A stretch of DNA of 59,107 bases from Scleroderma bovista (taxonomy: Eukaryota > Basidiomycota > Agaricomycetes > Boletales > Sclerodermataceae): assembly GCA_037178675.1 (NCBI GenBank), contig JAYMGJ010000101.1:1-59107 (forward strand), read 5' to 3'. Positions 1-59,107 of the stretch are shown here, piece by piece. The position numbers were made by a program, and so were the translations under genes. The notes under the pieces were generated by a model that worked only from the letters and a program-made list of their open reading frames with translations, made no database searches and was not told the origin of the DNA. The first letter of the stretch is position 1. Every line of letters starts with the position of its first letter.

Positions 1-1
1 G

Positions 2-637
2 TTAGGCACTAGGCCCGACATTGCCTTTGCAGTCACCCATCTCTTGCGCCATGCCGCGAATCCATCCCAGGACCACCTGTCCAAAGTGCTCTATATCTGT
101 TGCTACTTGATTGGTACACCTAACTATTCTCTAGTGTACAATGGTGGATCCGGTGCTGGCCTGATTGCATGCACGGACTCAGATTGGGGATCAGACCCTA
201 TCTCTCGCCTCTCGCAGACAGGTTTCTACCTGAAACTTGCAGATGGCTTGATCAGTTGGACTTCTCGTGCACAGAAGACTATTGCGTACTCGTCCACTGA
301 GGCTGAATACATGGCTTTGAGCGATTGCGCTCGCCAAGTTACCTGGATTCGGAGTTTACTTGGTGAGCTCGGCTATAAGCTGAAAGCTATCCCAATTTGC
401 AGTGATAATCAGGGGTCCATATTCATGGCATCCAACCCTGTAACGGAGCCTCGCTCCAAGCACATCGACATCCGCTACCACGGAATCTGCGAGTCAGTCG
501 CGAAAGGTAACTTGGAACTATTCTTCATTGATGGTGCTGAAAATCCCGCCGATCTGCTCACCAAGAACTTGCCCCGCGAGAAATTCGTGAAGTTCAGAGC
601 TCAACTAGGCTTACAGTTTCCCTCTGGCAGCATCTAG
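2..637 (+). CDS. Ty1/copia Pol, C-terminal part with RNase H (cut by window start)
   Basis: The frame is open from base 2 and ends at TAG 635-637. It is the C-terminal RNase H region of a copia polyprotein, which degrades the RNA strand during reverse transcription. The acidic motifs are visible: TDSDWG near base 175, STEAEYMAL near 295 and SDNQGSIFMA near 400. They are followed by KHIDIRYH and by ADLLTKNLP, the usual copia Pol ending. The stop is followed 33 bases later by a polypurine tract and an LTR, the expected 3' order. The visible part has no stop or frameshift. Gag, protease, integrase and RT lie outside the window. Confidence 0.93.
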   Translation, partial: LGTRPDIAFAVTHLLRHAANPSQDHLSKVLYICCYLIGTPNYSLVYNGGSGAGLIACTDSDWGSDPISRLSQTGFYLKLADGLISWTSRAQKTIAYSSTEAEYMALSDCARQVTWIRSLLGELGYKLKAIPICSDNQGSIFMASNPVTEPRSKHIDIRYHGICESVAKGNLELFFIDGAENPADLLTKNLPREKFVKFRAQLGLQFPSGSI

Positions 638-670
638 CGCCTTATTCGCTGAAGTGCTCTACATGCAGCA

Positions 671-683
671 CAGCGAGGGGGAG
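671..683 (+). other. Polypurine tract of the copia element
   Basis: The purine-rich stretch CAGCGAGGGGGAG directly abuts the TGTTG start of the LTR. This is where plus-strand DNA synthesis is primed in LTR retrotransposons. Confidence 0.75.
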
Positions 684-971
684 TGTTGAAGTCGCACGTG
701 CACCAGGCGTAAACCGTCGACGAAGTGCGCACAAGACTGCAACCCATATTAGTGTAGACTTAGTAATAGTCCTCTTTAGAGTAGATGTTACATGTCACAC
801 ATCACACATCACAGTCACGTGTCACACTATTTGTTGTATATAAACAGCGTCCATCGCTTATATAATATAACAGCTCTTGACCAGCTACCGCTACCATCTC
901 AGGTTGTGCACTCCACCCAACAGGTGAGTTGGAGTAGCAGTTCCTCTACGTACATAGGTATTGCTTCAACA
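684..971 (+). repeat. 3' LTR of the copia element (288 bp)
   Basis: The LTR is bounded by the inverted repeat TGTTGAAG (684-691) and CTTCAACA (964-971), so it has the canonical TG...CA ends. A TATA-like stretch (TGTATATAAA) lies near 834. The 5' copy is outside the window, so insertion age cannot be judged. Confidence 0.85.
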
Positions 972-993
972 AATGTACCATAATGCCTCCTGA

Positions 994-1763
994 TTACCAA
1001 ACATCAACCCAGTCTCCGTCCCTTTGTCCATGACAAATGTGGCTGGTATTGCTGTCATGGGTTAATGAGAACTGCAATGTAACAAAATATTGAATAGACT
1101 TACCTTGATACTTTTCCACGTAGTCAAGGTATACATGTCCGATAGTGGCCGCTAAACGGTTGTTTGGAACAACAACTAAATGGAGGAGGAAGCTACTCCA
1201 TTGATCCTTGATCCCATAGAGGTTGAGACCAATGCCACCCATCTGGAGTGCTTGGGTGTTGAGTTTCTCGAAACCATCAGCATGGTGCTGGTGATTGGGA
1301 CCGATGGCAACCAGTGCAGAATGAGGAACTCATTTCGCTCCCGGAAAACGTGCATTTAAGCCACTGGGTGCATGGCATGCCAATACCAAGCGCACAAAGT
1401 CACTAAACCATTTACACGTCAGCAGTAGTGTTGAGATTATTTAAAAAACACAAACCATGGCAGCAGCATCCCTTCAATACTCAAACACGAAGTAATTGCA
1501 TTGACACCATTTTCCTGGTTAACGTCCTCAGCAACCTTCTCGAGAACAGCCTGGGTTGCAATATCCTCCGGCGGTGGTTTACGAGGACTGGGAATATTGA
1601 ACTGCATGTTCAACTCATGTAATCGTGATTTCCTGGCACATATCAGTCGTGAGTAGAGCAGTGCACTGCAAGTCATAGCAACCAACCCAATGACCAATCT
1701 GAACTTGACATGCAGCCTGGTCAAACATTCTGCAACCGTGAGCCATTCTTTAGAGTATTGCAA
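994..1763 (-). pseudogene. Decayed integrase-like (rve-type) gene
   Basis: Read on the minus strand, the conceptual product has a helical N-terminal part (1763-1437; RLHELNMQFNIPSPRKPPPE, then ATQAVLEKVAEDVNQENG). After an apparent intron comes GPNHQHHADGFEKLNTQAL followed by MGGIGLNLYGIKDQWSS and YLDYVEKY. This resembles the 'integrase core domain' proteins common in Agaricomycetes, in which the first catalytic Asp sits in a D-G-H/F-x-K-L context. The frame is damaged: there is an in-frame stop shortly before GPNHQHH, an apparent intron at about 1104-1053, and the product ends in unrelated sequence near 994. No active protein is expected. Family assignment is from memory of the motif pattern. 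Confidence 0.6.
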
Positions 1764-3542
1764 TAGTGCGCTCCGAAGCTTTTCATCTGATGGATCTGGT
1801 GGTGATGAGCACGATTATGATCAATGAGGCTGCTGGAACAGATGGGAAAACAAACAATTTTTCACCCCATAACCATTGATACCACTGGGATTGTTGGCAA
1901 AGCCAGTAGTTGGCATCGATACGTTTAAAGTTTGAACGAGAGGGCGAAGGAGGCGACAGCGATGGTGGCTCAAGTGTTGAGGGACAAGGGTGCAGTTACT
2001 AAGATGGATTATATAATCTGCACTGGCACTGTCTGACGACGCGACTTGTGCAAATTCAACCGTGGACTTCTCGCTAACGTCATGCGCGTAGGGATCAGGT
2101 AACGAGTCATGGTCATGATGGAAATGAGGACCACGAAGGAGTGCAACAACTTTGGGTGTTCGGGCCGTGGGCGGACCAGACTTCAACCAGACCACCGGCT
2201 GCGGTGAACAAGGCTAGAACTCGTAACACTATCCTGATCTCCCGCAAATGGCGTCATCCATTTTTCCTTCTGGTCCGCTCTGCAATCACTCACCTATACA
2301 CTTGTTCCCGCACTCGCAGGCAGATTAAGGCTGTGCACGATTTCATCCGGCTCGCCAGTTTACAGGATAAAATCCAGCTGTACTAATGCTATGCAGAACG
2401 AAGATGGAGCATGCAGGAGAGTGTACCTATGAGATGGGCTGTTTCTGGGATGTAGGCGCGGTCATGGATACGTGTGACAGGAGGAGATCAGGAGGGAAAC
2501 AGGGCAAGAAGCCGAAGAGGAGTGGCATGTGAATGGTCAGACCGGGGATACAGGGAGGGAGAGCTGGCTGCCCGTCTATATTAGGTATCGGATATTAAGT
2601 GTCAGAACCAGTGTGCGCATAAATGAGGCAGAGTCCAAACATACTGGGGTCAGATCAAGTCGCAGCTGTGGGGGCCTGAGGAGCCGCAGAGGCAGACGTA
2701 CTTCATGCACCAGCGGTGGCACCCCATAGGCATGACTAGTGTACGCAGGCTGTTCGACGGTGGCGGTTCCTGCAAGAATAATGCGACGCAAGTAATGTAG
2801 ATGCGTAGGGTCAGACCGAGATTGTGGCACATTCGATACGACTTGTGATGCTATGTCCGAAACTTATACTATGCATGTCGGCAGGTAGGCATTACATGCA
2901 TCCAAAACTAAATATATAGATGCAGGACTGTAATCAGTGGTGACCTCAGTGCACGAACTGCTGAAGAAAAGAACTGAACATCAACGCACGGGATATTTTC
3001 ATCTCAACCCTAGAGTCTCGCAACCGATCTTGCAGAACCTTCACGAAACTCGCTTCCATGGGGATATTGCCGAAGGCCGGTTCTTTCCACGGAAAACACA
3101 GGAGGCCATCGTCACTGCTCCGTTGAGAACCAGTGTTTGTGGTGGGATAAGCATGGAGGAAATGTGTGTTTTCTGGGGGAAAGGATCGACTGTTTTGAAA
3201 GCGAGAGGACATCGTGGTTTGGATTCAAGGTGATACTGGTAATGGTACATTCAGGGGTGAGTCGTGCCATTGCCAAACCACTAGCATGATCTGGCGTAAC
3301 TGGGGTAATCATGCTAGTGATCAGTTCAATAGCGTTCACGTCAAGCCATACCAGGATCCTAAAGAGCATAACATCAAAGTGGACAAGGGTGAACAGACCA
3401 TCCATCATGGACAGACTGGCCAACGTCAGTGAGTTTGTATATTCCAACTCAATTGCCATACTCGATGGAACTCACAGTCTCCTATGGACCGCCTCTTAGA
3501 AGATAGTCACAGAATTTAAACATACCATAGACCTCGCCCAAC
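1764..3542. other. No gene supported
   Basis: Several overlapping open frames of 60-125 codons occur on both strands, but none shows a recognisable domain, coherent splice structure or clear codon preference. The part at 1821-2195 could be a continuation of the integrase-like pseudogene to its left. The antisense pair at 2937-3233 and 2946-3459 is ambiguous. Confidence 0.5.
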
Positions 3543-3884
3543 GCTAGCCGCTGTATTTCTGTCCTCTGTAAAGCTACCAGATATTGGGTAAGTGTTTTGC
3601 ACAATTAATTGCACGACGAGAATAAAACATTGTGGCTCCAACACCCATGTTTGTTTTTATGGTTGAGTGGGGCGGTGTTGAAACTTCGTGTCATCCGTGC
3701 AATGCTGACAGGTCTCAACCTTGTGCCCTAACACCTCTACTCCATAGGCCACTTTTTTGTGGTCGCCATGACTCCTCAACCCACTGAGAAGTTTCAGCCC
3801 CGCCCAAGTTCCAGTTTAGGCTGAATATCATATACAGGATAGTGTTGGTGATGTGACTGACCATTCTCTAGGTACTAAAATGGT
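3543..3884 (+). pseudogene. Duplicated 5' end of the GTPase gene (promoter, first exon, intron remnant)
   Basis: The sequence aligns by eye with 53443-53799, that is, the promoter, start codon, first exon and first intron of the GTPase gene at 53682. The ATG here is at 3768 and begins Met-Thr-Pro-Gln-Pro-Thr-Glu where the intact gene has Met-Ala-Leu-Arg-Pro-Thr-Glu. About ten bases covering the first 5' splice site are missing here (CCAGTTTAGG against CCAATGCGAGTAAGTTTAGG). The homology stops just after the intron acceptor, and the GTPase body is absent. It abuts the broken 3' end of the WD40 gene. Confidence 0.8.
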
Positions 3885-3889
3885 ACCTC

Positions 3890-4697
3890 CTACACTTGGA
3901 GTGCGTGCACATTGTCCACGTGCAGGGCAGTGACGTAGTCGAGATGGGCATTGTGTGTTTTAATGCATTTTCCTGTAACCATGAGCATTCTCGATCCCGA
4001 GGGAAGACCACATGAAAATGCACCTCTGGCGATGTTCCATATACGCACGTCGCCTTCGCGCCCACCGGAGACTAATAAGGTCGACGCAGTGTTGTAGTTG
4101 ACGCAGAACACGAAACCTGTACGTCCCCGTAAATGTTTTGTTGTCAAGCCCTGAGGGCCACACCGATCATTTCCATGTGCTATACATGGGTAGTAGAGAC
4201 GAACGTACAGATTCGACGTTCCATATTCGTATACTCGTATCGTCCGATGCGGAAGCCAGGTATGTCCCATCGCTCGACCATGAGATGTCTGAGAGACCCT
4301 TTGTGTGCCCACTGAGGTTGTGGATTAGTTCTCCTCTGAGAGGCGACCATATTTTGACAACATTGTCCGCAGCTGCATGTGTCACGAAACATATCACAAG
4401 ACGTGAGCAACTCCACACACAAGAAACCCAAGCATACCAAGAGCAGAAGTACGTACCACACGAAGCGAGAAGGGTCCCGTCAGGACTAAACCTGACTGCG
4501 GATACAGACTGGGTATGTCCCCTGAGTGTATGTCGCAGTCTGTAGTTCGGTCTTTCGCGTGGAGCAGCCTGGATCTGTGCACCGGGAGGTGGCGGCGGAA
4601 CTGCTGGGTGAGATTGAACAAGTGCAGGTGCGGGTATTTGCGGGTCATCTTCAGTCGTCTGAGATGCATTATCGTCGTCTGTTGTTGATTTGTCCAT
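3890..4697 (-). pseudogene. WDR5/Swd3-like WD40 protein, 3'-truncated copy 1
   Basis: Members of this family are beta-propellers; WDR5/Swd3 is a COMPASS (H3K4 methyltransferase) subunit in the nucleus. Start ATG 4697; exons 4697-4457, 4372-4209, 4150-4024 and 3972-3890 join in phase. The N-terminus is acidic and proline-rich ([21 protein letters not shown]). Propeller blades follow: [88 protein letters not shown]. After YVTA the sequence leaves the family and ends within a few codons, so only about four of seven blades remain. One blade has GRTG instead of GHTG, also in copy 2. It is divergently transcribed from the HNH gene. Confidence 0.85.
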
Positions 4698-5081
4698 GCC
4701 TCGTGGGTTCATGTGGAAGGGTGATACTGAATAAGCAAAATACCGTGCTGTCAATCCTGTGTGATTGCGAGTACGAGGATGGGAAACAAATGTAGATACC
4801 TCGTCAGCCCGCAGAGGGACGAAGAAACAGCCTAGAAAGGGATACAACTGAAAGGAAGCCGATTACATAAGTGTAGGTGAACATGTTCATGATCATGTGA
4901 TGGCGTCGCGCGTTTTGAACTGGCACCGTCCAAGACGACATGATTCAAGTGGACGCTGACAATCACTCGGAGTTGAAAAACGACTCGGAGATGGAAGAGG
5001 AGCCAAGGTGAGGTCTAAATTGTCAGTGATCAGTGATCTCCCAATCGATACCCCAATCCTCACCATCCAATATCGCTGACA
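4698..5081. promoter_or_regulatory. Divergent intergenic region between WD40 and HNH genes, copy 1
   Basis: These 384 bases separate two outward-facing start codons. The region is conserved in the duplicate at 33945-34330 and its WD40-proximal half recurs near 9985-10245. No specific factor site is claimed. Confidence 0.6.
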
Positions 5082-6678
5082 ATGTCAACGCCATCCCCAC
5101 CTGGTCCCCGCAGGAATCCAAGCCGAAAAGCCAAGACGACGACTCTTCCATCCATTCAGGAAGGCTCCAGCTTTCTCGATGAGTCCCCAAGTTACGATCC
5201 GAACGCGGAGCGCAATGAGCAGCGTCCCTCCAAGAACAATGCGACACCAGAAAAACGCAAGAAGTGGGGGTCTTCAGTAGACACAAAACAGAGGGACAGG
5301 GCATCCAAAGCTGACCCGCATAAGGGTCGATGTTTACTCACAAACTTGCCTGACGCGGTCAACGTATGCCACTTGATACCCAGTTCGACGCGGCCTTCCG
5401 AGGTGAGCCACTTTCACGCTGTCACGTCCTGTCCTGATCCGTTTTTAGCTCACGAAATTGGAGTATGCATGGGGTCTACCCACGTACCTCAACCTTGATT
5501 CGACCTACAACCTGATTCATCGTGAGTAACACTAGAAAGTTACCAACTTGTGTTCTATCCACACGCTCATCCAACACTAGTGAGATCAGATTGGCACTTC
5601 CTTTTCGATAAAAAGATGTTCATGCTCATACCGGAGCTTTCGGACTTGAAAATGCTCCAAAAAGCTACGATAACGAAAGCCTTTACGGGTCGTTCTCGAA
5701 CTAATGTGAACAAGGTATGTCCTTTGCACCGGGTTACGTGGCGTTTACGTTCGCCCATTGACGCATTTCTTATAGTTATTCGTACCTGACACCATCTTCA
5801 AGTACCATCTTCTGCCTATGCCCGAGTTAAATGCACCCATCTGTCGCTTCAATGATTCAAACAACCCTGCAGAGCACTCCACCCATCACTACCCTTTTGC
5901 CACACTCGGCCCCCTCGAGAGCCACGTCCAGCCACAATACGTTGTCGTTAACGCTGCACGAAAGTTTGCCAGATTAGCCAATCAAATTATCATGTTAGGA
6001 CCGGTTCTCAACCAAATTGCATCTTACGAGAGCATCGACGAAGCGTATTCAAGGATCGCCGCAGTCGTGGAACTGTACAGCCATTGGACTAAGTTAGTAT
6101 TACCGGATGGTTTCGTCGCTCGCTCCCGTCCTCGCTCTGGTCCCTCCGATGACACAGACAACGATGACCAAGACCAAGACCATGCAGAGGAGGGACAAGA
6201 GGAGCCGGGGGAGGAAGGGGAAGAGGAGCCGGGTGAAGAGGAGGAGAGCGATACCGACAACGACGAACTCCAATCCACTCCTTCAAAGAAGTCCAACGTA
6301 GGACGACAGCTCCACGACAACATCGCATCCACTTCCAGCTCAGGCTCTCTCGACACTGCCGTCGACGCCGATGGCTGGTGCCCTTCTGAGGATACAGCAT
6401 GGGTAGAAGGGATCAACGACTGGACGATGAAGTGTTGCGATGCCGCAACCTCGGAGGGAGGGTGGGAATCAGGTATACTGAATAAGGACGATCAAGTACT
6501 CGTCGCCTACGCCGAAGAGAAACCACGATTGGCCCCGCCACCGGACAGCTGGCACAAGTGGCAACCATACTGGGCCAGACGCAACGGGAAGTATCCACCT
6601 CACAATACAGCAAAATTTTCGAGTAATGATTGGGCTCTTTTTGAACGACATACGGCGTTGCCTATAGATTCGGAATAA
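5082..6678 (+). CDS. HNH-type nuclease-domain protein, copy 1
   Basis: Four exons join in phase: 5082-5402, 5449-5521, 5581-5714 and 5776-6678 (about 476 aa), with GT-AG introns of 46-61 nt. The N-terminus is basic (GPRRNPSRKAKTT). Then come RCLLTNL, VCHLIPSSTR, the spliced segment WGLPTYLNLDSTYNLIHLRS and DWHFLFDKKMFML. This C...H-L-P...N...RSDWH..FD pattern matches the HNH proteins expanded in Agaricomycetes. Those are predicted nucleases whose biological role is not established. The C-terminal half has a long Asp/Glu-rich tract (about 6160-6270) and ends SNDWALFERHTALPIDSE. Acidic repeats (GEEGEEEPGEEEES) differ in length from copy 2. No break was seen. Confidence 0.8.
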
Positions 6679-9387
6679 GTCTCTACATTTCACCTTCTGT
6701 TGATCGCTCTGAATAATTAATACGAGGGCAATTTCACTCGAGCGACTCGGCGTGTTCAGTGTTCAAGTGCGACATGGTGCTTACACATAGTGCTTCAGAA
6801 GAATTTGCGAATATCACCCCTAAGCTGTTCTCTGATTACTCACAGGATCATCCACATGCTTATGTGCCTCGGTGCAATTGATGATACCTATGTTCTTTGT
6901 CGCTTATCAGTCTTGGGTGTGCCTGTACACTTTCAGGACCTAGGGAAATTACAATCAGGGCAGATCCCCTCGAGTAACCATGATTAATGTGATCATTTTT
7001 GATATTTGGACATTTATCAAGACAGGTGGGCATGACAACTTGGATATAACCTGCTCAAATGCTCAGGTTGGACTGGTTGTTAATCTACATGAGCTGCTTG
7101 ATGTCTCCTTTTGTGATCATTTCCGACGAAGAATGAGACTCGGAGACGCGAGACAAAAGGACTGTGATTCGTGCAGGGCAACGCAGCGAACGTGAAGACT
7201 AGCTCGAGTGCGATAGGAGTTCGGACGTACGGCGATCGAATGGCTGGAGGGCGCTGGGCGGTTAGTATACTGTGATTGACAAATTTATTAGGGCCATGAC
7301 CTCACGTTTTGTCGCCGTAGTCGCGCTCTCGGTTTCCTCTGTACCTTTGCTTTTCCCTCATGTATCCCGTACCATGAGAGTTTCGCAGTCCTGCCATCGT
7401 GTTTCCTGCCGAATCCCAGAACACCATTTTCACTGGGCCTGACACCACTACCTCAGATAAGTTCAATGACGAGTGAAATCCCCCACAATGCATTGAAGCA
7501 GCCTGATTGGCCAGTGATGATTCTATGCACAATGATTCCCCTTCACAAATATTCTCTCTGACAACCCAGTCATGAGCGCATGAACATAGATGAACTCTCA
7601 GCTTCAGCGGGTGCCCTCGGTGCCCCATTGCAAACCCAGCAGGATCCCTCTGATTCTTGAATACTATGTGAAGCGGATGTTCGTGATTACCGGCCTGCAG
7701 CGTTCACTAGGTATTCTTCGCCTTCTCAGGCTTACAGGTCAGAGGCGAAGTCACATGAGTAATGCAATCGTCACCAACATGGGACTCGTCTGCATGTCTT
7801 ATGCAGGGAATAGAGGCGTCTGTAATTCTGCGAGTGCGGAAACTAGTGTGTTCTGTCCCTTGTATTTGGGCATCCATTTATATGAACTATCTTGCTTTGA
7901 AATAAAAAGGTCTGGGGAGTATCGATACATGGCAGAAAAGAAGCCCTGGAAGACGAGCTCAACTCCAGAAACTTTGTTATTTCTATTTAGGCTCACTGTA
8001 TCGTTTCGGTGATTGCATGGGATCAATCAAATTCCAATTGCGTGTTGACACTTGAGTATATCATTGGCATAAACATTGGTGGTTTAAGCAGGTGAAATTT
8101 CCTGTGCCATTCATTTAATTTCACCAGGGTTCTCACATGAAACCATTGATCAAGAGGGGGCAGGCAGTATGGGGAGGCGAATGGATCATTGAACTAAGGT
8201 CCTCGAGTCCGTCAGATGAAGCATCATCATAAACCTCAGAGAAGCAGAGTTGGGCATCTACGAGGGCGATACAAACATGCAAGACAGCCTCATGAATGTT
8301 GATGGGTCTCAGACTTGGCGAATAGATAAAACGGAGATATCCATTAGAACATTTCGTTGCTCTCAGCAACTATGGAGCAACAGAAAGCAGGGCTATACTG
8401 CCCAGAACTGATATCCCGAACAAGCTGTTAAAAAAGGGACAGCGACAGCAGTCCTCGCGAGAGCGTGTGGACATCAAGAGCATGACCTGAAAATCCTATT
8501 GGATAGTGAGACAGATTCATAAAGGGCACATGAATACACCGAGTGTATCAAGTACTGACGAAATGGCTGTAATGGACTGAGGTGATAACATAGGCACAAA
8601 ATGTACATGCTAGAGGTGGGAGATATACGAGTTGACTGGCATCTGAAGCCAAACGAATAAGTCCGATGGCAAAATGGACACGCCGATGACGCAAAGACTG
8701 CCAAAGGAGTAGAAAGAAGGGGAGGTCGATAACAAGCTGTGACGTTAAGCCTGGCTTCCAGTATATGCATAGGACCTCTGGATCAACTTGTGGTATCAAT
8801 AAAGCTTGTACACTGATAAAGTTAAGTGAATAAGCAGGAATGGCCTGATGTGGCACAGGTACAACATTGAAATCATTCCTACTGATCCTTAGTTGGGCCA
8901 TCGAACCATCCTGTCACTCTACCACGATGATGGAATGGGACGGCGAGCAGAATGTTATTGAACAATCGTCAGTCTCGTCGTGATGCACAGGGTTCAAAGG
9001 GAGTAAGTTACAATAAATGTTTGGAGAAGGTTATCCGATGATGGACCTGTCCATAGGTGGTAGACAATTTTCAGTGCATCATTCGGTGAGCCAATGATGG
9101 GTTTCCTGTTACCTCTTCATTAAGTGATAGTATGCCCCAAACCTGCAGTATACAGTCCTTATCAACCGACCTGCATCATTCTGACACTTCAGAACAAGCA
9201 GGCGATCCAAGTTGATCAGCCAGTACACGATGGAAACAGATGTGAACAGTGAAGATATTTGTTCGCGGAAATTCAACTCAACAATGTTCATTACCTTCAT
9301 TCATTGAGTACATACAGATCATTGGCTGAGGGAACCAACTGATAGTTATAATGAAATGAACGCGATATCACACTTGCAAACATAAAC
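6679..9387. other. Non-coding duplicated flank, then sequence without a supported gene
   Basis: 6679-7200 is the diverged counterpart of 35938-36610, so the duplication extends past the HNH stop codon. 7291-7370 matches 36655-36725 in inverted orientation. From 7640 to 9387 only short frames occur. Minus-strand frames 8901-8548 and 9300-9109 look protein-like (LNFREQISSLFTSVSIVYWL), and may be further exons of the damaged gene at 9388-9840, but no splice chain could be built with confidence. Confidence 0.45.
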
Positions 9388-9840
9388 TCACCCATTCGAG
9401 AATGAGTAGTACAATCTTGCAGATGGCTTTGTTCGAGCTTCTTTGCTAAGCTGGCATGTGGCCGATTCATAGTAGATCCATTGGTCGCCTTCCGGTTTTA
9501 GAATGCAGAATATCCAGGTCTGTCGGTTGGAAAGGTAAAAGCGGACTTCTTTTCGCGTGGGAACGTTCCAACGAAAATACACCTATTGAAGTGATGATAC
9601 GGACTTGGTCGTATTTGCCAGCGTGAGAGCTTCACCAACAGCTCCAGGCATGAGTGACGCAAAGGTGCTAACACCATTTACCGGGGTGCATTTTGCTTCG
9701 ACAGGGAAAAGGCAGCCTTCCGAGATCTTGAAGACATCCTGCTCGCGCTTTACACCGCCTACACCGCGTAAGCGTTCTGGAAGAAATGTGAACTCCGAGA
9801 TTGGGCTAGGACCACTGGATGCTGACCTCTTCTGTCCCAT
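9388..9840 (-). pseudogene. Unrecognised protein-coding exon with one in-frame TAG
   Basis: On the minus strand a single frame runs from ATG 9840 to 9388, broken only by TAG at 9585-9583 (context SVSSLQ-stop-VYFRWNVPT). The product begins MGQKRSASSGPSPISEFTFL, is globular-looking after that, and ends KEARTKPSARLYYSFSNG, where a 5' splice site may follow. I do not recognise the family. Protein-like minus-strand frames at 9300-9109 and 8901-8548 could be later exons. No function is proposed. Confidence 0.4.
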
Positions 9841-9984
9841 TCGTCCTTGTCATGTACGACGGCGTAATCCACAGTTCCAGATAATCATAACCTCGTACCC
9901 AGAAGCCGGGTTTATCAGCTGAACACCGTCGCCAGGTGGGATCCTCATTTCTGGCAAGATCGTAACTTCCGATTTTGATTGTTC

Positions 9985-10245
9985 ATCGCTGCAAATTCAA
10001 AGGCGCCACGTAGAGGATCATGCGTGGCCCGGGTTCGTACTGTGTAGGAAGATCATCAGTGCCTCGTGGATTCATGTGGACTCGGCGTGATGCTGACTGA
10101 GTAAAATACCGTGCTGTCAATCCTGGGTGAATCCGACTCCAAAATGAGTGCGAGGATGGGGTAAAAATCATTAAATACCTTGTCAGCCCACAGAGAAACG
10201 AAGAAACCTAGTCAAGAAAGGGATACATCACAACTGAAAGAAAGG
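9985..10245 (-). repeat. Third, partial copy of the WD40 5' region
   Basis: The forward strand from about 10060 (cctcgtggattcatgtgga...) aligns with 4699-4860 and 33948-34120. This is the sequence just upstream of the WD40 start codon in the two larger copies. The WD40 ATG itself is lost at the junction near 10058, and no WD40 coding sequence follows. Confidence 0.7.
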
Positions 10246-10368
10246 TGATCACCGTCAAGGTCTCTGGCACCCCCATTATTCTCCGTGCCTAACTCACCGG
10301 AACATGCCGGCGGACTTTGAAATCGCACCACTGTAGCATTGTTATACTAGTAAATCATTAGTAATAAA

Positions 10369-11640
10369 CTAACACAGAGTCTCATGGCAGCCATTCCCCA
10401 TCTCCTTCCACCATCTTTTCATTTGTGCATCTAATTCTTCCAACCTATCATCTTCCGTGATAAGTTCTGGTTTGTGTGAACTTTGGAATAGTTTCTCGTC
10501 AAAGTCGCACAGAAGACGTATGGTTGACTGGCCAGAGCTTCGCGACAGTGCAACGTACAAGTTAAAAAGGCTCAGTCCTCCAGTCGGCGGTGTTGCGATA
10601 TCGACGAGCACGTGGATTATTGTTTGTCCCTGTGAGCGATATTCCGTGAATGTGTATGCCGCAGTTATTGGAAACTGACGCCTCTTGATAGTTCGGGGGA
10701 CTTGTGTTCCATTGGCTTGTGTGCTCTTCACGCGGAAGGTCTGAGTCCTGGGTTCAACTGGTATGACACACTCATCCAAACCATCAAGCTGTGTGGCCCA
10801 TGTCCGGTCCAGCTGGACCAGGACACAGAGTGGTAGGTATTGAAGTTCCACATGTTGTACCATTCCATTGTTCAATGCAAGTTCATCAGGATGCAATATG
10901 ATTCTGACTATCGTTCCTCTTGCTCCGTTGGTAATGTCAAGGTCAGTCTCGACGTTTTGAGTTACCATCACTCTCATCCCCACTGCAATGTCAACCAGCT
11001 CTGGCAAGTCTTGGTTGTTCCGCCTTTGCTTTCCACCTTCTCCGTTACTCGTCCCACGTGTGGCCATGGCATATCACTCACGCAGGGTAAGTGGTTCCCC
11101 TTTTATAGTGTCCTCTGCCTTGCAACTGAATACCGCATTCCCTGTATCTGTAGAGAATTTGTGCAGGGCTTCCTCGTTCCACAGATGCCAAACAGCATGC
11201 TGTGGAGTCACAAGAGATGTGGTGTCCCATGGAGAGCTTTTGAAGTCGGTTGCAGAACAGTCTGGGTTAGTTATGACCAATGTTTGCAACATCTTGACAT
11301 GTTCCTCTTTAACCTGCCCGTAGCGTAGATGTTCGAGGAAGTCGCGCCACACTGGGTCTGTGACGTGCATCTGCTCTTTGAGAATGACAACTGTGTTGAA
11401 TTCCTCGTATATGGGCCTTCCCAGCTGTGATTCAGTGCTGTCTCTCTGAGGATTGCTTGGGAAATAAAGTGCCTTGGTAGGCAATGTCGCAACAGGAGGA
11501 AACTGGTGGAAATCACCACAGAGGATGACATTGACTCCGCCAAACGAGTCAAAGTTCCGTAATTGGCTGCAGATATTTCCTTGACATGTCGCCCCATGTT
11601 TGAACATTGAATCCGCATCCCTCGCCATCTGGAATGATGG
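10369..11640 (-). pseudogene. Helitron PIF1-like helicase, C-terminal part
   Basis: The product is the C-terminal half of the Helitron replication helicase. FGGVNVILCGDFHQFPPV is the PIF1 motif II/III region, VDIAVGMRVMVTQNVETDLD and ITNGARG follow, then TFTEYRSQGQT (motif V) and LYVALSRSSGQ (motif VI), ending at 10369. One TGA (11076-11074) interrupts an otherwise continuous frame between EPLTLRE and YAMATRG. The Walker A half and the Rep/HUH domain are missing, because a Plavaka-like segment lies where they should be. The DUF6570-type N-terminal part is found beyond that segment at 14880-16252. Confidence 0.85.
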
Positions 11641-11789
11641 CCTCCCATGTTGAAAGCATGTCGGGTTTCAAAATGATTCCACACTTCTGTGGCTTCATTC
11701 TGGGTTGGATTTGATTGAGCTGTAGGTGGCCATGCGTGGCTAAGGACAAGGCTCGATAAACCTAAACAAGTTAGTTGATCAGCAACAAT

Positions 11790-13831
11790 GCAACAGGATT
11801 GACTTACGGCGGTGACAGAAAGAGCAAGCCCTACTCGTGCTGTAATGCTTTCACTATCTAACGTGGGGATCTGCACACTGCTGGCCACAAAGTTGAAGTG
11901 CGAGGCAAATCTCTGTAAAATAAATGGGTTTTGCCAAATCCCTGTCCATTCCTACAAAACATTAGATCAGATAGCGACAGTATCATACAACATACCCTGT
12001 AGTCGTCACCGTCATTGTGGTTGAATAAGAAACGGTTGCGGTGGAGCATGGCCCCTGCAAATTCTTCGCGCTCTTCCTTGCCGTGAAGCTTGGGGCTCTG
12101 GATGAAGAACATCGAAACGACCATCAATGCAGTCACCACAAAGCCACTTCGCCATTCATTTATGCGTTGTTTCACCTACAGTCCGAAGAATAGAATTGTT
12201 GGCAATGGCGTGACAATCAAGACATTAAGCTGACTTACCACATGATATACTGTGCCCTTCAGAGTGATCTCATGCTTGATTTTGTCGTGGTAAACCTCGT
12301 TCCAAATCAGTTGCATCACATTTTGGAATTCGGTTGACTCAATACTCCATGGGTCCACATAGCCCCCACACCAGTGCGCAAGTGTAGGTATGTAGACACC
12401 ACGCCAGGTGTTTCCGTCTTGGCATCCAGGTGGAAGGTGTTGGTTATTAAACTTACCGCTGAAACCTTTTCCTGAAAGAACTACTGCCCCATCTTGCTTC
12501 GTTTTAAGCCGTTTGGATGGGGGGGCACTGGTTGCCGGAAGAGTTTCCGCATTCGACTGCTGTTGTCAGAATCAATCACTCAAATTTATGTAGTATTAAT
12601 AACATACCTTGGAGAGAGAAGACTGTTTACTGCCTCTTGGTTGAGAGGGTTGGACATCCTGATGCCTGTGCTCACCACCCTTGTCGATTGCTTCATCATC
12701 TGGGCTGAACCATAATGATACCTCGCTTTTCAGAGGCCTCGCTGCTACTGAAGACCTCGCGGGAATACGTGGTTGGGAGGGTGGCGGTGGGGTGACAGAA
12801 GAGGATTGGGTGTCATCGAGATCGACGACTTCTACGGATACCTGTTCAACCGAGTCATACGAGACACTCCAGTATCAGTGATCAAGGAATAACTTACACC
12901 CCATTCTTTTATGGTCCCTTCCTGAGCAGGGTTGGTAAATTCTGTCGTATCGTCGTCTTCATTGAGGTAGGAAACAGGTTGATCTGGGCCAATGGCACTT
13001 GCAGGTGTGGCCAGTGGCTGGGTCGCAATGGAACAAGATGATCTGGTACTGCCCTTGACCTTGACCCCAAGGGACTTAGAGTGTGCAAACGAATTTGGTG
13101 CACTTGTAACACGGGAAGCGCTTGTTCGTGCGCTACCTGTACCACTTGTCACATTGTTCTGTGCCCAGTCCCTTACTCTGCCAAAGCCAGCAGCACCTTC
13201 TTTCGCAGAGCTAGATGCATCAAACAGATCCCAGTAAAAAAGGACAGTTTCCGTGAGTAACAGCATCTGAGATGATGAGTATAGATGGAAAAATAACTAA
13301 CGCCGTGCTATTCCCAGGGAATTGATGTGAAGAAGTCCGAGCAGCCTCAACAAGATCACATGTTGTCATCTTTTGGACACTCCGCTTCTTCGTTTTGACA
13401 GCCTTATCAGGGACTTCTTCAAGATCTTCCTCTCCGTCGTTTCTCCCCATGTTGTCCATGCCATCGCCCAGAGAAATTTGAGCGTCCAGCTCACTGGCAT
13501 CTAGAAAATGGCTCTGGTAAGTCCTATCGGCTAACCTATTTGCATCTGACTACATACTGTTTGTTGTACTAGGCTGCGCTTGGGCCGAGTGAGGCCTTGG
13601 GTGCCAACATTTTGTCAGTAAGTTTTTCTCTGCTTTGGTTTCACTGATAAGGGTATCAGCAACTCGTTTGATGGCACAAGCTTGGGCAGCATCCTGCTTG
13701 TTTTTTTCCTGCTCGATGCGAGCATCGTCCTGACACTTCTGCTCTGAGGTACGGTGCCTTTGCTTCATGTCCAGGACAATTCTTCCCGGATGCTGATTAG
13801 CGTTTTTGGCATGGGTGACAGGACGCAACAT
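11790..13831 (-). CDS. Plavaka-associated accessory protein (multi-exon, function unknown)
   Basis: This is a chain of minus-strand exons beginning at ATG 13831 (RPVTHAKNANQHPGRI, then a Lys/Glu/Gln-rich helical stretch EQEKNKQDAAQACAIKRV). Acidic and Ser/Thr-rich segments follow (EEDLEEVPDKAVKTKKRS; SGTGSARTSASRVTSAPNSF). Globular C-terminal exons contain FVVTALMVVSMFFIQSP, FNHNDGDDYR joined to EWTGIWQNPFILQRFASHF, and IPTLDSESITARVGLALS. Proteins with this layout are commonly encoded next to and divergently from fungal Plavaka transposases, as here (transposase start 13995). Exact exon limits are uncertain, and the gene may be inactive because its partner is truncated. Confidence 0.5.
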
Positions 13832-13994
13832 GAGTGAGAAAAGCTGGTAATGCTTGAATAGTGAGGGAGTCAGGTAATGTTGACTTTCCGTGTGCCTTTT
13901 CGATTCACAACCGAGCTCTCTTCCCACCTGCTGTCAGCTTCCTTCAAGGTTCTATCCACGCCACCCTTCTTTTATCCCTTGCTCCAGCAGTCAA

Positions 13995-14873
13995 ATGCAG
14001 CCCACCAGACGCGGATATACTGCCCGTCGGATTCCCTGTCGATATGCCAGCTGTGGTCGCTGGTTTAAGTCAGCCACAGGCCTAAAGACACACTTACATT
14101 CCGTCCACAGTCATGACTTCAACGTACGCAATGACACTGAACAGCCACTTCCGCCAGATGTGGTGCGGGAATACCACGAGAAATTAACTGGTTTGTCCTC
14201 TCCATTAGTACTTTCTGTCATTAAATCACACCCCACAGGAAAGATTTGCGATGCAAATGGCATGGATTTGCCTGAAGGCACACTGCCTCTTCCCCACACT
14301 CCGCAGGGTCAAGATGACTGGACCCCATATCGGAACCGACTTGAGTTTGAGACCACCAAGCACCTCTTTTCCGATGCGCAGATATCGGCAGGTAAAATCG
14401 ACAACTTACTTTACTTATGGGGATTGTCTCTTGCAGTACATCAGGATAAACCACCATTTGCCGATCACAAGGACCTCTATGAAACCATCGACTCAACCCC
14501 AATAGGTGATGCGCCATGGAAAAGCTTTGGAGTCAGGTATAATGATAGCCGTCCACCGGGAGATCTGCCCTCATGGATGGATCAGACTTATGATGTCTGG
14601 TACCGTGATCCTCGTGCGGTTATCAAGAACATTTTTTCGAACGCGGATTTTGATGGAGAAATAGACTATGTGCCATATCGTGATTTTTTGGAAGATGGCT
14701 CATGTAGATATAAGGACTTTATGTCAGGCGATTGGGCCTGGGAGCAGGCGGTGAGTAACATTTCATTAATCATTAATCATTATGGTAGCTGTGGTTACTA
14801 ACAGTCTTTCTAGGATGAAATTGCCCAAGATCCTTGAGCGGATGGGGCAACGTTTGTCCCCATTATTCTTGGG
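13995..14873 (+). pseudogene. Plavaka-like transposase, N-terminal part only
   Basis: ATG 13995. A C2H2-like finger opens the protein (CRYASCGRWFKSATGLKTHL, then HSVHSHD). Conserved Plavaka features follow: KICDANGMDLPEGTLPLP, PPFADHKDLYETID, PSWMDQTYDVWYRDPRAVI and DFMSGDWAWEQA. After an intron (14751-14813) the frame resumes with DEIAQDP-stop-ADGATFVPIILGS. The TGA is at 14835-14837 and the homology ends at about 14873, where minus-strand Helitron sequence begins. The catalytic core is absent. An intron 14191-14238 also fits the reading frame. Confidence 0.8.
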
Positions 14874-14879
14874 AGCGAG

Positions 14880-16252
14880 ATTATCATCTGCGCCAAGCTT
14901 TTTGAGTACTGACCTTCATTGTCGTCCTGCAGTACATATCCAGCGCTTTCTTGTTTGACCATACCAATGTCATCAGATTGGTTCATTATATCCATTATTT
15001 CCTCAGGTACATCATCTTCAGGAAGTTCCTCAAGGTGAGGAACACTGACCTCAATATCCCCATAGTACAGATTGTTCTCTTTCAACCAAAGCAAGGCATC
15101 ATGGACAACCTTGCGCCTGACCCGAAAGGTAGAGTGGATCCATGCTTTCGGCAAATCCCCAAGGCCAATGAATGTTACGGTTATCAGTGATGCAAGAATG
15201 GTGGGCTGTCTTGGCATGAGGTTCCCTTGAATCATTCCAGTAATCCCATCCATTGACATGTCATAGGTACTGACATTGCCTCGTATAGCATTCTGCAAAC
15301 CAGATGCCTGACGCACGCCACCCTGTCGTTTCGGGAACAGCTTGAAAACGAAGACACAAGGGTATAGATGGGCTATTAACAGCTGCTTGGGGAAGGTGAG
15401 CAATTGGAGCTGCCATGGAATGCGTCCGATCCACAGATTATTTGCCAGTGAGTACCGCAGTGGTTTATCACCAGGCTTGTGCAATTTGTCCAAGCAGGCC
15501 TGGCAGATGGAAATGATGGTATGTTGTCCATCAACTGCTACCACTTCTGGCTGAAGCAGTCTACCATTGTAGATGTCGTGAGCTGGATGGGGAGTTTTAG
15601 GAACAAGTCGATGTGAATTGGGTACATCACTGAGTGCCATTTTATTCAGCTTCTCCTCCATTGCTCCACATTCTCGGGCACAGACAGCACATATTCCCAT
15701 GGCAATAGCTGTGCTTGAAGTCGCCTCATAGAATCGGTGGTAACATGCCTTGCGCTCCTGTTCCGTCGGAAGTGCTAAGTACTTCAATGGTTTGTGTTCA
15801 TCATCTTCATCGTCACCCAAACCCTCCTCTCCTTCATCTAAGCGCTGCACTGTTCTCCTGGGCTGAACAACCTCCTCATGTTTCCGCTTCCGATAGAGGG
15901 TAGATGATTGGGTGCCGTGTCTTTTTTGCTGGGCCGCTTGGCGAAGGAATTCAACTTGCTCTTGTGGGGCGTCATTCACCACCCTTTCTAGAAGCAAATC
16001 CTTCTTTTGCCATTCTTCTCTGGAGAGGGTGAGGACACCCTTTAATCTGGCGATGATTTCCTTCATACTAAGAGCAGTAAACTCATCAGCCTGTGGTCTT
16101 GCACTCATGGTTATCAAGCCAAGTCGTGCGTGGACATTTAAAGACATACTTGGCAACTGTGGGTACCACGCTTCTTCCAAAAACATCCATGGACTGACAA
16201 AGTTTATGCCAGTGCACGGACCATCAACAAATGACTTAAAAGTCCATTGCAT
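14880..16252 (-). pseudogene. Helitron N-terminal region (DUF6570-type)
   Basis: About 450 codons are open on the minus strand, read from the first in-frame ATG at 16252. Features are a Lys/Glu-rich helical region with TLYRKRKHEEV, an acidic EGEEGLGDDEDDEHKPL, paired-Cys motifs GICAVCARECGA and SICQACLDKLHK, then SLANNLWIGRIPWQLQLLTF and HLYPCVFVFKLFPKR. This is the typical N-terminal domain of basidiomycete Helitron helicases. Near 14880 the frame runs into antisense Plavaka sequence. The frame is also open upstream of the ATG, so the true start is unclear. Confidence 0.75.
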
Positions 16253-16329
16253 TCCCTGCCCTAGTCTTGCATCCTCACCCACCCACCCAGTTCAGTGCCA
16301 CCTTCCATCTTCCTCTCTGTTTGTCAACT

Positions 16330-17145
16330 ATGCCAGCGCAGCTTTCGAAACTCACCCCTGCCACACGTCTTTTTCCAACTTGTGAGCATCTTGTTGACAC
16401 GGGATTGTATCTTGGCCATATGTCACTTTGGGACAGTGTCCACTGGGTACACGACGGCCGGGCAGATAGACTTGCCATCAAACCGGCTGAACCATCTGAC
16501 GTTGGAAAACGTTTACCTTCCCCTCCTGATGATGACGGCTCTTTTGACCTGGCTCCCATCTCAGTGGTTGTCCATATCAATAGCAACAACTACTGGCTCA
16601 CAGCAGGCGCGAACTATCGTGAACCTTCTGAAATCTGGCCAGACTATGCAAACATCAAACCCTCTTGTGTGTGTCAAATGCCTGACATTCTGCCCTTCAC
16701 CGCCGACTGGGCGAATGTCACGGACAACCTCCATTGGTTACAGGACCAGGTTGCAACGCCTAATTTCACTATGAAACAAGGGCTGTTTACTACAGCTGGT
16801 CCATGTGGCCCTCGATTCAAGATGCGCCATGTTTTGTTCGAGGTATGTGATTGTATTCAGGTCTAAGTTATTTCCACACTCATAATATCTACAGGCACTT
16901 GACGTTGACGAGCTTGCCACAAAGGAAGGTGCCAGTGAGGTGCAGTTGGACGCGAAGGAAAACAATAGTACATGTATTCGCCCATCTTTTACCTATGTTT
17001 CTCATATACATGCAGACCTTGATGCTATTTTCTCCATTGAAAACTGGCCTGCTTTCACTGATGCTGCCAGAGGTGGACTGGACAGCATCAGGCAGACACA
17101 CCGGGTCATCCCCATCCCTGCATATGACATTGAAGGGAAACTGAT
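16330..17145 (+). pseudogene. Transposon accessory protein, cut by gypsy A
   Basis: ATG 16330; exon 16330-16842, intron 16843-16894, then a second exon with a possible intron at about 16968-17016. The product has ISVVVHINSNNYWLTAGANY, RFKMRHVLFE, WPAFTDAARGGLDSIRQTHR and VIPIPAYDIEGKLI. The last motif recurs in accessory proteins encoded near Agaricomycete transposases. The role is unknown. Coding sequence stops exactly where the gypsy A LTR begins (17146), and the remainder is not found on the other side of that element. Confidence 0.55.
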
Positions 17146-17515
17146 TGTAATGGACCAACTTTTTATCTTATCTAATCTGCAGTTAGATAGTGTTTATCTT
17201 ATCTTAGTGTACAGCCGTATCTTATCTACCTAGTCTAGACCTGTGCCTCGTGCTGTACACGCTGCCACCCTTGACATCATTACGCATAGCCTTAGCTCCA
17301 CAGTGATGTCATTACATAGCCTTCTGCCTGCACGTAGCCTCATGGATAGCCTCACATAGCCCTCATGTGTAGTAGTATATATACAGTGCAATCCAGCACC
17401 CAGAGGCTCTCCATTTGAGCTCATCTTGGGTCTTTGCTCTAGATACTCGCATCCTATTCCTCCTCAGAGTCTCGCGTGTTAGGGTCCTTGGTGTTCTTTG
17501 CCTAGGGTCGTCTCA
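17146..17515 (+). repeat. 5' LTR of gypsy A
   Basis: It aligns base for base with the LTRs of gypsy B (TGTAATGGACCAAC here against TGTTACGGTCCAAC there), with many substitutions, and ends ..GTCTCA. A TATA-like TATATATA lies near 17374. Confidence 0.8.
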
Positions 17516-19021
17516 CCTGAGCTCGAATCTATACATCTACTTGCTCTATCACGCGCTGTTCCCCAGCCTAGTAAAGGGAAACTGTACCCGGACTCCAGGG
17601 TTAAGGAGCTTCACCTTTGTATCCTTCCGTTTCGCTTCACAGCCAGCCTTTAGTGCCATTCCCTGTAGCCCATCTGGGTTTGGGAGTTTTTAGCACCACA
17701 TTTTTACGTACTGTACACCAGCCCAGGGTTGTGCCTGGTGTCTGAAGGTCGGCGCCCGTTCAAGAGAGGTTCGCAGCCTCAAGGCGATTGAGACATAGTT
17801 ACCCGGTAGTTCCTGCATCCATGCAGAGGTAGACCCGTGATCTGCAGCCACTAGCCGTTTGTTCTCTGCATAGCTGTGCCACCGCCCTGACCCGGTGAGA
17901 GCGACAGGTGAACAGAGTCTTACGCTTAGTTTAGTGGAACACCTTATAGAAAGGTGGTGGTCTGCACAGGGAAGGTCTAGCCTAAGGAAGGGAGAAGGAG
18001 ATCTGTAGGTAACCTCAGTATGCTGGCAAGCTACTTATATATTAGTGTATACCTGTAGGTAACTACAAGGTATCAGTAAGGAATATGTGGTGGTTAGTAG
18101 ATGGTACTCACCCTCAGTATGCTGGCAAGCTACTGAGGGACTATGGTAATAGACTCTACTGTATGTGCGCTTTATGCTTATGTAAGTAAGTAAACAAACC
18201 ATAACAGTCTGTTTATAACTCCAACACACCTGTGGGGATCTAGTCCCGTATAGCTTTACTCCTACGTTACCCCTTATGTTACCACCATACCGTACCAGTT
18301 TCCCTGCCACCTTGTCAAAGCACAGCAGGAGCGCTTGACGATCATTTATGGTCCTCGCCCTGTCACTAGCAAAGAGAACCTTGCTAGAGAAGTTGCCCTC
18401 AAAGAGGAGCACCAGTTCACAGCTGCCATTGTTGCCTACAGTCGCCTTGTCAGCGACTTCAAAATCCAAGTCCTCCTCAGCCTCCACCATTCCCTTCCTG
18501 TCCCACCCCTTCCAGACCTCCCTCTTGCTCGCCACCGCACGTTCTGGTCCTCTTGCCTTCAACCGGTTAAACAAAGACCTACCCCCTATTCCCACCTCCA
18601 CCCCTACTGAGTCTGAAGAATGGCAGACCTCCAGCAACTCCTTGCTCAGCTCATCCAGGGGCAAATTGACCCTCCAGAACCATATCGCGGCCCTTGTGGC
18701 TGCACAGCCTCAGCCTGCACCGCTGTCGCGCAAGAAGGTGGTCGTGGATCCCAGGAGTTTTGATGGCTCCCCTCAGAAGTTCCATGAATGGTGGTCCAAG
18801 ATCAAGATCTGGATCCAGATTTCCATGGAGGGGGCAACAGATGTGCAGGTCACTGTGGCAGTTCTGTCCTGGCTCACTGGCCCAAAAGCTGGTCGGTGGG
18901 CTCAGGTCCGCTGTGTGTCTAAGTGAGGGAAGAGGTCAGAACAACCAACAACCAACACCCAATGACAACAAAAGCGAGTGGTGGTCTTCCTCTACGGTTC
19001 TGGTATATGATCTCCACAGTA

Positions 19022-19090
19022 CACTGTGGGAAGTAGACCAGGTGAAATTCCTCCGGCATTTCACCCAAACTCCAGGATACTATCACCCAT
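19022..19090 (+). repeat. Left terminal inverted repeat and subterminal region of CACTA
   Basis: CACTGTGGGAA matches the right end (CACTGTGAGAA) in inverted orientation. Beyond the first 11 bases the ends are only loosely similar, but both carry CAGGT and TCACCC/GGGTGA motifs that probably bind transposase. Confidence 0.75.
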
Positions 19091-19197
19091 GGGGTGGGTG
19101 AAATAAACCCGTGCTAGATTATTATCACTCATGTATTAGTTGGAGATTTTCAACCATTCTTTGGTCCAATCACTTGGTACAATTTTTGGGACAGAGG

Positions 19198-19443
19198 GTG
19201 AAAACATACTGTATTCTGGGTGAAAATACAATGCAAGAACTTGTGATAACCCCGTAATTTACCTGGCGCTCATCACCACTTTAGTGGGCCTTTATCTCCA
19301 GGCTCTGACCACTACAAAAGGTGAAAATATACTGTATTCAGGGTGAAAGTACAATGCAATAACTGGTGATAACCCCGTAGTTTACTTGGTGCTCCTCACC
19401 ACTTTGGTGGGCCTTTATCCCCGGGCTCTGACTGCTACACAAT
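19198..19443 (+). repeat. Two-copy tandem repeat, 123-bp unit, in CACTA left end
   Basis: Units start at 19198 (GTGAAAACATACTGTATTCT) and 19321 (GTGAAAATATACTGTATTCA) and stay aligned through ..GGGCCTTTATC..GGCTCTGAC. They carry GGGTGA motifs, consistent with subterminal transposase-binding repeats. Confidence 0.75.
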
Positions 19444-19943
19444 GGATGAAATCACTTGGTGTCTGGCTGAAAATCGGCAGGAAAATCACATGTTCCCTGG
19501 TCAAAAATCACACGCCCTTTGGTGCAAATGTACCAGCCTATCACGCCATCATCACTCGCATTCCTCAGGTAAAAAACACCTGAATGCAACTGTTAACTAT
19601 CCACTCAAGAATTCCGGTTGATCCGAGCTCAGTCCAGAGAGGCAAAAACACTTGATTGTGGGAATAAAATATACTATATGTACACGAGGACATTGAAATA
19701 ACTGAAATGAGTACCATTGGTATGTAGGCCCGGGGCCACGGAGATGAATGTTAAGCAATAAATGTTGAATATGAGACCGCTAAGTCGAAGGTAAACCTGG
19801 AAGATAGAAGTCATGATCAGATGTGTCAGCATGATGATTGTCAGTACTTGCCATGGTACGATGTGAGCCGCGATGTTGGCGCCTGAAGCATGTGTCAGTT
19901 GAAATGTTTGTTGTGCACAATTGAATTGAAAACAGGCCTACCA

Positions 19944-20770
19944 TCACTGCAAGTCTGGATCAATCGGAACCTCACCAGATGCGTCACCTGCAAGGCCTTC
20001 ACCACTGGATCCAGTTAGGTCATCCATCTCCGATGCAATGAGCTGTTCGAGCATCCTCGCGTGCTTCCTGCGGTTAGCTAGATACTGCTTGACAAGCTCC
20101 ACAGTCGCCCAGTTATTTCTAAAGCGATTGAGGTATGGATGGCGTTTTCTGGCCTATGGCATAGCACTTGTGTTGGTACCAGTGTCATCCAATCCCAAGA
20201 AACTCACCACTTCAAATATATTAGCCAGGTCACGCGTACTCTGTTGACGGTACGTTCTTTGCAAGTCGAGACCTCCTTCATGGCAAAGGGCACGAACAGT
20301 GCGCTGGGCGGGCAAGTGTGTCACGGTCTTCACTAAATTAGGCAAAAGTTGAGTGACATACCTGAATATTGAGGTATGTCTGCCTTTTGTCTTGCAGTTC
20401 CATCTCATCGATTAAAACAAACCCGTTTCCTGCAGAACCCTTCGGTTTGTCAATGCTTTCTTGCCCTTTTTTACTGTCACTGCCGATTGCCACACGACGC
20501 TCCATGTCACGTTTGGCTGCAAGGGCTTTGTCAAGATCAGCTACATCGGATAATCAGGCAAGTGAATGTAGCATTTTCTAGTGACCTCGCACCCTTAAGC
20601 CGTTGTAGTTCAGCCTCTTGCTCGTTAACTCTATTCTGGAGCGCCTGTCGTACAGCCGTGGCTGTTTGTCCACGCGGTGGTCGTCCTTTTCCAGGCAGAT
20701 TCTCTTGGTTCGATCCAGGATGAGTTGATCCCAGACGTGAGCCATGCGCGGGAGAATTCGAAGGGGGCAT
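19944..20770 (-). CDS. CACTA accessory protein with coiled coil
   Basis: ATG 20770; exons 20770-20593, 20540-20362, 20327-20208 and 20153-19944 join in phase and end with TGA 19946-19944. The N-terminus is Pro/Ser/Gly-rich (MPPSNSPAHGSRLG). A predicted coiled coil spans the first splice junction (QNRVNEQEAELQRLK joined to ADLDKALAAKRDMERRV). C-terminal segments include KRHPYLNRFRNNWATVELV. It is divergent from the transposase, 302 bases apart. Accessory proteins of this type commonly accompany Agaricomycete Tnp2/Plavaka transposases, possibly as DNA-binding partners (inference). The third exon uses an AAG acceptor. Confidence 0.7.
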
Positions 20771-21072
20771 TGATGAATCGCAGAAGGTGGAACTAAGGTG
20801 AGGACTTTTTTTTTTGTTGATCAACTTTTAACTTCTAGTGTTTGACATCGGCCGGCTGTTGCTTTCCACCCCGGATCTACGTGTTGATGGGCATATGATA
20901 TTCTGCAGTTCCACTTTGTATTCCGGTACCTGTCTAATATACTTGCACGCACGGACCAGCTGGTCCCAGTTACTCTACAGATTCGAGCGCAATCGAAGCC
21001 AATTGCACGCATCAATTTGGTACGTTCGTACGCCTCATCCTGAGCTCAGTGATCGTGCTAGGGCTATCCGCC

Positions 21073-24000
21073 ATGCCAAAAGTTCTCTGCGAGTGTGGTT
21101 GTGGCCTCAATGTCTCCATTCAAACAGCAAGGCGCCACCTAGATGGTAAAGCAAGGCCCCATATCAAGGCAAGTACTGGCCGTTGGGACCCAGTGTCGGT
21201 CGTACACCCTCGTCATTCCCAGAAAACTGCATTACAGACTCGCATCACTGCTGATCCAAACCCTATACTGGTTCCTCAAGATGCTTGTGATATCTCCGAA
21301 CCCATGGACTGGAGTGCAGCGGACTCACCACTTAGGCAAATGTCACGCGATCCTGTCTCACCCATACAGGCGACTACTAGTTGCTCTTCTGAGCAATTTG
21401 TTCACTTAGCAAAGTCATTGCGACCACTGCTCGCAGAGTCGGACGATGAAGATAATGTTCCGAGAAGAAGCCCATCACCCACATCGGAATCAGACTCTAG
21501 TGGGCCTTTGAGTAGTTCTGAAGATGAGGGCGAGGGTATGCCCCGAGACGGACTTTCAGCTTGGGATTCATTGGGCGAGCATTTCGAGCACGACCTCGCT
21601 GATATTGGTGTGTCTAAGACATTCTGGACCATCCTGTCTTTGATTTACGTTGACATTCACCCATAGCTATGGAGATCAGTGATGAAGACCTCTCTATTCT
21701 CCATGCATTTGCGCTCAAGATCAAGTCATGTATGCCAACTCGAACATACTCCATGCTGGCCCATGCCTTCCCCAAGGAACCACCTCCTAGTCTTGCCCAT
21801 GCCCGCGCACGTGTCTCGGCTTTATCTGGTGTGAAGCCCACTTTATTCGATTGCTGCGTCAATTCATGCTGTTGCTACATCGGCCCTTATATCAATGATC
21901 AGAACTGCTCTTTCTGCAATGAGCCAAGATTTGATTCTCGGGGCAGAACACGCTCGCAATTTACATATGTCCCATTGCTGCCACGACTGGTTGCTCTCTA
22001 CCGTAATCCAAGAATGGCAGAGCAGATGCGGTATCGTGCATCCTGTGAATACGAACCGGATCGGATGAGCGACATCTTCGATGGACACATTTACCGTGAC
22101 TTGTGCCACACAAAAATTGAGGTTGATGGCCAGCAACTTCCCTGTAACTATTTTTCTGACCCCCGCGACATTGCACTTGGACTCTCCACGGACGGCTTTG
22201 CACCTTTTCGACGACGAAAGACTACCGCATGGCCTATCATCATATATAACTACAACCTCCCACCTGATATTCGCTTCCATCGCCAATATATCCTCTGCCT
22301 TGGCGTGGTTCCTGGTCCCAAAAAACCTAAAGACTTCGACTCATTTCTGTGGCCTGCTGTCGAGGAGTTCTTGATGCTTGTTCTGGGTACCCGTGCATAC
22401 GATGCACTCCTACGTGAATTATTTCTCCTGCGGGCGCATCTAATAGTCATTGGAGGGGACATACCAGCCATCTCGATGGTCATGCGTATGAAGGGTCACA
22501 ACGGTCTAAGCCCTTGTCGGATGTGTAAGATCAAAGGCCTCCGCATTCCTAACTCACGCGCCACTACCCACTACGTTCCTCTTGACCGACAACGACATCC
22601 GGATGTAGGCAACGCTGCTGCAGAAGCCACTGTGACGAAGTATGATCCAGCGGATTTGCCTCTTCGTCAGCATGATGAAATTCTCGAGATGGGGAGACAG
22701 GTACAGCATGCACCTACCAATGCAGAAGCTGAGCGACTTGCCAAGGAATACGGGGTGAAAGGTGTGCCCGTCCTTAGCTTCATCCGATCTGTGCTGTTCC
22801 CGTGGTCTTTTCCGTTTGACTTCATGCACCTCATCTTCGAGAACCTTGTACCGAATCTGATCCAACTGTGGACTCATGATTTCAAGGATTTGGGTAGCGC
22901 AGACGATCCATTTGTTATCAGACCTACTATATGGCAGGCGGTTGGCGCAGCCACAGCATCCTGTGGCCCAACCATCCCATATTCCTTTTGCAGCCGTCCC
23001 CAAAACATTGCTACCGACAAGTCGCAATGCACCGCCGATGCATGGTCATTCTGGCTTCAATACATCGCCCCTGTTGTACTAGAAAACAGGTTCACTGAAG
23101 ACAAGTATTACTGGCATTTCATTGACCTGGTCAAGCTTGTTCGTACATGCCTTCAGTTTGAGATGCAGAAAAATGACATTGAATTCGTGCGACGAGGCTT
23201 CGAGCAATGGGTGGAGAAATACGAACAGTAAGTACTAGAAATGAATATGACTTTCATGTTTGTGCTGAGAGTTCTTCAATAGATTTTATTACCAGCACGA
23301 TCCTTTACGAATTGCCACCTGCCCGATCACAATACATGCACTTCTTCATATCGCAGATTCAATTGATGCCACGGGCCCTGTCTGGACAGCATGGGCATTC
23401 CCCATGGAGCGCTTCTGTGGCTCCATCCAACCTGCTATCAAGAATCGACGCTATCCATATGCATCTATGAGCAAACATGTGACGGATGAGGCCCGGCTCA
23501 CACAAGTACAACTATTGTACAACTTGCAGGATGAACTTTCATTCCGGGCCAACCCACACCCCCAACAGTGTTTTGTTCATTCCAACTGTACGTGGCATGT
23601 CCAATGTGTTAATCCAATTGCAATTTGGCACACTGACATTTTGAAAACACTACATTATAGACCCGACGTGCATACTCCTCCCACCCCGAATGGCAACCGC
23701 TCCTGAGCCTTCAGTTTTAAAAAAGATTATAGCAGCGCTAGCAACCAGATACGACGCGTCAGCGACACGTGTTCAGCGCATATGCTCTGCTGAATGTATC
23801 AAAACTTGGGGGAAGGTTCGTCGATTGGACGGTGGGGATACCATGCATGCGGCTGGTGTTATCAAGCCTGCACAAGACTCCCGGGATGCAACATTTGTCC
23901 GGGTATGTCATTGGAGTCTGCTTTTTCTCTGTACTAAGTTTATACATGGTGGTACAGTACGAGACTTTAGTGGACAAGTATGCACGCCAGAAGAAACGAC

Positions 24001-24320
24001 AGCCAGAATATGAAATGAAGACATTCTATGGCCAGCTTCAGCACATATTTGTTGTCTCACTACCCTTAGATACTGACCTCTGTATCTCTGAACCAACTGT
24101 CCATATACTCGCTTCAATCAAGACCTGCAAGGTGGAGCGTTCCAATGCCGCCCTTGATATTCATTACTACTCGAAGCTCGGAGGGTTGGACATTCTTGAC
24201 ATAACGTGCATACAGTGCGTTGTCGGTCGTATCTCATGTGCTAACAACAGTTGGGCCATCATCGACCGAAGTGGAGACCTTGCATGCGCGTTCTATGTTC
24301 CAGAGACTGGCGATGAATGA
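21073..24320 (+). CDS. Tnp2-family (CACTA) transposase, apparently intact
   Basis: Six exons give one continuous frame of 986 aa: 21073-21607, 21667-23227, 23283-23587, 23661-23902, 23958-24205 and 24251-24320. The protein would cut and join the CACTA element. The N-terminus has a Cys/His-rich motif (CECGCGLNVSIQTARRH) and a Ser/acidic linker. The Tnp2 core shows CNEPRFD, DIALGLSTDGFAPFRR, YNLPPDIRF, LIVIGGDIPAI, GHNGLSPCRMCKIKG and PFDFMHLIFENLVPN. The C-terminal DUF4218-like part has GPVWTAWAFPMERFCG. Likely catalytic acids are the Asp residues in STDG and GGD (inference). No stop or frameshift was seen, which together with intact termini and TSD suggests fairly recent mobility. Confidence 0.88.
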
Positions 24321-25393
24321 TGCACCCCCGCTGCCCTCTTCCTCTTCGCAGCCTGTTCGCTCCTCCCCGCTTGCAGGCCTGGTACTCTCCAGAGCCCCAT
24401 CTGCGGCTTCTAGACCATTGCGAGATGACGGCAACGACAACGACACTATAGACCACGCCCACTCTCGTGCTTCCTCCTTCAACTCCCTCCCTCTTCCCCT
24501 TCCCGCACATGTACACTCACATGTCATGTCTCTTCCGTGTTCTAGACCTGTATCTTTTACTGGAACTGCATCATCCTCAGCGACGGGTGCACCCTCGGAG
24601 TTAAATAGGCCTATTTCTGTCGCCAGATCTCAAAGTTCAACCTTGGTCTCCCCATCCGCATCTCGCAAGTCCGGTGCCAACCCCACTCCCACCACTCACC
24701 AGAGATCAAGGACTAGCACAAACGAAGCGACACCAGTCGACGCCCCAGAGTGGAGCCGGTTCAAGGCTGAGCTTTGTCGACGCGATGATGCATCTCTCAG
24801 TGGGATCTATTGGTTCATTTGTCACTGCCCACTCGGGAACGTCGGATGGCAGCAGTGGTGCGTCTGGAGACGAGAAAAAGACGGTCAGAGAGGATGGCGA
24901 TGGTGAGGGCGACCGGAGCGTGCTTCCGCGTGCGAGGAGCTTAGACGGTTTCCGCTCTTCCTCTCCTAGATCTCCCTCCCCACCGCCTGCGATGCCCTCG
25001 GTGCAAGTAGAGCGGATGGGCGGTACGTCTGGAGTTGCTGAGGCCTCAACACGAGGAAGTGGTCCTAATGCAACTGTGGATCCTACTGCGAGTGCTTATG
25101 ATGCACCCGCAAATGATCATTCGCGTATACGCGGGGAACGCCGATCCGCAGAAGAGGTCAATAGATATCATCGACAGAGCATGCCAATGTCCGTCCACGC
25201 GCAACTGCGCCAACCACCGCGTCCACAGGAGCAGCAGCGAAAGCGAAAGCTGACCAAGACCCGTCCAGTATCCCTACATTCGGGCTCAGTCCCTGCCATG
25301 CCAACGTCTCCCGCGCCCCCACTGCCCCCCCGCACACCAGTCTTTACTCGCTTTGCACACCATGCCCAAGCACACCCTCTCACCTATCATTGA
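24313..25393 (+). pseudogene. Ser/Pro-rich low-complexity frame inside CACTA, one frameshift
   Basis: An ATG at 24313 overlaps the transposase stop codon. The frame (MNDAPPLPSSSSQPVRSSPL...) is Ser/Pro/Thr-rich and disordered to about 24775. There the coherent sequence shifts frame to LSFVDAMMHLSVGSIGSFV and runs to 25393 with basic and proline-rich stretches (QEQQRKRKLTKTRPVS). No domain was recognised. It may be a captured host-gene fragment or an element-encoded protein. Confidence 0.45.
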
Positions 25394-25613
25394 GGACGGA
25401 TCGTCCCATGGCCATTCTTCGTATCCCCTGTCGAGGAAAGGAGTAGATTTAGTGCACCTCTGGCAGGTAAGTCCGGCAGTTTGGGGTCTACTGGGCGTTT
25501 ACTGACACGTACTAATACATTCTGCGAACAGGTGATTTTCACCCGTTTGGCGCGTCATGCACTCACGTCCGATCGTGTTTTGTTGATCAGGCGCTGACTA
25601 ATTCACAGGTACA

Positions 25614-26098
25614 ATGTCTATAAATTGGCCGTCGCGGGTCAGCCTGTCTTTCGATAAACCACTGCACTTCATGACAGACACAGAAGGAGGTACACACAAT
25701 AGTGATTTGCCCATGCTGAAACGGTATGTGCTATTCATATTGTTGCAGCAATGACTAACTACATAGTCACACCAGATCAATCTCGAATACATCGCTCACA
25801 GAGGATCACGATATTGCTGCATCTGCCACTGATAACCAAACAAATGAGAGCATGTCCTCTTCAATCAATTCCTCCATTGGCCGCAGGTGAGTAGTGTCTC
25901 GGAGTTGTGGTGCTCATTACTGACTGGCACAGCAGAAAGCTTAAGCGACGACTTGTTTGGGTTGATCCCAAATTTCTTAGATGCCTCGTGAATGCCAAAT
26001 GGGATGCCGAGGAAAAGAGGTGTGAAGTGGAGCGCAAGCTGGAACTCTTGGAGTTGCAGCAGTTGTCATCTGATCACTCATCATGCTATACTAGCTAA
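25614..26098 (+). CDS. Small three-exon gene near the CACTA right end
   Basis: ATG 25614; exons 25614-25723, 25777-25887 and 25933-26098 join in phase (128 aa). The N-terminus is MSINWPSRVSLSFDKPLHF, the middle is Ser/Thr/Asn-rich, and the C-terminus is basic and helical (RKLKRRLVWVDPKFLRCL, then CEVERKLELLELQQL, a short leucine-rich coil). Unknown family. Its position just inside the right subterminal repeats suggests an element-encoded DNA-binding helper, but that is inference. Confidence 0.5.
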
Positions 26099-26456
26099 TT
26101 GTTTATCTATGGTCATATTGTACTTGCATTAAGATTATGCTATTTGCAAAGTGGGTGATATTCTGGCTAATTTATCCATTGGGAGTAAGGGTGATTTTGA
26201 GGATGAGTTTGTCGTGTGAAATTAACTATTGTCGTATCACCCAGAGAACAGTTGAAGTGATTTTCGCCATGATGAGTACAGGGTGAATTTAACTAGTTCA
26301 ATCACTCGACGTTTCCTGCACCATTTCGATCACCCAGACTCCAGGTGATCCCAAATCACCCCTTTTCTCACCCGTTCCCAAAGCCCCAGGTAAATGGGTG
26401 AAAAGCGAATATCACCGCCAACGAAGTGAAAATAACCTGATTTGGTTCTCACAGTG

Positions 26457-27598
26457 GTATTGACTCCTCTTCAGCCTACCACAGTGGTTAGGAAGAGTCC
26501 TGGGGGTTGAGCAGTGATGATGGAACAGCAATAGGGGTGTAACAGCAGTGATGGAGCAGGAGGGAAGCAAGGGGACAGTTCCTGCTTCAAGAATGCGATG
26601 GACAGTGATGGGATGGAGTGGATTGATGAGTTAGACTGCGCTTGAGCCTAGAGAACTGATCAGATATCAAGTATATCTGACAAACAACAATAATGGAGCT
26701 TTAGGCCAGCACTGGGTGACCTACAAGTCCAAAGACAGAGATAGAGCTTATAAACTGTGAGGGAGAGTGAATGTGGTCGCTTTATTGAGGGGGAAGCAGA
26801 CACTTCCTTGCAGCCTTTGGCTGCTGGTTTATATACAGGAGGGGCTGTGGCCCTGTAAGCACAAATGACTAAGTGCTTGGTAAGAGATTGGTAAGAAATT
26901 GGTAAGCGATTGATAAGCAGTGTAATCAGGCTGAGTCATCGATGGGGAGAGCCTGAACAAGCTGCTGAGCCAAGGGAATGAGCAAAAACATAGGTAAAAA
27001 GGGGTGCATAACCAAGAATATGGAAAAATCATTGCATGGGGCCCAAAAGAGAGGGGGGGAAAGCATGGGATGAGTAGATCGAAGATAAATGAGCATATGC
27101 GATGACATAATGCATATGAATCATAGGGGCATGAGTCATGAATTGATAAGCAACATAATAAGCATGATTTGAAGGATGATTGGTAAGTGATTGGTAAGGG
27201 GAGTAATGGGGATTAGTAATGCCAAGAGGGGATGAATAATGTGCAGCAGAGTGAGTCAGAGTGAGCCAGAGTGACTCTGTGTGACTCAGACAGAAGGGAA
27301 GCACAACCTGTGTTTAATTGAACTTTAGATCTGTAGATGAGCTTCTGAAGCAGTGCCACTGATGGGAGTGGCTGGGGGATAATAAGAGAATTGATCCGAC
27401 CAGAAGAGCAGTGTCAGGGGGCCTGGAATGTCTAGAAGAGTAACAGTTGGTCACAGAGTGTCACAAATCCCTTGGGTTGAGCTTCTGTAGGACAAAAATG
27501 CGAAAATTGGTGCTCCCCAAGAGCAGTCTTCCCTTGAGTAGTAAGGGGAAGGTTCTGTACTCTATAAGGGCTCCTAAGAAGGGTTCTAGAGCACTGTT
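26457..27598. other. Right part of the unidentified insert, non-coding
   Basis: Only short frames are seen. At about 26877-27200 the motif TTGGTAAG or TTGATAAG recurs many times (for example TTGGTAAGAGATTGGTAAG), giving a loose AT-rich repeat. At 27241-27292 short GTGAGTCAGA-type repeats occur. No gene is supported. Confidence 0.5.
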
Positions 27599-28093
27599 TC
27601 ATCCCTGTTTGTTGCGGGATAGCAGGGAAGTGAAACGTGAGTAGCGGATTCGACATGTCCAGGGAAGCGAGATGAATGGAGGGAGATGGATGTGACATGA
27701 CTCTGGGATGAAAGGACCATATGCAGAGGACTCAGGAGACACAGAGACGACCAGGTATGAATCTTCAAGTCTAACGATAGACTTGAGGCGACCAAAGTAC
27801 GTGCGTGACGCGGGACTGACGAGGAGAACATGCTGACCGAGAATGAGAGGGACTGAAGGAGCAGGCTGGGAAGATATGTGCCAGGCAGTGCACAGGAGCT
27901 CAGGGAGAGGCTGTCCCAAGAGCAGGACATAGTTGAGGTCTGCTGCAATAGCGGAGAATCGTTCCAGAGAAAATGCGGACTCCATAGTGACTGATGAAGC
28001 GGGTGTCTGGACTGCGGGTGGAATATCTCCGTGGGAAATAATCAGATTTACGTCGGAACTTGACAGGCAGATAGACCATGGTCTAGGCTCCAT
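27599..28093 (-). CDS. Hypothetical 164-aa protein in the unidentified insert
   Basis: ATG 28093 opens a frame MEPRPWSICLSSSDVNLIIS to 27599. The product is moderately hydrophobic (ADLNYVLLLGQPLPELL; VPLILGQHVLLVSPASR) and globular in look. I do not recognise it. Reading direction agrees with the presumed orientation of the host insert. Confidence 0.35.
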   Translation of the reverse strand: MEPRPWSICLSSSDVNLIISHGDIPPAVQTPASSVTMESAFSLERFSAIAADLNYVLLLGQPLPELLCTAWHISSQPAPSVPLILGQHVLLVSPASRTYFGRLKSIVRLEDSYLVVSVSPESSAYGPFIPESCHIHLPPFISLPWTCRIRYSRFTSLLSRNKQG

Positions 28094-28344
28094 GATGGTA
28101 TAGTCACATGCCTGATAGCTTCAAAAATGGCGGAGCTATTCAAAATATCGGAATGCCGGCACTGGGTGCCTAAATTTGACATTTGGGCGCTAAAAATGAT
28201 TCTTCTCTTTCTCCTTCGTTTCTCAATTGTTTCTTCTGATTCTTTGGTTGTTCTGGTATGGGAGTTGGACTGCAGAAGGCTGCACTCCTTCCTCATACCA
28301 AAAAGATCATTATTCATTGGATTCTTTCTGCTTCTTGATGGTTC

Positions 28345-28490
28345 TTGTGCGATAGATGACTGTCAGCGATGGCATTCGTCTCTCACATCAGGATAGTCAT
28401 TCTTGTGCGATAGATGGCTACAACGAGCTTGTATTCATTCTTCACATAAGGATGTCTTGACTTTGTGTGATATGGATAGCGAGGGCTGTC
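28345..28490 (+). repeat. Short imperfect tandem repeat
   Basis: CTTGTGCGATAGATG.CT, followed by CATTCGTCTCTCACATCAGGAT or CATTCTTCACATAAGGAT, recurs with a period of about 55-60 bases (about 28347, 28403 and a weaker third copy at 28455). Confidence 0.55.
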
Positions 28491-29302
28491 TGTATCCCTC
28501 AAGTCGGAACAATCTTTCAACAGATCTTGGGTGCGTTCTTCTCATTAGTTTCATCGGCTAACTTTCTCCATGTCCACAGTACCAAACACATTTGGTGCGT
28601 GACACCGTCTGGATAGCTGCATGGCAGCAGCCCACGCCCTTGCAGCCGCCCGCCCGGTCCCAGCCGGCCAACCACAACTGCCACCAGCGTGGCCCACTTG
28701 GGATGATCTCGAGGAGGAGATAGAAAGGTTCTTCCTCCCTGGGAACATCGCTGAGTGGGCATGTGCCCAACTGCTTCGCCTTTGGCAGGGCCCCAGGCAA
28801 CAAATTGACGACTTCACTCAAGAATCAGAGCGGCTGTGTTGACCAGTACGCTAGGGACTTGCTGGAAAGGGCCCTCCAGAGGAAGCTTCTGGAACAAATT
28901 TACATCCAGAACATGAATCGGGAGACCTACCTCCAGCTAATGGCATCGGCATGAGAAATGGGAAGAGCACAAGAGCTCTTCTTGATCAACATGCAAGGTC
29001 AAGGTTCGGTCCAGTATTACCAGGGCCAAAATTATTTGTCGTCTTCAGCGTCGGCCAGCGATACCCCTATGGATATAGGAGCCGCAGACGCACAAGTTCA
29101 GCAAAGGGGTAAAGGGCCCCAATGCTACAATTGCCAATTATTTGGCCACATTGCACGTGAGTGCACCAAACTGCGCCACCCTCGCTGTGGGCAACAACAA
29201 GCATGGGCAACGCAAGCCCAGCTGGAGGATGACCAGCTGAATGCGGTAAGAGGAATGTCGTTTGCAGAAATGCAGGCGTTCTTCCGCGATTTAAAAGATT
29301 AG

Positions 29303-31509
29303 AGAGTGAGGGGACAAGTCGGGCATCCTCGCTCTCGAGTCTCCGTTGGACACTGCTGTACATATTTTGGACTATAGACTATCTCGTGCTACTTCTCCTG
29401 TTACTGCTGCAATATTTAAATTTCGCCTCGCTTTGCTACGTACAAAAATTAGTAAAACCCATAAAAAAGTGTCTCTTGTAGCCTCTCCTGTCTCTGTTTC
29501 TCCTTCTCGCTACCCTGTTCTGGCTGTTGATACTATGGACTGTAACTCAGACTGTTCTGTACCTTCTAAGGGGGTCCCTGCAAAGGGCTCGGTGCCAGAA
29601 GTAAAATTGAGCATGCTTAATTCCCGATCAAATAAAGACAATTTCTCTTCTTTGGTATCTAAGGAACCGGAAAGTCCCGCCGGCAACTTGGAAGTTTCTT
29701 TCGACTTGTGAAGGTCCTTCACAATGGAAGGTGAAGTGATGGTACTGGTCCGCATCCATGGACCACTTAATATTATTGAAGTAGACGCCCTGCTAGACAG
29801 TGGCGCTACTGGTTGCTTTGTCGACAAGAGCTGGGCTCTTGATTGTCAGTTGCAGTTATCTAAGCTGGTGAAGCCCATACCTGTGCTTAACGTAGATGGC
29901 ACCAGGAACCAGGAGGGTGACATCACACACCATGTATTGCTGACAATCGGTATTGGGAAACATGCTGAAAAGCTGTGGTGTGCTGTCACATGCCTTGGAA
30001 AAGTTCCCCTTATCCTCGGCCACACTTGGCTTCAGAAGCATAATCCCGATATAGATTGGGTAACCGGCAAAGTTAATTTAACTTGGTGTCCTCCTGAGTG
30101 CAAGTCACTCCTGGAAACACGCTTTGCTAAGTTATTATGAGAAAACAAATCTCAGGAAACTTGGGTGCAAGCTTTAAAAGCTCACGAATCAAAGGTCGCT
30201 ATTGATGAGCCGACCCTAGAAGAAGCTCAGAAGCAAGTACCTAAAGAATACTGGGAGTTCTTAGACGTATTTAGTAAAAAGTCGTCGGAGCGCATGCCAC
30301 TTAGAAAACCTTGGGATCATGGAATTGATCTGAAAGAAGACTTCCCGCCCAAAAAGGGAAGACTTATCCCCCTCTCTGTTGATGAACAAAAGGAAGTTGA
30401 AGCGTTCCTAGATGATCAGCTTCAAAAGGATACACTCGACCTTCCATCAGTCAGCAGACTTCTCCAGTCTTCTTTGTTCCCAAAAAGGATGGCAAAAAGT
30501 GCATGGCACAGGATTACTGCTATATAAACGACTGGACAATTAAGAATAACTATCCGCTGCCGCTTATCTCTCAGCTTGTTGACAAGCTCAAGGGTTGTAA
30601 GCTCTTCACGAAGATGGATCTTCACTGGGGCTACAACAATGTGAGGATTCGCGAAGGCGATGAGTGGAAAGCTGTGTTTGTAACACACAAAGGGGCTTTT
30701 GAGCCGTTGGTTATGTATTTCAGTCTCTGTAATTCGCCCACGACATTCCAGAAGATGATGAATGAGATCTTCCACGATATGTTGGATGTCTGCATGGTGT
30801 ACATCGATGACCTCATGATATGTTGGATGTCTGCATGGTGTACATTGATGACCTTATGATATTTACGGATATGGACAATCAGGACAAGCATGACAGGATC
30901 GTGCTTGAAGTTTTGAAACGGTTACGAGATGATGATCTTTTCGTCAAACCTGAGAAGTGTCGCTTCCGTGTCACTGAAGTCGATTTCCTTGGAATGATCG
31001 TGTCTCGTGATGGGATTAAAATGGACCCTGAGAAAGTTAATGCTGTTTTGAAATGGCCAGAGCCAACAAATGTCAAGCAGGTCCGCGCATTCTTAGGCCT
31101 CGGCAATTTCTATAGATGTTTTATAAAGGACTATGTGATCATGGCTAGACCCATGATGGACTTAACGTGTAAGGATACACCGTTTAACTTCAGAGAGAAG
31201 GAACGCGCCACGTTTGAAGCTTTGAAAGCTGCCTTTACTTGTGCTCCGGTACTTCAGTACCCCGACCAAGACCGCAAATTCCACCTGGAAACAGACGCGT
31301 CTGAGTTTGCTGTCGGGGGAGTGATATCCGTAAAATGCGAGGATGGCGAATTCAGACCCGTCGTGTACATGTCACATTCAATGACACCTCCTGAACGAAA
31401 CTATCCTATTCACAATAAAGAGATGCTGGCCATCATAAAAGCAACTGAGACCTGGCGCCATTATCTTGAGGCCACTCCTTATGCTTTCGAGATTTATACA
31501 GACCATCAG
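29303..31509 (+). pseudogene. pol of gypsy A, broken
   Basis: Recognisable pieces: protease DALLDSGATGCFVDKSWAL (about 29785), [20 protein letters not shown] and [18 protein letters not shown], duplicated YIDD region (30780-30861), LGLGNFYRCFIKDY, and RNase H HLETDASEFAVGGVI. Stops occur at about 29709 and 30138, and frame changes near 30430 and 30820. Homology to element B ends at FEIYTDHQ (31509). Confidence 0.88.
30780..30861 (+). repeat. 41-bp tandem duplication across the RT active site
   Basis: 30780-30820 and 30821-30861 are 41-bp copies with two differences (ACATCGATGACCTC against ACATTGATGACCTT). Each encodes the YIDD catalytic motif, but 41 is not a multiple of three, so the duplication shifts the frame. 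Element B has one copy. Confidence 0.9.
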
Positions 31510-33944
<2,435 letters not shown>

Positions 33945-34330
33945 GCCTCTCGTGGATTCATGTGGAAGGGTAATACCGTGCTGTCAATCCTGGGTGATTG
34001 CGAGTACGAGGATGGGAAACAAATGTAGATACCTCGTCAGCCCGCAGAGGGACGAAGAAACCTAGTCAAGAAAGGGATTAGTCAAGAAAGGGATACGATA
34101 CAACTGAAAGGAAGCTGATTACATAAGCTTGAGTGGACATGTCATGTGATGGCGTCGCGCGTTTTGAACTGGCACCGTCCAAGACGACATGATTCAAGTG
34201 GACGCTGACAATCACTCGGAGTTGAAAAACGACTCGGAGATGGAAGAGGAGCCAAGGTGAGGTCTAAATTGTCAGTGATCAGTGATCTCCCAATCGATAC
34301 CCCAATCCTCACCATCCAATATCGCTGACA
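33945..34330. promoter_or_regulatory. Divergent intergenic region, copy 2
   Basis: Close copy of 4698-5081. It differs by small indels, including a tandem duplication of AGTCAAGAAAGGGAT at about 34064-34095. Confidence 0.6.
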
Positions 34331-35937
34331 ATGTCAACGCCATCCCCACCTGGTCCCCGCAGGAATCCAAGCCGAAAAGCCAAGACGACGACTCTTCCAT
34401 CCATTCAGGAAGACTCCCGCCCTCTCGATGAGTCCCCGAGTTACGATCCGAACGCGGAGCGCAATGAGCAGCGTTCCTCCAAGAACAATGAGACACCAGA
34501 AAAACGCAAGAAGTGGGGGTCTTCAGTAGACACAAAACAGAGGGACAGGGCATCCAAAGCTGACCCGCATAAGGGTCGATGTTTACTCACGAACTTGGCT
34601 GATGCGGTCAACGTATGCCACTTGATACCCAGTTCGACGCGGCCTTCCGAGGCGAGCCACTTTCACGCTGTCACGTCCTGTCCTGATTCGTTTTTAGCTC
34701 ACGAAATTGGAGTATGCATGGGGTCTACCCACGTACCTCAACCTCGATTCGACCCGCAACCTGATTCATCGTGAGTAACACCAGAAAGTAACCAACTTGT
34801 GTTCTATCCCCACGCTCATCCAACACTAGTGAGATCAGATTGGCACTTCCTTTTCGATCAAAAGATGTTCATGCTCATACCGGAGCTTTTGGACTTGGAA
34901 AAGCTCAAAAAAGTCACCATAACGGATGCCCTTGCGGGTCGTTCTCAAACTAATGTGAAGAAGGTATGTCCTTTGCACCGGGTCACATGGCGTTTACGTT
35001 CGCCTATTGACGCATTTGTTTATAGTTATTCAGACGTGGTACCATTTTCAACTATCATCTTTTGCCTATGCCCGAGTTAAAGGCACCCATCTGTCGCTTC
35101 AAGGATTCAAACAACCTTGCAAAGCACTCCACCCATCGCCACCCTTTTGCCACGCTCGGGTCCCTCAAGAGCCACGTCCAGCCTCAATATGTCGTCTTTA
35201 ACGCTGGGCGAAAGCTATCTGCGATATCAGTCGCTGAATATATTGGGCTACCACCGGTTCTCAAACAAATTGCATCTCGCGAGAGCGTGGATAATGCAAA
35301 TTCAAGGCTCGTCACAGTCGTGGAACTGTATAGCCATTGGACTAAGTTAGTGATGCCGGATGACTTCGTCGCTCGCCCCCGTCCTCGCTCTGGTCCCTCC
35401 GATGACACAGACAACGATGACCAAGACCAAGACCATGCAGAGGAGGGACAAGAGGAGCCGGAGGAGCCGGAGGAGAAGGGTGAAGGGGGGGCGAGTGAAG
35501 AGGAGGAGAGCGATGCCGACAACGACGAACTCCAATCCACCCCTTCAAAGAAGTCCAACGTAGGACGACAGCTCCACGACGTCGCATCCACTTCTAGCTC
35601 AGGCTCTCTCGACACCGCCGTCGACGCCGATGGTTGGTGCCCTTCTGAGGATACAGCATGGGTAGAAGGGATCAACGACTGGACGATGAAGTGTTGCGAT
35701 GCCGCAGCCTCGGAGGGAGGGTGGGAATCAAGTATATTGAATGAGGGCGATCAAGTACTCGTCGCCTATGCCAAAGAGAAACCACGATCGGCCCCGCCAC
35801 CGGACAGCTGGCACAAGTGGCAACCTTGCTGGGCCAGACGCAATGGGCGGTATCCACCTCACAATACAGCAAAGTTTTCGAGTAATGATTGGGCCCTTTT
35901 TGAAGAAGATACGGCGTTGCCCATAGATTCGGAATAA
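34331..35937 (+). CDS. HNH-type nuclease-domain protein, copy 2
   Basis: Paralogue of 5082-6678 with the same plan: exons 34331-34651, 34698-34770, 34830-34963 and 35026-35937, in phase. The HNH signature is kept (RCLLTNLADAVNVCHLIPSS; DWHFLFDQKMFMLIPELLDL). The first intron starts GCGAGC where copy 1 has GTGAGC, so it needs a GC-AG splice or is damaged. The acidic tract differs (EEPEEPEEKGEGGASEEEES). Amino-acid changes are scattered, but no stop appears, so the copy may be functional. Confidence 0.78.
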
Positions 35938-37237
35938 GTCTCTGCATTTCATCTTCTGTTGTTAGCTCTGAATAATTAATACAAGGGCAATTTCACTCGA
36001 GCGACTCGGTGTGTTCAGTATTCAAGTATGACACAGTGCTTACACATAGTTTGTCAGAAGAAATTGCCAATATGCCTAAGCTGTTCTCTGATTCTACAGC
36101 CATCGTGAAAGAGTTGTCTCTGAGGCAACGACCACCCACATGCACCACTCCCAGGATTGTCCACATGCTTACGCCCCTCGGTGCAATTGATGTCAGCCAT
36201 GGGTGTACACCCAGGGAAATTACAATCAGGGGAGATCCCCTCGAGTAACATAATTGTGATTATTTTTGATCCTTGCATGTCCAGGTGGGCATGACAAGCT
36301 TGGAGCTATGGTCCAAGTGCTCAGGTTGGACCGGTCGTTGATCTACATGAGCTGCTTGATGTCCTTTTGGGACCATCGAACACTGTTGCATGCAGGCTCA
36401 TTACTTGTAGAACCAAGTTCGATCTTCACATGGGTCTGGATGTTACACAAGGATGCCCCCACAACACTACGGGTGCGAATTCTGCAAACCAAGAGCGACA
36501 CAACGCGAGAAAAAGATGTGACGAACGCGAGGACAGCTGACACTGTCGACAAGGAAAAAGGACATCGATTCGTGCAGGGCGATGCAACGAACGTGAAGAC
36601 TAGAGCGCGAAGCGAGAACGAGCAAACACGCGACCATGGCAAACACCAGCAGCTAGCCTACGGGATACAAGAGGGAAAAACAAAGGTACAGAGGAAACCG
36701 AGAGCACGAATGTGACGTGAGGTCAGGAACACCAGACAGGAGAATGTCATACTAATATGTAGGCCTTTGTGACATGGTGCAGACCTGTGCAAGCCTTGTA
36801 ATCTCCTTTGAGGATCCATGAGCAAGTTCTTGCACCTTTCCATATGAATGCAGGGCAAAGTTTCAATCATGGACCCAATGGAACAGCATCAAATGTGGCT
36901 GCCACCCAGCATCTACATGGCCATCAGAAGTATGTTCTTGTAAATTGTAGACACACTCATGCAAATCATAGTGTCATCCTCCTTTATGGGGCTATGGTCA
37001 AATGCAGACTTGAGCATTTTGTCTCCCAACCCAGGATGCCCAAGACAGGCACCTGAGGAATCACTGAGGATGGAGTGAACAGAAAAGTCAGGGTGATGCT
37101 TTGCCCAAGCTGTCCAACCACCATTCACACTGCACATAGTGTAGGTCTTTGGATGGCACTGAGGCGAGACGCTGTTGCAAGAAAAGACAGCAGGTGATAT
37201 AGTCACTATGTAGGTACAATGAATGTGATTATATCTG
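35938..37237. other. Duplicated 3' flank, then unassigned sequence
   Basis: 35938-36610 matches 6679-7200. 36655-36725 matches 7291-7370 inverted. The frame at 36266-36715 is Lys/Glu/Arg/Thr-rich and probably not real. A minus frame at 37260-36913 runs into the LTR and is not supported. The last five bases (ATCTG, 37233-37237) are the target duplication of gypsy B. Confidence 0.5.
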
Positions 37238-37608
37238 TGAGATGACCCTAGGCAGAACACCTAAGACCCAACTACACGCGAGACTCTGAGAGGAAATAGG
37301 ACGCGAGGATCTAGAGCAATAACCCAAGATGAGCTCGAATGGGGAGCCTCTGGGTGCTGGATTGCACGGTATATATACTACTAGACATGAGGGCTACGCG
37401 AGGCTATCCATGAGGCTACGTGCAGGTAGAAGGCTATGTAATGACATCACTGTGGAGCTAAGGCTATGCGTAATGATGTCAAGGGTGGCAGCGTGTACAG
37501 CACGAGATACAGGTCTAGACTAGGTAGATAAGATAGAGGCTGTACACTAAGATAAGATAAACGCTATCTAATCGCAGATTAGATAAGATAAAAAGTTGGA
37601 CCGTAACA
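37238..37608 (-). repeat. 3' LTR of gypsy B
   Basis: Minus-strand TGTTACGG...CATCTCA, 371 bp. No difference from the 5' LTR was seen on direct reading. A TATA-like TATATATA is near 37374. Confidence 0.93.
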
Positions 37609-37621
37609 CTACTCCCCCCTC
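37609..37621 (-). other. Polypurine tract of gypsy B
   Basis: Minus-strand GAGGGGGGAGTAG directly precedes the 3' LTR and overlaps the pol stop codon (TGA, 37622-37620). Confidence 0.8.
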
Positions 37622-40600
37622 AGGTGCAGGATTCCAGACTGCAGAACTGAGCGTCGCAAACCGTGAGGTTTTCGGGGATACGACTAAATAACGAGTCAAA
37701 GTCCGTTTGGGCCATACGAAGTTTCCGAGGAGCAGAGGGGTTTTCTCGGTAAAAGCGCTCGACTTCCAGAGGAGAATTCTTCAAATTTGACGAGGGTTCC
37801 CATGTTCTCTCATGTTCCTCGTACCCTTTCCAGTGTACCAAATACTGGAGCTGCCTTTTATAAATACGAGAGGCTACGATATAGTCCACTTCGTACTCTT
37901 CATCGCGTTCTTCAGAGACATGTATCGGACCAGGCCGAGACACGGGTTGGCCGGGAAGAGGACCTAAATAAGGTTTAACCCGAGAGACATTCACAACCGG
38001 GTGAATTCGAAGAGTTTTCGGGAGCTTAAGCTCAACCGCATTCGGGGTTACTCTAGTGACCTCATAGGGACCAATCCACTTCTCCGTAAGCTTCTTAGAA
38101 GCACGATTTAGCATACGAAGGTTATCTGTAGAAAGCCAAACTTGTTGGCCTACAACATAGTCCGGGGCGGGATTTCTATGCTTATCCGCCTGAAGCTTCA
38201 TATTACGTTTTGCCTTCTCAGAAGACTCCACGACTTTATTAAATACGGCAGCAAAGTCCTTGGCCGCTGGGGCTACTGTGTCAACCGGCTCAACACCCAT
38301 ACGAGGGGAATAACTCCGGGTAATTCCAAACGGTGAATCAGTGGTCACCTCCGAAACCGTGTTGTTCCAAACGAACTGGGCAATCTTGATCCATTTGGCC
38401 CATTCGTTCTGACGATCGTTGACGTAGGTTCGGAGATACTGATTAATTTCGCGGTTCAACCGCTCCGTTTGACCATCAGTTTGAGGGTGAAATGCCGTGG
38501 ACATTTTCCTCTTAACGCCTAAAAGTCTATACAACTCCCCCAGGAAGTTGCTTGCAAAGACCGATCCGCGGTCTGACACAACGGAAGACGGGAGTCCATG
38601 CTGACACCAGACATGATCTCTAAATAACTCAGCGGTTGACAAGGCAGTTTCCTCCTTAGTGCAAGGTACAAACACAACCTCTTTGGAGAACCGATCAACC
38701 ACGACTAATATATAGTTGTAACCGAGGGATTCCGGCATTTCGGTAAAGTCCATAGTGACATAAAGCCACGGGCCGCTAGGGGTGGGGAGAGGGATAAGAC
38801 TTCCAGAAGTCTTTTGATTCGACACCTTGGACTGTTGACACTTTTGACAGTGCTTTACGTAGGTTTGAATCTGCTCTTTCATCCCTTTCCAGGAATAATG
38901 CTTCCTGAGCGCGTTATACGTAGCTTTTACTCCTTTATGACCAGCAACAGGAGTATCGTGAAAATTCGTAACGAGCGATTGTCGCTCTTCGTAAGACTGA
39001 CCAGTGACGTTGATTAGTTTAATAGATACTGGGTTCAACAGGACCTGGTCCTTGTTATCGTCGGAACTAGATACGTAATGGTCCGATCGCCTGCTAAGCG
39101 GATCTGCAACGTGCATCTGGGTTCCCTTCTTATAGATAAGCGAATAGTTAAACCGCGTCATCCACATCTGCCAGCGCGCTTGGCGCTTAGACAAGTTCTG
39201 TGACTTGGTGAAGTACGTTAAATTATGATGGTCCGTGTAGATCTCAAAGGCGTAAGGAGTGGCCTCGAGATAATGGCGCCAGGCCTCAGTCGCCTTTATG
39301 ATGGCCAGCATTTCTTTATCGTGAATAGGATAATTTCATTCTGGAGGTGTCATAGAATGTGACATGTACGCGACGGGTCTGAATTCGCCGTCTTCGCACT
39401 TCACGGATATCACTCCCCCGACGGCGAACTCAGACGCATCGGTTTCGAGGCGGAATTCGCGGTCCTGATCGGGGTACTGAAGTACCGGAGCACGAGTAAA
39501 GGCAGCTTTCAAAGCTTCAAACGCAGCGCGTTCCTTTTCTCCAAAGTTAAATACCGTGTCTTTACACGTAAGGTCCGTCATGGGTCTAGCCATGATCGCA
39601 TAATCTTTAATGAAACGTCTATAGAAATTACCGAGACCTAAGAACGCGCGAACCTGCTTTACGTTCGTTGGCTCAGGCCATTTCAAAATAGCATTAACTT
39701 TTTCAGGGTCCATTTTGATACCATCTCGTGACACGATCATACCGAGGAAGTCGACTTCGGTGACTCTGAAGCGACACTTCTCAGGTTTGACAAACAAGTC
39801 GTTATCACGTAATCGTTTCAAAACTTCCAGCACGATCTTATCATGCTTTTCCTGATCGTCCGTATCCGTAAATATCATAAGGTCGTCGATATACACCACG
39901 CAGACATCCGACATATCATGGAAGATTTCATTCATCATCTTCTGGAATGTTGCGGGTGAATTACAGAGACCGAAATACATAACTAATGGCTCGAAAGCCC
40001 CTTTATGCGTTACAAACGCAGCTTTCCACTCATCGCCTTCACGAATTCTCACATTGTTGTAACCCCACCGAAGGTCCATTTTCGTGAAGAGTTTACAACC
40101 CTTAAGCTTGTCAACAAGCTGAGAGATAAGCGGCAGCGGATAGTTATTTTTAATCGTCCAGTCGTTTACATAGCGGTAATCCTGTACCATGCGCTTCTTG
40201 CCGTCCTTTTTCGGGATAAAGAAGACCGGTGACGTCTGCTGACTAATAGACGGCCGAATGTATCCTTTAGCGAGTTGATCATCAAGGAACGATTCGACTT
40301 CTTTTTGTTCATCAACAGAGAGCGGGATAAGTCTTCCCTTTTTGGGCGGGAAGTCTTCTTTCAGATCAATTCCATGATCCCAAGGTTTTCTTAGCGGCAT
40401 GCGCTCTGACGACTTTTTACTAAATACGTCTAAGAATTCCCAGTACTCTTTAGGGACCTGCTTTTGAGCTTCCTCTAGGGTCGACTCATCGATAGTGACC
40501 TTTGATTCATGAGCTTTCAAAGCTTGTACCCAAGTTTCCTGAGACTCATTTTCTCGTAATAACTTAGCAAAGCGTGTCTCCAAAAGCGACTTGCACTCTG

Positions 40601-41398
40601 GAGGACACCTAGTTAAATTAACTTTGCCTGTTACCCAATCTATATCGGGGTTGTGCTTCTGAAGCCAGGTGTGGCCAAGGATAAGCGGCACTTTTCCAAG
40701 GCACGTGACGGCACACCACAGCTTTTCAGCATGTTTCCCAATACCGACTGTCAACAATACATAATGCGTGATGTCACCCTCCTGATTCCTAGTGCCATCT
40801 ACGTTAAGCACCGGGACTGGCTTCACCAGTTTAGATAACTGAAGTCGTCGATCAAGAGCCCAGCTCTTGTCAACAAAGCAGCCAGTAGCGCCACTGTCTA
40901 GCAGAGCGTCTACTTTAATAGTGTTAAGTGGTCCGCGGATGCAGACCGGTACCGTCACTTCACGTTCCATTGTGAAGGACCTTCGTAAGTCCACGAAAAC
41001 CTCTAAGTTGCCGGCGGGACTTTCCGGTTCCTTAGATGCCAAAGAAAGAGAAGAAATATTTTTATTCGATCGGGAATTAAGCACGCTCGATTTTACTTCC
41101 GGCGCCGAGCCCTTTGCAGGGACCCCCTTAGAAGGTGTAGTACAGTCCGAGTCACAGTCCATAGTATCAACTGACAAAACAGAAAAGCGAGAAGGAGAAA
41201 CCGAGACGGGAGAAACTACCGAAGACACTTTTTTGTGGGTTTTCGCTATTTTTGTACGTAGCAAAGCAATGCAGTATTTAAATATTTCCTGCACTGCAGG
41301 AGTAGTAGCGTAAGAGAGTCTATAGTCCAGAATTCGTACAGCTAAGTCCGATGAAGACTCGAGAGCGAGGATGCCCGTTTTATCCTCACTCTTTAGTC
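37620..41398 (-). CDS. Pol polyprotein of gypsy B, one in-frame TGA
   Basis: The pol frame is -1 relative to gag and open from the slippery site onward without an ATG, so it is probably made as Gag-Pol. Domains in order: aspartic protease (DALLDSGATGCFVDKS), RT ([20 protein letters not shown]; catalytic YIDDLMIF), RNase H (LETDASEFAVGGVIS), integrase with HH-CC zinc site (H..AGH; CQKCQQSK) and D,D,E motifs (MDFTEMP; VSDRGSVFASN; HPQTDGQTERLNRE), and a C-terminal chromodomain (YLVHWKGYEEHERTWEPSS) that in chromoviruses guides insertion to marked chromatin. A TGA at 39338-39336 lies between TPPE and NYPIH; element A has CGA there. Apart from this stop the frame is complete. Confidence 0.93.
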
Positions 41399-41405
41399 TT
41401 TTAAA
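41362..41405 (-). promoter_or_regulatory. Predicted -1 ribosomal frameshift signal, gag/pol of gypsy B
   Basis: The gag frame reads GAT TTA AAA GAC TAA. The heptamer T TTA AAA (41405-41399) fits X XXY YYZ. Six bases later comes an 11-bp hairpin: AGAGTGAGGAT (41392-41382), 9-nt loop, ATCCTCGCTCT (41372-41362), one G-U pair. Slipping back one base at AAA continues AGA CTA AAG AGT, which is exactly the pol frame. Confidence 0.75.
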
Positions 41406-42391
41406 TCCCTGAAGAACGCCTGCATTTCTGCAAATGTCATTCCTCTTACCGCATTTAGCCGGTCATCCTCCGGCTGGGCTTGCGTTGCCCGTGCTTGTGG
41501 TTGCCCACGACGAGGGCGGCGCGGCTTTGTGCACTCTCGTGCAATGTGGCCAAATAATTGGCAATTGTAGCATTGGGGCCCCTTACCCCTCTGCTGGTTC
41601 ACCTCAACGGCACCTATGTCCATTGGGACACCACTTCCCGATGCGGTTGAAGACGAATATGACTGGCCCTGGTAATACCGGGCAGAGCCTTGCCCTTGGA
41701 GATTGATGAGAAAGAGTTCCTGGGCTCTTCCCATCGCACGAGCAGAGTTTGCGAGTCGCTCGTAGGTATCTCGACGCATTCCCTGTATGTAGATTTGCTC
41801 CAGGAGCTTTCTCTGGAGCGCACGTTCGAGCAAGTCGCGGGCGTACTCATTCCCACAGTCTCCCTGGTTCTTGAGCGCCTCGAACTGTGCTAAGAAGTCA
41901 TCAATTCTTTGCCTCGGGCCCTGCCTAAGGCGGAGTAGTTGGGCACGTGCCCACTCGGCATTGTTTCCGGGGAGAAAGAACCTCTCTATCTCCTCCGCGA
42001 AGTCAACCCAAGCAGGCCAGGCCGGAGGGGGCGGGAGCTGTCCGGCTGGGACGGGCGGGGCGTTGGCGAGAGCCTGGGCTGCTGCCATGCAGCTATCCAG
42101 ACGGACTTGAGCCCACCGACCAGCTTTCGGGCCAGTGAGCCGGGAGAGAACTGCTGCGGTGACCTGGGCATCGTTTGCCCCCTCCATCGAGATCTGTAAC
42201 CAAACCTTGATCTTGGACCACCATTCGTGGAACTTCTGAGGGGAGCCATCGTAACTCCCGGGATCCGCGACCACCTTCTTGCGCGGCGGCGGTGGAGGGT
42301 GAGGCTGTGCAGCCGCAAGGGCTGCGATATGCGCCTGGAGGTCAATTTGCCCCTGGATAAGCTGTCCGAGGAGCTGGTTAAGGTCTGCCAT
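41393..42391 (-). CDS. Gag of gypsy B
   Basis: ATG 42391, 332 aa, stop TAA 41395-41393. N-terminus MADLNQLLGQLIQGQID, Pro-rich spacer, capsid-like part (SPQKFHEWWSKIKVWLQISM; EIERFFLPGNNAEWARAQLL; RALQRKLLEQIYIQGM), then a CCHC zinc knuckle CYNCQLFGHIARECTK in a basic context and a C-terminal EDDRLNAVRGMTFAEM. Gag forms the virus-like particle and binds element RNA. The frame is intact. Confidence 0.92.
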   Translation of the reverse strand: MADLNQLLGQLIQGQIDLQAHIAALAAAQPHPPPPPRKKVVADPGSYDGSPQKFHEWWSKIKVWLQISMEGANDAQVTAAVLSRLTGPKAGRWAQVRLDSCMAAAQALANAPPVPAGQLPPPPAWPAWVDFAEEIERFFLPGNNAEWARAQLLRLRQGPRQRIDDFLAQFEALKNQGDCGNEYARDLLERALQRKLLEQIYIQGMRRDTYERLANSARAMGRAQELFLINLQGQGSARYYQGQSYSSSTASGSGVPMDIGAVEVNQQRGKGPQCYNCQLFGHIARECTKPRRPRRGQPQARATQAQPEDDRLNAVRGMTFAEMQAFFRDLKD

Positions 42392-42397
42392 GAGGAC

Positions 42398-42745
42398 CTA
42401 GTAGGGGTGGAGGCGGGAATAGGGGGTAGGTCTTTGTTTAACCGGTCGAAGACGGGAGGACCGGAACGTGCGGCGGCGAGCGAGCGGGAGGTCTGGCAGG
42501 GGCGGAACAGGAAGGGAACGGTGGAAGCCGAGGAGGACTTGGATTTCGAAGTCGCTGACAAGGCGACTGTAGGCGGCAACGGCGCTAGTGAACTGGAACT
42601 CCTCTTCGATTGCTGACTCCCTTTCTTGTACTTTGACAAGGGTGTCAGGGCGGAGACCGTAGATAATCGCCAAGCGCTCCTGTTGCGCTTCGACGAGGTG
42701 ACGAGGGAACTGGTAAGGTATGGTGGTAGCGTAAGGGGTGACGTA
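42398..42745 (-). CDS. Conserved upstream frame (no ATG), same frame as gag
   Basis: About 115 codons are open from 42745 to TAG 42400-42398, two codons before and in frame with the gag ATG. No Met occurs in it. It encodes YQFPRHLVEAQQERLAIIYG and, further on, SRLVSDFEIQVLLGFHRS and LPVPPLPDLPLARRRTF. The decayed element A keeps the same frame (about 18260-18610; SRLVSDFKIQVLLSLHHS) ending at the same point. Protein-level conservation suggests it is translated, by non-AUG start or as an N-terminal extension of Gag through stop readthrough. Confidence 0.6.
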   Translation of the reverse strand, partial: YVTPYATTIPYQFPRHLVEAQQERLAIIYGLRPDTLVKVQERESAIEEEFQFTSAVAAYSRLVSDFEIQVLLGFHRSLPVPPLPDLPLARRRTFRSSRLRPVKQRPTPYSRLHPY

Positions 42746-43202
42746 GGAGTAAGGTTACTTTCGGGACTAGATCCCCACAGTTGTTCCGCTAAACTAAGCG
42801 TAAGACTCTGTTCGCCTGTCGCGCTCGCCGGGTCAGGGCAGTGGCACAGCTATGCAGAGAACAAACGGCTAGCGGCTGCAGATCACAAGGTCTACCTCTG
42901 CACGGACGCAGGAACTACGGAGTATGTATGTCTCAATCGCCTTGAGGCTGCGAACCTCTCTTGAACGGGCGCCGACCTTCAGACACCAGGCACGACCCTG
43001 GGCTGGTGTACAGTACGTAAAGGTAACGGTGCTAGAAACTCCCAATGCCGAAGCACTACGGGAACGGCACTAAAGGCTGGCCGTGAACGAAACGGAAGGT
43101 GTGAAGAAGAAGCTCCTTAACCCTGGAGTCCGGGTATAGTTTCCTTATAAGGCTAGGAGAGCGCGTAGTAGAGCGAGTAAGATGTATAGATTCGAGCTCA
43201 GG
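42746..43202 (-). other. 5' leader of gypsy B
   Basis: Between the 5' LTR and the upstream frame. Directly after the LTR end (..CATCTCA) comes CCTGAGCTCGAATC, the likely primer-binding site; the tRNA was not identified. GGCGCCCGTTCAAG is found further in (about 42973-42960). Confidence 0.5.
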
Positions 43203-43573
43203 TGAGATGACCCTAGGCAGAACACCTAAGACCCAACTACACGCGAGACTCTGAGAGGAAATAGGACGCGAGGATCTAGAGCAATAACCCAAGATGAGCT
43301 CGAATGGGGAGCCTCTGGGTGCTGGATTGCACGGTATATATACTACTAGACATGAGGGCTACGCGAGGCTATCCATGAGGCTACGTGCAGGTAGAAGGCT
43401 ATGTAATGACATCACTGTGGAGCTAAGGCTATGCGTAATGATGTCAAGGGTGGCAGCGTGTACAGCACGAGATACAGGTCTAGACTAGGTAGATAAGATA
43501 GAGGCTGTACACTAAGATAAGATAAACGCTATCTAATCGCAGATTAGATAAGATAAAAAGTTGGACCGTAACA
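43203..43573 (-). repeat. 5' LTR of gypsy B
   Basis: 371 bp, reads as identical to 37238-37608. Confidence 0.93.
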
Positions 43574-43787
43574 ATCTGTCTAACAAGACAGTGTGATGCA
43601 AGGAGAAGGAAACTTGGGTGAGGGCGTGCGAAGCGCCTCCGACCCCGGCTGCTAGTCCTGGAGAGAAAAGGTGAGCTGCGTTTCCCAGAGGGTTAGGAGT
43701 AAGATGATGCAGAGAGTGAGACATTCACATCCAGGATAGTAGGAGGAGGACGAGACTCACACTAAGTATTTTCATCCCCAAAAAGGA

Positions 43788-45098
43788 TCAGGAACGGGAT
43801 CTTACAGGGGGCATGGTGAAACAAAGAAAACAATCGTGCAATTCTGGTATGGCTTGCATGTAAGGGGCAAGAATTTGTGCATGACAACAAAGATATAAGA
43901 GAAATGTGTCACTCGCCCAGCAGCCTTTGATTTTGACTACATCGAAAGGTACATTGCGCAGGAGATATTCAAGTGTGGAGCCGATGCGGATGCCATGACC
44001 GCTGAGGGGTTTCATACCAGCTGCTTTAATGGCAAGGGAAAGAGTGGATAAGAATTTGCTGTGAGTTAAAGGCTTGAGCACCTGTTTGTGTTTGTCTTTG
44101 TATGCAAAAAGCGGTGAACCAGGGAGGGGGTTATTGACACAAAGGTGATTCTTCAGTGCCGAGTCCAGATCGGATGGGCCATCTTGACGGGCCCAATTCA
44201 CGTCCTCACCTTGCGGTGCGGCTTTAGTGCAGGGAATGTGGAAGTTTGTTATCTCTTGTCCTTGTCTATCTTTGTCCTGCCGCACATCCTTGAGTTTGAC
44301 ATGTTGCTCCGGGTGAAAGGCTTCCAACGTTTGAACTGTAAATTCACCGACCCGGGCTGTAGCATAGAAAGTGGTGGTGAGGCACACGAAAACTGCTGTG
44401 TGTAAGGGCATATCTAGGTCAAGGTGACGACGGATGGCAATAATAATGTTGACTGTGTATGGCTCTCTGGGTTTGCGCTTTGAAGAGGGGGGAGCCAGGG
44501 AAGCTGAGGCTTTGAGAAGTGTGTCGACTTTGTCATCCTTGATGGACCAGTCCAGGCCGTGGATGATGTGCCATGCTCGGACACCCTGGAGGTAATTGGT
44601 TACCGCAGCACTGGAATAGGAACCTGCAAGATTCGAGAGGAATGATGAAATTAAGATGGCGCTGGCGGGAGTGCACTGATCCTCTGGGATATTCTTGCTA
44701 TCACAAAATACGTGATACACTAAGAGTCCCGACCCATACGTTTCTTTGGTGCTATTGGCCCACGCATGTGCTACCATGCTCTCAATGCGAGAAAGGTCAT
44801 CCTTGGATAGGAGGGGAAGGTGATTTCTGCATTGAGGGCGAGAGTTTAATGGTTTCCAGGATTTCAAGCGTTTGCGTGCCGGGCAGAAGGGGCGAAGAGG
44901 AGATGGAATGGGTGTGAAATCTGTGGGGTAGGTAGCTCTTGCCCACCTAGATATGGTCTGGTCTGAAGCACTGCCGCTTGGGAGGGTTCTCATTGTGGAA
45001 AGAGCCTGGTCTGTCTGGAAACGGTTGTTGGAAGGGGGAACTGCTGTGGGTGGGGGGAATGTCTTTTGGGACATTGCAGATGAATGGCTGGAGGGCAT
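43788..45098 (-). CDS. DIRS/Ngaro-type tyrosine recombinase
   Basis: ATG 45098, 436 aa, to 43788. Tyrosine recombinases cut and rejoin DNA through a covalent 3'-phosphotyrosine. A SAM-like N-terminal part (WANSTKETYGSGLLVYHVFC; NYLQGVRAWHIIHGLDW) precedes the catalytic part: ATARVGEFTV (Arg I), GHGIRIGSTLEYLL (H-x-x-R), WASDTFLLYL, and APYMQ (nucleophile Tyr). It matches the recombinase of Agaricomycete DIRS-like elements; the RT/RNase H part expected upstream is absent, and gypsy C begins 22 bases upstream. Two places where relatives have Arg carry Cys (KGCWASD and YLCCHAQ). The frame is intact, but activity is doubtful. Confidence 0.78.
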   Translation of the reverse strand: MPSSHSSAMSQKTFPPPTAVPPSNNRFQTDQALSTMRTLPSGSASDQTISRWARATYPTDFTPIPSPLRPFCPARKRLKSWKPLNSRPQCRNHLPLLSKDDLSRIESMVAHAWANSTKETYGSGLLVYHVFCDSKNIPEDQCTPASAILISSFLSNLAGSYSSAAVTNYLQGVRAWHIIHGLDWSIKDDKVDTLLKASASLAPPSSKRKPREPYTVNIIIAIRRHLDLDMPLHTAVFVCLTTTFYATARVGEFTVQTLEAFHPEQHVKLKDVRQDKDRQGQEITNFHIPCTKAAPQGEDVNWARQDGPSDLDSALKNHLCVNNPLPGSPLFAYKDKHKQVLKPLTHSKFLSTLSLAIKAAGMKPLSGHGIRIGSTLEYLLRNVPFDVVKIKGCWASDTFLLYLCCHAQILAPYMQAIPELHDCFLCFTMPPVRSRS

Positions 45099-45346
45099 GG
45101 GGGATAGGAGTGACCGGGAGTGTTACGACCATGCCCAACTCCGGGTCTTATCTGATCACTCCGGTTGCATCGCAGCTCTACAGCTCAACTCCGGTCGCTC
45201 AATGCTTGCTCTGGTCGCGCTCACGCAGATATCCTTCCGTTAAGCATGACCCTTGGTCTATGCTCTATTCGTTCGTTACCACACCTCGCCGTCAACCCTG
45301 CTTGGTTGTGAGTTCTCCGTGTACTTGTTATATCTCCTGCCTTGTG

Positions 45347-45408
45347 TTATTTTCACCGGACCTGATTTATTTTACCCGGACCTGACTTTATTTTCATCGG
45401 ACCTGACC
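45347..45408 (+). repeat. Three-copy 20-bp repeat in the element C LTR
   Basis: Three consecutive units of the form TTATTTT(C/A)(A/C)(C/T)CGGACCTGA. Confidence 0.8.
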
Positions 45409-45831
45409 TAGTACTTTCTCCGGTTGTCCCTTGTCCGCTATTAGGCTGTTTACTTGTCACCGTATATACTCGTCCCTAGTTTGCACTTAGTATAAGTACT
45501 CTGTAGATTATCCTGTACTCCTCAGTCTGAAATCAACCATAGTCTCTACTCCTGATCTTGCCCGTCTCTGTCTCTATCTCCGTCTCCCCTTCTTGACCGG
45601 AACCTACGCAAGGGATCAACGCTCGTTGTCCTTAGTCGTTGAATCCAAGCGGTCACCAACTCCGGCCGGACTAATCTCTTGTCCAGCCCTCTGCTCTCCC
45701 CCTTCGTCCGCTTCTGTCCGGACTTGACCGGACCCCCTACCGGAGTAGACCCGGACTTGACAGTATTCCAGACTCACACTTGTGTGGGTTCACTGTTCCA
45801 TACCCTGTACGCAAACTAGCTTCTATTTCTT

Positions 45832-47280
45832 ATGACTATGACTACGCGCTCTCGTGCTCGTACCGCCGCAACACTTGCTGAAGAAGCAGGTGCAGTAGAC
45901 GACCTCCACCTCTCTGCTGCTCATCAAGCCCTGTCTAACCGCAGGCAACCTCCGGCTTCAGTTAGCCAATTCCGGAGCTTTACAGCTCGAAACCCTACAG
46001 CGCCTTTGACTCTGTGTCGAGATGCTGCGTCTCAGAGCCTTCATGGTTCTGCAGACTTAGGTCACCACGAATCCATTTCTGGTGATCAATTCCCTTACCG
46101 TCGCGACCCCACTCCGGAACGTCGCAAACCTGCCCGACACCAGTGGTTTGGCCCTGAGGACGGACCCAGAGGTGATCCGGACGACCCCGGAGATGGCGAC
46201 AACGATGATGATGATGACGATGACTTCGTCAACGCCATGGACGAGCTAGACCCTGGTCTAGCTGTTTTCCAAAACCTAGCAGTCGCCGTCAATCGCCTCT
46301 CCCGCTCCTCCCGCCAGACCAACGACTCCTCTTCCTCCCGTGCCAAAGTCCGCGAACCGGACACCTTTGATGGTATGGACCCCAAAAAGCTCAGGACCTT
46401 CTTGGTCCAGTGTGAGCTCTGCTTCCAGGATCGCGCCAAAGCGTTCCGCCTAGATAGGGCTAAGGTAACGTTCGCCCAGTCCTATCTCAAAGGTATGACG
46501 TTGGAGTGGTTCGAACTGGACCTCCTCCACTCCGGTGATCCGGCTGACCGCCCACTCTGGATGGACAGTTGGGTCCACTTTGTCGCTGAGCTCCAGAGTA
46601 CCTTTGGTCCTCACGACCCCATCGCTGATGCAGAGCATCAATTAGAGCACCTCCGGATGAAGGATGCTCACCGCGTCACGCGGTATATAGTTGACTTCAA
46701 CCGGCTTGCCTCGCAGGTCCAGGACTACGGGGATGGCGCGCTCCGCCGCCTATTCTACTCCGGTCTCCCGGACCGCCTAAAAGATGAGATAGCTCGAGTT
46801 GGGAAACCCCTGACTCTGCATGGGCTTAGGGCCCTTTGTCAAGAGATCGACGCGTGCTATTGGGAGCGCAAAGACGAGATCTCTCGTACGACGAAGACCC
46901 AATCCACCTCATCCCCAACCAAGTCCTCCAACTCCGGAGGCAACTCATCCAACTCTGGTCAGGAGAAATCCAAGACCGGTAACTCCCCCAGCTCCGCCAA
47001 CAACTCTGGCTCGTCCAAAACGACCAACAACCAGCCCTCCTCCGGTTCCAGACCGGACCTGACCAACAAGCTTGGTAAGGACGGGAAGCTGACCACAGAC
47101 GAGCGTAAACGGCGTCTGGACAACAACCTCTGCATGTTCTGCGGAGGGACCGGTCACTTTGCAGACAACTGTCCTAAGAAGACCAAAAAGGCCAAGGCTC
47201 GCGCTGCGGCCATCGCTGCTGAGTCCGGTAAGACGGACTCTACTAACTCGGGTGCCAACTCCGAGTCAAAAAAAGAGTAA
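45832..47280 (+). CDS. Gag of gypsy C
   Basis: ATG 45832, 482 aa, TAA 47278-47280. An acidic Asp run (GDNDDDDDDDFVNAMDEL) and Ser-rich linker precede the capsid core (VREPDTFDGMDPKKLRTFLV; FAQSYLKGMTLEWFELDLL; LFYSGLPDRLKDEIARVG). A Ser/Thr/Asn-rich spacer leads to the CCHC knuckle CMFCGGTGHFADNCPKK and a Lys/Ala-rich tail. The frame is intact. ATG 45838, two codons downstream, is an alternative start. Confidence 0.9.
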   Translation: MTMTTRSRARTAATLAEEAGAVDDLHLSAAHQALSNRRQPPASVSQFRSFTARNPTAPLTLCRDAASQSLHGSADLGHHESISGDQFPYRRDPTPERRKPARHQWFGPEDGPRGDPDDPGDGDNDDDDDDDFVNAMDELDPGLAVFQNLAVAVNRLSRSSRQTNDSSSSRAKVREPDTFDGMDPKKLRTFLVQCELCFQDRAKAFRLDRAKVTFAQSYLKGMTLEWFELDLLHSGDPADRPLWMDSWVHFVAELQSTFGPHDPIADAEHQLEHLRMKDAHRVTRYIVDFNRLASQVQDYGDGALRRLFYSGLPDRLKDEIARVGKPLTLHGLRALCQEIDACYWERKDEISRTTKTQSTSSPTKSSNSGGNSSNSGQEKSKTGNSPSSANNSGSSKTTNNQPSSGSRPDLTNKLGKDGKLTTDERKRRLDNNLCMFCGGTGHFADNCPKKTKKAKARAAAIAAESGKTDSTNSGANSESKKE

Positions 47281-47314
47281 GCAGCTCCCGGACCTCCGCA
47301 CAACCGGCGAGCTG
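47268..47314 (+). promoter_or_regulatory. Predicted -1 ribosomal frameshift signal, gag/pol of gypsy C
   Basis: The gag frame ends TCA AAA AAA GAG TAA. A AAA AAA (47268-47274) is a canonical slippery heptamer. After a 7-nt spacer, CAGCTCCCGG (47282-47291) can pair with CCGGCGAGCTG (47304-47314), 10 bp with one bulged C. The -1 frame continues AGA GTA AGC AGC without stops into the protease. Confidence 0.7.
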
Positions 47315-49690
47315 TGTTGACTCCGGAAGTGCACCCGAGGAGGCTCGCCTCAACGCGTCCGCTCTTTACGATCCTAATTCCCTTATGCCTCATGTTTTCC
47401 TTTTGTCTTACGATTTACCAGAACTCCATGCGCTTGTGGACTCCGGTTCCACGCACTGTTTTGTAGATACCCAATATGCTCTTGGACACTCTCTCTCCAC
47501 TTACTCTGTTCCTCCGATTGTTCTCCGACTCTTTGACAGTACCTCAAATTTTGTAATTACTCAAGCCGTCGACCTATCAGTGAAATTCCCCGCATCCGGT
47601 GATGTCACCCCTATGACTTTTTACCTCGCTCCGTTAGACTCTGAATGCATGATTGTCCTTGGACATAACTGGCTCACCCGCTACAATCCGTTGATTGATT
47701 GGGTACTGAGCAGTTTAACTTTCCGGACCCTTGCACAAAGTTTGCTAGCGCCCCCGTCGACTCCCTCTCCGGTCCTGTCCGGTAACCCTGTCTCCGGCCT
47801 CTCCAGCCAATCTGACCCCGGCCTTGCGCCATCTGTCGACACTCCGGTTTGCACCCCTCCACACATCTCTCTGATTAACGCAGCCGCATTCGTGCGTGCG
47901 TGCAAGTTAGAAGGATCCACCAAATACCAACTTCAGCTGCGTCCCTCTGACTCAGCGAAGGCTCGCTCTTCCTCTGCCTCTACTCCGCCGGACTTGGACA
48001 TTGTCCCTCCGGAGTATGCGGACGTGTTCAGCAAGGCGAAAGCCTCTGAACTGCCCCCGCATCGCGACTACGATCTGAAGATCGACCTTGAAGAAGGTAC
48101 CTCTCCTCCTTTGGGAACTCTCTACTCACTGTCTCCGGTTGAGCTCTCCGCCCTCCGGACCTTCATCGACAAGAATCTAAATACAGGTTTCATCCGTCCT
48201 ACCGCCTCCTCCCATGCTGCTCCGGTCCTCTTCGTAAAGAAGAAGGATGGCTCACTCCGCCTCTGCGTTGACTTCCAGGGCCTAAACAAAATTACAAAGA
48301 AGGATCGCTATCCACTCCCCCTAATCTCTGATCTTTTGGACTCACCCAGCCGTGCTAAAATCTATTTGAAGATCGACCTCCGGCACACGTACCATCTAGT
48401 CCGGATTGCTCCGGGCGATGAATGGAAGACCGCCTTCCGTACGCGCTATGGGTCCTACGAGTGGTTAGTAATGCCCTTTGGCCTCACTAACGCCCCTGCA
48501 GCCTTCCAGCACTTTGTCAACACCATCTTCGCTGACATGCTAGACGTCTGCGTCGTCGTGTACCTCGACGACATCCTAATCTACTCCGAGGATATGGAGT
48601 CCCACCAGCAGCACGTCCGGGAAGTTCTCCGCCGACTCCGGTTACATGGCCTCTTCGCCAAACCGGAGAAATGTGAGTTCCACTCGGACTCGGTAGAGTA
48701 CCTCGGCTATCGCCTCTCTCCGGACGGTTTGACTATGTCTCTGGACAAGATCCAAACCATCTCCAACTGGCCTGAACCTCGAAAGGTAAAGGACATCCAA
48801 TCCTTCTTGGGCTTTGCCAATTTCTACTGCCGGTTCATATTCAACTACTCTGACATTGTGGTTCCCCTCACCCGGCTCACACGGAAGGATGCTCCCTGGA
48901 ATTTCTCTGAGGACTGTTGACGTTCTTTCAATGCTCTCAAGCACGCCTTCACCACCGTGCCCATCCTCACTCACTTTATTCCGGACACCCCTATCATCGT
49001 GGAAACTGACGCCTCCGACTATGCTGTCGCTGGCATCTTGTCTATCACCTGCGCCGACGGAGAGATCCGTCCGGTTGCATACTACTCCCGGACCCTGACT
49101 GCTCCGGAGTTAAACTACGACACCCACGATAAGGAGTTGCTGGCTATCTTCGAAGCTTTCCGGAACTGGCGCCATTACCTTGAAGGTTCCGCCTCTCCAA
49201 TAGACGTCGTCACGGACCACAAAAACCTCGAGTACTTCTCCACCTCAAAAGTACTGTCCCGCCAGCAAGCCCGGTGGTCTGAATTTCTATCACAATTTAA
49301 TCTTGTCATTCGTTTCCGTCCCGGAAAACTCAGTGCCAAGCCGGACGCTCTCACTAGACGATGGGACGTCTACCCCAAAGAGGGGGATAGTGGCTACGCC
49401 CGGGTTAACCCCCAAAATCTTAGGCCGGTGTTCACTCAAGAACAGCTCTCTAATTCTCTTCACGCTACTTATCTAGAGTTTCCGGTCCTCCGTGCAGTCG
49501 CAATCATGGACGTTGAAACACTCCATAGCGACATCCTCTCTGCACTACCCTCTGATCCCATTGCCCAGGTCCACCTCGCAGATCCACTGGACTCTCGTTG
49601 GTCCACCGACGAGGCTGGATTCCTTCGACTAGACGGTCGTATATACATACCGGACTTGGATGACCTCCGTCTCCGGGAGTATTATGCACG
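47275..49690 (+). pseudogene. Pol of gypsy C, one TGA, truncated before integrase
   Basis: Open in the -1 frame from the slippery site. Protease (ALVDSGSTHCFVDTQYAL), RT (VKKKDGSLRLCVDFQGLNKI; FRTRYGSYEWLVMPFGLTNA; catalytic VVYLDDILIYSED), tether (FLGFANFYCRFIFNYSDI), RNase H (VETDASDYAVAGILS; LNYDTHDKELLAIFEAFRNW). A TGA at 48918-48920 interrupts an otherwise continuous frame between FSEDC and RSFNALKHAF. It ends at about 49690; the tail to 49754 is unrelated. Confidence 0.88.
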
Positions 49691-49754
49691 GTGGAAGATT
49701 TTAATCAGAGTGACAGGACGAAATTTGAAGGTGGACGTTCACTTGGGCGAGTGA

Positions 49755-50282
49755 GCTTGCGATTTCATGAGGGGCTTTGCAACACTCAATGATGAGTGTC
49801 ACATGATCTAAGTCTTAGATCATCGCGCGAAAAGGTTATTTAACTTTCTCAGTCAAGGTAGGCACTAGAGTCCGAGGAATGTATTCATAATGCTTCGTCT
49901 CGTGTCTGCCCTATCTTACCCTACCAATTTGCCTTGGTCTTCGCATCTAGACTTGTAGTGCCACCAGTCGTTGGAATGTATCGAGGCTGTTCCTTGATTA
50001 GCAGCGAGCGGACAACTCGACTGCACCTTGTCTTGCCCGCAGTGCTCAGCACTCAGCACTCAGGCCCAGTCGTCGCCGCATGAAGCGTATCAGCGTGTTT
50101 CGCTCACGATATCGCACTTTGCACACTTGCACCCATGTATGCCTCACCCACCTCACGATTGTCTGCCCCCCCTGTGCGCCAGGCATGACCTCACTCTTGT
50201 ATAGATAACTCACTGCGCCACCCACTCGCTTCCCATTCCGCCCCAGCACCATCCCCTAATTATCTATTCCCTTCCTTCAGCC
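49755..50282. other. Intergenic, probable promoter region of the next gene
   Basis: No gene seen. The stretch before 50283 is C-rich and pyrimidine-biased (CATCCCCTAATTATC...CCTTCCTTCAGCC), as is common before fungal start codons. Confidence 0.4.
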
Positions 50283-53062
50283 ATGGCCACTACCCCCCCG
50301 AAAAAGTCGACCTTTTGCTCACGCGTCGGGACGGGGTGATGCGACGCTCCTCGACTGCATTCAGCATCCCCAGTTCTACCTGGCCGCGCAGGCTCAGCAA
50401 CTCCCCCGCCCCCCGACTCCGATACCGCATCCACCACACACTCTATTTATCCACCCACACTCGAGCGCAAGGACTCCAGTTCATCCTTCACCAAACTACA
50501 GACCACAGCTCAACCCGCTGTATCGACGCCCAGCCCTATTCCTGAATCGCCCATTTGCGAGGCTGCAGCCTTACCTCCTGACCCTGCACCTGGTCTCCCG
50601 AAAGGGTCGTCCCCACTTTCCGGAGAGGTCATCTCTGCTGAAGGTACAGAGTCAGCTCGCGGTCCTACTCCAGCACCATCTGTACCTGAAGAAGTCCCCG
50701 CACCTCCCCCTGCCCTGCCCATTCCAACTCTCGTCGTCAACGATCCTACAGACGGTGCCCCGTCAGTCTTCACTGACGAGCCCGAGGAACTGCCAGTACC
50801 AGATACCCAGCCAGCACCCGCTTCTGAAGCAACACCCGTTCCTGCACCAGCCTCTGCGCCCGCATCCAAACCATCCACTCCACCAGCACGTGTCTCCGCA
50901 CCACCCTCCGCGCCAACCACACCTCCCGCGCAGCAACCCCCTGCGTTATCCCAATTCTGATACTTTGACATCCACCACGCCTCGTCTGCTGCATCCGCTA
51001 CTAGCCCCGCAGTCCCACCGAGACCGGTGAGAATTGTCCGGGCAGGACACGCATTTTCCCGTGAAGCCACTGCGTCTTCTGAAAGTCAAAATGCACCCAT
51101 ACAGGAATGCATAGTGTTCCAGAAACAGTCCTTTGGGTCCTCCATTTGTAGGCCCGGGTCATCGTCATCGTATGGTGCACCCATCGCACCGGCTGCGTTG
51201 CAGAGCAGGAAAGCGAGTCGTAGTTCGTTCCAGCCACGCGAGCAGGAACTGCCCGGGAGTACTTATACCTGGAGCAATTCCAGCCTTACTGGGTTCCATC
51301 AGGGTGCCCCTGCTGGGTAGGTTTCCTGCACTTACTGTTTGCGATTGGAGTATGAAACTGAAGGGTGATTAGTATCCAGGATGACCCATTTGCCGATTCC
51401 AAGCGTGCACCAGCCCAACCAGCTGTGCCAGAGCAGGCTGCTGCGGCCCTCTCACCCGCTGAGACAATCCATGTACCAGAGTAAGCCCCGTCGTGTGCGT
51501 ATGTCTCTGCGCGTTTCTTACCGAGCTTGCAGGCCATTCGACCCACGTTCACCAAGAGACGACACGATGATGCCAGTAGCTGAACAAGTAACAATCCCAT
51601 TTCGCCCATTCCACGAAGTCATTCCAATCCGGTCAGTCACTAATGTCCTCTGGGGATGGTCTGGTAGTTAACGCACCCACAGACCCTCACGCCAAACTTC
51701 CGGATACAGCCTTGCCGATCGTAGGGACTACCTTAGCAAGGCAGAGTACGCACTTCCCCGAAATTCTACCCCACTTTTCCTGACATCCCTTTTTCAGCGA
51801 ACGCCGTCCCCTCGTATCCCGTCCGTCGACGCCACCCATCGATACCTCCTTCCGCTCCTCCAACCCCCCTGACCCAACCCACTCCCCGGTGGGCACAACC
51901 ACCCCAATTCGATGTCAACGGAATCGCAAGGAACTACAGCTACGGCTCAGTCGCGACGCCCTACGCCGAACGCGGATGGTTCGAGTACATACTTCCCCAC
52001 GGACTCAGATACTTTGGCAACCCGCGTAAAAGCGCCACCACCGACCTCGATCTGCGAAACTTTTCCAAACTCGACCAGGTCACGAGTGCGATTGATACGG
52101 TGGACAGCGTACCGGAGGGATGCGAAATATGGGTTAGGCCGAGCTACAGCGCGACGGGATGGAGGAGACAGAAGACGCCCGGACGGCTTGTCATTTATTG
52201 GGTGGACCATCGGTACCGTCGCATTCTGAACGAGATGCCTTCCGATGATCTACCTCTATCTGGAGAAGACGATAGCGCGTTCTCGTACCTAATACTTCGT
52301 TGATTCGGGGGTGTTCATGTTTTTTACAGGGCTCGATGACGAGTTCAGATACTGGTCCTATGTCGAGATGCACCCTGCTCATGTCGTTCTTACACGCCCG
52401 TCGACCCAGGAGGTCGCTGATGCTCTTCATTGGTCGTATACCGATCGGCTCCTTTCGCATCCCCAGCCCATCCAGCCTCCGTTTAGCCAGGAGGAATGTC
52501 AGGAACTCATCAGACTACTCAACGGTGCGGCCACGGTGCCATTCATGTTTTTGAAAGTCATACTCATCTCCTAACCATTTAGTCGGCCATCATCCTCAGT
52601 GCCTCGGTGACGCTCATGACCCTGCCAGAATTGGACAGTATAGCCCGGATTGGAGGTTTGGTCGCCATCTTATGCTCTGTGCTGAGCATGATCACATCTT
52701 TCGTATCTATTTTCCGGTATAAATCAGAAATGGCACAGGGTGGCGCACAAACCGCTGGAGAAGGGTTTGTTCTGCTTCCTGTAAGCGTCATCCTTGTTGA
52801 GCCCTTTTGCCAGTCACTGATACGGGTCTTTCAGCGCCGAAGCATCATGCTTTCGCTTCCGCTTGTGTTCCTTGCGTATTCTGTCGCTGGATTCATCACG
52901 GGCGTTGTCATATACTCGTTTAGGAGTGCTACCATCAACTTTGCTCATGCAGGAATGCCTGTCGCTGCCAAGTTTGATGAGTATGCGCGGTGGATGGTGA
53001 TTGGTGTTCTTGGAGCTCTGACGGGGGTGTTGATCGCTTCTGTAATGGTGTCGAGGAGGTAA
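50283..53062 (+). CDS. Proline-rich, WW-like, multi-pass membrane protein (possibly damaged)
   Basis: ATG 50283 opens a frame (MATTPPKKSTF) that continues through a Pro/Ala/Ser-rich disordered region to about 51010, but holds TGA at 50337-50339 and 50958-50960. Later exons include DPFADSKRAPAQPAVPEQAA (about 51390-51480), a segment from about 51840 with PPQFDVNGIARNYSYGS, a WW-like GWFEYILPHGLRYFGNP, then WVRPSYSATGWRRQKTPG and IYWVDHRYRRIL. After further introns comes EFRYWSYVEMHPAHVVLTRP, and three hydrophobic segments (GGLVAILCSVLSMITSFV; SLPLVFLAYSVAGFITGVVI; MVIGVLGALTGVLIASVMV) end at TAA 53060-53062. This plan resembles a large Agaricomycete family of WW-like membrane proteins with unknown role. 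One donor near 52270 would have to be GC. Confidence 0.55.
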
Positions 53063-53442
53063 TTAAGTGATCTGTGTATCTGTAGGTTCGTGATATATCC
53101 TTCCGTCCTCATGACAACTTTATCATAGTCCGAATCGTCATTCATCACCAACTGCCATCTCTTCGTACCATCGGAGGCCTCGTAAACTTATTTCAGGCTT
53201 GTCTAGTTGCCGAACACAACACGGGATTTGAATTTCTATGTATGCGACCAGGTTCCTCAGCGGAACTGGTTGAAAGCTTTGCGATGGCTGGAGCTCAGAC
53301 TTCTAAGGCACTGTGTCTAAGTTTGCGGTAGGTTTTGCATATTATACGGTGATAATAACGGTCTTTTTCGACAACTAGTATGTTAGCATAACGCACTGCT
53401 TCTCATAAGTACACACGCGGATGCGTCTGCAAATCAGTTGCA

Positions 53443-53681
53443 CCTAGCTGCTGTGTTTCTGTCCTTGACATAGGTACCAGATATCGGATACGTGTCTTGC
53501 ACAATAATTGCATGGCGAGAATAAAATATTGCAGTGGCTCGACTAGCGCCCATGGCCCCAGATGGTATGAGCGAGGCGATGCACTGATACCTCGTGTCAT
53601 CCGTGCGACGCTTGCAAGTCTCAGCCTTGTGCCCTAACCACCACCTACCTCTACTCGACACTCCACTTTTTCGCGATCACC
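53443..53681 (+). promoter_or_regulatory. Promoter region of the GTPase gene
   Basis: Conserved in the detached copy at 3543-3767. 53063-53442 to its left shows no gene. Confidence 0.5.
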
Positions 53682-56600
53682 ATGGCTCTTCGACCCACTG
53701 AGAGGCTTCAGCCTCGCTCAAGTTCCAATGCGAGTAAGTTTAGGCTCAATATCATGCATGCGATAGTAGTGATCGAACACTCTCTAGGTATTAAAACAGC
53801 ACTTCATACGGATCCTGTCGACCAGAGGGCTTGTACTAGCACCGTTGAAACTGGATTTTGCACCGATGCCACCAAGAATGTCCCACGCGACTCTGCGGGA
53901 AATATCCCTCGCATGGACCCTGCGATCGCCAGAAAGCACTTCGATCGCATTGGCCGTTTTAGAGTCCTTGTCATCGGCAGATCCAATGCTGGTAAAACGA
54001 CACTCTTACAGCGCATTTGTAACACCACCGAGCTCCCGGAGGTCTTCAATTCCGATGGAGATGAGGTATGGGTATATCGTCTCACATTATAATTTATCAT
54101 TCATTACGTCAACTTTCTGAAACACTCCAATTCCCAGATTGATCCTAAGGTGGTGCAGGGATCTCTGGAGGTGAGTTCATGACCTGCCCGTCACACGAAG
54201 TCATTTACTGTCCTCAGAGAGGAGAACATAGCATTGAAAATGAATTGATTTTTCGGAGCAATACACGCTTCATCTTTCACGACTCCAGAGGATTTGAGGC
54301 AGGTTCCGAGGAGGAGGTGAAGGTGATGAAGAAATTTCTCATGGACCGTGCAGCCACAACGAAATTAGAAAAGCGAATCCATGCAATATGGTAAGATCAT
54401 ACTATCACTGAGAGATAACTGATCCCAAGTGGGGCAGGTATTGTATTCCATTGACCGATTCTGAAAGGCCAATTGTGGCTGCAGAAGAGCTCTTCTTCAA
54501 TGAGTGTAACACAGGAAATGGTGAGATAGTCTGTCATTGTAATAGCACAGGGTTCTGAGAATACAGGGGATAGTTCCTGTGATTGTAGTGTTGACAAAGG
54601 CTGATGCCATGGAGTTACAGGCAGTTGGGCAGCTCAGAGATGAAGGGTTGACAATGAAAGAAGCAAGGTCACAGGCAGGGGAATTAGTCAAACAGTTGCT
54701 GATAGAGGTGAAGAAACAGGTTGAAGACCAGTTGGCAGAGTGCAAGCACCATCCTAATGACTGTTTGGCACTATTTGGGGGGTATCAATTCATTTAGGTG
54801 TAGCCTTGTGCTGACTTCTCTTATTTGTGCAGGTATGAATAAAGCCAATGCAGATTGTGACCCACTTCTAAGGTGCACAGTTAATGCACTGGATGATATG
54901 GAAGTGCAGCAGCTTCTGATATCAGCACAACAAGTCAATTTCAACCTGAACATTGAATATGCTGTCAAGTAAGGAGGTTACTTTCCTGTGGCTGCTACAT
55001 AATGGAGCTGTGATCATTTGTAGATACATTATGAAGAAAGCAGATGGTCCATTTGACAAAAACACACTGGAATTGGGGATTCTGGATTGGATGCCATATC
55101 TAGAGGTATTGTCACCATTGGTACTGCTTGTCATATTAATGGAGATATGGATATGTTTATAGGTGATTGGTTGTCTGGTGAATACAATGGAAGACAGCTA
55201 ATCATAAAATGGTACATGGATTACTATTGTGGCCTGTTGCCTTGACAGAGAGTGAGTGATTTCATGGCAGGTCCAGCTGGGTGTCTTCTCACTGTCTTCA
55301 CCCCCACTCTGGTCCTGTTGCCTTGACAGGAAGTGAGTGATTTCATGGCAGGTCCAGCTGGGTGTCTTCTCACTGTCTTCACCCCCACTCTGGTCCTGTT
55401 GCCTTGACAGTGGGTGAGTGATTTCATGACAGGTCCAGCTGGGTGTCTTCTCACTGTCTTCACACCCACTCTGGTCCTGTTGCCTTGACAGGAAGTGAGT
55501 GATTTCATGGCAGGTCCAGCTGGGTGTCTTCTCACTGTCTTCACCCTCACTCTGGTCCTGTTGCCTTGACAGAAAGTGAGTGATTTCATGGCAGGTCCAG
55601 CTGGGTGTCTTCTCACTGTCTTCACCCCCACTCTGGTCCTGTTGCCTTGACAGAAAGTGAGTGATTTCATGGCAGGTCCAGCTGGGTGTCTTCTCACTGT
55701 CTTCACCCCCACTCTGGTCCTGTTGCCTTGACAGTGGGTGAGTGATTTCATGACAGGTCCAGCTGGGTGTCTTCTCACTGTCTTCACCCCCACTCTGGTC
55801 CTGTTGCCTTGACAGTCTGTGAGTGATTTCATGGCAGGTCCAGCTGGGTGTCTTCTCACTGTCTTCACCCCCACTCTGGTCCTGTTGCCTTGACAGAAAG
55901 TGAGTGATTTCATGGCAGGTCCAGCTGGGTGTCTTCTCACTGTCTTCACACCCACTCTGGTCCTGTTGCCTTGACAGTCTGTGAGTGATTTCATGGCAGG
56001 TCCAGCTGGGTGTCTTCTCACTGTCTTCACCCCCACTCTGGTCCTGTTGCCTTGACAGTGGGTGAGTGATTTCATGACAGGTCCAGCTGGGTGTCTTCTC
56101 ACTGTCTTCACACCCACTCTGGTCCTGTTGCCTTGACAGTCTGTGAGTGATTTCATGGCAGGTCCAGCTGGGTGTCTTCTCACTGTCTTCACCCCCACTC
56201 TGGTCCTGTTGCCTTGACAGTGTGTGAGTGATTTCATGACAGGTCCAGCTGGGTGTCTTCTCACTGTCTTCACACCCACTCTGGTCCTGTTGCCTTGACA
56301 GTCTGTGAGTGATTTCATGGCAGGTCCAGCTGGGTGTCTTCTCACTGTCTTCACCCTCACTCTGGTCCTGTTGCCTTGACAGTCTGTGAGTGATTTCATG
56401 GCAGGTCCAGCTGGGTGTCTTCTCACTGTCTTCACCCCCACTCTGGTCCTGTTGCCTTGACAGTGGGTGAGTGATTTCATGGCAGGTCCAGCTGGGTGGC
56501 TTCTCACTGTCTTCACCCCCACTCTGGTCCTGTTGCCTTGACAGTTGGTGAGTGATTTCATGGCAGGTCCAGCTGGGTGTCTTCTCACTGTCTTCACACC

Positions 56601-58826
56601 CACTCTGGTCCTGTTGCCTTGACAGTCTGTCTTCACCCCCACTCTGGTCCTGTTGCCTTGACAGCAAGTGAGTGATTTCATGGCAGGTCCAGCTGGGTGT
56701 CTTCTCACTGTCTTCACCCCCACTCTGGTCCTGTTGCCTTGACAGCAAGTGAGTGATTTCATGGCAGGTCCAGCTGGGTGTCTTCTCACTGTCTTCACCC
56801 CCACTCTGGTCCTGTTGCCTTGACAGTCTGTGAGTGATTTCATGGCAGGTCCAGCTGGGTGTCTTCTCACTGTCTTCACCCCCACTCTGGTCCTGTTGCC
56901 TTGACAGTGGGTGAGTGATTTCATGGCAGGTCCAGCTGGGTGTCTTCTCACTGTCTTCACCCCCACTCTGGTCCTGTTGCCTTGACAGAAAGTGAGTGAT
57001 TTCATGGCAGGTCCAGCTGGGTGTCTTCTCACTGTCTTCACCCCCACTCTGGTCCTGTTGCCTTGACAGTCTGTGAGTGATTTCATGGCAGGTCCAGCTG
57101 GGTGTCTTCTCACTGTCTTCACCCCCACTCTGGTCCTGTTGCCTTGACAGCAAGTGAGTGATTTCATGGCAGGTCCAGCTGGGTGTCTTCTCACTGTCTT
57201 CACCCCCACTCTGGTCCTGTTGCCTTGACAGCTTGTGAGTGATTTCATGGCAGGTCCAGCTGGGTGTCTTCTCATTGTCTTCACCCCCACTCTGGTCCTG
57301 TTGCCTTGACAGGAAGTGAGTGATTTCATGGCAGGTCCAGCTGGGTGTCTTCTCACTGTCTTCACCCCCACTCTGGTCCTGTTGCCTTGACAGCTTGGTG
57401 AGTGATTTCATGGCAGGTCCAGCTGGGTGTCTTCTCACTGTCTTCACCCCCACTCTGGTCATGTTGTCTTGACAGAAAGTGAGTGATTTTATGCCATTTG
57501 CAGCTGTGTGTGTTCTCATCATTGTTACCCTCACTCTGGTCCTGTTGCCTTCACAGAGAGTGGGTGATTTCATGTCAGGTCCAGCTGGGTGTTTTCTCAT
57601 GATCTGCACTACCACTTTGTTCCTCTTACCTTCCAGGAAGTGAGTAGCTTCCTCTTGCGTCAGTTGAGTACTTTTTGATTGTCTATCACTCCCACTCTGG
57701 TCCTGTTATCCTGATAGTGTGTGAGTAATTCTTTACTACATCTAGCTGAGTGTCTTCTCACTACCCTTAACCTCACTCTGGTATTGTCATATTTATAGCT
57801 GGTAAGTGATTTCACCTCAAATCTGGCTGGATATGATTCCTCATTGGCCCACTGTCTTTACTATCATCCATTTTCTTGATAGAGTGTGAGTGACTTAATA
57901 TAAGGTCTAGCTTTGTATTTTCTCACTGTTATTATTCCCACCATGATTTTGGTGTGTCAATAGAAAGTGAGTGATGTCATGTATATATTATTGCACTATC
58001 ATACCAATGTCTTGCCTTTCCATTTCTTCAGCAAGTCAGTCAATTTCCATCATTAGCCTTTTATGGCCATTATTGTGCACTTTTCTCACATTACTTCTTT
58101 AGGATGTTAGTTATTTCTATACCTTCTTCTCACTGCTTATCCTTTACATATTTTACATTTTCTAGGCAGTAAGTTATCATTTTCTCATTCACTAATATGT
58201 TTCCATGTGTTCCTTTAGAATCTGGTATGTTTTTGTTTTCTGTCCATCATATCTCCATCATATCTCCCACATAGCATGTCAGTCAATTTTTCATGAGTTT
58301 ATCCTTAGCTTATGGTTGTCATTGCAACAAAGAGAATACTTTTCATTGATGATTTTGAACTACCTATTTTGTGCCCATCTCACATGAAGTCTTCTGTGCA
58401 GCAGTGCATAATGCATGGTGCTGGTGAGCCACATCCAGTCCTTGTTTATAATTTCTAAATTTGTCAAAGCATGTATCCTCATCTTTGAGTACTCCTACTT
58501 CTATTTACAAGCAAAAGCAGATCAAAAGGACATCATTGCACTTGCAGTCAAGGAATACCAAGAGTCTAGGATTCAAAGTACTATTGTTGTGGCCCTTCAA
58601 CACACTATCCAGGAATATAATAAAGATCATATCAAATTACAGCAGGCCATTTTTGATATCATTTTGGAAAACCGCATGTGTAAGTTTGTATTATTTATAA
58701 ACACACAAAACCTTGAATCAAGTTTTGTCTCAGCAAACAAATTCAATTTGGCACAGCAGCCAGAAAATCAGGCTTGATCCAACCAGTTTTTTTTTGTTGA
58801 TAGGTAAGCTTCTGCCCATGCTATGA
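53682..58826 (+). CDS. P-loop GTPase with a long C-terminal intron/microexon array
   Basis: Exons: 53682-53733, 53788-54065, 54138-54170, 54218-54390, 54438-54520 (or to about 54529), 54567-54779, 54833-54968, 55024-55105, 55163-55177, then about 40 microexons, 58402-58423, 58521-58679 and 58804-58826. GTPase motifs: G1 VLVIGRSNAGKTTLLQRI, G3 FHDSRGFEAG, an IWYCIPLTD strand, G4 VVLTKADAME. It belongs to the G-domain proteins abundant in Agaricomycetes; the role is unknown. The last large exon encodes a helical tail (LAVKEYQESRIQSTIVVALQ). Two joins need care: 54520/54567 and the G6 run at 54777-54782 each leave the frame off by one with the best GT-AG sites. The G domain is certain; the path through the array is inferred. 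Confidence 0.7.
55178..58401 (+). repeat. Tandem array of intron-like units separated by 3-nt segments
   Basis: Twenty-eight units (55249-57397) repeat with an 81-bp period: triplet, GTGAGTGATTTCATGGCAGG, body with CTTCTCACTG, end CCTTGACAG. Unit 18 (56626) is shortened by 42 bp. Twelve further units (57476-58277) diverge and vary from 50 to 84 bp but keep AG-NNN-GT. Triplet starts: 55249 AGA, 55330 GAA, 55411 TGG, 55492 GAA, 55573 AAA, 55654 AAA, 55735 TGG, 55816 TCT, 55897 AAA, 55978 TCT, 56059 TGG, 56140 TCT, 56221 TGT, 56302 TCT, 56383 TCT, 56464 TGG, 56545 TTG, 56626 TCT, 56665 CAA, 56746 CAA, 56827 TCT, 56908 TGG, 56989 AAA, 57070 TCT, 57151 CAA, 57232 CTT, 57313 GAA, 57394 CTTG, 57476 AAA, 57557 AGA, 57637 GAA, 57718 TGT, 57799 CTG, 57883 AGT, 57964 AAA, 58032 CAA, 58103 GAT, 58166 GCA, 58219 AATCTG, 58275 CAT. 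Confidence 0.92.
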
Positions 58827-59107
58827 TTCCAAATTGAATGTATATTCTATGTCCTAATCTGTTGATATACCAATGGTATGGCAAAAAATGATGCTGCTGT
58901 GGCTGCAACAACAAACTTTGATGTGGACCTTGACTAATCATGCTTACCTCAGTGTACTGTCATCAACTGCTGTTGCTGTAGTTTTTTCTTCTTGTTGTTG
59001 TTTTTAGTAATCAATGTCATTTACTGCTGAAGCTGTTTGATCCTGCTGCATACCAACTAGCCTGGCACAAACTTGAAACACAATTACTCTAGGCCTTCAC
59101 AGATATG
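58827..59107. other. No gene supported
   Basis: AT-rich sequence after the proposed GTPase stop (TGA 58824-58826), with CTGCTG/TTGTTG-rich stretches. It may be 3' UTR, or more of the same gene if the stop is spliced around. Confidence 0.4.

Follow-up and report, generated by a model that had tools for sequence, protein, structure and literature searches.

An earlier note on the window—a stretch of 59,107 nucleotides from the basidiomycete Scleroderma bovista—had proposed that one of its GTPase genes contains a chain of about 40 introns separated by one-codon exons. We found an array of 40 such units on the plus strand at 55178–58277, from AGA (55249–55251) to CAT (58275–58277). The array is probably spliced, and its approximately 40 one-codon exons would thereby encode a hypervariable, predicted-helical arm located after the GTPase domain and before a conserved C-terminal segment. 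The absence of stop codons, the phase 0 of the triplets, and the conservation of the splice sites favor this reading over the alternative of one large intron that the note had also named. Further support comes from the avoidance of NAG codons, the AG-poor zone of the introns, the recurrence of the design in 24 loci, and the transcript-like protein P0009 of a relative.

How is the gene organized around the array? In our in-frame model, exon 1 (53682–53733) begins with the ATG start and is followed by a GT donor, exon 2 (53788–54065) encodes the P-loop GRSNAGKT, exons 3 (54138–54170) and 4 (54218–54390) include HDSRGFE, and exon 5 lies at 54438–54520. Exon 6 (54574–54777) includes TKAD, and the placement of its acceptor at 54574 removes one of the stops in the GTPase frame; the other persists at the donor of this exon. 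The true 3′ end of exon 6 is uncertain, because GGGG replaces GT at the homologous donor place in the window, L012, L014, and L015; GAGG is found there in L009 and L019, and thus the loss of this GT is common to the window copy and its five close relatives. Accordingly, the window protein was read with the exon 6 phase of four more distant copies in which the GT is present (L013, L016, L018, and L020). Exon 7 (54833–54968) is followed by exon 8 (55024–55105), which ends with LDWMPYLE in phase 0, and by exon 9 (55163–55177), which encodes VIGCL, also in phase 0, and has the donor GTGAAT.

Downstream of the array, the first ordinary exon, RILFIDDFELPILCPSHMKSSVQQCIMHGA, occupies 58333–58423 with an alternative start at 58309, rather than starting at 58402 as first suggested, and a similar exon exists in 18 fetched loci. 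The conserved C-terminal exon, CILIFEYSYFYLQ...ILENRM, lies at 58470–58679 (its start had been put at 58521) and, outside the window, has counterparts in 22 fetched loci, among which the L021 match is at chance level only. The last exon (58757–58800) ends with the stop codon TGA at 58798–58800.

The GTPase assignment rests on the homolog P0009, which shares 276 of 346 aligned residues with the window gene and matches Pfam MMR_HSR1 with 28.4 bits (cut-off 21.9); the Pisolithus protein P0039, at 19.8, is under this cut-off. P0009, scanned in place of the window protein, has 13 Pfam matches at E values of up to 1, with neither NACHT nor WD40 among them. The best Foldseek matches are two dynamin-like GTPases, BDLP and mitofusin 2, with TM-scores by query of only 0.26–0.32, and the GTPase family is not securely named. 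For the P0009 arm, AlphaFold2 predicted long helices.

Within the array, a strict scan of the window detected 39 units, each consisting of a YAG, a short exon, and a donor, between 55249 and 58277. The 40th unit, read directly from the sequence, is TCT at 56626–56628, so the count of 40 in the earlier note is borne out. As that note had also described, 38 of the 40 units are exactly 3 nt long, and the two exceptions are CTTG (57394–57397) and AATCTG (58219–58224). The YAG-N3-donor pattern occurs 37 times in 55178–58401, as compared to twice on the plus strand and never on the minus strand in positions 1–53600 of the window, while 200 Markov-1 resamples of the array contain 0.33 occurrences on average and 2 at most. 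The triplets are in phase 0, and their frame is maintained in the exons downstream. In the homogeneous part of the array (55249–57476), the period is 81 nt and the introns are 78 nt long; among its 24 units of exactly 81 nt, the p-distance is 0.012 for the introns versus 0.68 for the triplets. Toward the 3′ end (57552–58277) the introns become divergent, with lengths of 50–81 nt, and the codons of this part are largely common to related copies, including the last 12 units, which are also found in L014. The two-codon exon AATCTG has counterparts near the array end in 12 fetched loci, in the form of AATCTG, AATTTG, AACTTG, GCATTA, AAATTG, or ACCTTG. The TCT microexon precedes a truncated intron of 36 nt, which begins with GTCTTC, lacks its 5′ half, and leaves a spacing of 120; this microexon is probably skipped. 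The CTTG unit would shift the frame if included. Given this unit, the truncated intron, and the lost GT of the exon 6 donor, the window copy may be poorly spliced or partly broken.

The array reported as a feature of a single gene belongs to a gene family: arrays of this design were found in 24 of the 28 loci examined. The unit junction has 778 exact matches in the host genome and none for the reversed control, and the first 100 of the 778 matches, those listed, cluster at six GTPase loci. Of the 27 fetched loci, four (L024, L033, L034, and L035) yielded no chain; two of them, L034 and L035, are extension pieces, and L033 is a weak match cut by a contig end. An irregularly spaced chain in L027 (5786–6325) was removed by hand, and chains of fewer than 8 units were left out of the counts. 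When all array spans are pooled, 937 of the 1138 donor-like sites have their closest preceding YAG at a distance of 3, and 14 have it at 6; every other distance accounts for 5 sites or fewer, and 153 sites lack a YAG in the 40 nt before them. A few units elsewhere measure 1, 2, or 4 nt, and the set of 957 microexons includes a few scan artefacts, such as two GTCCAG inside L015 introns. The array introns of the family are about 50–95 nt long, and the design recurs with introns that differ in both sequence and length, including introns of 57 nt.

In the six pairs of near-identical copies, the middle codons are unrelated in three, retain some order in two, and are common throughout, as far as comparable, in one; for the long arrays, the order of units depends on correct assembly. 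The middle-codon LCS is 8 for the window and L014 (shuffled mean 7.7), 9 for L029 and L030 (9.0), and 9 for L013 and L018 (8.1). L016 and L017 retain some order (LCS 29; shuffled maximum 28), L023 and L026 slightly so (LCS 14; shuffled mean 11.4, maximum 15), and all 16 codons of L021 are shared with L022. Within single chains, 1925 of 2742 pairs of units with identical introns have different codons, as counted in the 20 of 26 chains that had sufficient units of equal length (6 were left out). In L013 the introns differ by 0.1%, and yet the codons differ in 267 of 300 identical-intron pairs. The linkage between an intron and its preceding codon drops along the intron from z 6.4 to 1.3, and the linkage with the following codon climbs to z 4.6 at the intron end. 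The following codon is also strongly linked at the intron start (z 4.5), which could be caused by block duplication. On these sequence comparisons, the introns appear to be homogenized while the codons are kept and reshuffled.

Could the microexons be truly spliced, with the array being only a by-product of a self-multiplying intron within a linker that tolerates almost any hydrophilic codon, without selection for diversity or a role in recognition? Tandem growth is evident from block duplications, among them the REAE repeats in L017, one intron type recurs in many loci, and the function of the arm is putative. However, neutral tandem growth predicts mostly the same codons beside identical introns, contrary to the pairs in L013. 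Moreover, the composition of the microexons is far from that of the ordinary exons of the family (W, 6.8% versus 0.2%; I, 0.5% versus 8.5%; the ordinary set omits 5 of 70 upstream exons, whose assumed frame contains stops), and the same design is carried by the 57-nt introns and by introns of another sequence. We therefore regard the by-product explanation as unlikely, though far from negligible, and prefer an arm whose diversity is selected.

The second alternative is that a single intron, extending from 55178 to about 58332, is removed whole, and that the array within it is a minisatellite of intron copies with noncoding triplets. Skipping the entire array preserves the frame, and some gene models of relatives—among them P0125 of S. 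citrinum and P0039 and P0060 of Pisolithus—join the GTPase end straight to the C-terminal exons without an arm. Noncoding triplets, however, would not be free of stops, and none is found in 975 codons from 26 chains and 24 loci, where 92.7 are expected from the base frequencies and 1000 within-chain permutations contain 107 on average and at least 82. Nor would they avoid NAG and NNC: the NAG:NAA ratio is 13:267 in the microexons versus 454:436 in the ordinary exons, and the NNC:NNT ratio is 0:412 versus 1003:1591. A NAG codon would add a competing acceptor. Because the units are copies of one another, the p-values of these codon comparisons and of the intron motif statistics given below are overstated. 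Introns of 3 kb are unusual in fungi.

The introns themselves have features of spliceosomal introns. Among 476 distinct introns, AG is nearly missing from the last 25 nt, and a branch-like CTNAY motif is present at −60 to −12 in 429. In the comparison of L028 to L025, GT is kept in 38 of 38 cases and AG in 38 of 38, as compared to 708 of 1081 positions of the intron body; codon positions 2 and 3 are each kept in 21 of 21, and position 1 in 17 of 21. The reverse test gives GT 46/48, AG 44/48, and body 900/1435. Taken together, 76 of 76 splice dinucleotides (90 of 96 in reverse) are kept, versus 63–65% of the intron bodies. Similarly, from the 3′ part of the window array to L015, 20 of 20 GT, 22 of 22 AG, and 490 of 597 body positions are kept. 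The GT...AG borders of the array introns thus appear, from their conservation while the bodies diverge, to be under selection.

Such an arm is also present in the transcript-like P0009, in which the alignment reveals no intron at any of 7 tested intron positions. Following the GTPase, this protein has 77 arm residues, rich in K, S, E, L, and W, and then one retained array intron. Its arm matches no array among the loci examined, and P0009 therefore supports the array design, not the window copy. A search with this arm for further transcripts returned P0009 alone. When 120 homologs were scored for microexon-like composition (with W of the ordinary exons and M of the microexons set by hand), the top two were P0074 and P0009, both from the source "lgn" and both with their best segment at the array place. 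P0102, the third "lgn" protein listed, is not arm-like by this score; at the array place, both this protein and P0063 contain odd segments, which score weakly, and P0063 is seemingly another annotation of the P0060 gene, with an extra segment there. In the 31 examined of 120 matches to the C-terminal part, a search that could return only proteins of about 76–241 residues, we found no arm and no transcript joining an arm to the C-terminal exon. Considering the stop absence, the codon bias, the splice-site conservation, and the arm of P0009, the removal of one large intron is very improbable in spite of the armless models.

A minus-strand gene for a protein of 27-residue repeats with one hypervariable residue (ORF 55198–57705, 835 aa) is scarcely credible: the frame is open over 81–99% with the variable triplet in frame in six arrays (window, L009, L013, L018, L020, and L026), which follows from the 81-nt period and near-identity, but the longest open frame covers only 12–24% of the span in the diverged arrays L010, L011, L015, L022, L025, L028, L031, and L032, which have the same triplet design, the length of 227 of 839 introns is not divisible by 3, and conservation tracks the splice sites.

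We propose that the one-codon exons are used in the following manner. First, each near-identical intron (78 nt, with a GTGAGT donor, a CTCAC-type branch candidate, an AG-poor 3′ zone, and a CAG acceptor) would be recognized by intron definition. Because the splice sites are only 3 nt apart, neighboring introns would be removed successively, and every splicing step would append one codon to the growing upstream exon. Second, since nearly all of the exons are whole phase-0 codons, the skipping, addition, or relocation of a unit would be neutral to the frame. Third, the identical introns may provide the DNA homology on which unequal crossing over and gene conversion depend, and such recombination would homogenize the introns and move codons between places. 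Finally, selection would keep the codons diverse and free of stops and of sequences competing as splice sites. The outcome would be a family, with 24 array loci observed in one genome, in which the GTPase and the C-terminus are mostly common to the members and the middle of the arm is not. The arm may serve to recognize self, a partner, or a parasite. More tentatively, the family may be a codon-cassette system: a GTPase repertoire whose recognition arm is kept as intron-flanked cassettes of one amino acid each. Recombination between the identical introns, perhaps with a dedicated step that swaps or rewrites the codon alone, would deal new arms in each lineage, and optional skipping would multiply them; the system would then be the fungal equivalent of an immune or allorecognition repertoire.

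Several known systems resemble parts of this design. The micro-exon genes of Schistosoma mansoni encode secreted proteins and have 10–20 short exons, mostly of 15 bp, with a minimum given as both 3 bp and 6 bp, and introns of 0.1–5 kb (PMC10526429). Like the arrays, they form a family with many tiny exons, mostly multiples of three, and are thought to yield protein variation; their introns are long, in contrast to the 50–95 nt of the arrays, and the portion of that paper available describes no tandem near-identical short introns with single codons. The aphid bicycle genes are a rapidly evolving family with many small exons, more than 100 microexons in one gene, but they are putative effectors rather than GTPases, and the available text describes no single-codon tandem units (PMC9168663). 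The single-nucleotide exon of fungal CYP621A demonstrates that fungal spliceosomes can join ultra-small exons, and is one isolated exon in a conserved motif, without an array or variability (PMC12940212). Introners and introner-like elements are near-identical introns with many copies per genome, but they insert into many genes (PMC9860276, PMC4457414), whereas the array copies observed are tandem copies at a single position in one gene family. Stwintrons are fungal introns excised in consecutive steps; they are nested inside a splice site (PMC8469720, PMC12403724), while the array introns are separated by a codon, at 3 nt in the 937 sites mentioned above. The Podospora HNWD genes het-e, het-d, and het-r have tandem repeats in an NTPase gene, with concerted evolution and frequent rearrangement, and their hypervariable repeat region sets specificity (PMC2873952). 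They encode a STAND NTPase with WD repeats, unlike the MMR_HSR1-type GTPase described here, in which the repeated element is an intron that carries one codon. Our literature search, with thin coverage of subscription journals and bioRxiv preprints, did not reveal any gene in which single-codon exons form a chain. If spliced as inferred, the arrays would be a new means of composing, and of reshuffling, a protein residue by residue.

If the arrays are spliced as proposed, a segment of tens of residues in a eukaryotic protein would be encoded with each codon in an exon of its own, dozens of times consecutively, at no fewer than 24 loci in a single genome. Splice sites that repeatedly lie 3 nt apart would test how far the spliceosome can go, and a class of Scleroderma and Pisolithus gene models would probably be incomplete. 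Such a design would let recombination alter a protein by single residues with the frame kept safe, and the diversification of fungal recognition genes would become directly testable outside the NLR families.

The GTPase gene of the window occupies 53682-58800 of the + strand. Its G domain, with the P-loop GRSNAGKT and the motifs HDSRGFE and TKAD, is encoded by nine exons, the last of which ends in phase 0 at ...LDWMPYLE|VIGCL. The ninth exon is followed by the array, in which each unit consists of an intron and a codon-sized block. The 40 units counted in the earlier note were recovered as 39 by a strict scan plus one TCT preceding a truncated intron, and its two exceptions to the 3-nt block, CTTG and AATCTG, were confirmed. 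The exon borders that it had placed 3′ of the array were corrected: the first exon after the array, RILFIDDFELPILCPSHMKSSVQQCIMHGA, spans 58333-58423 (alternative start 58309), the conserved exon CILIFEY...ILENRM spans 58470-58679, and the last short exon has its stop at 58798-58800. The array triplets are in phase 0, and the exons 3′ of the array are open in that phase. Some family members may be broken. The window copy has one 4-nt unit, one truncated intron, and GGGG where GT is expected at the exon 6 donor, a GT also missing in its five close relatives (GGGG or GAGG); the genomic loci L012 and L032 have a stop inside the C-terminal exon.

Gag-pol reading frames, LTR-retrotransposon-like and named by eye, adjoin the GTPase gene (37620-42397 minus, 45820-49754 plus). 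Elsewhere in the window, WD40-like and acidic-protein reading frames occur in two similar blocks (4.1-7 kb and 33-36 kb) that have the appearance of a duplication. A reading frame with the P-loop motif GQAGRGKS (32325-32849) resembles part of a NACHT-type gene, and reading frames at 10369-11951 minus resemble a Pif1-type helicase of the kind present in Helitron elements.

How far does the array exceed chance? The pattern YAG-N3-donor, an acceptor-like end and a GT-type donor separated by three bases, has 37 occurrences within the array interval, as compared to a mean of 0.33 in Markov-1 resamples and two occurrences on the + strand of the preceding 53.6 kb. A search of the host genome (51.8 Mb, 850 contigs) gave 778 exact matches for the junction ACAGNNNGTGAGTGATTTCATG and none for its reversed control. 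The exons upstream of the array lie at 45 distinct genomic places by protein search (our own count from 51 rows), and Scleroderma yunnanense, S. citrinum, and Pisolithus supply the closest homologs with a named source, which makes an earthball-like host likely. Among the 27 loci fetched for array analysis, 23 contain chains of at least eight units, as does the window; no chain was found in L024, picked for its GTPase match. The nearest YAG upstream of the donor stands 3 nt away at 937 of 1138 sites and 6 nt away at 14. Array introns are 78 nt long at most loci. L029 and L030 carry a second array type, with 57-nt introns of different sequence in a 60-nt period; its regular part comprises mostly NNT codons (GCT, CTT, GAT, CAT, TAT, CGT), giving alanine-rich arms, the arm being the segment that the joined codons would encode. 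In L031 and L032, the longer chains most often have introns of 64 nt, and the introns of L025 and L028 are irregular.

Are the spacers maintained as introns? Between the old copies L025 and L028, the sites defined in L028 keep GT and AG in 76 of 76 cases in L025, as compared to 708 of 1081 positions in the intron bodies; the sites defined in L025 keep GT at 46/48 and AG at 44/48 in L028 (bodies 900/1435). The splice dinucleotides are kept in 40/40 cases from L032 to L031 (bodies 454/609) and in 60/68 in the opposite direction (bodies 754/1128). In the diverged 3′ section of the window array, GT is retained at 20/20 and AG at 22/22 against each of L009, L012, L015, and L019, with bodies at 0.82-0.90. 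In the set of 476 distinct introns, the final 25 nt are nearly devoid of AG, and a CTNAY motif lies at -60 to -12 in 429.

The triplets are likely codons. The 957 microexons of 26 chains (975 codons) contain no TAA, TAG, or TGA, and the unit-finding scan does not exclude stops; position-wise base frequencies predict 92.7, and base shuffling within chains yields a mean of 107 (minimum 82), with inexact p-values for these codon tests because the counted units are copies of one another. For K, E, and Q, the microexons use NAA 267 times and NAG 13 times, while NAA and NAG are equally common (436 versus 454) in the family's ordinary exons, sampled as 40 matches to the C-terminal exon and 65 of 70 upstream exons. 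This avoidance is expected of a spliced exon, because NAG would create an additional acceptor immediately 5′ of the donor. NNC is found in 0 of 412 pyrimidine-ending codons in the 3-nt microexons of the counted arrays, as opposed to 1003 of 2594 in ordinary exons; because each C would precede the G of GT, (methylation-driven) CpG loss is a possible cause. Hydrophilic residues predominate among those encoded, together with W and Y (Q 12.9%, E 12.2%, R 9.8%, A 9.4%, Y 7.0%, W 6.8%); I (0.5%), P (0.7%), and T (0.6%) are scarce.

The homologous protein P0009 (453 residues, 2346-nt contig) bears the source code ‘lgn’, which we take to denote assemblies of public sequencing runs. It shares 276 identities with the window gene over 346 aligned residues, and the alignment contains no intron at any of the seven intron positions tested; therefore, P0009 very likely derives from spliced RNA. 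LDWMPYLQ is followed by a 77-residue stretch dominated by K, S, E, L, and W, and then by SVSDFMAGPAGCPLLSSLPLWSCCLD..., which is similar to a translated array intron (26 residues, 85% identity to L015 3803-3880, E 5e-12 against the fetched loci). On the simplest reading of this sequence, P0009 would represent a transcript with dozens of array introns removed and one retained. Among the 120 homologs listed, P0074, from a second ‘lgn’ contig, ranks first and P0009 second in arm-like composition, with the best-scoring segment of each immediately following the GTPase; P0102, the third ‘lgn’ protein, has no arm-like score in this set. Among the matches examined from protein searches, there was no transcript also holding the C-terminus. 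An arm is lacking from the gene models P0125, P0039, and P0060. For what seems to be a single gene of Pisolithus microcarpus, the annotations P0060 and P0063 differ by a segment at the place of the array, and existing models may therefore miss some arm exons.

How do the arrays evolve? In the 26 units of L013, the p-distance is 0.001 for introns versus 0.67 for triplets, and the codons differ in 1925 of 2742 unit pairs with identical introns (20 of 26 chains tested). We compared codon order in six copy pairs with 95-99.6% DNA identity. In the window/L014, L029/L030, and L013/L018 pairs, the middle codon order agrees no better than shuffled; the units in common are the first and the last 12, the first 23 and the last nine, and the last two alone, respectively. 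A little codon order is preserved in L016/L017 and L023/L026, while all 16 codons of L021 are also found in L022. The window/L014 match extends past the gene (49826-59012), so the two may be alleles of a dikaryon or a segmental copy. Along the intron, over 70 polymorphic columns, linkage to the preceding codon has mean z values of 6.4, 4.5, 3.3, 1.4, and 1.3, and that to the following codon 4.5, 2.9, 2.0, 2.4, and 4.6. The decay is consistent with recombination breaking inside introns, and the high initial linkage of the following codon probably reflects block duplication. We infer from these comparisons that the introns evolve in concert, while the codons are retained and reshuffled; an additional step rewriting codons alone would be compatible with the data.

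Isolated ultra-small exons (PMC12940212), micro-exon genes in schistosomes (PMC10526429) and aphids (PMC9168663), introners, and stwintrons have been described. The open literature searched contained no gene in which one-codon exons form a tandem chain. As far as our searches show, every single element is known, but the intron as a repeat unit carrying a one-codon payload is a new design.

Under intron definition with introns of fungal size, long exons are unnecessary. Simultaneous use of two splice sites only 3 nt apart is impossible, so neighboring array introns would have to be removed in sequence. Because the exons are whole codons in phase 0, the skipping, gain, or loss of units would be harmless to the frame. 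The product would consist of the GTPase, a private arm, and the conserved C-terminus, and the counted chains comprise 14-71 units. AlphaFold2 predicts helices at residues 344-381 and 384-431 in the arm of P0009 (block pLDDT 68-85), and the best Foldseek matches are dynamin-like proteins with low TM-scores. By analogy with the HNWD genes, as outlined in PMC2873952, the arm may act in recognition.
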